From a virus, in IMG/VR virus record IMGVR_UViG_3300048836_001223, positions 1-32,323 of that record: a stretch of DNA of 32,323 bases; one strand, 5' to 3'. The position numbers were made by a program, and so were the translations under genes. This document shows positions 1 to 32,323 of the stretch, one piece after another (the first letter of the stretch is position 1; each line of letters begins with the position of its first letter). Under the pieces are notes generated by a model. It did no database searches, was not told the DNA's origin, and saw only the letters and a list, made by a program, of their open reading frames with translations.

Positions 1-116
1 GGACTTGCTCCTGTTGGCTCACTCTCGTGCACGCTCGGCCACATCCAGATCAGCGCGCCTCTCGGCCGATGATGCCTCAGACAGTACGACACGCTTTGTC
101 GCAACGCATACCCAAA

Positions 117-214
117 CCGAGTGGCAGATGAGGCAGGTCATGTCGATACCCTCCATACCGTGTGCGCGCACACGCGAGGCGTTAACGACATAAACCGCCT
201 CATCTGCCACTCGG
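117..214. repeat. 98-bp nested inverted repeat
   Basis: Outer arms 117-134 and 197-214 are perfect 18-bp inverted copies (left arm CCGAGTGGCAGATGAGGC). A second pair, ATGTCG at 140-145 and CGACAT at 186-191, lies in the same register. The tip is a perfect 16-bp palindrome, CGTGTGCGCGCACACG, at 159-174, centred one base off the outer dyad. The whole could extrude as a cruciform or fold as a long hairpin on one strand. No T-run follows, so it is not a standard terminator. Its function is unknown; candidates are a recombination, replication or partner-protein binding site. Confidence 0.75.
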
Positions 215-564
215 GGGTTGACCGCGCGACAGATGAGTACGAATGCCAAGCCGATTGGGTTCGTGCGGACAATTGCGGGTTGCTGAGGATGATCGGATGA
301 GGATTCCGACGCCTTCGAACTGCTGCAGACGACTGCGGACAACTGCCAAGTCAGCCGGTTTTTCGGCGTGCAACAAATGCCGATAGCGATGGTAGATTTC
401 GATCCATGCTGGCTCTGAACCCCTCGGACGCGGCTCTGGCGAGATGACCCGAGTGGCGATAAAGCCACAGTGGCTTTGACGCCACGCTGCCGGGGCGAAA
501 AGGGGTCCTTCCTGCCGAAAGGTCCATACGGGGGGGACGAGCGCGACGCTTCCCTAGCGTCAGG

Positions 565-603
565 GTGCGAACTGAGGTTCGCACGGTTCGCGCAGTTCGC
601 AGG
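565..603. repeat. Hairpin plus three 9-bp direct repeats (GTTCGC)
   Basis: GTGCGAAC (565-572) and GTTCGCAC (577-584) form a perfect 8-bp hairpin with a 4-base loop. GTTCGC then recurs at 577-582, 586-591 and 595-600, exactly 9 bases apart, so one inverted and three direct half-sites lie in 36 bp. The layout is like a binding array for a DNA-binding protein. It sits about 80 bp before the first methyltransferase gene and just ahead of a terminator, which would suit control of entry into the late operon. The role is inference. Confidence 0.55.
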
Positions 604-630
604 TACGCACCCCACCACCGATTCCACTCC

Positions 631-660
631 ACCCGCCACGGCTTACGTCGGCGGGTTTTT
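631..660 (+). terminator. Intrinsic terminator before the methyltransferase genes
   Basis: ACCCGCC (631-637) pairs with GGCGGGT (650-656); the loop contains a further 3-bp stem (ACG 638-640 with CGT 646-648), and a T-run follows at 656-660. This is a standard rho-independent terminator on the plus strand. It separates the gene-poor left end from the late genes. Transcription from the left must therefore stop here, be antiterminated, or restart between 660 and 683. Confidence 0.75.
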
Positions 661-682
661 CGTTTTCAGGACCCACATCCGC

Positions 683-2083
683 GTGAACCCGCTCCACGTC
701 GAGTACCGCCAGGTCGAGACGCTGATCCCCTACGCCCGCAATCCGCGCACGCACAGCGACGCGCAGATCGCCAAGATCGCGGCCAGCATCGCCGAGTTCG
801 GCTGGACCACGCCGATCCTGGTGGATGCGGTCCAGGGTGTCATCGCGGGCCACGGTCGTTTGGCGGCCGCACGCAAGCTGGGCCTGGCCGACGTGCCGGT
901 GATCGAACTGACCCACCTGTCGCCAGCGCAGAAGCGCGCCTACGTCATCGCCGACAACCGCTTGGCGCTCGACGCCGGTTGGGACGAGGAACTGCTGGCG
1001 CTGGAACTCGCGGACCTCACCGAGGCCGGATTCGATCTCGCGCTGACGGGCTTCGACGATGCCGAACTGCAGTCGCTGCTCACCGATGCCGAGGCCGGCG
1101 ATCCGGAGGAACCCGACGAAGCGCCCGAGGAAGACGACGCGGCCGACGAGGTGCCCGACGCTCCGGTGGTTGCGGTATCGCGCCCGGGCGACGTCTGGCT
1201 GCTCGGCCCGCATCGCCTGATCTGCGGCGACGCCAGCGACCGCGACGTGATCGCTGCGCTGATGCAGGACGACCGGGCGCAGTTGTGCTTCACCTCGCCG
1301 CCCTATGGCAACCAGCGCGACTACACCACCGGCGGCATTGCCGATTGGGATGCGCTGATGCGCGGCGTGTTCGCGCCGCTTCCGATGGCCGACGACGGCC
1401 AGGTCATGGTCAACCTCGGCCTGATCCATCGGGACAACGAGTTCACCCCGTACTGGGATGCCTGGCTCGGCTGGATGCGCACGCAGGGTTGGCGCCGTTT
1501 CGCGTGGTACGTCTGGGACCAGGGCCCGGGTATGCCGGGCGATTGGGCCGGACGGCTCGCGCCGAGCTTCGAGTTCGTGTTCCATTTCAATCGCGAGACC
1601 CGCAAGCCGAACAAGACCGTGCCCTGCAAGTTCGCCGGGCAAGACACCCACCTGCGCGCCGATGGTTCGTCCACCGCATTGCGCGGCAAGGACGGCGACG
1701 TCGGTGGCTGGACCCATGCCGGCCAGCCGACGCAAGACCACCGCATTCCCGACTCGGTGATCCGGGTCATGCGCCACAAGGGCAAGATCGGTGAAGGCAT
1801 TGAGCACCCCGCGGTGTTCCCGGTGGCGCTGCCGCAATTCGTGATCGAGGCCTACTCGGCCGAAGGCGAGATCGTGTTCGAGCCGTTCTGTGGCTCCGGC
1901 ACGACGATCCTGGCCGCGCAGCGCACAGGCCGCATCGCGCGCGCCGTCGAGATCGCGCCGGAGTACGTGGACGTGGCGATCCGCCGCTTCCGCCAGACCT
2001 TTCCGGAGGTGCCGGTGCGCCTTCAGGCCACTGGCGAGAGCTTTGATGCAGAAGCCGCGGCGCGCGCAGGATCTACGGCATGA
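683..2083 (+). CDS. ParB-domain DNA methyltransferase (SPPY type)
   Basis: This 466-aa protein fuses a ParB/Srx-like N-terminal domain (about residues 8-95, with GHGRLAAA and ADNR motifs) through an acidic linker (about 137-160) to a beta-class amino-methyltransferase. The catalytic motif is TSPPYG at 204-209 and the S-adenosylmethionine motif FEPFCGSGTT is at 399-408. SPPY is commonly found in N4-cytosine enzymes, so m4C is the likely product, though family exceptions exist. I chose the GTG at 683 because the ParB homology starts a few codons later and the frame upstream runs through the terminator; an AGGA lies about 11 bases before it. It overlaps the next gene by ATGA. Phages use such enzymes to protect their DNA from host restriction. 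No matching endonuclease is visible, so it looks like an orphan methylase. Confidence 0.88.
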   Translation: MNPLHVEYRQVETLIPYARNPRTHSDAQIAKIAASIAEFGWTTPILVDAVQGVIAGHGRLAAARKLGLADVPVIELTHLSPAQKRAYVIADNRLALDAGWDEELLALELADLTEAGFDLALTGFDDAELQSLLTDAEAGDPEEPDEAPEEDDAADEVPDAPVVAVSRPGDVWLLGPHRLICGDASDRDVIAALMQDDRAQLCFTSPPYGNQRDYTTGGIADWDALMRGVFAPLPMADDGQVMVNLGLIHRDNEFTPYWDAWLGWMRTQGWRRFAWYVWDQGPGMPGDWAGRLAPSFEFVFHFNRETRKPNKTVPCKFAGQDTHLRADGSSTALRGKDGDVGGWTHAGQPTQDHRIPDSVIRVMRHKGKIGEGIEHPAVFPVALPQFVIEAYSAEGEIVFEPFCGSGTTILAAQRTGRIARAVEIAPEYVDVAIRRFRQTFPEVPVRLQATGESFDAEAAARAGSTA

Positions 2084-3321
2084 CGCGCTCCTGGCTGGCC
2101 GAGAAGATCGAGCCCTGGCCGACCGACAAGCTCATCCCCTACGCCCGCAATGCGCGCCAGCACTCGGACGCGCAGGTGGCGCAGATCGCCGCCAGCATCG
2201 CGGAGTTCGGATTCACGAACCCGATCCTCGCTGGCAGCGACGGCGTCATAGTCGCCGGCCACGGTCGTCTCGCCGCGGCGCAGAAGCTGGGACTCGTCAC
2301 GGTGCCGGTGGTCGTGTTGGACCATCTGTCCCCCACGCAGCGCCGCGCGCTGGTGCTGGCCGACAACCGCATCGCTGAGAACGCCAGCTGGGACGAGGAA
2401 CTGCTGCGCGTAGAACTCGCGGACCTGCAGGACGCTGGCTTCGACCTGGACATCACCGGCTTCGACGCCGACGCGCTTGCAGAACTGATGGCCGGCGACG
2501 AGCCCGATGTGTCAGGGCAGACCGATGAAGATGCCGTCCCGGAAGTGTCGGATACGCCGGTGTCCCGCGCCGGCGACATTTGGCAGCTGGGACAGCATCG
2601 CCTTCTGTGCGGCGACGCGACCCTGGCGGCGAGCTACGACGCACTGCTCGGCGAGGAGCGAGTGGCCATGGTGTTCACCGACCCGCCCTACAACGTGAAC
2701 TATGCGAACAGCGCCAAGGACAAGCTGCGTGGAAAGGACCGCGCCATCCTCAACGACAACCTGGGCGGTGGCTTTTCGGACTTCCTGTTGGGGGCGCTGA
2801 CGCCGATGGTCGAGCGCTGCGATGGCGCAATGTATGTGGCCATGTCGTCGAGCGAGTTGGACACGTTGCAGTCGGCCTTCCGCGCGGCTGGCGGCCACTG
2901 GTCGACGTTCATCATCTGGGCCAAGCACACGTTCACGCTCGGCCGCGCCGACTACCAGCGCCAGTACGAGCCGATCCTCTACGGCTGGCCCGAGGGCGCC
3001 GAGCGCCACTGGTGCGGCGACCGCGACCAGAGCGACGTCTGGCAAATCAAGAAACCGCAGAAGAACGATCTGCACCCGACCATGAAGCCGGTCGAACTGG
3101 TCGAGCGCGCGCTGCGCAACAGTTCGCGTCCTGGCGATGTGGTGCTCGACCCATTTGGCGGTTCCGGCACGACGCTGATCGCCGCGGAGAAGTCCGGGCG
3201 CGTCGCGCGGCTGATGGAGTTGGACCCGAAGTACGCCGACGTGATCGTGCGGCGCTGGGAGGACTTCACCGGCAAGAAAGCTATTCGCGAGGCGGCAAAC
3301 CAGGATGCATGCGCCAGTTGA
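2080..3321 (+). CDS. ParB-domain DNA methyltransferase (DPPY type)
   Basis: This 413-aa protein has the same architecture as its neighbour: a ParB-like domain (about residues 18-100, GHGRLAAA, ADNR), a linker, then a beta-class methyltransferase with TDPPYNVNY at 200-208, HPTMKP at 332-337 and DPFGGSGTT at 357-365. DPPY plus the HPTMKP block is typical of N6-adenine methylases, so m6A is likely. The ParB parts of the two proteins are nearly identical in places (both contain LIPYAR and IAASIAEFG), while the catalytic parts differ, which suggests duplication followed by divergence or domain swap. Translation is coupled to the previous gene by ATGA. Its 3' end overlaps by 41 bases the end of the convergent minus-strand gene at 3281-3505. 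Confidence 0.9.
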   Translation: MTRSWLAEKIEPWPTDKLIPYARNARQHSDAQVAQIAASIAEFGFTNPILAGSDGVIVAGHGRLAAAQKLGLVTVPVVVLDHLSPTQRRALVLADNRIAENASWDEELLRVELADLQDAGFDLDITGFDADALAELMAGDEPDVSGQTDEDAVPEVSDTPVSRAGDIWQLGQHRLLCGDATLAASYDALLGEERVAMVFTDPPYNVNYANSAKDKLRGKDRAILNDNLGGGFSDFLLGALTPMVERCDGAMYVAMSSSELDTLQSAFRAAGGHWSTFIIWAKHTFTLGRADYQRQYEPILYGWPEGAERHWCGDRDQSDVWQIKKPQKNDLHPTMKPVELVERALRNSSRPGDVVLDPFGGSGTTLIAAEKSGRVARLMELDPKYADVIVRRWEDFTGKKAIREAANQDACAS

Positions 3322-3505
3322 ATCGGCGCGAAGGCGCTTTGGTGTCTTCCTCCTCCGCGATGCGCCCCAGCAGCTGCATCGTGGTGAGATCGCGGGGCAG
3401 CACCGCGCACATCAAGCGCACAGTTTGTTCGATGGAGACGTCCGGACGCCGGTGGGCAATCAGCCACCGCAGCGCCTGCTCCCGTTCGCTGGCGGGCGTA
3501 TTCAT
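3281..3505 (-). CDS. Small conserved hypothetical protein (cargo block)
   Basis: A 74-aa soluble, arginine-rich protein with no motif I can name. It starts with ATG overlapping the stop of the gene at 3505-3870 (TGATG), so it is translationally coupled as second gene of a two-gene unit driven from about 3907-3938. It has a predicted helical middle (around TVRLMCAVLPRDLTTMQLLGRI). Its last codons overlap the end of the second methyltransferase gene in antiparallel fashion. Proteins of this type accompany the neighbouring families on plasmids and integrative elements, as I recall. The function is unknown. Confidence 0.6.
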   Translation of the reverse strand: MNTPASEREQALRWLIAHRRPDVSIEQTVRLMCAVLPRDLTTMQLLGRIAEEEDTKAPSRRFNWRMHPGLPPRE

Positions 3506-3870
3506 CAGGCGGCCATTTCGTCGCAGATTCCGCAGTGGATCACAAAGCCTGTCAGGTAAGGCAGCCCGCGCGGGATGCCGTAGTTCCTGCTGGTATGGCG
3601 ATCAATCGTCCACACCATCCACTTGCTGGTGGCGGCGGCGATGGCGTCTGGAAGACTGCGGCCATCGTCGAAAGCATCCAGGACGCTGTCGGCGTAGTGG
3701 CGGCCAAATCGGCTGTCGAGAAACGCGCGCACGGTGTCGAGGGACTCGCCCGTAGCGTTGGCGACGGCGGTCATGGCCAGTGGCCATGCGGCCTCGGCGT
3801 GCTCGTTCATCGTGCCGTACAGACCCCAACCTTCGTTTCGGGTGGCGGGGATTTTGGCAGTCTGGGTCAT
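3505..3870 (-). CDS. Conserved hypothetical protein of plasmid/ICE type
   Basis: A 121-aa protein starting at MTQTAK. I chose this ATG because a good Shine-Dalgarno (AAGGAG on the minus strand, about 3878-3883) lies just upstream; the open frame continues back through the 32-bp leader element, but that part is non-coding in the sister genes. The protein is alpha-rich, with an AWPLAMTAVANATGESLDTVRAFLDS segment in the first half and a GLPYLTGFVIHCGI segment near the end. I recognise the pattern as a frequent hypothetical protein on proteobacterial plasmids and integrative elements; no function is known to me. First gene of a unit with 3281-3505. Confidence 0.7.
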   Translation of the reverse strand: MTQTAKIPATRNEGWGLYGTMNEHAEAAWPLAMTAVANATGESLDTVRAFLDSRFGRHYADSVLDAFDDGRSLPDAIAAATSKWMVWTIDRHTSRNYGIPRGLPYLTGFVIHCGICDEMAA

Positions 3871-3906
3871 GGTGGACTCCTTGGCGTTGGTGGGTGGCGA
3901 CGAGCC

Positions 3907-3938
3907 CATGAACGCGCTGTTCGACCTCAAAGCCAAGC
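3907..3938 (-). promoter_or_regulatory. 32-bp leader element, copy 1
   Basis: One of four copies. Read on the plus strand it is CATGAACGCGCTGTTC, seven variable bases, then AAGCCAAGC. It lies 36 bases before the minus-strand start at 3870. It contains the dyad GAAC-N5-GTTC. On the minus strand GCTTGGCTT comes first, with TTGGCT as a possible -35-like hexamer; I see no good -10. It is either a promoter/operator or an RNA leader motif. Confidence 0.75.
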
Positions 3939-3975
3939 GTTCTGCCGCAGAATCTTCGAGCAGCTTCGAGTTCGT

Positions 3976-4188
3976 TCAATCGACGATCTCAAAGCTCCCC
4001 GGGCCGTTACCCTCGGTATCGGACAGCAGAATCAGCGTCCGTCGCTGGCCGTTCGGCAGCGTGACGACCAACCCGAAGAACTCCTCGTCGAAGGCGTCTT
4101 CGCCGGGGCCGGTTCGCGCCAAGGCGGTGATCGTGCCGCCGACCAAGGGGTGCAGTTGCTGCAGATGAAACTCGACGTTGCTGGTCAT
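3976..4188 (-). CDS. Small conserved hypothetical protein
   Basis: A 70-aa acidic protein starting MTSNVEFHL and predicted to be mostly beta (segments such as GGTITALART, FFGLVVTLP and RRTLILLSD). It follows the gene at 4200-4514 with an 11-base gap and has no leader element of its own, so it is the second gene of that unit. I recognise no domain. Its small size, beta content and setting resemble accessory proteins on mobile elements. The function is unknown. Confidence 0.65.
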   Translation of the reverse strand: MTSNVEFHLQQLHPLVGGTITALARTGPGEDAFDEEFFGLVVTLPNGQRRTLILLSDTEGNGPGSFEIVD

Positions 4189-4199
4189 GGTCTGGGCCC

Positions 4200-4514
4200 T
4201 CAGTCGACGCGCAGGCCGACGTAGCGCCCGTAGGTTGATCCCGAAGGATCGACGTAGAGCGTCGTGCGATTGGGCGCGGTGACCTCGACCACGCTGCGCC
4301 CGCCACCATCGAGATACCCGCCGCGTCCGGCCAGCCAGTCGCGGTCCGCGAGCAGTTCGGCGGCAAAGGCGTCGTACTCGGCCTCCGTCAACGTCTGGCG
4401 CGATTCGATCTCGACGTGGTTGGCGAGGTCGCCGAGTTCTTCGTGGGCGATAGCCAGGACATCGGCGAGGTCGTAGGGCTTGCGGGCAAATCGGACTTTG
4501 ATGTTCTCGATCAT
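4200..4514 (-). CDS. Conserved hypothetical protein
   Basis: A 104-aa protein starting MIENIKVRF. The ATG at 4514 is preceded by GGAGAT on the minus strand, and the start lies 29 bases from leader element copy 2; upstream in-frame codons run through that element and were excluded. The middle is helical and acidic (LTEAEYDAFAAELLADRDWL) and is followed by a glycine-rich stretch and a beta-like C-terminus. Gene 3976-4188 follows closely. I cannot name a family; it fits the set of small ICE/plasmid proteins around it. Confidence 0.7.
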   Translation of the reverse strand: MIENIKVRFARKPYDLADVLAIAHEELGDLANHVEIESRQTLTEAEYDAFAAELLADRDWLAGRGGYLDGGGRSVVEVTAPNRTTLYVDPSGSTYGRYVGLRVD

Positions 4515-4543
4515 GGGGATCTCCGTGACGTTGGGTGTGGATG

Positions 4544-4575
4544 CATGAACGCGCTGTTCGCGCGGGAAGCCAAGC
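4544..4575 (-). promoter_or_regulatory. 32-bp leader element, copy 2
   Basis: Same element as copy 1: CATGAACGCGCTGTTC, seven variable bases (GCGCGGG), AAGCCAAGC. It lies 29 bases before the minus-strand start at 4514. Its AAGCCAAGC end is also one arm of the hairpin at 4566-4592, which overlaps the last codons of the DUF6900-like gene. Confidence 0.75.
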
Positions 4576-4592
4576 AATTACTGCTTGGCTTC
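4566..4592. repeat. 11-bp perfect hairpin at a gene/leader joint
   Basis: GAAGCCAAGCA (4566-4576) pairs perfectly with TGCTTGGCTTC (4582-4592), loop ATTAC. The right arm lies in the last codons of the minus-strand gene 4578-4784 and the left arm in leader element copy 2. On the minus strand no T-run follows, so it is not a textbook terminator. It could protect the 3' end or help end transcription between units. Confidence 0.6.
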
Positions 4593-4784
4593 GCCTTGCG
4601 TCGGCATCCGACCCGCCTGGCGCAGACCCTCCGCGATGCCGGCCTCAAACGCGGCCTGCAGCGCGTCGCGCACGCACCAGACACCCACGTCGTGGAAGTC
4701 CAGGCTGTCGCGATGGCGCGTCTCCAGGGTCTGGATGTGCAGATGCGTCTGGGCGATGCGGGTGAAGAGTTCGTTGGCGGTCAT
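4578..4784 (-). CDS. DUF6900-like small protein
   Basis: A 68-aa protein whose core (LHIQTLETRHRDSLDFHDV and VWCVRDALQAAFEAG) matches what I remember of the DUF6900 family: a short helical protein with the TLE-R-x-SDSLDFH-like signature. The function of the family is unknown. The gene stands alone between two leader elements and starts 31 bases from copy 3. Its Shine-Dalgarno is weak (AGAGACC). The last codons form part of the hairpin at 4566-4592. It belongs to the plasmid/ICE-like cargo block. Confidence 0.75.
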   Translation of the reverse strand: MTANELFTRIAQTHLHIQTLETRHRDSLDFHDVGVWCVRDALQAAFEAGIAEGLRQAGRMPTQGEAKQ

Positions 4785-4815
4785 GGCGGGTCTCTGTGTC
4801 GTGTGGCAACGACCC

Positions 4816-4847
4816 CATGAACGCGCTGTTCAAGCGAGAAGCCAAGC
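4816..4847 (-). promoter_or_regulatory. 32-bp leader element, copy 3
   Basis: CATGAACGCGCTGTTC, seven variable bases (AAGCGAG), AAGCCAAGC. It lies 31 bases before the minus-strand start at 4784. As in copy 2, the AAGCCAAGC end takes part in a hairpin (4835-4866) located just after the stop of the next upstream minus-strand gene. Confidence 0.75.
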
Positions 4848-4866
4848 GTTTCCGCCTGGCTTCTCG
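4835..4866. repeat. 13-bp hairpin after the DUF3489 gene
   Basis: CGAGAAGCCAAGC (4835-4847) pairs with GCCTGGCTTCTCG (4854-4866) with one mismatch and a 6-base loop. It lies between the stop of the DUF3489 gene (4874) and the body of leader copy 3. Together with 4566-4592 it suggests that some leaders carry a gene-end hairpin built from their own AAGCCAAGC segment. No T-run follows on the minus strand. Confidence 0.6.
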
Positions 4867-4873
4867 ATCATCT

Positions 4874-5470
4874 TCAGGCGACGCGGTACACCCGCTCCGC
4901 CCCCTCGAATTTCTCGGACGTCAGGACCAGTCCGAGCTTCTTCTTGAAGGCGCCGGCAAAGGTCCCGCGCACCGTGTGCGCCTGCCAGCCCGTGCTCTCG
5001 CGGATCTGGCTGATCGTCGCGCCCTCAGGGCGACTCAGCATCCGCAGGACCTCGGCCTGCTTGCTGTGCTCGCGGGTGCGCGGTGCGCGTGGCGCGTCGT
5101 TCGCCGCAAAGCTCGCCTCGGCGCTGGCGACGTCGGCTTCGATCGCCCCGTCGTTCGCCTCGTCCGGAGCGTCCTGCTCTGTCGCAGCTTCCGCGACCGC
5201 GATGGCCTGGTCCAGCTTGGCCTTGAACGTGGAGACCAGAGTCGGGCAGACCTCCGGGCGTGCGCGGTTCATCGCGTCGTAGCCCTCGGCAGCCACGCGC
5301 CAGCCCTCACCATCCGGCGTGATCAGTGCGCGATTGAAGAGGCCGTCGAGCACCTTGCTGCGCGCGCCGCCCTTGAGGTTGTCGGGGAAGCGTTCGATGC
5401 GGCCGTCGGTGTGCTCGATGGCGGCGGCCAGGATGAAGTGTTGGGCCGGGGTCAGTGGATTCGTGTTCAT
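4874..5470 (-). CDS. DUF3489 protein
   Basis: A 198-aa protein. The C-terminal part (from about residue 130, with SKQAEVLRMLSRPEGATI, STGWQAHTVRGTFAGAF and KKKLGL) is a clear DUF3489 domain, which resembles a winged helix-turn-helix and is common on mobile elements; the family's role is not known to me. The N-terminal part is a second helical region (LTPAQHFILAAAIEHTDGRI), and an alanine/acid-rich linker joins the two. I chose ATG 5470, which has GGGAG upstream, over codons that run through leader copy 4. It is probably DNA-binding and could be a regulator of the neighbouring units; that last point is inference. Confidence 0.85.
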   Translation of the reverse strand: MNTNPLTPAQHFILAAAIEHTDGRIERFPDNLKGGARSKVLDGLFNRALITPDGEGWRVAAEGYDAMNRARPEVCPTLVSTFKAKLDQAIAVAEAATEQDAPDEANDGAIEADVASAEASFAANDAPRAPRTREHSKQAEVLRMLSRPEGATISQIRESTGWQAHTVRGTFAGAFKKKLGLVLTSEKFEGAERVYRVA

Positions 5471-5512
5471 GGTGTTGCTCCCTGGTGGGTTGGATGTGCT
5501 TGCCGCGGGACA

Positions 5513-5544
5513 CATGAACACGCTGTTCCGAGTTAAAGCCAAGC
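5513..5544 (-). promoter_or_regulatory. 32-bp leader element, copy 4
   Basis: CATGAACACGCTGTTC, seven variable bases (CGAGTTA), AAGCCAAGC; it differs from the other three only by GCG to ACG in the fixed part. It lies 42 bases before the DUF3489 start at 5470. Its dyad GAAC-N5-GTTC is intact. No strong gene-end hairpin is formed here, matching the fact that the gene behind it (5562-5645) is a fragment. Confidence 0.75.
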
Positions 5545-5561
5545 GTGCTGCGCATAGAAAT

Positions 5562-5645
5562 TCAGGCTTCAGATGCCTTCAGCGCGGCGATGCCCACCAA
5601 CTGCTTGTCGTGATTGAAAAGGCCGATGGGACTGTCGATTCGCGC
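5562..5645 (-). pseudogene. 3' remnant of a truncated cargo gene
   Basis: On the minus strand a 28-codon stretch reads ARIDSPIGLFNHD, then KQLVGIAALKASEA and a stop at 5562-5564. It looks like natural protein, but the frame is closed by TAG at 5646-5648 and the sequence beyond is the plus-strand small terminase gene. It has the right position and direction to be the gene preceding leader copy 4. I infer that its 5' part was lost when the packaging module was joined here. I cannot name the parent family. Confidence 0.45.
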
Positions 5646-6162
5646 CTACGCGCGCCACCGAGGCGTGTCGGATGCGGCGGTTCGGAAAGCCATCGCTGCG
5701 GGGCGCATCACGCCGGAGACCGACGGCACGCTCGACGCCGCGCGCGCAGACGCGCAGTGGTCGCGCAACACCGAGGCACCGCGCGTCGGCACGCGCACCC
5801 AGGCCGCACGTGCGCCCGTTCCGGCCGAGAGCACGCCGACTGGCGATGCCACCGCCACGCTGCCGACCGGCGGCGCGTCGTTGCTTCAGGCGCGCACAGT
5901 CAACGAGGTGGTCAAGGCACAAACGAACAAGGTGCGCCTAGCGCGCCTCAAGGGCGAATTGGTTGACCGCAACCAGGCCATCGCGCACGTGTTCAAGCTC
6001 GCACGCACCGAGCGCGATGCGTGGCTGAACTGGCCGGCGCGCATCTCGGCGCAGATGGCGGCTCGGCTCGGCGTTGATCCACACACTTTGCACGTCGCCC
6101 TTGAAGCGGCCGTGCGCGAACACCTGCAGGAGTTGGGCGAACTGCGCCCGCGCGTCGAATGA
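5626..6162 (+). CDS. Terminase small subunit
   Basis: A 178-aa protein. The first 40 residues (MGLSIRAYARHRG, then SDAAVRKAIAAGRI) form a helix-turn-helix of the type used by small terminases to recognise packaging sites. An alanine/proline-rich linker follows, then a helical C-terminal region (about 85-170) that would join the large subunit. I prefer ATG 5626, preceded by AAAAGG, over TTG 5614; the SD spacing is tight, so TTG remains possible. The start lies inside the antisense gene remnant, so the coding region begins exactly at a module joint. It overlaps the large terminase gene by ATGA. Confidence 0.8.
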   Translation: MGLSIRAYARHRGVSDAAVRKAIAAGRITPETDGTLDAARADAQWSRNTEAPRVGTRTQAARAPVPAESTPTGDATATLPTGGASLLQARTVNEVVKAQTNKVRLARLKGELVDRNQAIAHVFKLARTERDAWLNWPARISAQMAARLGVDPHTLHVALEAAVREHLQELGELRPRVE

Positions 6163-8117
6163 GCGACTCGGTCTACGACGGCGCCGCAGAACTCGAACGC
6201 GCGTGGCGAGAAGGCTTGCTGCCCGATCCCTTGCTCTCGGTATCGGAGTGGTCGGATCGACACCGGATGCTGTCCAGCAAGGCATCGGCAGAACCCGGGC
6301 GCTGGCGCACCAGCCGCACGCCTTACCTGAAAGCGATCATGGACTGCCTGTCGCCGACCTCCGCGGTCGAGCGCGTCGTGTTCATGAAGGCCGCCCAGCT
6401 CGGCGCGACCGAGATGGGCTCGAACTGGATCGGCTACGTCATCCACCACGCGCCCGGACCGATGATGGCGGTGTGGCCGACCGTCGAGATGGCCAAGCGC
6501 AATTCCAAGCAGCGCATCGATCCGCTGATCGAGGAGTCGGGCGTACTGGCCGAGTTGATCGCCCCGGCGCGCTCACGCGACTCCGGCAACACGATCCTGG
6601 CCAAGGAGTTCCGCGGCGGCGTGCTGGTCATGACCGGCGCCAACAGCGCGGTGGGGTTGCGCTCGATGCCGGTGCGGTACCTGTTCCTCGACGAGGTCGA
6701 CGGCTATCCGTTGGACGTCGAGGGCGAAGGCGATGCGATCTCGTTGGCCGAAGCGCGCACTCGCACCTTCGCCCGCCGCAAGATCTTCATCGTCTCGACC
6801 CCGACCATTGCCGGTGCCTCGGCCATTGAGCGCGAGTACGAGGCCAGCGACCAGCGTCGCTACTTCGTGCCCTGTCCGCACTGCTCGCACCGGCAATGGC
6901 TGCGTTTCGAGCAACTGCGCTGGGACAAGGGTGCGCCGGAGACTTCCGCGTACGTCTGCGAGTCCTGCGACACCGCGATTGCCGAGCACCACAAGACCTG
7001 GATGCTCGAACACGGGGAGTGGCGCGCGATGTCAGAGATCCCAGCCAAGACGGCGGGCTTTCACCTGTCATCGCTCTACAGCCCGATCGGCTGGCGCGCC
7101 TGGCGCGACATTGCCGCCGCGTGGGAGGCCGCGGTCAGCAAGGAGTCTGGATCGGCATCGGCGATCAAGACCTTCAAGAACACGGAACTGGGCGAGGCCT
7201 GGGTCGAGGAAGGCGACGCGCCCGACTGGCAGCACCTGGTTGAGCGTCGCGAGGACTACCGAATTGCCACCGTGCCGATCGGTGGCTTGCTCCTGGTGGG
7301 CGGCGCCGACGTGCAGAAAGACCGCATCGAAGCCTCGATCTGGGCCTACGGCCGCGGCAAGGAATGCTGGCTGGTCGAGCACCGCGTGATGATGGGCGAG
7401 ACCCATCACGATGCGGTGTGGAAGCAACTCGCCGATCTGATCGACGAGCGCTGGACCCACGAGAGCGGCGCGCAGATTCCGCTGGCGCGCTTCGCCGTCG
7501 ACTCAGGCTTTGCCACCCAACAGGTCTACGCCTTCGTCCGCGCCCGCAAGGATCCGCGACTGATGGCGGTCAAGGGCGTGGCGCGGGGCGCTGCATTGAT
7601 CGGCACGCCCACCGCGGTCGATATCAGCGTCGGCGGCAAGAAGCTCAAGCGCGGCATCAAGGTGTACGCGGTGGCCACCGGCATCGCCAAGCTCGAGATC
7701 ACGACGTGTCTGAAGAAGTCCGTCGAGACCGACGCGCAGGGCGACGTGGCGTATCCGTCCGGCTACATCCACTTGCCAAAAGTCGACGCTGAGTTCGTCC
7801 AGCAACTCTGTGCCGAGCAGTTGGTCACGCGGCGCGACCGTAACGGCTTTGCGGTCCGCGAGTGGCAGAAGCTGCGCGAACGCAACGAGGCGCTGGACTG
7901 CTTGGTGTACGCGCGCGCTGCTGCCGCTGCGGCAGGTCTCGATCGCTTCGAAGAACGTCACTGGATCGAACTGCAGCGCCAACTCGGCGTCCCGGATCGA
8001 CCGACTGAATCGTCATCCACCGAACTCCCGGTCGCCGATCTGGCCGACCGGGCCGCCGCCGCCACGAAGCGATCGGGCCGACGCCTGATTCGCAGTCGCT
8101 GGCTGGGCGGAAGCTGA
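6159..8117 (+). CDS. Terminase large subunit (GpA family)
   Basis: A 652-aa protein of the phage lambda GpA type, which cuts concatemeric DNA and pumps it into the prohead. Visible features are a deviant Walker A-like segment (KAAQLGATE, about 77-85), a Walker B motif LFLDEVD (175-181), two zinc-binding pairs CPHC (239-242) and CESC (267-270), and a C-terminal part that should hold the nuclease (acidic residues around GGADVQKDRI and RFAVDSGF). The length is normal for the family. GpA terminases usually act at cos sites, so cohesive ends are expected; I could not identify a cos site. Confidence 0.95.
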   Translation: MSDSVYDGAAELERAWREGLLPDPLLSVSEWSDRHRMLSSKASAEPGRWRTSRTPYLKAIMDCLSPTSAVERVVFMKAAQLGATEMGSNWIGYVIHHAPGPMMAVWPTVEMAKRNSKQRIDPLIEESGVLAELIAPARSRDSGNTILAKEFRGGVLVMTGANSAVGLRSMPVRYLFLDEVDGYPLDVEGEGDAISLAEARTRTFARRKIFIVSTPTIAGASAIEREYEASDQRRYFVPCPHCSHRQWLRFEQLRWDKGAPETSAYVCESCDTAIAEHHKTWMLEHGEWRAMSEIPAKTAGFHLSSLYSPIGWRAWRDIAAAWEAAVSKESGSASAIKTFKNTELGEAWVEEGDAPDWQHLVERREDYRIATVPIGGLLLVGGADVQKDRIEASIWAYGRGKECWLVEHRVMMGETHHDAVWKQLADLIDERWTHESGAQIPLARFAVDSGFATQQVYAFVRARKDPRLMAVKGVARGAALIGTPTAVDISVGGKKLKRGIKVYAVATGIAKLEITTCLKKSVETDAQGDVAYPSGYIHLPKVDAEFVQQLCAEQLVTRRDRNGFAVREWQKLRERNEALDCLVYARAAAAAAGLDRFEERHWIELQRQLGVPDRPTESSSTELPVADLADRAAAATKRSGRRLIRSRWLGGS

Positions 8118-8157
8118 GCCGGATCGTCAATCCCACACCACAGGACTACCAACACCC

Positions 8158-8664
8158 ATGTCGCTCGTCTCCCGTATCGAATCCCTGATTCTCCGACTCG
8201 CCGCCGAGTTCAAGGCCATCCGCCGCGATCTCGGCAATCCCACCGAACTCACCACACGCGACCAGTCGAACCTGGTCGCCGCGATCAACGAAGTCCGCGC
8301 GCTGATCGATGTCACGCCGGGTTTGAACATCATCGACGACGAGAACCCGAACGCCGCCAGCACCACCTTCTCCGCGTCCGGCATCGTCCGCCGCCTCGAC
8401 CAGCTCAAGGCTGACATCCTGGGCGGTGCTGATGGCGCCTTCGACACGCTGAAGGAACTCCAGGATGCGCTGGCCAGCGACGCCTCCGGCATTGCTGCGC
8501 TGACCCGTGCGCTGGAGTCGCGTGTGCGCTTCGACGAGCCGCAGGACCTGACGGTCGACTCGCAGGCGCAGGCCCGCCAGAACATCGGCGCGGTCTCCGC
8601 CGAGGCGATCGGCGACACGGAGGTCGATCTCGTCGTGGTGTTCCGCGACGCGCTGGCGGCCTGA
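8158..8664 (+). CDS. Tail-fibre-like coiled-coil protein
   Basis: A 168-aa protein. Segments such as LTTRDQSNLVAAINEVRALI, RRLDQLKADILGG and LTVDSQAQARQNIGAVSAEA are of the kind found in the shafts of phage tail fibres. Yet the gene sits between large terminase and gpW, inside the head module. Its N-terminus (MSLVSRIESLILRLAAEFKA) resembles that of the next gene product (MSLVRNIASLATRIALELKA), so the two share a leader helix. Only a weak AGGA precedes the ATG. It could be a head fibre, a decoration protein or a displaced tail-fibre fragment. Confidence 0.6.
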   Translation: MSLVSRIESLILRLAAEFKAIRRDLGNPTELTTRDQSNLVAAINEVRALIDVTPGLNIIDDENPNAASTTFSASGIVRRLDQLKADILGGADGAFDTLKELQDALASDASGIAALTRALESRVRFDEPQDLTVDSQAQARQNIGAVSAEAIGDTEVDLVVVFRDALAA

Positions 8665-8668
8665 GCCG

Positions 8669-9112
8669 ATGAGCCTCGTTCGCAACATCGCGAGTCTGGC
8701 CACGCGGATTGCGCTCGAGCTCAAGGCTGCTCGCCAGCGGATCGGCGCCCTCGAAGGGCGCCTTCCGCCGGGTGAGACCGTGGTCACGCCGGGACATCCC
8801 GGCGTGACCAAGGCCTGGGCGTGCTTCGCCACGCAAGCGCAGGTGGCTGTGCTTCGATCCGGCTTCAACATCGCACGGGTCGAACGCCAGGGCGTCGGGC
8901 GCTATCGGGTGCATTTCCAGACGGCAATGGCCAACGCGGACTACTGCTGGCAGGCATTTGCGCGCAACAGCGGGCAGCAGACGTCGATCAAGCTGGCCAT
9001 CGCCCGAGTCCGCGGGGATGCCAAGACGGCGCAATCGCTCGAACTGTCGGTGGTCACCACCAGCGGCACACCGGTGGATTCGGCGGAAGTGAACATTGTG
9101 GTGTACGCCTGA
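8669..9112 (+). CDS. Fibre-type beta-domain protein
   Basis: A 147-aa protein with an N-terminal helix like that of its neighbour, a short proline/glycine linker, and a C-terminal beta domain (about 48-147: VTKAWACFAT, RSGFNIARVE, YRVHFQTAMANADYCW). That domain matches the pattern found at the distal end of many phage fibres and lectin-like tips (KAW-V-F, SFN-, G-Y-V-F-AM-NA-Y). It could bind a surface sugar or protein. The stop overlaps the gpW start (TGATG). The place in the head module suggests a capsid-borne fibre; this is inference. Confidence 0.65.
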   Translation: MSLVRNIASLATRIALELKAARQRIGALEGRLPPGETVVTPGHPGVTKAWACFATQAQVAVLRSGFNIARVERQGVGRYRVHFQTAMANADYCWQAFARNSGQQTSIKLAIARVRGDAKTAQSLELSVVTTSGTPVDSAEVNIVVYA

Positions 9113-9333
9113 TGGCCTACACCGAAGCCCACCTCGCCGCGCTGGAGCAGGCCCTCGCGCGCGGCGAGAGTCGCGTGCGGTTCGAGGACAAGATGGTCGA
9201 GTACCGCTCGGTCGAGGAGCTGAAGTCGGCGATCCGCGAGGTCAAGCGCGGATTGTTTGAGCAGGCGCGTGACAGCGGGTTGTGGCCGGGAGCGCCCCGG
9301 CAGATCCGCGTGACGACCAGCAAGGGGCTGTGA
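9112..9333 (+). CDS. Head-tail joining protein gpW
   Basis: A 73-aa protein, close to the 68 residues of lambda gpW. The pattern AYTEAHLAALEQALARGE, a beta hairpin (RVRFEDKMVEYRS) and a helix (VEELKSAIREVKRG) is that of the GpW family, which plugs the portal after DNA packaging and forms the platform for tail attachment. The ATG at 9112 overlaps the previous stop, and its own stop overlaps the portal start (TGATG), so three genes are coupled. Confidence 0.85.
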   Translation: MAYTEAHLAALEQALARGESRVRFEDKMVEYRSVEELKSAIREVKRGLFEQARDSGLWPGAPRQIRVTTSKGL

Positions 9334-10820
9334 TGGCGCGCCCATCCCGCGGCTGGTTCGCCAGCGTCGCGCAAACCACCCGCAAGTGGCTCGGACTTCC
9401 CGTGCATGACGCGGCTGGCCGGGGTCGACGCTCGCTGGCTTGGTCTCCCGGCAACCCGGGCGCCGTGGCCGCGATGCTGGCGACGCAGACCGAGTTGCGC
9501 GCCAAGAGTCGCGACATCGCACGGCGCAATGCCTGGGCCAATGCTGCGCTGGAGTCCTATGTGTCGAACGCGATCGGCACCGGTATCAAGCCGCAGTCGA
9601 TGGTGGCCGATCAGGCGCAGCGCGAGGCTATCCATCGCTTGTGGTCCGCGTGGGTCGCCGAAGCCGATGCCGCAGGGCTCACTGACTTCTACGGGCTGCA
9701 AGCACTCGCGTGCCGGGCAATGCTCGAAGGCGGCGAGTGTCTGATTCGACTGCGTCCACGGCGACCGGAAGACGGCCTGGTCGTAGGCCTGCAACTGCAA
9801 CTGCTCGAACCCGAACATCTGCCGGTGACGTTGAACACGAGCACCGCGACTGGGAACACCATTCGTGCGGGCATCGAGTTCGATACGCTCGGGCGCCGCG
9901 TGGCTTATCACCTCTACCGCCAGCATCCGGAAGACGGTGCGCTGGCGCCAATGTCGACCAGCAGCGGCTCGGAGACCGTGCGCGTCCCGGCGAACGAGAT
10001 CGTGCATCTGTTCCGTCCGCTGCGTCCGGGGCAGATCCGTGGCGAGCCCTGGCTCGCCCGCGCGTTGGTCAAGCTCAATGAGCTGGATCAGTACGACGAT
10101 GCCGAACTGGTCCGCAAGAAGACGGCGGCGATGTTCGCCGGGTTTATCACGCGCGTGCAGCCCGAGGACCCGTTGATCGGCGAAGGCTTGCCGGATGCGA
10201 ACGGCATCGCGCTCGCGGGTCTGGAGCCGGGGACGATGCAGATCCTGGAGGCCGGCGAGGACATCAAGTTCAGCCAGCCCGCAGACGTCGGCGCGAGCTA
10301 CGCCGAGTTCCTGCGCATGCAGTTCCGCGCGGTGGCAGCGGCGATGGGCGTGACCTACGAGCAACTCACCGGGGATCTGACCCAGGTGAACTACAGCTCG
10401 ATTCGGGCCGGGCTGCTGGAGTTTCGGCGCCGAGTTGAGGCGATCCAGCATGGGGTCATCGTGCAGCAGATGTGTCGCCCGATCTGGAAGGCCTGGATGA
10501 CCCAGGTCGTATTGGAAGGGTCATTGCCGATTGCTGACTACACGCGCCGCCAGCGCGAAGTGCAGGCGGCGAAATGGATCCCGCAAGGCTGGCAGTGGGT
10601 GGATCCGCAGAAAGAGTTCAATGCGGTGAAGACCGCGATTCGTGGCGGGCTGCTCAGCCGCTCCGAAGCGATCAGCGCCTTCGGCTACGACGCTGAAGAC
10701 ATCGATCGCGAGATCGCTGCCGACAACCAGCGCGCGGATCAACTCGGCTTGGTGCTCGACACCGATCCGCGTCGCGACCCCGAGCGTTTGTCCGACGTCA
10801 CCCAGACCCCAGGCGCCTGA
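9333..10820 (+). CDS. Portal protein (lambda gpB family)
   Basis: A 495-aa protein of the lambda-type portal family. It has the arginine-rich start, the RDIARRNAWANAALESYVSN segment, a WSAWVAEADAAGLTDFYGL motif, a long beta-rich core, and the C-terminal AAAMGVTYEQLTGDLTQVNYSS motif that is diagnostic of these portals. Twelve copies form the ring at one capsid vertex through which DNA passes. I start at ATG 9333, which overlaps the gpW stop. The length is typical. Confidence 0.95.
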   Translation: MARPSRGWFASVAQTTRKWLGLPVHDAAGRGRRSLAWSPGNPGAVAAMLATQTELRAKSRDIARRNAWANAALESYVSNAIGTGIKPQSMVADQAQREAIHRLWSAWVAEADAAGLTDFYGLQALACRAMLEGGECLIRLRPRRPEDGLVVGLQLQLLEPEHLPVTLNTSTATGNTIRAGIEFDTLGRRVAYHLYRQHPEDGALAPMSTSSGSETVRVPANEIVHLFRPLRPGQIRGEPWLARALVKLNELDQYDDAELVRKKTAAMFAGFITRVQPEDPLIGEGLPDANGIALAGLEPGTMQILEAGEDIKFSQPADVGASYAEFLRMQFRAVAAAMGVTYEQLTGDLTQVNYSSIRAGLLEFRRRVEAIQHGVIVQQMCRPIWKAWMTQVVLEGSLPIADYTRRQREVQAAKWIPQGWQWVDPQKEFNAVKTAIRGGLLSRSEAISAFGYDAEDIDREIAADNQRADQLGLVLDTDPRRDPERLSDVTQTPGA

Positions 10821-10824
10821 ACCC

Positions 10825-12159
10825 ATGTTCCTTCCCCATCTGGCGAGCCGATTGATCGGCACGCCACTGCTGCTCGCGCGCGCCAAACTCGATGTCCTGC
10901 TGGCCGTGCTCGGCGAACGCGTTGGCGCACCACAGGTCAGCGTGGCGGCATTCGAGCCGGTCATCGCGCCGAGTGTGCGCACGCAAGCGTCGATCGCCGT
11001 GATCCCGGCATTCGGCACGCTGGTCCGGCGCACCAACGGACTGGAGGCGGCGTCCGGTCTGACCAGCTATTCCGAACTCGCTGCGCGACTTCAGGCCGCG
11101 TCCGTGGATACGGGCGTCCGCGGCGTGCTGCTCGAGATCGACTCGCCCGGCGGTGAAGCGGGCGGCGTGTTCGAACTGGCCGAGCAGGTGCGCACGCTGG
11201 CGCAGCTCAAGCCGGTCTGGGCCGTGGCCGTCGACTCCGCGCTGTCGGCGGCCTACGCGATTGCAGCCGCCGCCAATCGGGTCGTGGTGACGCGCACCGC
11301 AGGCGTTGGCTCGATCGGCGTCATCGCCATGCACATCGATCAGTCCGCTCGGGATGTGCAACAGGGCTATCGCTACACGCCGGTTCTCGCCGGCGCGCAC
11401 AAGGCCGATCTCTCGCCCCACGCGGTGCTGGCGCCTGAAGCACTCACTCGGTTGCAGCGCGAGGTGGATCGGCTCTACGACCTGTTCGTCGACCACGTTG
11501 CCCTGATGCGCGGGCTCGACAGCGATGCCATCCGCGCTACCGAGGCCGCTTTGTACTTCGCCGAAGACGCGGTGCACGCCGGCCTGGCCGACGCGGTCGG
11601 CGGTTTCGACGACACGCTGGCCGAGTTCGCCCAGTTCCTTTCGCACCCCAAGCCCGTCAGCAGGCTGGGGCACCACGCCGCACTGCTGACCCCCACCCCC
11701 ACGATCAAGGACATCACCATGTCGACCGTACCCAACGACATTCCCTTTCCGAACAAGCCGGCTCAGCCCGTCTCCGCGCCCGAAGGATCGGAGCCCATCG
11801 ACGTTCCCGATGAGGACACCGAGAAGGTCGAGGTGGCGCCGGCTACCGCCTCTGCGCCTGCCACACCGACTGCCGCGGCCCAAGTCACTCGCAGCTTCGC
11901 CGACGCCCGTCTGATCGTCGAGATGTGCGCGCTCGCCGGTCGCGCCGACCGCGCGCTCGGCTTCCTCGATGCCAACGCCGGTGTCGACCAGGTGCGCCGA
12001 ACCCTGCTGTCAGAACTCGCGGCAGGCCCCGAGATCGGTTCGCTATTGCCGCCGATCGGTCATCGTGCGAGCGCCACGCCTTCGGATCCCGCATCGGCAG
12101 CCGCCTCGCCCACCCACAACCCCGTACTCGCCGCAGTCGCCAAACTGCGCAAAGGCTGA
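10825..12159 (+). CDS. Capsid protease-scaffold (S49, lambda gpC-like)
   Basis: A 444-aa protein. The first 290 residues are an S49/SppA-type serine protease: an SPGG oxyanion motif at 107-110, the likely nucleophile Ser141 in DSALSAAYA, and the likely general base Lys193 in AGAHKADLS. The C-terminal third (from about 299) is low-complexity, proline/alanine-rich and then helical, as expected for a scaffold. This matches lambda gpC, which carries the Nu3 scaffold as its C-terminus. The protease trims prohead proteins and is lost during maturation. It starts 4 bases after the portal stop. Confidence 0.9.
   Translation: MFLPHLASRLIGTPLLLARAKLDVLLAVLGERVGAPQVSVAAFEPVIAPSVRTQASIAVIPAFGTLVRRTNGLEAASGLTSYSELAARLQAASVDTGVRGVLLEIDSPGGEAGGVFELAEQVRTLAQLKPVWAVAVDSALSAAYAIAAAANRVVVTRTAGVGSIGVIAMHIDQSARDVQQGYRYTPVLAGAHKADLSPHAVLAPEALTRLQREVDRLYDLFVDHVALMRGLDSDAIRATEAALYFAEDAVHAGLADAVGGFDDTLAEFAQFLSHPKPVSRLGHHAALLTPTPTIKDITMSTVPNDIPFPNKPAQPVSAPEGSEPIDVPDEDTEKVEVAPATASAPATPTAAAQVTRSFADARLIVEMCALAGRADRALGFLDANAGVDQVRRTLLSELAAGPEIGSLLPPIGHRASATPSDPASAAASPTHNPVLAAVAKLRKG
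11719..12159 (+). CDS. Nested scaffolding protein (Nu3-like)
   Basis: An in-frame internal start within the protease gene. ATG 11719 is preceded by AAGGA at 11706-11710 with 8 bases between, a good Shine-Dalgarno. The product would be 146 aa, starting MSTVPNDIPF, with an acidic disordered part and a helical C-terminal part. This is the arrangement of lambda C/Nu3, where the scaffold is made both fused to and separate from the protease. Inferred from layout and ribosome binding site. Confidence 0.65.
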   Translation: MSTVPNDIPFPNKPAQPVSAPEGSEPIDVPDEDTEKVEVAPATASAPATPTAAAQVTRSFADARLIVEMCALAGRADRALGFLDANAGVDQVRRTLLSELAAGPEIGSLLPPIGHRASATPSDPASAAASPTHNPVLAAVAKLRKG

Positions 12160-12162
12160 TCC

Positions 12163-12534
12163 ATGCCCGCCATTCTCGAAAACCAGAACCTGGGCGATCT
12201 GCTCAAGTTCGAAGCGCCGCAGTTGTACTCGCGCGACACGGTCACGGTGGCCGCCGGATCCAACCTGCGCCTCGGTGCAATCGTCGCGTTCACCCCGACC
12301 GGGACCATCAAGGCCGTGGCGCCCGCCGCCAGCGACAGCACCAAAGTCGCGGTCGGCGTGCTCATCGTCGATGCCGATGCCACCCTGGCCGAGCGGAGCG
12401 CGCTGATGGTCTGCCGCCACGCGATCGTGTCCGATCGCGCGCTGCAGTGGCCAGCCGCTATCACCCTCGAACAGAAGGCCACGGCGGTCGCGCAATTGCG
12501 AGCGCTCGGCGTACTGGTCCGCACTGGAGTCTGA
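12163..12534 (+). CDS. Head decoration protein (lambda gpD-like)
   Basis: A 123-aa protein of the bacteriophage lambda head decoration family, which binds the expanded capsid at the threefold sites and stabilises it against DNA pressure. The order protease-scaffold, decoration, major capsid supports the call. The segment LYSRDTVTVAAGSNLRLGAIVA, followed by TGVL-like beta strands, fits the family. A good ribosome binding site (AAAGG) precedes the ATG. It lies 3 bases after the protease stop. Confidence 0.88.
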   Translation: MPAILENQNLGDLLKFEAPQLYSRDTVTVAAGSNLRLGAIVAFTPTGTIKAVAPAASDSTKVAVGVLIVDADATLAERSALMVCRHAIVSDRALQWPAAITLEQKATAVAQLRALGVLVRTGV

Positions 12535-12535
12535 G

Positions 12536-13537
12536 ATGCAGAACCCCTTTCACAACCCCGCGTTCTCCATGGCCAACCTCACGGCCGCCATCAACCAGAT
12601 CCCGAATCGCTACGGCAAGCTGGAAGCCCTGCGGCTGATGCCGGAGAAGTCGGTGCGCTTTCGCCAGGTGCTGGTCGAGGAGCGTAACGGCGTCCTGGCG
12701 CTATTGCCGACGCTGCCGCCCGGCTCACCGGGCACCGTGGGCGTGCGCGGCAAGCGCAAGATGCGCTCGTTCGTCGTGCCGCACATTCCCCACGATGACG
12801 TGGTGCTACCCGAGGAGGTCAACGGCATCCGCGGCTTCGGGTCGGAGACCGAACTGGAGACCGTCGCCAACGTGATCGCGCAGCACCTGGAGACCATGCG
12901 CAGCAAGCATGCGATCACGCTGGAGCATCTGCGCATGGGCGCCTTGAAGGGCGTGATCCTGGATGCCGATGGGTCGGAGCTGTACGACCTCTACGCCGAG
13001 TTCGACATCACGCCCAAGGTGATCAGCTTCGCGCTCACCACGCCGACCACCAACATCAAGGCCAAGTGCGCCGATGTGCTACGCCACATCGAGGACAGCC
13101 TGCGTGGCGAGATCATGACCGGCGCCCACGTGCTCTGCAGCCCCGAGTTCTTCGACGCCTTCACGGGCCATGACAAGGTCCAGAAGGCCTTCGAGAACTG
13201 GCAGCAGGGTGCAGGACTGGTGCAGGACCTGCGCTCCGGCTTCACCTTCGGCGGGCTGACCTTCGAGGAGTACCGTGGTCAGGCCACCGACGTCGAGGGC
13301 CGCACGCGCCGCTTCATCGCCGCCGGCGAAGCGCACTGCTTCCCGCTGGGCACGGTCGACACCTTCGCAACCTACGTGGCACCGGCCGATTTCAACGAGA
13401 CGGTGAACACGCTCGGCCAGCCGCTCTACGCGAAGCAGGAGCCGCGCAAGTTCGAGCGCGGGACCGATCTGCACACGCAGAGCAATCCGCTGCCGATGTG
13501 TCACCGGCCGGGCGTGCTGGTGAAGCTGACCGCATGA
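12536..13537 (+). CDS. Major capsid protein (gpE family)
   Basis: A 333-aa protein of the lambda gpE (Phage_cap_E) family; the length is near the 341 residues of lambda gpE. Recognisable stretches are FSMANLTAAINQIPNRYG near the start, the RSFVVPHIPHDDVVLPEEVNG segment, and a C-terminal region with EAHCFPLGTVDTF and HTQSNPLP motifs. It forms the icosahedral shell with the HK97 fold. The start follows the previous stop by one base, and the stop overlaps the next start (ATGA). Confidence 0.95.
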   Translation: MQNPFHNPAFSMANLTAAINQIPNRYGKLEALRLMPEKSVRFRQVLVEERNGVLALLPTLPPGSPGTVGVRGKRKMRSFVVPHIPHDDVVLPEEVNGIRGFGSETELETVANVIAQHLETMRSKHAITLEHLRMGALKGVILDADGSELYDLYAEFDITPKVISFALTTPTTNIKAKCADVLRHIEDSLRGEIMTGAHVLCSPEFFDAFTGHDKVQKAFENWQQGAGLVQDLRSGFTFGGLTFEEYRGQATDVEGRTRRFIAAGEAHCFPLGTVDTFATYVAPADFNETVNTLGQPLYAKQEPRKFERGTDLHTQSNPLPMCHRPGVLVKLTA

Positions 13538-13857
13538 ACGAGCTCACGCCACCGCTGGATCTGGTTGGTCGCGTTTACGAGTCCGCCGCCAATGCGGGTC
13601 TGCTGAAGCGCTGCACCTGGCTACGCAACCCGCCCGACATGCCGTTGGTCCACCACGTCGGCTTGCGCGCGCCCGATGACTCGATTCTCGAGAACTTGAG
13701 TCGCAGCAAGGAGACCACCATCAGCTACCCGTGCACGATCTTCCTCGGCCTCAAGGCTGGCGAGACCGTGGAACTGGAAGGCCAGCGCTACCAGGTGCGC
13801 GAGATCCGAGCAGTCGGCGACGGCGCCGAACTGCGCACCAAGCTGACGCGCCTGTGA
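13534..13857 (+). CDS. Head-tail joining protein
   Basis: A 107-aa beta-rich protein starting MNELTPPLDL and coupled to the capsid gene by ATGA. The pattern (SRSKETTISYPCTIFLGL, then GETVELEGQRYQVREIRAVGDG) suits a compact beta-barrel such as lambda gpFII or the related head-completion proteins. The position right after the major capsid gene and before a tail terminator candidate supports a role at the head-tail joint. The exact family is not certain. Confidence 0.65.
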   Translation: MNELTPPLDLVGRVYESAANAGLLKRCTWLRNPPDMPLVHHVGLRAPDDSILENLSRSKETTISYPCTIFLGLKAGETVELEGQRYQVREIRAVGDGAELRTKLTRL

Positions 13858-13863
13858 TCCGCT

Positions 13864-14304
13864 GTGAACTCGATCCGCGAGCAGATCCTGCAGCGCCTGG
13901 CGGGCGTGCTCGGGGTGGTGGCCGCCGCGCATAACGCCAGCGTGCATCGATCACCCACCGTGGCCATCGAGCGCGAGCACTGTCCGGCGCTGGTGCTGTT
14001 TCCGGAAGCCGATCAAATCACTGAGCGAGCCAACGATCGGGTGACACGCGAACTCACGGTCCGCATCACCGCACTGGCCAGGGCGATTCCGCCGCAGGTC
14101 GCCGAGACGGAGGCGGACGAACTCCTCACCGCTGCGCATGCGGCGGTGATGGTCGACATGAACCTGGCCGGCCTGGCGCTCGGAATCCGGGAAGTCGACG
14201 CTGAGTTCGACATCGAAGACGCCGACGCCACCGCGGCGGCCATTCCGCAGCGCTACCGCATCACCTACCGAACGCTCGCTGCCGATCTCTCGCGGCTCGG
14301 CTGA
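13864..14304 (+). CDS. Tail terminator candidate
   Basis: A 146-aa protein with a GTG start at 13864. It has an N-terminal helix (IREQILQRLAGVLGVV), a central strand-rich part, TVRITALAR, and a helix with acidic residues (ETEADELLTAAHAAVMVD), ending in YRITYRTLAADLSRLG. The alternation of strands and helices and the final RY-I-YRT are typical of tail terminator or tail completion proteins of the gpU type, which cap the tail tube and join it to the head. The call rests mainly on position and general pattern. Confidence 0.6.
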   Translation: MNSIREQILQRLAGVLGVVAAAHNASVHRSPTVAIEREHCPALVLFPEADQITERANDRVTRELTVRITALARAIPPQVAETEADELLTAAHAAVMVDMNLAGLALGIREVDAEFDIEDADATAAAIPQRYRITYRTLAADLSRLG

Positions 14305-14361
14305 GCCACCCACCTTGAACCTCAACAATCCATCGGCACCACGCCGATGGCAGGAGTCCTC

Positions 14362-15132
14362 ATGTCCACTTATGCCTCATTCCAGGGCCGCGTCTACCTC
14401 GGCCGGCGCGACGCGGCCGGCAACCCCATCGAAGTGCGCTCGCCCGGCAACGTCGCCGAACTCAAGTTGTCGCTGAAGACCGATGTGCTCGAGCACTTCG
14501 AATCGCAGACCGGCCAGCGCACGCTCGATCACCGCATGGTCAAGCAGAAGTCCGCGACGATCATGCTGACCATCGAAGAGTTCACCAAAGAGAACCTGTC
14601 GCTGGCGCTTTACGGCAACCACATCGACACGCAGAGCGGCACCGTGCAGGTCGAGCCGATCGGCGCGCCGTTGGCCGTCGGTCATCGCTACCTGCTGGCC
14701 CATCCCAAGGTGTCGACCTTGGTGCTGAAAGACAGCGCGACGCCGGCGAAGACGCTGGTACTCGGCACGGACTACACCGCGGATCTCGACTTCGGCGCGG
14801 TCCAACTGCTGCGGCTGGATGATGGCGCCGCGACGCCCACACCGTTCACGGCGCCGCTGAAGGCCAGCTACGGGTTCGGCGTGACCACCGAGATCGGCAT
14901 CTTCACCCAGCCGCTGCCCGAGCGCTTCCTGCGGCTGGAAGGCCTCAACACCGCGCAGGGCAACGCCAAGGTGCTGGTTGAGCTCTATCGAGTGGCGTTC
15001 GATCCGCTGAAGGAGCTGAACCTGATCTCCGACGAATACAACAAGTTCGAACTCGAGGGCTCGCTGCTGGCGGACAACACCAAGCCGCTGGACGCGGTGC
15101 TGGGGCAGTTCGGCAAAATCGTTCAACTGTAG
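14362..15132 (+). CDS. Major tail tube protein
   Basis: A 256-aa protein starting MSTYASFQGRVYLG. I prefer ATG 14362, which has AGGAG upstream, over ATG 14347, which lies in that ribosome binding site. The pattern (FQGRVYLGRRD, ELKLSLKTDVLEHFES, then a long beta-rich body and KFELEGSLLAD near the end) is that of tail tube proteins of non-contractile phages. It sits immediately before the tail chaperones, as in lambda. No sheath gene is present, so the tail should be of the siphovirus type. Confidence 0.85.
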   Translation: MSTYASFQGRVYLGRRDAAGNPIEVRSPGNVAELKLSLKTDVLEHFESQTGQRTLDHRMVKQKSATIMLTIEEFTKENLSLALYGNHIDTQSGTVQVEPIGAPLAVGHRYLLAHPKVSTLVLKDSATPAKTLVLGTDYTADLDFGAVQLLRLDDGAATPTPFTAPLKASYGFGVTTEIGIFTQPLPERFLRLEGLNTAQGNAKVLVELYRVAFDPLKELNLISDEYNKFELEGSLLADNTKPLDAVLGQFGKIVQL

Positions 15133-15140
15133 GCCCGACC

Positions 15141-15554
15141 ATGAGCACACCAACCGATGAACTTGAACGACTGATCCCGCAGGGCACCAAGGTGTCGGTG
15201 GCCAGCGATACGGTCATCCTCCATCCGCTCAAGGTAGGGCAGTTGCCGGCGATGCTGCGCGCGGTCGGCGGCCTCGCCGGTCACCTGCAGCGCGATCCGA
15301 TCGACTGGCTGCAACTGCTCGCCGAGCACGGCGATGCGCTGCTCGATGCGGTGGCCATCGGCAGCGGAAAGACCCGCGCATGGGTCGACGGACTGGCGCC
15401 CGACGATGCCTTGCTGCTGGCGGCAAAGGTGGTCGAGGTCAACGCGGATTTTTTCGCGCGTCGGGTGATCCCGCGGATCGAGACACTGTTCGACAGCGCC
15501 AGGACCCTCGCGGCAGCCAGCGGGGCCACTGGTTCGACGCCGCCCAGCGCCTGA
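15141..15554 (+). CDS. Tail assembly chaperone (gpG-like)
   Basis: A 137-aa protein between the tail tube and tape measure genes, the place of lambda gene G, whose 140-aa product coats the tape measure during tail assembly. The sequence is acidic and helical (DWLQLLAEHGDALLDAVAIG, DDALLLAAKVVEVNADFFA). Codons 104-105 form the slippery heptamer TTTTTTC (15449-15455), allowing a -1 shift into the next frame (see 15141-15751). Without shifting, translation ends at 15552-15554. Confidence 0.75.
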   Translation: MSTPTDELERLIPQGTKVSVASDTVILHPLKVGQLPAMLRAVGGLAGHLQRDPIDWLQLLAEHGDALLDAVAIGSGKTRAWVDGLAPDDALLLAAKVVEVNADFFARRVIPRIETLFDSARTLAAASGATGSTPPSA

Positions 15555-15751
15555 TCGCGCACGGGCATGGCCTCGATACGGTGCTGCAGATGACGCTTGG
15601 CCAGATGCGCGGGTTTCTACGGGCGATTGATCGGGCGGAGGCCACGCGCGAGTTGCGCATACTGAATCTCGTTCTCCTCGGTACCCGTGGCGAGTCCAAG
15701 GCCATCGAACGGCTGGAGGACACGCTACGCAAGCAGGCCGACTTGGGCTGA
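15141..15751 (+). CDS. Frameshifted tail chaperone (gpGT-like)
   Basis: A -1 shift at T-TTT-TTC (15449-15455) would join the first 105 residues of the chaperone to 98 residues in the next frame, giving a 203-aa fusion that ends at 15749-15751. The second frame contains a good helical region (FDAAQRLIAHGHGLDTVLQ, MTLGQMRGFLRAIDRAEA) and has no start codon with a ribosome binding site. In lambda the G/GT frameshift fusion is needed to assemble the tail, and the shift direction is also -1. The segment just after the slip is arginine-rich and less natural, so the precise site is uncertain. Confidence 0.6.
15449..15455 (+). other. Candidate -1 slippery heptamer T-TTT-TTC
   Basis: Six T residues then C, in phase as X-XXY-YYZ with the upstream frame (codons TTT and TTC). 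It is the only canonical slippery heptamer I found in the overlap of the two tail chaperone frames. I did not establish a downstream stimulatory hairpin. Confidence 0.55.
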
Positions 15752-15754
15752 CCC

Positions 15755-16399
15755 ATGCGCATCAGGATCAAACTCGATAGCGCCGCGGCCAGCGCCAAGT
15801 TGAGGAAATGGGGCGGCGAGCTACGCGAGAAGGCGCGCAAGGCGGTCGGTACCGCCATGCGTGCCGAGGCTCCGGCGATTAAAGCCGAGGTTCAGAGCCA
15901 CGTCGCAAACAAGCTCAAGGTCGTGCGTCGCTCCTTCCCGCGCAGCTTTACGGCCAAGGTCATCGACCGGGACACGCGCCGCTTGCCAGCGCTGCACATC
16001 GGCGCGCGCATCCCATGGATCGGCATCCACGAGTCCGGCGGCACCATCCAGGGCAAGCTGCTGATCCCACTCTACGCGCGCGTCGGCCGCAAAGCCTTCA
16101 AAGCGCACGTCACCGCTCTGATGCGCGGCGGCAACGCCTACTTTGTTCGCAGCGCACGAGGAAACCTGGTGCTGATGGCCGAGAACCAGCGCGAGTACGA
16201 CCGCACGCTCGCGCCGTACAAACGCCGTCATCGACGCGCGACAGGCGGCGGGCGACTCAAGCGCGGCGCCGACGTGCCAATCGCCGTGCTGGTGCCGCGG
16301 GTGACGATCAAGAAGCGGCTGGATGTGTATGCGGTGATCGCGAGGCAGGTGCCGGCGATGTCGGCGGCGATCGAGAGGGAACTGGGCCGGCTTGGCTGA
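15755..16399 (+). CDS. DUF6441-like tail assembly protein
   Basis: A 214-aa basic protein between the tail chaperones and tape measure. Its layout (an N-terminal helical region, RIPWIGIHESGGTIQGKLLIPLYARVGRKAF, then FVRSARGNLVLMAENQ and a C-terminal helix) matches what I recall of the DUF6441 phage family. A role in tail or neck assembly is likely from position; the molecular function is unknown. The ribosome binding site is weak, and it begins three bases after the GT stop. The toxin-antitoxin-like cassette on the minus strand follows it. Confidence 0.65.
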   Translation: MRIRIKLDSAAASAKLRKWGGELREKARKAVGTAMRAEAPAIKAEVQSHVANKLKVVRRSFPRSFTAKVIDRDTRRLPALHIGARIPWIGIHESGGTIQGKLLIPLYARVGRKAFKAHVTALMRGGNAYFVRSARGNLVLMAENQREYDRTLAPYKRRHRRATGGGRLKRGADVPIAVLVPRVTIKKRLDVYAVIARQVPAMSAAIERELGRLG

Positions 16400-16438
16400 A
16401 TTGTTCGATCTCGCACGCCGACGCGCTCGATCGAAACA

Positions 16439-16882
16439 CTACGCCGCCGCGCTGGAAGCCCAACCGAGGCACGCCAGCCATACCGTCTTCGGGATCGGTT
16501 TGGCGCCCGAGAGATAGTAGTTGAGCATGCGCCGCGAAATGCCGATGGCATCGGCCGCGCGCGCTTGGGTCAGCCCGTGTTGCGCCATCCAGTTGAGCAG
16601 ACGTTCGTGGCCGATGCCACCTGCCTGCTCGACCGCGATATTGCGCAGGTTGTCGGCGGCGATCTCCAGATCATCCGGCACCCACACCACGTAGCCGCCC
16701 CGTACGTCGACTCGCGCACCGGCGAAAACGGCTGGGTCGGACAGCGCTACGAGCGCTGGGTGAGTTCGAATGACTGCGGCCAGGTCAACCTCGAAGACCT
16801 CGCCATCAGCGAAGCGCAGCCGCAGGCCATTCGGCCCGGTCACGCTAGTCTCGACAATGGTGTGCTGCGGGTCGTGAATCAT
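16439..16882 (-). CDS. DUF2442-HTH protein, putative antitoxin
   Basis: A 147-aa protein. Residues about 10-85 are a DUF2442 domain (LRLRFADGEVFEVDLAAVI, then VVWVPDDLEIAADNL); residues about 90-140 are an XRE-type helix-turn-helix (LNWMAQHGLTQARAADAIG, SRRMLNYYLSG). I chose ATG 16882, which overlaps the stop of the DUF4160 gene as ATGA, so the two are translated together. DUF4160 and DUF2442 genes often occur as neighbours and have been proposed as toxin-antitoxin pairs; here the HTH would let this protein repress the pair by binding the palindrome at 17120-17138. That role is inference. Confidence 0.75.
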   Translation of the reverse strand: MIHDPQHTIVETSVTGPNGLRLRFADGEVFEVDLAAVIRTHPALVALSDPAVFAGARVDVRGGYVVWVPDDLEIAADNLRNIAVEQAGGIGHERLLNWMAQHGLTQARAADAIGISRRMLNYYLSGAKPIPKTVWLACLGWASSAAA

Positions 16883-17109
16883 GGGTTGCACTCCTCAAAC
16901 ACCTTGCGGGCGGCCTCTCGGTTCTCAGCGATCCAAGCCAGCGCCTCAGTGATCTCGGCGAAGCGCACCGTGCGGCTCACCACTTCCAATGTGTCGAGGT
17001 ACACCAGCGCGTCCCGGCGGTCTGCCAGCACGATGTGGACATGGGCCGGGCGATGGTCCGGCACGTTCACCCGGATGGTCATGCTCGCAAGGCGATGGAT
17101 CGTTGGCAT
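16879..17109 (-). CDS. DUF4160 protein, putative toxin
   Basis: A 76-aa protein starting MPTIHRL, the usual start of DUF4160 proteins, with the family's DH-PAHVHI motif (VNVPDHRPAHVHIVLADRR). ATG 17109 is preceded by AGAGG on the minus strand; codons further upstream would run through the operator palindrome and are rejected. It is the first gene of a two-gene unit with the DUF2442-HTH gene. The histidines of PAHVHI could be catalytic or metal-binding, but the family's activity is not established to my knowledge. Confidence 0.75.
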   Translation of the reverse strand: MPTIHRLASMTIRVNVPDHRPAHVHIVLADRRDALVYLDTLEVVSRTVRFAEITEALAWIAENREAARKVFEECNP

Positions 17110-17119
17110 GCCTCTAGTA

Positions 17120-17138
17120 TTGTGCAATGGTTGCACAA
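17120..17138 (-). promoter_or_regulatory. Perfect 19-bp operator-like palindrome
   Basis: TTGTGCAATGGTTGCACAA has two perfect 8-bp half-sites around TGG. It ends 10 bases before the start codon of the DUF4160 gene (17109) and overlaps the likely promoter. Another half-site-like TTGCAC lies at 17152-17157 on the minus strand. Autorepression by the DUF2442-HTH protein is the natural reading. Confidence 0.7.
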
Positions 17139-17250
17139 AAGCAAGGGCAAGGTGCAATCGAAGTTACGAGACGTCGCCGAAGATCCAATAAGAGACCCGT
17201 TTACACCCATTCACGCCGATACCCAGCGTTCCTCCCAAGCCGACTAGCTC

Positions 17251-20200
17251 ATGGCCAACCGCATCTCCCTCCTCGTAGCCCTGGAGGGCGCGGATGAGGG
17301 TCTCAAACGCGCGATTTCTTCGGCCGAGCGCTCGTTCAACGAGATGTCGGCGACCGCGAAGACTGCGGGCGCGAATGCTGCGCAGGGGATGGCGGAGCTC
17401 AAGGCGGGAACGGCGGCGCTCGGCGATCAGCTGACTCGGGCGCGGACGCAGTTGCTGGCCTTTGTCGGCGTGTCCTGGGCGACGCAGCAGGTCACGCAAC
17501 TGGTGCAGGTTGCCGACCAGTGGAACCTGATGGTGGCGCGCTTGAAGCTCGCGACCGCCGGCCAGCGCGAGTTCGTGATCGCACACGGCGAACTCTTCGC
17601 CATCGCGCAGCGGATCGGCGTGCCACTGGCGGAGGTGTCGACGCTGTACGGCAAGTTGCAGCAAGCCGTTCGGCAATTGGGTGGCGAGCAGAAAACGGCG
17701 CTGTCGCTGACCGAGTCGATCAGCCAGGCGCTGCGGATTTCTGGCGCCTCGGCGTCGGAGGCGCAGTCGTCGTTGCTGCAGTTTGGGCAGGCGCTGGCGT
17801 CGGGTGTGCTGCGCGGCGAAGAGTTCAACTCGGTGGTCGAGAACTCGCCGCGCCTCGCGCAGGCGCTGGCTGATGGGCTGAATGTGCCGATCGGCCGCTT
17901 GCGCAAGCTGGCCGAGCAAGGACAGTTGACCGCGGATGTGGTCGTCAATGCGCTGATGTCGCAGAAGGACAAGCTCGCCGCGGAATACGCGCAGTTGCCG
18001 GTGACGGTCGGCACGGCGTTCGAGCGGCTCAAGAATGCGTTTGCCCAGTGGATCGCCAAGGTCGACGAGTCGAGCGGCATCACGCGGAAGTTGGCGACCG
18101 CGCTCGATTGGCTGGCGCGCAACTTCGAGACGGTGATGGGTTGGCTCAAGCTCATCGCCGAGATCGGCCTGGCGGTGCTGATCTACCGTCTGATCCCGGC
18201 GCTGATCACGGCGTGGCAACTGGCCGGCACGGCGGCGGTGACGGCCGCGGCCTCGACCTCGGCGGCGTGGGCCACCGCCAACCTCTCGATGTCCGCGGCC
18301 GTGGCGACCGCTGGCCTGCTGAAGACGTCTTTTGCCGTGCTGGCGGCCGCCCTGATCGGCTGGGAGATCGGCACCTGGTTATCGGAGAAGTTCGAAGTGG
18401 TGCGCAAGGCCGGCATCGGCATGGTCCAGGTACTGGAAACCGGCCTGGAGACGCTCAAGTTCTCCTGGGAACGCTTCGCCGCGATCTTCACCAGCGACAC
18501 CATCGCGGCGGCCACGCAGCGCCACGAAGATCGACTGCGGCAGATGAACGCGATCTTCGGCGAGATGTACGTCGATGCGTCCGAAGCGGGTCGGGCAGCG
18601 CAGCAAGCGGCGACGACGGCAGCCGCCAGCGCCGAGGAAATGGCGCGACGGCTGGAAGCGGTACGGCAGGGCACGCAGGAAGCGGTTGGGCGCGGCATCG
18701 AGGCCATCGATGCCACCCTCAACAAGCTGAAGAGTCAGATCACCGCCATCGAGCAGGTGGTGACTGCGGCCCAACAGGGTGCGACACAGGCGATCTCAGG
18801 CATCACCCAGGCTTATCAGGGCCTGACCGGTATCGTCGACGCGACCTTGCAGCAGCAGTTGGCCAGCACACAAGCGCACTATGCGCAAAAGCAGGTCTTG
18901 CTGGAGCAGTCGAGCGCATCCGAAGCGCAACTGATCAAGCAGACGACGCAGCTGCTGGTGGAATCGGTGCAGCAGCAGTCCGATCTGCGCGCCCAAGCGC
19001 TCACCGATACGCTGCGATTGATCGAGCAGGAGGGCCAGGCACGCAGGGTCGCCGCGCAACGCCAGGCGGAAACCGACGAAGCGCGCCGCGCTGCGACCCT
19101 TCGCATCGACAACGAGATCCTGGCCGCCAAGCAGCAGGCGCTAGCGCAGGCGGCGGCCGACTATGTGCGCCATGTCGATGCGCTCAATGCCGAAGCCAAT
19201 CGCCATCTGGCCGAGATTCGGCGCATCGAGGACGAAAAGCGCGCGCTGTCGCAGACCACCGAGGACCGAATTCGCGAGTTGCAACGCTCGACGATGGGCG
19301 AGTACCAGGCCTATCAGGACAAGCTGACCCAGGTCGCCGAGTTGCAACGCAAAGCGCGGGCTGCGATCTCCGAAGGCGAGTTTGAACTGGCGATTCAGTA
19401 CGCCAAACAGGCCCAGGATCTGGCCGCGCAGACCGCCAAGGCGGTCAAGGACGGCGACGCGACCATCGTCACCCAGAAGCAGGCGGTGAAGACCGCCATC
19501 GATGCGATGCGCGAGAGCGAGCAACTGGCGATTCAGGCGCTCGAAGGTGAGGGTCGCGCCCATCAGAAGGCCGCCAGCGAGGCGACGTCCGCTCGTGGCC
19601 AGATCGAGACTGCGCTGCGCGGCACTCAGGCGCAGATCGAGCAGATTCAGGCGCAACTGGAGACCGGGCTGAAGTTCGCCATCGATGTCGACAGCAGCAA
19701 GCTCGACGCCGCACTGCGCCAACTCGAAGAGGCGCTGCGCGAGAAGGCGTACCTCGTGCGCATCGACGCCGACCTCAAGGCCGCCCATGCGCAACTGCGC
19801 GATCTCGAGGCGCAACTGAAGGACGGCAAGACGCTGCTGGTCAACGCCGACATCAGTCGCGCCAAGTCGGCGCTGGAAACGCTGCAGACCTATGCCGATC
19901 GCACCGGGCAGATCGATCTGAAGGTCGCAACCGAGAAGGCGCAGACCTCGCTTCGCCTGATCGAAAGCCAGATCCGCGCGTTGGATGAGATTCGCACCGA
20001 GTCACAGCACGCGATTAGCACGAACGCCAACCAGGCCCGGAGCGAGATCCGGTCGCTCGACGGCATGAACACCAGCTCGACGCACACCATCTACGTGAAA
20101 CGGGTCGAACAGAATGCGTCGGGCGGCCTAGTTGGGTCCGGAATGACTGCTCCGCGCGGCTACGCAAAAGGCGGCTCCGTACTGTCCTTCTCGCGCATGA

Positions 20201-21231
20201 AGTCGGGTGTGGTTCCGGGCTCCGGCGACGGCGACACCGTGCCGCGCGCGCTGGAGGCCGGCGCGTTCGTCATTCGCAAGGCCGCTGTGCGCAAGTACGG
20301 TGCTGCGACGCTGCGCAAGCTGGCTGGCGTAGCGCGCTTTGCAACCGGTGGCTCTGTGCCGAGCAGTTCGCCGGGAACCTGGTCATCGAGTCCCGCTGGC
20401 GCAAGCCCCATTGGCTCGCCCGGCGTGACGCCTCCGAAACCGAAGCCTGTGCCTACGACGCAAAAGGTCAATCGAGATGTGTCCGAGGCCCTGAAGCTCA
20501 TCGAACTTGGCCTGCAGGGCGCGAGGATCGGCCGGGCGTACATGGAGCGCGTGACGCGGATGATCCCGATCGGCAGTCAGAACCTCAGAACCGATCCGAT
20601 CGACATTCAGGCGCTACAGGACCGCGAATATCTCCAGCGTCTGCTGAAGGTCCGCAAGCTGACCAGCTTGGAGTCAGGCTCCGTCGACACGATCAAAGGT
20701 CGTTGGCGCACGGCGATGGCGCAGGGCCAGCTTGCCGGCGTGGACCTCGAGCGGCAGCTGATCGAGTACATCGAGCGCGAGACCGAGCGGCAGATGTACT
20801 TCGCCCGCGGCGGCCTGGCAAAGTCAGATACGGTGCCGGCCATGCTGACGCCCGGTGAGTACGTGGTCAGCCGGGAATCCGTCAAACGACTCGGCGCCGG
20901 GTTCTTCGCCGCGATCAACGCCATGAAAGCACCGGCGAAAGCGGTCGCCACGACGATCCAAGGGTTTGCTCGTGGCGGGCTGGTCAGTCCCAACGCGTCG
21001 ACGCGGGTAGCGACGGTTCTGCGCACCATGCCGACCGATTTTGAGGATCTGGCGGCATCGGGCTTGCGCCCGCGCCGTTCACCGCGGCTCGACTGGAACG
21101 ACGCGCCACCGCCCAGCAAGACCATTCGTGTCGAACTGGCGAGCGGCGCGCGCTCGGTGAGCGCGACGATCCCGGCGCGGGACGAATCGCGATTGCTGGA
21201 TCTGCTGCGCGAGGCACAGGCCCGGGCGTGA
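17251..21231 (+). CDS. Tape measure protein
   Basis: A 1326-aa protein that sets tail length and helps DNA cross the cell envelope. Residues about 40-240 are a typical tape-measure N-terminal domain (SISQALRISGASASEAQSSL, VVENSPRLAQALADGLNVP). Hydrophobic segments lie near 298-320 and 355-373. A long coiled coil runs from about 440 to 930. The C-terminal part carries two copies of a GG-x-D-TVP-x-x-L-x-x-G-E/A motif (around 20125-20300 and 20812-20870), common in these proteins. An in-frame TAG lies two codons before the ATG, so the start is fixed, yet no Shine-Dalgarno is visible. At roughly 1.5 angstrom per residue the tail would be near 200 nm. Confidence 0.95.
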   Translation: MANRISLLVALEGADEGLKRAISSAERSFNEMSATAKTAGANAAQGMAELKAGTAALGDQLTRARTQLLAFVGVSWATQQVTQLVQVADQWNLMVARLKLATAGQREFVIAHGELFAIAQRIGVPLAEVSTLYGKLQQAVRQLGGEQKTALSLTESISQALRISGASASEAQSSLLQFGQALASGVLRGEEFNSVVENSPRLAQALADGLNVPIGRLRKLAEQGQLTADVVVNALMSQKDKLAAEYAQLPVTVGTAFERLKNAFAQWIAKVDESSGITRKLATALDWLARNFETVMGWLKLIAEIGLAVLIYRLIPALITAWQLAGTAAVTAAASTSAAWATANLSMSAAVATAGLLKTSFAVLAAALIGWEIGTWLSEKFEVVRKAGIGMVQVLETGLETLKFSWERFAAIFTSDTIAAATQRHEDRLRQMNAIFGEMYVDASEAGRAAQQAATTAAASAEEMARRLEAVRQGTQEAVGRGIEAIDATLNKLKSQITAIEQVVTAAQQGATQAISGITQAYQGLTGIVDATLQQQLASTQAHYAQKQVLLEQSSASEAQLIKQTTQLLVESVQQQSDLRAQALTDTLRLIEQEGQARRVAAQRQAETDEARRAATLRIDNEILAAKQQALAQAAADYVRHVDALNAEANRHLAEIRRIEDEKRALSQTTEDRIRELQRSTMGEYQAYQDKLTQVAELQRKARAAISEGEFELAIQYAKQAQDLAAQTAKAVKDGDATIVTQKQAVKTAIDAMRESEQLAIQALEGEGRAHQKAASEATSARGQIETALRGTQAQIEQIQAQLETGLKFAIDVDSSKLDAALRQLEEALREKAYLVRIDADLKAAHAQLRDLEAQLKDGKTLLVNADISRAKSALETLQTYADRTGQIDLKVATEKAQTSLRLIESQIRALDEIRTESQHAISTNANQARSEIRSLDGMNTSSTHTIYVKRVEQNASGGLVGSGMTAPRGYAKGGSVLSFSRMKSGVVPGSGDGDTVPRALEAGAFVIRKAAVRKYGAATLRKLAGVARFATGGSVPSSSPGTWSSSPAGASPIGSPGVTPPKPKPVPTTQKVNRDVSEALKLIELGLQGARIGRAYMERVTRMIPIGSQNLRTDPIDIQALQDREYLQRLLKVRKLTSLESGSVDTIKGRWRTAMAQGQLAGVDLERQLIEYIERETERQMYFARGGLAKSDTVPAMLTPGEYVVSRESVKRLGAGFFAAINAMKAPAKAVATTIQGFARGGLVSPNASTRVATVLRTMPTDFEDLAASGLRPRRSPRLDWNDAPPPSKTIRVELASGARSVSATIPARDESRLLDLLREAQARA

Positions 21232-21263
21232 CTGTATGCGGAAGGCAGACGTAGCCCAAACGA

Positions 21264-21530
21264 TCATGCCGCCAATTTGACCGTTACCGGCAGCTTCAAC
21301 TTGGCGCACAGACCCAGCAGGTAGTCGACGGAAACCTTCTCGACTCGGTTCTTCAGAATCTCGTTCAAGCGCGGCGCGCTGATGCCAAGACGTTCAGCGG
21401 CGGCAGCCTGCGTCAAGCCGGAACGGGCATGCCACTTGCGAAGTTTTCCGGCCAGTTCACAACGCATCAGCATGACCACGGCCTCGTGTTCGGGGAAACC
21501 GAGTTCCAGGAATACGTTCTGCTTGGTCAT
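21264..21530 (-). CDS. higA: HigA-like antitoxin (XRE family)
   Basis: An 88-aa protein with an XRE helix-turn-helix (KWHARSGLTQAAAAERLGI, SAPRLNEILKNRVEKVSV) preceded by a short helical part. It overlaps the stop of the toxin gene as ATGA and lies second, the gene order of HigBA systems (toxin first). It would neutralise the toxin and, with it, repress the shared promoter. Located directly after the tape measure gene in the opposite direction. Confidence 0.85.
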   Translation of the reverse strand: MTKQNVFLELGFPEHEAVVMLMRCELAGKLRKWHARSGLTQAAAAERLGISAPRLNEILKNRVEKVSVDYLLGLCAKLKLPVTVKLAA

Positions 21531-21850
21531 ATCAGCTCCTTGATCAATCGATAGCGCTGTCTGGCAAGTTCGATGTCGGCAAGTGGCGTCTTCGGTGTCT
21601 TCTTTTCGAATGCATGCAGCACGTACACGGCAGATGCGAACTTCGCGACGTAGATCACCCGAAACGCACGCTTGCTATCGCGCACCCGAATCTCATAGCA
21701 ACCAGGGCCAACGGTCGTCATCGGTTCGAAGTCGCTCGGCTCGCCACCCTCCTGGATGAGATAGAGCTCGTGACCAGCCCGCAGCCGTGCGCCATCAGGG
21801 AATGACTGCACGTCCTGTCTGGAGGAACCCAAGAACTCAAGTCGCTTCAT
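21527..21850 (-). CDS. higB: HigB-like toxin (RelE/Gp49 type)
   Basis: A 107-aa protein of the phage-derived Gp49-like/HigB group of the RelE superfamily: the N-terminal LEFLGSSRQDVQSFPDGAR, a central GCYEIRVRDSKRAFRVIYVA, then VYVLHAFEKKTPKTP and the C-terminal IELARQRYRLIKEL are typical. RelE-family toxins cut mRNA on the ribosome; basic residues such as the R and K in the central and KKTPKTP segments would contact RNA. It begins at ATG 21850 with a weak ribosome binding site and is followed by the antitoxin. The pair could keep the prophage in its host or block other phages; that is inference. Confidence 0.85.
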   Translation of the reverse strand: MKRLEFLGSSRQDVQSFPDGARLRAGHELYLIQEGGEPSDFEPMTTVGPGCYEIRVRDSKRAFRVIYVAKFASAVYVLHAFEKKTPKTPLADIELARQRYRLIKELI

Positions 21851-21863
21851 CAGTGACCCGATC

Positions 21864-21879
21864 TTACTACTATTCGTAA
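21864..21879 (-). promoter_or_regulatory. Imperfect palindrome upstream of higBA-like pair
   Basis: TTACTACTATTCGTAA has two half-sites matching at 6 of 8 positions and ends 13 bases before the toxin start codon. The AT-rich block stands out in this GC-rich window and probably contains the promoter's -10 region. An operator for the toxin-antitoxin complex is likely, but I could not settle the -10 and -35 boxes. Confidence 0.4.
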
Positions 21880-21935
21880 TGAAAGCTTAGCGCCCGACGC
21901 TTTCGATAGCAACCAAGAACCCCTACATCGAAACT

Positions 21936-22343
21936 ATGGAACTGCGCCAACTCTCATCCGGCGAGACACTGACTCTGCCGGACGATCTGCTGTGGGCCGA
22001 TGAGCACGCGTGGACGCCGGCGGTGGCGTCGACCACCTATCTGATCACCGGCGCGCTGCTGGTGCAGTCGGCGACGCGGCAAGCCGGGCGGCCGATCACG
22101 CTCGTTGGCCCCAGCGACATGGCTTGGGTCACGCGCGCGACGGTCGGCACGCTGCACGCGTGGGCGAGCCAGCCGCTGTCGGCCAACGACGGGCGATTCG
22201 AGTTGCGCCTGGCCGATGGCCGCAACTTCGAGGTGGCGTTTCGCCACGCCGACCTTTGCGTCGAAGCCGAACCGGTGCTGGGTTTCCCCGCGCGATCCGA
22301 AGCCGACCGCTACCGATTGACGCTGCGCTTGCTGCAGCTCTGA
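21936..22343 (+). CDS. Small tail protein of unknown function
   Basis: A 135-aa beta-rich protein right after the higBA-like cassette and before the 1201-aa tail protein. It contains LRQLSSGETLTLPDDLLWAD, then LVGPSDMAWVTRATVGTLHA and a C-terminal RYRLTLRLLQL. The position after the tape measure gene suits a distal tail or tail-tip component, similar in place to lambda gpM. No family is recognised. There is no visible Shine-Dalgarno before the ATG. Confidence 0.65.
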   Translation: MELRQLSSGETLTLPDDLLWADEHAWTPAVASTTYLITGALLVQSATRQAGRPITLVGPSDMAWVTRATVGTLHAWASQPLSANDGRFELRLADGRNFEVAFRHADLCVEAEPVLGFPARSEADRYRLTLRLLQL

Positions 22344-22359
22344 ACCTGATAGGACCGAC

Positions 22360-25300
22360 ATGCCGATTCTCGTAGGCGACGTGAAGCTCGTTGCCAGCCA
22401 GGTCATGGACGACGTCGCCGAAGGCGGCGGCGCGCCGACCTCCACCGTCATCGTCGATGGCGCGAGCAACTCGCTGTTCAACGACATCTCGGAGATGGAT
22501 CGCGCCGGTGGCCGCGTGAACCTGCGCAAGGTCTTCGCCAGCGTGCAGACCGACACCACCGACACCTATCTGGGCGGCAACGTCATCGTCGCCGAGGCGC
22601 CGAGCGATCCGCGCGTCGCGGTCACGATCTTCTCGACCGAGGAGGTCTTCGACCGCCGCACCAACGCGCGCGACCGCATCGAGGCCTATCTCAACAAGGG
22701 CTCGCTGTGGAACGGCTATCTGCTGGAGAACCACATCACCGGCCAGCGCAGCATCCAGTTGTTTCAGCGTGTCGGCGCCGAGTTGCCGGCCATTGGCAAG
22801 ACCCTGTACCTGGTCGCCAACGAGGGACTGGCGAACGAGTTTGCGCAGTACATCCGTGTCACCCGCGTGGCGTCGGAGACTCGAACTTTCAGCTATGGCT
22901 CGGGCAGTGGCATCGTCGACTACGAGGCGGTGGTCGTCACCTGTGATCTGTCGGACGCGCTGCGCCATGACTTCGCAGGCTCGCCGCCGGATCGGCTGTT
23001 CACGATGGTGGCGGGCAAGACCAAGACGCGCGACACCGTGGTCGCCGATGCCGCCAAGTATTGCGGCGTGGTCAAGACCACCCAGCCGATCGCCATCGGC
23101 GATGTGGCGGCCAGCGTCACCAGCATCTTTACCCAACTGGTGCCCTCGGCCCAGACCGAAACGCCACTGCTCGATCTGACCGCAGGCGGCACGTCCGAGG
23201 CCCTGGTCGAGTCCGCGAACGGCACGGTCAGCTACACGACCTCGGTCGCGTTCAGCGCCGCGACGATCCTGTCGGTCGGCAATGCGATCCAGCCTGGAAC
23301 GCTGTCGATCAGCGTCAGCGGTGCGACATTGACCGACAACGGCGGCCAGTTGATGGCCGGCGCCACGGTGATCGGCACGGTGAACTACGCGCGCGGCCAG
23401 GTGGCGATGGCCACCAGCGCGCCGAACTACGCCGGCATCAAGACCATCACCTTCCGCCCCGCGGCCGCGCCGATCCGCGTGGCCGACACCGCGGGCGTGC
23501 GCGTCGACATCGAGAACCGCGCCTACAACTACGTCCTCACGATCCTGCCGAGCCCGGCGCCCGGCACGTTGCAGGTCAGCTACCGCGCCCAGGGCAAGTG
23601 GTACGACCTGCGTGACAACGGCGCGGGCGTGCTCAAGGGCAGCAGCCCGGAGTACGGCGTCGGGACGGTGAACTATGGCTACGGCACGGTGGCGGTGACC
23701 GTGGGCGCGCTCCCCGATGTCGGCAGCGAGATCGTCTATGCCTGGGGCGGCAAGGCCAACTACTTCAATCGATCCGACCAGACCATCGCGCCGCCCGCAG
23801 TCTCCCTGCAACTGGCGCAATCCGGCATCACGCCGCAATCGGTCACCATCACCTGGAATGACGGCGCGCCGCGAACCGCCACCGACGATGGCGCAGGCCG
23901 GATCACCGGTGCGGCGACCGGCACCATCCAGTACCAGTCGGGCCTGATCCAGTTCACGCCCGCCACACTTCCGGCCGGCGGCCAGACCTACAACGTCGCC
24001 TACACCTGGGGGCCGCCCACCGAGGAGGAATTCCACGCGCCGATGCGCGATGGCACAGGTCGCATCGACGTCGAAGTGGAATTCGACGGGCTGATCCCGG
24101 GTACGGTCGAGCTGGAGTGGAACCTGCTGATCGAGACCTTCGACTACATCTCGACGACGCCGGCCGAACTGCAACTGGTGCGCCCGGTCGATCCGATCAA
24201 GATCGTCAGGGACGACCGCAATGGCAACCTGAAGGACACGCAGGGCCTCGTCTACGGCACGGTGAACTACGCCACCGGCGTGCTGCGCTTTCTGCCCGAT
24301 ACCACGGTGCGCATTCCAGTCGCCCGTTATCTGGTGACCCAGATCGGACTCACGCGCCTTGCCGACGGCACCCTCGTTCCGGTCTACCGCAATGTGTTCT
24401 CGCACTGGGAGTACATCACCGCAGGCGCGGCCATGCCCATCGACGACTCTGCTTGGGCCAAGGTGCGCTACCGGACTGCGGGCACCTCGAACAGCGTCAC
24501 CCAACCGTTCACCGCCAACGGCCTGACGCTCGATCTCACCCCGAGCTTCGCCGAACCCATCGTCCCCGGCAGTGTCGGCTTCACGCTGGGCGGCAAGACT
24601 TACTTCGACCGACTCGGCAGCCTCTACTACGACCTGAACCCGGTCAACGGCGCGGCGACGTTGGCGGGCGCGATCAACTACGCGACCGGCGCGGTGACGC
24701 TCACCGCCTGGGTGCCCGGCCAGCCCACGGCGATCCAGTTGCGCTCGCTGCTGACCAGTCTCGACGGCACGCCGGTCGATGAGGTCACCTTCCGCATTCC
24801 GGCCTCGCCGGTGCGACCGTCTAGCCTCCAACTGCTGGCCACGCGGCTGACCGGCGGCACCATCAATGTCAGTGCCGACAACCACGGCGTCATCGCCGGC
24901 GCGGGCATCACCGGCGCCATCGACTACGAGACCGGCGTCGTGCGCGCGCGGTTCGGATCGTGGGTGATCGCGGCGGGCAACGAGGACGAGATCTGGTTCG
25001 ACCCCGATGCGGTCGTCGTGCTCGACGGCGTGCCCAAGGTGTTCAAGCCGGCGCCGGTGTTCGCCGACACCATCAAGTACAACGCGGTCGCGTATTCCTA
25101 CTTGCCGCTCGATGCCGATCTGATCGGTCTTGATCCCGTCCGCTTGCCCCAGGACGGGCGCGTGCCGATCTTTCGGATGGGCGACTTCGCGGTGATCGGC
25201 CACACCGAGACAGTCGGCCCGTTTACCGCCAGCGCCGGCCAGGTGATCGACTGCGACCGGGTGCGACTGTCGCGGGTGCGAGTGCTCGATGCCAACGGCG

Positions 25301-25965
25301 TCGTGATCACCTCCGGATACACCGTCGACCTGGAAGCGGGGCTGGTGACGTTCACGAGCGTTGCGGGCCTCGCGCAGCCGGTCACGGTGGAGCATCGCAT
25401 CGAAGACATGGCACAGGTCTCCGACGTGCAGATCTCCGGGCGCCTGGCCTTCACCCGGCAGATCACGCACGACTATCCGACCGGTTCGCGCATTTCCTCT
25501 GCACTGGTCTCGGGCGATCTGCGCGCCTACGTGTCGACGCTGTTCGACCAGTCAACGTGGAACGGGGCGTTCACCGACGCCCTGACCGGTAACGCCGCCA
25601 CCGCGACGTTCAACGATGTGCTGGCGCCGATCACGGTAACGAACGCCGGTGCCATCACTGAACGCTGGGCCGTCCAGTTCACCAACACCACAGCGTTTCA
25701 GGTCATCGGCGAACACGTCGGCGTCATTGCTACCGGCACCACGGCCAACGATCTGGCGCCGATCAACCCAGCGACGGCGAAACCCTACTTCACGCTGCGC
25801 GCCCTCGGCTGGGGCTCGGGCTGGGCGGCCGGCAACGTGCTGCGCTTCAACACCGTCGGCGCGCTGTTCCCGGTGTGGGTCGTGCGCACCATCCAGCAAG
25901 GTCCGGAAACGGTCACCCGAGATTCCTTCACCTTGCTGGTGCGCGGCGACGTGGATCGGCCCTGA
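22360..25965 (+). CDS. Large tail-tip protein with repeated beta modules
   Basis: A 1201-aa protein, the second largest in the window. Residues 1-270 form a unique N-terminal region. From about 312 to 1010 there are about seven related modules of 50-80 residues. Each starts near P-x-S/T-V/L (for example PGTLQVSY at 401, PQSVTITW at 492, PGTVELEW at 580, PGSVGFTL at 737), often has a D-x-x-G turn, and holds a G-x-V/I-x-Y-x-x-G motif (GTVNYARG at 339, GTVNYGYG at 435, GTIQYQSG at 521, GTVNYATG at 633, GAINYATG at 770, GAIDYETG at 852). The final 190 residues differ again. A good AGGA precedes the ATG. A tail-tip structural role is likely from position. Confidence 0.75.
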   Translation: MPILVGDVKLVASQVMDDVAEGGGAPTSTVIVDGASNSLFNDISEMDRAGGRVNLRKVFASVQTDTTDTYLGGNVIVAEAPSDPRVAVTIFSTEEVFDRRTNARDRIEAYLNKGSLWNGYLLENHITGQRSIQLFQRVGAELPAIGKTLYLVANEGLANEFAQYIRVTRVASETRTFSYGSGSGIVDYEAVVVTCDLSDALRHDFAGSPPDRLFTMVAGKTKTRDTVVADAAKYCGVVKTTQPIAIGDVAASVTSIFTQLVPSAQTETPLLDLTAGGTSEALVESANGTVSYTTSVAFSAATILSVGNAIQPGTLSISVSGATLTDNGGQLMAGATVIGTVNYARGQVAMATSAPNYAGIKTITFRPAAAPIRVADTAGVRVDIENRAYNYVLTILPSPAPGTLQVSYRAQGKWYDLRDNGAGVLKGSSPEYGVGTVNYGYGTVAVTVGALPDVGSEIVYAWGGKANYFNRSDQTIAPPAVSLQLAQSGITPQSVTITWNDGAPRTATDDGAGRITGAATGTIQYQSGLIQFTPATLPAGGQTYNVAYTWGPPTEEEFHAPMRDGTGRIDVEVEFDGLIPGTVELEWNLLIETFDYISTTPAELQLVRPVDPIKIVRDDRNGNLKDTQGLVYGTVNYATGVLRFLPDTTVRIPVARYLVTQIGLTRLADGTLVPVYRNVFSHWEYITAGAAMPIDDSAWAKVRYRTAGTSNSVTQPFTANGLTLDLTPSFAEPIVPGSVGFTLGGKTYFDRLGSLYYDLNPVNGAATLAGAINYATGAVTLTAWVPGQPTAIQLRSLLTSLDGTPVDEVTFRIPASPVRPSSLQLLATRLTGGTINVSADNHGVIAGAGITGAIDYETGVVRARFGSWVIAAGNEDEIWFDPDAVVVLDGVPKVFKPAPVFADTIKYNAVAYSYLPLDADLIGLDPVRLPQDGRVPIFRMGDFAVIGHTETVGPFTASAGQVIDCDRVRLSRVRVLDANGVVITSGYTVDLEAGLVTFTSVAGLAQPVTVEHRIEDMAQVSDVQISGRLAFTRQITHDYPTGSRISSALVSGDLRAYVSTLFDQSTWNGAFTDALTGNAATATFNDVLAPITVTNAGAITERWAVQFTNTTAFQVIGEHVGVIATGTTANDLAPINPATAKPYFTLRALGWGSGWAAGNVLRFNTVGALFPVWVVRTIQQGPETVTRDSFTLLVRGDVDRP

Positions 25966-25993
25966 CCGTCATTGAATTTCCGGAGTCCGATTC

Positions 25994-27259
25994 ATGAGCA
26001 ACAAGGTCAAATGGATGCACAGCAGCATGCCGGGCGCGCCGGTGCTGACCAACAACTGGGGCAGCCTGACGGCGATGCTCGACGCACTGCTCGTCAACGG
26101 TTTCAATCTGAAACCTGTGCTCGAGTTGACCCGCGACGACACCACTGCGACCGCGACGATGAGTTCGGGTCATGGTTTCCTGGTCGACCACGTGGTGCGC
26201 ATCGAGGGATGCGAGGAGCCGGCGTACAACGGCGAGTTCACGATCACCGCCATCACCGCAACCAGCATCAGTTTCAGCGTCTCGGGTGAGCCTGCATCGC
26301 CCGCAACCACGGTGCTGGGCATCACCGCCAAGATCGCGCCGCTGGGATTGGAGATCGCCTTCACCGGCGAGAACAAGCGCGCCTATCGCAGCCCAAATCC
26401 GCTCTCAACCCGACCGTTCCTGCGTGTCGACGACAGTTTGCCCGCGGGATACACCACCACCTGGGCGAAGTTCGGACGAGTGACGCTGGCCGAGGACATG
26501 GTCGACATCGATACCTTTGTCGGCGCGCGTGCACCGTTCGATCCGGCGGCCCCGAATGCCAACGAACTGCCCTCCGGCAGCGGCGCGTCAATGTACTCAG
26601 GTTGGTTCAAGTGGTATTTCGCCCGCAACAACACCGCCGAAAACTATGGCGAAGCCAGCGCGGGTGCGCGCAGTTGGGTGCTGGTCGGCGACGACCGCGG
26701 ATTCTTCCTCGCCTGCGCTTCCGGCTGGGGTGGTGATCTGCGGGTGCTCTACACCTTCACCGACTTTGACAGCTACAAGCCGGGCGATAACTACGCGTCG
26801 TTTCTGACCGCATCGGATCGCTACCAGACCGTTGGTGCGTGGCCGGTCAGCTATCCGAGTGAGGAGTGTTATTCAACCTATTCGCTGCAGACAACTGGCA
26901 AGATCTGCATGCGCGACTACACCCAGGTCGGCGGCAACGTGCGTCTCGGGCTGTTTTCGTTGAACGACGGCAACAACCAGAACATCTCCGGTCGCTCGGG
27001 CAACATCCCGTTCCCGAATGGCCCTGACTACGGCCTGATCCTGCATCCGATCTATCTGCGCGAAGGCAGCGGACACCTGCGCGGGTTTCTGCCCGGCATC
27101 TACTGGATTCACCAGAACCAGCCTTACCCGCATATGACGCTGATCGAACAGGTCCTGGGTTACCCCGGGCGCAAGTTCCTCGTCGTGACGCTGGACTACG
27201 CCCACGAGGGCAACACCAGTGGGTTCGCGTTCGACATCACGGGGCCATGGAGGCCCTGA
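25994..27259 (+). CDS. Tail-tip protein, unknown family
   Basis: A 421-aa protein starting MSNKVKWMHSSMPGAP and preceded by CGGAG. The N-terminal 30 residues (GAPVLTNNWGSLTAMLDALL) recall tail-tip proteins of related phages. A central part with SGHGFLVDHVVRIEGCEEPAYNG followed by FTITAITATSISF looks like a small beta-sandwich; the rest is rich in aromatic residues. The function is unknown; it probably belongs to the baseplate-like end of the tail. Confidence 0.65.
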   Translation: MSNKVKWMHSSMPGAPVLTNNWGSLTAMLDALLVNGFNLKPVLELTRDDTTATATMSSGHGFLVDHVVRIEGCEEPAYNGEFTITAITATSISFSVSGEPASPATTVLGITAKIAPLGLEIAFTGENKRAYRSPNPLSTRPFLRVDDSLPAGYTTTWAKFGRVTLAEDMVDIDTFVGARAPFDPAAPNANELPSGSGASMYSGWFKWYFARNNTAENYGEASAGARSWVLVGDDRGFFLACASGWGGDLRVLYTFTDFDSYKPGDNYASFLTASDRYQTVGAWPVSYPSEECYSTYSLQTTGKICMRDYTQVGGNVRLGLFSLNDGNNQNISGRSGNIPFPNGPDYGLILHPIYLREGSGHLRGFLPGIYWIHQNQPYPHMTLIEQVLGYPGRKFLVVTLDYAHEGNTSGFAFDITGPWRP

Positions 27260-27262
27260 TCC

Positions 27263-28234
27263 GTGGCTTATCCATTGGATGAGAGCTTCGATGCGGGCAT
27301 TCCTGCAGGCTTTGCCAGCAATGGTGGGGCGGGCGGCATCACCGCAGCCTGGAACGAAGGCGCGCAAGCGGTCGACTTGGTGTTCACGCACGCACAGAAC
27401 TTCTGGCGTATCGATGCGGCCGACGTCGCGCAAGACTTCTGGTTCGAGATCGACGCCGAAGTCATGGCGGTGACCTACAGCTCGACGTGCTTTGGGTTCT
27501 GGCTATGGACCGGGTCGGGCACCTACGAGGGCCACCGCCTGACTGTTTGGGCACAGCAGTGGCATCACAGCTTCTGGGATGCCCACGGCAATCAGTCCGA
27601 ACTAATTGCGCATGCACCCGCGCCATGGGCATTGTCCGGTGCTCGCCGAACGCTGCGCATCGACGTGAAGCGCGGCGTCGACGGCGTCTGGCAGTACCGC
27701 GTCAGCGAAAATGGGAACGTGGTGTGGGAGGGCTACAAGCGGCACTGCGGGAGCTTCCGACCGAGCATCTACGGTTTCGACCTGACTCTGCGCGTGCATC
27801 GCGTCGCTGGTGGGATGCCAAGTGCGTTGCCCGACGCCCCTCCGGCACACTACCGCGCGCTGCCCGCCATCGTGGGGCGCACGCGACCGATCCCGGATCT
27901 CGCCGCCTTGCTGCGGTTCTCGCATCGCGCATTCCATCGTCTGGCCGGTACGCGCAATCACTATTACGCGGGCGATCACCACATCACCGGCACGGTCAAG
28001 GAGAAGGACCTGCCCGAGGACCGTCCGGTGTCGCGCCGGGTCCTGCTGTTCGATGAGCGCACCTACGCCGTCGTGCGCGAGACCTGGAGCGACGCGGTCA
28101 CCGGCGTCTATCGATTCGACAGGATCAGCGAGGTGCCGCGCTACGTCGTGATCGCTTACGACCACAAGCACAACTTCCAGGCGGTGATCGCCGACAACTT
28201 GCGCGCCGAACCGATGACGGAAGCGCCGACGTGA
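27263..28234 (+). CDS. Tail-tip protein with lectin-like and beta domains
   Basis: A 323-aa protein with a GTG start four bases after the previous stop. Residues 1-180 resemble a concanavalin-like jelly roll (LDESFDAGIPAGFAS, FWRIDAADVAQDFWFEIDAE, WTGSGTYEGHRLTV), which could bind sugars. The last 80 residues (RRVLLFDERTYAVVRETWSD, TGVYRFDRI, YVVIAYDHKHNFQAVIADNL) resemble a carboxypeptidase-regulatory or transthyretin-like beta domain found in tail proteins. Its stop overlaps the next GTG start (GTGA). A role in receptor contact is possible. Confidence 0.6.
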   Translation: MAYPLDESFDAGIPAGFASNGGAGGITAAWNEGAQAVDLVFTHAQNFWRIDAADVAQDFWFEIDAEVMAVTYSSTCFGFWLWTGSGTYEGHRLTVWAQQWHHSFWDAHGNQSELIAHAPAPWALSGARRTLRIDVKRGVDGVWQYRVSENGNVVWEGYKRHCGSFRPSIYGFDLTLRVHRVAGGMPSALPDAPPAHYRALPAIVGRTRPIPDLAALLRFSHRAFHRLAGTRNHYYAGDHHITGTVKEKDLPEDRPVSRRVLLFDERTYAVVRETWSDAVTGVYRFDRISEVPRYVVIAYDHKHNFQAVIADNLRAEPMTEAPT

Positions 28235-28620
28235 TCCAGATCTCCAACGACCTCAACAACTACCGGTTGCAGGGCGTCGTTACGTTCCTGGCGCTCGGCA
28301 TCGAGCAGGCGCGCGCCCATCTCTACGCCGGCCCGCGTCCGAGCTTCGGTGCGCCGCCGCAGGGGCCGCTGCTGGCCTCCATCGTGCTGGATGAGCCGTT
28401 GGGCACGGTTGCCGATGGCGTTCTCGAAATCACCCCAACCAACGAAGCGCTGATCCTGACCACGGGCGAGGTGACCTGGGCACGCATCGTCAATGGCATG
28501 GGCGCGCTGGCCTGGGATTGCGATGCGTCGGATCTCAACGGCACTGCCGAGCTGCGGCTGCCCACGACTACGCTGTATGCGGGCGGCTACACCCGCATCC
28601 TGACGGGACTGCTGGGGTGA
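28231..28620 (+). CDS. Small tail-tip protein
   Basis: A 129-aa protein with a GTG start overlapping the previous stop. It contains GIEQARAHLYAGPRPSFGAP, a long beta-like middle and the end LPTTTLYAGGYTRILTGLLG. I cannot assign a family, but the size and setting fit the small accessory proteins of the tail tip in related phages. The next gene starts 6 bases after the stop and has a purine-rich site (GGGGTGAT) at the end of this gene. Confidence 0.6.
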   Translation: MIQISNDLNNYRLQGVVTFLALGIEQARAHLYAGPRPSFGAPPQGPLLASIVLDEPLGTVADGVLEITPTNEALILTTGEVTWARIVNGMGALAWDCDASDLNGTAELRLPTTTLYAGGYTRILTGLLG

Positions 28621-28626
28621 TATCCG

Positions 28627-30513
28627 ATGGCGGCTGTCGATCTGCGCTTTGCCCATCCACCGGGCAGCGCGCATCTGGTGCTGGGTGGCGATCCGGCTGG
28701 TTCGCATCCGCCACTCGATGCCCAACTGGTCGGCGCGCTACCGGCGCTGCGGTTCGAAGCCCTGGCCATTCCAAATGCGTCGTCGACACTGGTCGCCACC
28801 TTTCCGGCGTTGGAGATGATCGCCGAGGCGCGTTACGCCTCTCGGGCCGCTCGTCCGCTGGTGGGCAGTACCGGGTCGGTTTGGCAACGCGGGCGTGGGT
28901 TCGAGGACGGCGCCGAGCACCGCACCGCATCCACGGCCAGCCACCCGTCGCAGGCGCGCGCGTCCTGGCAGACGGGGCAATCGCACGACGCCAACGTGAC
29001 CACGTGGCGCGCGGCGACATTGGTGCGCGCGCCGGTGTCGGCGACGGCGAGGTTTCACGGTGCAATCCAGCAATCGCCGGGTGCGCTCCGGGTTCCGCAT
29101 AGCGAATCGCTGCACCTGCGAACGGCGGGCCCGGTGGCCTATGCGAATGCCGCCCGCATGGACGCGCTGGAACGTCGCGTGCGCCATGAGGACGGACTGC
29201 GAGATCGTCGTCAGCCCATAAGCTGTCGCTTCGACGTGGCCCAGGCTCATCCAGGCCTGCGCTTCTTCGAAGCGATCCAGGTCGCCACAGCCATGCGTCG
29301 CTGGTTGGCCGCGCGCTGGCAGAACGCCATGCGGCCGCCGCCAGGGCGCCCTCCAGTACGTCCGGACGGCCCCGATCCACCGATTGTTCCCTGCTACACG
29401 CCGAATCCGAACCTGCGCTTCGCCGCGCTGGCGGCTGCGCATGGTCATCTGCTGTTCGTCTGCGAAAACCACCCTGGGCCCGGCCAAGACGGCCCGGTCG
29501 TCGTTCCGATCCGAAGGGTCTATGTCGTGCTGAACCATGTGACGCTGCATCGATGGCCGGATGGCGTGCCGGTGCCGGTGATTTCGCTGTCGCTGAGTCT
29601 CGACGTCGACTCCTGGGCCTGGGGCTTCGAAGCCACGCTGCCCGCCATCGCTGAGTCCTTGATTGCGCCCGCCGACGGCGCGCCGCCGGTGGAACTGGTG
29701 GCCCACGTCAACGGCACCGATTTCCGGGTGCTGGCCGAGAACCTGACTCGCGAGCGCAGCTTCGCCGAGGCCAGCCTGCGTCTGTCCGGGCGCGGGCGCA
29801 CCGCGGTGTTGTCCGCGCCCTACGCGCCGGTGATGTCGTTCGCCAATCCACAACCGCGAACCGCGCGGCAGTTGATGGATGACGTACTCACCATCAACGG
29901 CGTGCCGCTGAACTGGACCATCGACTGGGGCCTGACCGATTGGAATGTGCCTGCAGGCGTGTTCGCCCACCAAGGCACCTGGATCGATGCGCTGGCCGCC
30001 ATTGCTGAGGCGCCCGGTGGCTATCTGCTGCCGCATCCGTTCGAGGCGATCCTGCGCGTGCGCCACCGCTATCCCGTGGCGCCTTGGGACTGGCACGTGG
30101 TGACCCCCGATCTGGTTCTGCCGGTCGATGCAGTCTCGCGCGAATCCATTCGCTGGCTGGAGAAGCCCGCCTACAACCGGGTGTTCGTATCTGGCCAGAG
30201 CGCGGGCGTGCTCGGCCAGATCACGCGTACCGGCACGGCTGGAAACGTGATCGCGCCGATGGTGGTCGACGCGTTGATCACCGAGGCCGCCGCGGCACGC
30301 CAGCGCGGCACGGCGATCCTCGCCAACACCGGTCAGCAGTTCGAAGTGGGCCTGCGTCTGCCCGTGTTGCCGGAAACCGGCATCGTCGAGCCCGGTACGT
30401 TCGTCGAGTACCAGGACGGCATCGTGTCGCGGCTCGGCCTGGTGCGCTCCACGCGCATCGAAGCGGGCTTCCCGGAAGTCTGGCAAACCCTCGGAGTGGA
30501 ATGCCGTGCATAA
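28627..30513 (+). CDS. Tail-tip hub protein candidate
   Basis: A 628-aa protein. The first 215 residues are repetitive in character, rich in alanine, arginine and histidine, and probably helical or extended. A proline-rich hinge (about 235-255: RPPPGRPPVRPDGPDPP-like) leads to a C-terminal half that has the feel of a tail hub: RRVYVVLNHVTLHRWPDG, SLSLSLDVDSWAWGFEATLP, VNGTDFRVLAENLTRERSF, and WIDALAAIAEAPGGYLLPHP. Such segments recall the phage late-control/gpD-like baseplate hub fold. The identification is tentative. Confidence 0.6.
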   Translation: MAAVDLRFAHPPGSAHLVLGGDPAGSHPPLDAQLVGALPALRFEALAIPNASSTLVATFPALEMIAEARYASRAARPLVGSTGSVWQRGRGFEDGAEHRTASTASHPSQARASWQTGQSHDANVTTWRAATLVRAPVSATARFHGAIQQSPGALRVPHSESLHLRTAGPVAYANAARMDALERRVRHEDGLRDRRQPISCRFDVAQAHPGLRFFEAIQVATAMRRWLAARWQNAMRPPPGRPPVRPDGPDPPIVPCYTPNPNLRFAALAAAHGHLLFVCENHPGPGQDGPVVVPIRRVYVVLNHVTLHRWPDGVPVPVISLSLSLDVDSWAWGFEATLPAIAESLIAPADGAPPVELVAHVNGTDFRVLAENLTRERSFAEASLRLSGRGRTAVLSAPYAPVMSFANPQPRTARQLMDDVLTINGVPLNWTIDWGLTDWNVPAGVFAHQGTWIDALAAIAEAPGGYLLPHPFEAILRVRHRYPVAPWDWHVVTPDLVLPVDAVSRESIRWLEKPAYNRVFVSGQSAGVLGQITRTGTAGNVIAPMVVDALITEAAAARQRGTAILANTGQQFEVGLRLPVLPETGIVEPGTFVEYQDGIVSRLGLVRSTRIEAGFPEVWQTLGVECRA

Positions 30514-30727
30514 CCTCTACCGACAGTTCCGACAGCTGCTGCCTGATCCACCGCTGCAAGCCGGCATCGTGGTCGAGGTTGGCGCCAGCCGCGTCGTGAT
30601 CGCGTTGCCGGGAGGCGGGTTAGTCCACGGACGCGGCGAGGCCACGCTGGGCCAGACCGTGTTCGTCCGCGATGGCGTCATCGAAGGCGAAGCGCCCTCA
30701 TTGCCGCTGGAAGTCATCGACATCTAA
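30506..30727 (+). CDS. Small beta-barrel protein at end of tail module
   Basis: A 73-aa protein starting with GTG 30506 and overlapping the end of the hub gene by 8 bases. The sequence (LQAGIVVEVGASRVVIALPG, VHGRGEATLGQTVFVRDGVI) suggests a single small OB- or SH3-like barrel, as in the baseplate spike or assembly proteins that pair with hub proteins. Its function is inferred only from shape and place. A terminator follows after 26 bases. Confidence 0.6.
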   Translation: MHNLYRQFRQLLPDPPLQAGIVVEVGASRVVIALPGGGLVHGRGEATLGQTVFVRDGVIEGEAPSLPLEVIDI

Positions 30728-30753
30728 ACCGCACCCCTTTCGCTTCACCCCTG

Positions 30754-30785
30754 AAACCCGCTCCGGCTCCCGCTGGGCGGGTTTT
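30754..30785 (+). terminator. Intrinsic terminator between tail and lysis genes
   Basis: AAACCCGC (30754-30761) pairs with GCGGGTTT (30777-30784) around a 15-base loop, and TTTTG follows from the stem end. It resembles the terminator at 631-660 in stem sequence. It would partly separate the tail genes from the lysis genes, unless late transcription is antiterminated. Confidence 0.7.
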
Positions 30786-30805
30786 GTCATTTCTGGAGAC
30801 CGACG

Positions 30806-31105
30806 ATGACCGAAGAAACCGATGCACCGCCCATCGAATCCACGCTGCTGCTGCGGCACGAGGATTTTGATGAGCTGCTGAACATCGCTGCCGAACGCGG
30901 CGCCGAGCGTTGCCTAGCCCATCTTGGGCTGGAAAACGGACACGCGGCGAAGGACATCCGCGAACTGCGCGACCTCCTGGAAGCGTGGCGCGATGCCCGT
31001 CGCACAGCGTGGCAAACCACGGTGAAGGTCATCACCACCGGCATCCTGGCCGCGCTGCTGGTCGGTGCCGCCATCAAGCTCAAGCTGTTGGGAGGCGCGC
31101 AATGA
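30806..31105 (+). CDS. DUF6127-like membrane protein
   Basis: A 99-aa protein starting after GGAG. The first 70 residues are soluble and helical (LLRHEDFDELLNIAAERGAERC, KDIRELRDLLEAWRDARRTAWQ); a single membrane segment lies near residues 72-94 (VKVITTGILAALLVGAAIKL). This matches what I recall of the DUF6127 family, often found in lysis cassettes of proteobacterial phages. It may be a holin partner or antiholin. Its stop overlaps the next start (ATGA). Confidence 0.7.
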   Translation: MTEETDAPPIESTLLLRHEDFDELLNIAAERGAERCLAHLGLENGHAAKDIRELRDLLEAWRDARRTAWQTTVKVITTGILAALLVGAAIKLKLLGGAQ

Positions 31106-31323
31106 AACCCAAGCTCTGCCTGCTCGAAGACTGGCGGCAGGTTCTGCGCCGTGCCTGGAGCATCCGATTCTCGCTTATGGCGGCTGCCCTCACGGCGGCG
31201 GAAGTGGTGGTGCCACTGTTCGGCGACGTGCTGCCGCGTGGCGCGTTTGTGCTGTTGGCCTTTGCTTCCAGCATCGGCGCGACGGTTGCCCGCATCGTGG
31301 CGCAGCCGGGGATGCACCGATGA
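31102..31323 (+). CDS. Putative holin (small two-helix membrane protein)
   Basis: A 73-aa protein starting MKPKLCLLEDWRQ. ATG 31102 overlaps the previous stop as ATGA. It has a short basic N-terminus and two hydrophobic segments (IRFSLMAAALTAAEVVVPLF and GAFVLLAFASSIGATVARIV) and ends QPGMHR, resembling the DUF7940 group of phage holin-like proteins. It would pierce or depolarise the inner membrane and release or activate the endolysin. Its stop overlaps the endolysin start. Confidence 0.7.
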   Translation: MKPKLCLLEDWRQVLRRAWSIRFSLMAAALTAAEVVVPLFGDVLPRGAFVLLAFASSIGATVARIVAQPGMHR

Positions 31324-31829
31324 TCCCGCCGCCAACTCCAGCGGTGCGCAGGACGGTGGCCGGTCTGAGCCTGTCCGCCGCCGCCCTGGTCGGCATCTTG
31401 CTGCACGAGGGCTATACCGACCGCGCGGTTATCCCGGTCAAAGGCGATGTGCCGACCATTGGCTTCGGCGCCACCACAGGAGTGAAGCTTGGCGAGACCA
31501 CGACGCCACCGAAGGCGCTGGCTCGGGCGCTAGCCGATGTGCAGCAGTTCGAGGGCGCGCTCAAGCAATGCGTGACCGTGCCGCTGGCTCAGCACGAGTA
31601 CGACGCGCTGGTGAGCTTTTCTTACAACGTCGGCAGCCATGCGTTCTGCCAGTCCACGCTGGTGAAGAAACTCAACGCCGAGGACTACGCCGGGGCGTGT
31701 TCCGAGTTGCTGCGCTGGCGATTTTTTCAAGGCAAGGACTGCGCGCTGCCCGCCAATGCGCGGCTGTGTGGCGGACTGGCCAAACGGCGTGAAGCCGAGT
31801 ATCGGCAGTGCATCGGGGAGGCATCGTGA
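31320..31829 (+). CDS. Endolysin (GH24 lysozyme, probable SAR type)
   Basis: A 169-aa protein of the T4-lysozyme/GH24 family that cuts peptidoglycan. Catalytic Glu30 lies in HEGYTDRA, with Asp43 and Thr46 in KGDVPTIGFG as the other active-site candidates. The N-terminal stretch VAGLSLSAAALVGILLHEG (13-31) is weakly hydrophobic and rich in Ala, Gly and Ser, as in signal-anchor-release endolysins, which insert in the membrane and are freed when it depolarises. The start overlaps the holin stop (ATGA). The Cys residues (for example QCVTV and CQSTL) could control folding, as in other SAR endolysins. Confidence 0.88.
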   Translation: MIPPPTPAVRRTVAGLSLSAAALVGILLHEGYTDRAVIPVKGDVPTIGFGATTGVKLGETTTPPKALARALADVQQFEGALKQCVTVPLAQHEYDALVSFSYNVGSHAFCQSTLVKKLNAEDYAGACSELLRWRFFQGKDCALPANARLCGGLAKRREAEYRQCIGEAS

Positions 31830-32323
31830 GCGTGATTCCGTGGCCGTACCGTCTGCTCGCCTTGGCCGCGCTCGGCCTCGCCCTGGTCGGCTTCGGCTGG
31901 GTCAAGGGCGCGGGACACGTTCAAGCGCAGTGGGATGCCGCCGTCCAGCAACAAGTTCTGCAAGCCACCGCCGTCCGCGAGGAGCAGGCACAAGCCACCG
32001 TCGAGGTCATCACCGAATACGTCGACCGCGTTCGTGTCGTCCGCGAGAAGGGCGACACCATCATCAAGGAGGTACCTGTCTATGTGCCCGTACAAGCCGA
32101 TGCTGCTTGCACTATCAACCGTGGCTTTGTGCGCCTGCACGACGCTGCCGCCTCAGGTGCACTGCCCGAACCCGCCCGAGATACTGATGCGGCCGCCACA
32201 GGCATTGCGCTCTCTGCCGTCGCCGGAACTGTCGCCACCAACTACCAGACCTGCCACGAGACGGCGGAGCAACTGAGGGCGCTGCAAACGTGGGTCAGGG
32301 AGATGGCATCCACCACCCAGTAA
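31826..32323 (+). CDS. i-spanin (Rz-like)
   Basis: A 165-aa protein with a GTG start overlapping the endolysin stop (GTGA). One N-terminal membrane segment (YRLLALAALGLALVGFGWVKG, about 7-27) is followed by a helical periplasmic domain (QWDAAVQQQVLQATAVREEQ and on), as in inner-membrane spanins that bridge to the outer membrane and fuse the two at lysis. The Rz1 gene is embedded in the +1 frame at 32082-32276. The window ends at its stop codon. Confidence 0.8.
   Translation: MSVIPWPYRLLALAALGLALVGFGWVKGAGHVQAQWDAAVQQQVLQATAVREEQAQATVEVITEYVDRVRVVREKGDTIIKEVPVYVPVQADAACTINRGFVRLHDAAASGALPEPARDTDAAATGIALSAVAGTVATNYQTCHETAEQLRALQTWVREMASTTQ
32082..32276 (+). CDS. o-spanin lipoprotein (Rz1-like), embedded
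   Basis: A 64-aa lipoprotein wholly inside the Rz gene in another frame. ATG 32082 is preceded by a near-perfect Shine-Dalgarno AAGGAGGT (32067-32073 region) with 8 bases between. The signal peptide ends in a lipobox LCAC with Cys19 as the lipid-modified residue. The mature part is rich in proline (11 or more), as in Rz1. It would anchor in the outer membrane and bind Rz across the periplasm. The frame opens further upstream, but the ribosome binding site and lipobox fix this start. Confidence 0.85.
   Translation: MCPYKPMLLALSTVALCACTTLPPQVHCPNPPEILMRPPQALRSLPSPELSPPTTRPATRRRSN

Follow-up and report, generated by a model that had tools for sequence, protein, structure and literature searches.

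What is the function of a large palindrome that lies near the left end of a 32,323-nt viral sequence (IMG/VR record IMGVR_UViG_3300048836_001223, positions 1 to 32,323; in the following designated the window) and which, according to a preliminary description, is not explained by any gene present there? For the window itself this statement holds, and the gene linked to the palindrome, which codes for a primase-helicase, is located beyond the left edge. From the comparison with related phages we consider it probable that the palindrome is used as the origin of replication by a temperate phage which is AcaML1-like and has a serine integrase.

The element is composed of nested inverted repeats (Table 1). 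The preliminary description had listed perfect 18-bp arms, an inner 6-bp pair in the same register and a near-symmetric site of 98 bp, all of which were confirmed: the arms are located at 117-134 and 197-214, and the inner pair ATGTCG/CGACAT is located at 140-145/186-191 in the register of the arms. The 16 bp of the tip (159-174, CGTGTGCGCGCACACG) form a perfect palindrome, as had been claimed, but the tip is not co-axial with the arms, since its centre at position 166.5 lies 1 bp off the arm centre at 165.5. Symmetric pairing occurs at 35 of 49 positions, which makes the element the top 98-bp symmetric site of the window, whereas the best sites in five first-order Markov sequences of equal length reached just 27-29. 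The folding z values for the two strands are -9.6 and -10.1, with none of 200 shuffles being equally good, and the palindrome ranks first among the inverted repeats of the whole window. The core (149-182, 34 nt) has a GC content of 71% and is devoid of an obvious AT-rich melting region. A structured RNA was rejected on the basis of Rfam searches with both strands, which gave no match above the gathering score and just sub-threshold matches to animal miRNAs, and a terminator was rejected because the palindrome is not followed by a T run; terminator-like sites (stem plus T run) were absent from window positions 1-1500. A transposon end, MITE or REP element was rejected because each genome has just one full copy, whose position in the phage is fixed; one relative (G004) contains one extra half copy beside the full palindrome.

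Table 1 Features at the left end of the window
Feature	Position	Strand	Remarks
End of variable cargo region (most likely)	1..116		Unrelated in every sister copy
Palindrome, proposed replication origin	117..214		98-bp iteron type; minus-strand homology to family of ~125 members
Left-arm iterons, 2 x 9 bp: TGGCAGATG AGGCAGGTC	122..139	+	Period-9 repeat within arm
Inner inverted repeat, left half ATGTCGATA	140..148		Family consensus GTCGTAACTC / GAGTTTCGAC
GC core, purine/pyrimidine-alternating	159..174		Contains perfect 16-bp palindrome
Inner inverted repeat, right half TAACGACAT	183..191		Family alignment
Right-arm iterons, 2 x 9 bp: TGGCAGATG AGGCGGTTT	192..209	read on minus	Period-9 repeat within arm
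Non-coding stretch between palindrome and ParB-methyltransferase	215..480		Conserved within lineage
First ParB-methyltransferase fusion gene, start of late module	470..2083	+	phrog_498 / phrog_620
Second ParB-methyltransferase gene	2080..3321	+	Paralogous and adjacent to first

It had been suggested to look for the site in related phages, and this proved informative at two levels. Within the window's own lineage, a search of genome and viral collections with the arm sequence identified five independent relatives in which the palindrome and both its arms are present with an unchanged arm spacing of 94 bp, namely a viral contig, three Lysobacterales MAGs and one MAG labelled Xanthomonas; a distant DNA search of phage and plasmid collections with the left end of the window yielded chance-level matches only. 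Homology to the window sets in with the first palindrome bases and continues into the late genes, and the left side differs in each relative. Conservation within the lineage is 95-99% for the palindrome, 24-29% for the left flank and 74-79% for the right flank (per 20 nt, 0.24-0.29 left of base 100 and 0.95-0.99 in the palindrome), and the perfect 16-bp tip is missing from four of the five sister copies. In four of the five relatives, an early module encoding a serine integrase, an AAA protein, a helicase, a P4/D5 primase, a RuvC-like resolvase and a RinA-like protein is followed by a variable region of ~4-11 kb and then by the palindrome; the Xanthomonas-labelled MAG (G003) has a different arrangement left of the palindrome. 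Serine integrase genes are present in the prophages, one of which is embedded in a 283-kb chromosomal contig.

The variable regions contain defence-type genes, including AbiEii, a PRTase-CE/ORC-CDC6-like set, a NACHT-TPR protein, a kinase-TPR protein with an ECF sigma factor and Beta protein. Because a variable defence-type region lies left of the palindrome in the relatives, positions 1-116 of the window are most likely the terminal part of a cargo region of this kind and not host DNA. A host-phage junction (att) was first suspected at this place, since homology ends at base 116, but this was rejected, as the left side of the relatives consists of phage early genes and variable cargo and the serine recombinase integrase sits at the opposite end of the early module. 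An integron attC-like cassette end was also rejected, because repeated copies are lacking and the palindrome is missing at the other border of the cargo.

Some additional observations concern the cargo and its surroundings. The stretch from the RinA-like gene to the palindrome is a hotspot for defence cargo that differs in each relative (12248-23292 in G002 (L134/L135), 8052-16031 in G001 (L128), 5373-9875 in L130 (G004 C76) and 8627-14281 in L133 (G005 C20)); the Beta protein is accompanied by HTH and IrrE. The cargo slot is short in the second phages of these MAGs (10072-11240 in L131 (G005 C34), 158-400 in L132 (G004 C136)); it contains a ParE/HigA-like toxin-antitoxin set in one of them and is almost empty in the other. 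A 40-bp half palindrome joined to an AbiE cassette is present at 10070-11973 of L129 (G004 C4, from 73001) and also at ~1500 of L125; this cassette is 84% identical to the palindrome-side cassette of G002 and lies near a tRNA-Arg gene in a Lysobacterales MAG, and the break is located within the palindrome. The integrase of G002 (L134:1618-2970) resembles the SCCmec recombinase CcrB with 134 bits, which is below the cutoff, and is adjoined by a DUF2924 gene. On the other side of the palindrome, the true start of the first ParB-methyltransferase is probably near 684, and a cluster of GTTCGCA-type repeats is located directly upstream of this gene at 568-605; repeats of this type also occur, in altered form, in relatives where no palindrome lies at this position (G005 C34, G004 C136).

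Beyond the lineage, 80 viral loci were retrieved with the ParB-methyltransferase as query, and in these loci related palindromes were found 1.0-3 kb upstream of this gene. Gene calls placed them between a gene for a ~760-aa primase and a RuvC-like gene, where a palindrome of ~90-107 bp is the sole palindrome in a gap of 126-222 nt and occupies the space from the primase stop codon to the next ribosome-binding site. The consensus of 59 distinct aligned sequences reads TGACGSANN TGACGSA, GTCGTAACTC, an alternating CG-rich tract, GAGTTTCGAC and mirrored iterons, and the profile derived from this alignment detects the element in every locus with this gap. A second, independent search with the primase of the lineage gave 76 further loci, and in all 71 of these that are outside the lineage the element is located ~30-150 nt from the end of the primase gene. 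The family comprises ~125 contigs of AcaML1-like serine-integrase phages (62 gap sequences plus the 71 further loci, minus eight contigs shared by name), 63 of which, contributed by the primase search, were outside the building of the model; the palindrome is present in all ~125 non-lineage contigs that extend over the 3' terminus of the P4/D5 primase gene into the region downstream of it, with one palindrome per phage genome. The alternation of purines and pyrimidines is kept in the family (median run of 21 versus 7 in background 100-mers), but the perfect symmetry of the tip is not, the longest central palindrome measuring 6-16 bp and lying mostly off-axis.

In the window's lineage the position of the element is exceptional. 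In five members of the lineage the primase-RuvC gap is 19 nt long and has no palindrome, which instead is found 4-11 kb downstream of the primase gene at the border of the variable defence-gene locus and inverted relative to the family, the sister copies scoring 56-60 bits with the profile on the minus strand versus 32-38 bits on the plus strand. Because the primase-adjacent position is so widely distributed, we infer that the palindrome left this ancestral place in the window's lineage; both the direction and the cause of the move are read from that distribution.

Each arm of the palindromes in the family contains two 9-bp iterons. Within the arms, identity at a period of 9 is 72%, compared to 14-24% at other periods (63 distinct arm pairs), and several bases are invariant across these pairs, which is more than a hairpin alone would need. 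Among 99 primases, the distance between iterons is correlated with that between primase C-termini (partial r 0.47, with 0 of 500 permutations as high) but not with that between the RuvC proteins, which are encoded equally close (partial r 0.03), phylogeny being ignored in both cases. Since the spacers between the iterons covary with the primase C-terminus as well (0.50) and the test ignores phylogeny, hitchhiking may contribute to this covariation. The covariation peak corresponds to residues 714-754 of the lineage's primase, which cover the helix-turn-helix and the wing of the modelled C-terminal domain (pLDDT 86). This domain was modelled alone because the model of the full-length primase was poor (pLDDT 57), and its best matches in the PDB are RFX winged-helix domains, followed by the primase-helicase of ASFV. 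The primase also matches TIGR01613 ('phage/plasmid primase, P4 family') with 331 bits and the SaPI5 primase-helicase structure 7ola with an E value of 1.2e-6. The primase gene being located outside the window record, the results on D5_N, TIGR01613 and the winged helix were obtained with the sister phage G002.

A natural exchange of the helicase is found in ten phages of the group (L186, L199, L204, L205, L214, L215, L217 and L224-L226), in which the N-terminus of the primase is kept and the helicase half is different (AAA_25 instead of D5_N in the one that was scanned). These phages have kept RuvC and are devoid of the palindrome, and the same gap contains, upstream of RuvC, several TTGCCAAC/GTTGGCAA repeats followed by a conserved CTCCCCCTCCTACTACGTAGGAGAGGG inverted repeat. 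The TTGCCAAC/GTTGGCAA array is a candidate for a second origin type.

The origins of SaPI and SCCmec elements lie directly downstream of the gene for a primase-helicase of the P4/D5 type and contain iterons that are bound by its C-terminal domain (PMC7581432), which is one reason to regard the palindrome as an origin. The others are the 9-bp direct repeats with invariant bases in the arms, the loss of the palindrome where the helicase half has been replaced and RuvC kept, the covariation of the iterons with the primase C-terminus and not with RuvC, and the single copy per genome, which has been kept to 95-99% in the lineage after relocation. Of the functions considered in the preliminary description, that of a cruciform-forming replication site is thus the one favoured by the comparative evidence. 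We infer from these comparisons that the P4/D5-family primase-helicase would use its C-terminal winged helix to bind the two 9-bp iterons of each arm; owing to the mirrored arms, two assemblies would be directed towards the core, where the DNA would be opened, and the same protein would then unwind and prime. In the window's lineage, with the origin displaced and inverted at the right border of the cargo, the primase would have to act from a distance. Counting against an origin are this distance of 4-11 kb and the GC content of 71% in the centre, and in Cch2 direct repeats and not inverted repeats are needed for binding (PMC7581432). The GC skew has no clear turn at the palindrome and is confounded by the orientation of the cargo genes.

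On this comparative evidence the element would belong, as a palindromic form, to the iteron origins known for primase-helicases of the P4/D5 type; the copy in the window departs from this class in lying away from the primase gene. As in SaPI and SCCmec elements (SaPI5 Rep and Cch2, which are self-loading Rep helicases), an iteron site is located, in the relatives outside the lineage, directly 3' of a gene for a helicase of the D5_N/Primase_Cterm family, and the C-terminal domain, a reader of double-stranded DNA in those systems (PMC7581432), is predicted to have this role here. In contrast to them, there is one near-perfect palindrome of ~100 bp with a GC-rich alternating core, which is displaced and inverted in the lineage. 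An AT-rich melting region between or beside the iterons is typical for SaPI origins; it is missing here, but is not treated as obligatory for the wider class. Satellite phage P4 has ori and crr with short repeated binding sites for its alpha protein, and a P4-family primase-helicase (TIGR01613) and short repeated sites are likewise found here; unlike in P4, there is one site per genome with another iteron sequence, and a second, crr-like iteron cluster was not found in the genomes scanned. The annotated Acidithiobacillus phage AcaML1, with the same primase as the lineage (62%), has the family palindrome in the primase-RuvC gap (13713-13806), in contrast to the window thus in the ancestral place and with three left-arm iterons; its record has no origin annotation. 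In Wolbachia phage WO the RuvC-like gene is found as well, together with genes for a DNA methylase and a terminase of the lambda type in a comparable order, but its record has a gene named RepA and others upstream of RuvC. In the open literature, to which the search was confined, no paper on the palindrome or on AcaML1 replication was found, and a palindromic origin in the AcaML1-like phage group is apparently undescribed there.

Alternatively, the palindrome could be a cruciform substrate of the neighbouring RuvC-like resolvase, whose nicked or hairpin ends start replication or resolve concatemers. Such cruciform cutting has been proposed for poxvirus telomeres, and the near-perfect symmetry, the proximity of the RuvC-like gene in nearly all relatives and the co-occurrence of a D5-type helicase and a RuvC-type resolvase agree with this function. 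We nevertheless regard it as unlikely, as the helicase-swapped phages retain RuvC and lose the palindrome, the iterons do not covary with RuvC, variation and imperfect symmetry are seen in the inner part and at the tip, and a structure-specific nuclease would require neither invariant bases nor period-9 repeats. An equally unlikely combination of both functions is an origin that works via an extruded cruciform: the D5-type helicase would act on the mirrored iterons, the alternating core would drive extrusion, and cutting of the junction by the RuvC-like enzyme would start or finish replication.

A regulatory operator or late promoter element, at which a RinA-like or ParB-like protein bound to the inverted iterons controls the downstream operon, is quite improbable. 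It is suggested by the location upstream of the late module in the window's lineage, with the RinA-like gene and the ParB-methyltransferases nearby, but in the relatives the palindrome separates primase and RuvC within the early operon, far from the late genes, and it is lost upon replacement of the helicase although the RinA-like and ParB genes stay. In addition, a search revealed no sigma-70 promoter-like site.

Still less probable is a recombination site or breakage hotspot for the exchange of defence cargo, with the homology edge at 116-117 representing the crossover. All sister copies diverge at the outer edge of the palindrome, and the half palindrome with the same AbiE cassette near a tRNA gene in a Lysobacterales MAG would fit such a site; however, the palindrome of the other ~125 phages lies between conserved genes with no cargo alongside, no palindrome is present at the far cargo border, and a sharp edge would be equally expected if the origin were the first essential site past the cargo.

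The preliminary description compared the long palindrome with its central alternating GCGCGC to the resolution sites of protelomerase phages. The long palindrome and its alternating GC centre would agree with the telomere-resolution site of a linear plasmid prophage, and N15-type telRL sites are nested palindromes with a CG-alternating centre, but this function can practically be dismissed: PF16684 was not detected in any of nine genomes or records (the window record, which is a fragment, the genomes of five relatives and three further phage records) in a search whose control genome set gave a positive result, the tip is shifted by 1 bp relative to the arm axis and lacks conservation, and the prophages have serine integrases, one of these prophages lying inside the 283-kb chromosomal contig.

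For this widespread group of temperate phages, the replication origin proposed here is testable, since there are a defined site of ~100 bp, a candidate for the initiator and, with residues 714-754 of the lineage's primase, candidates for the recognition of the site. The phages with and without the exchanged helicase half provide natural swap pairs for the choice of origin by primase-helicases of the D5/P4 family, the kin of poxvirus D5 and ASFV C962R. The palindromic, GC-alternating form contrasts with the AT-rich iteron origins that are usually described, and in the window's lineage the proposed origin has been displaced so that it borders a defence-gene locus. Should the origin indeed work via a cruciform, it would be a phage version of the poxvirus arrangement of palindrome, D5 and RuvC, and this would explain its inversion and mobility.
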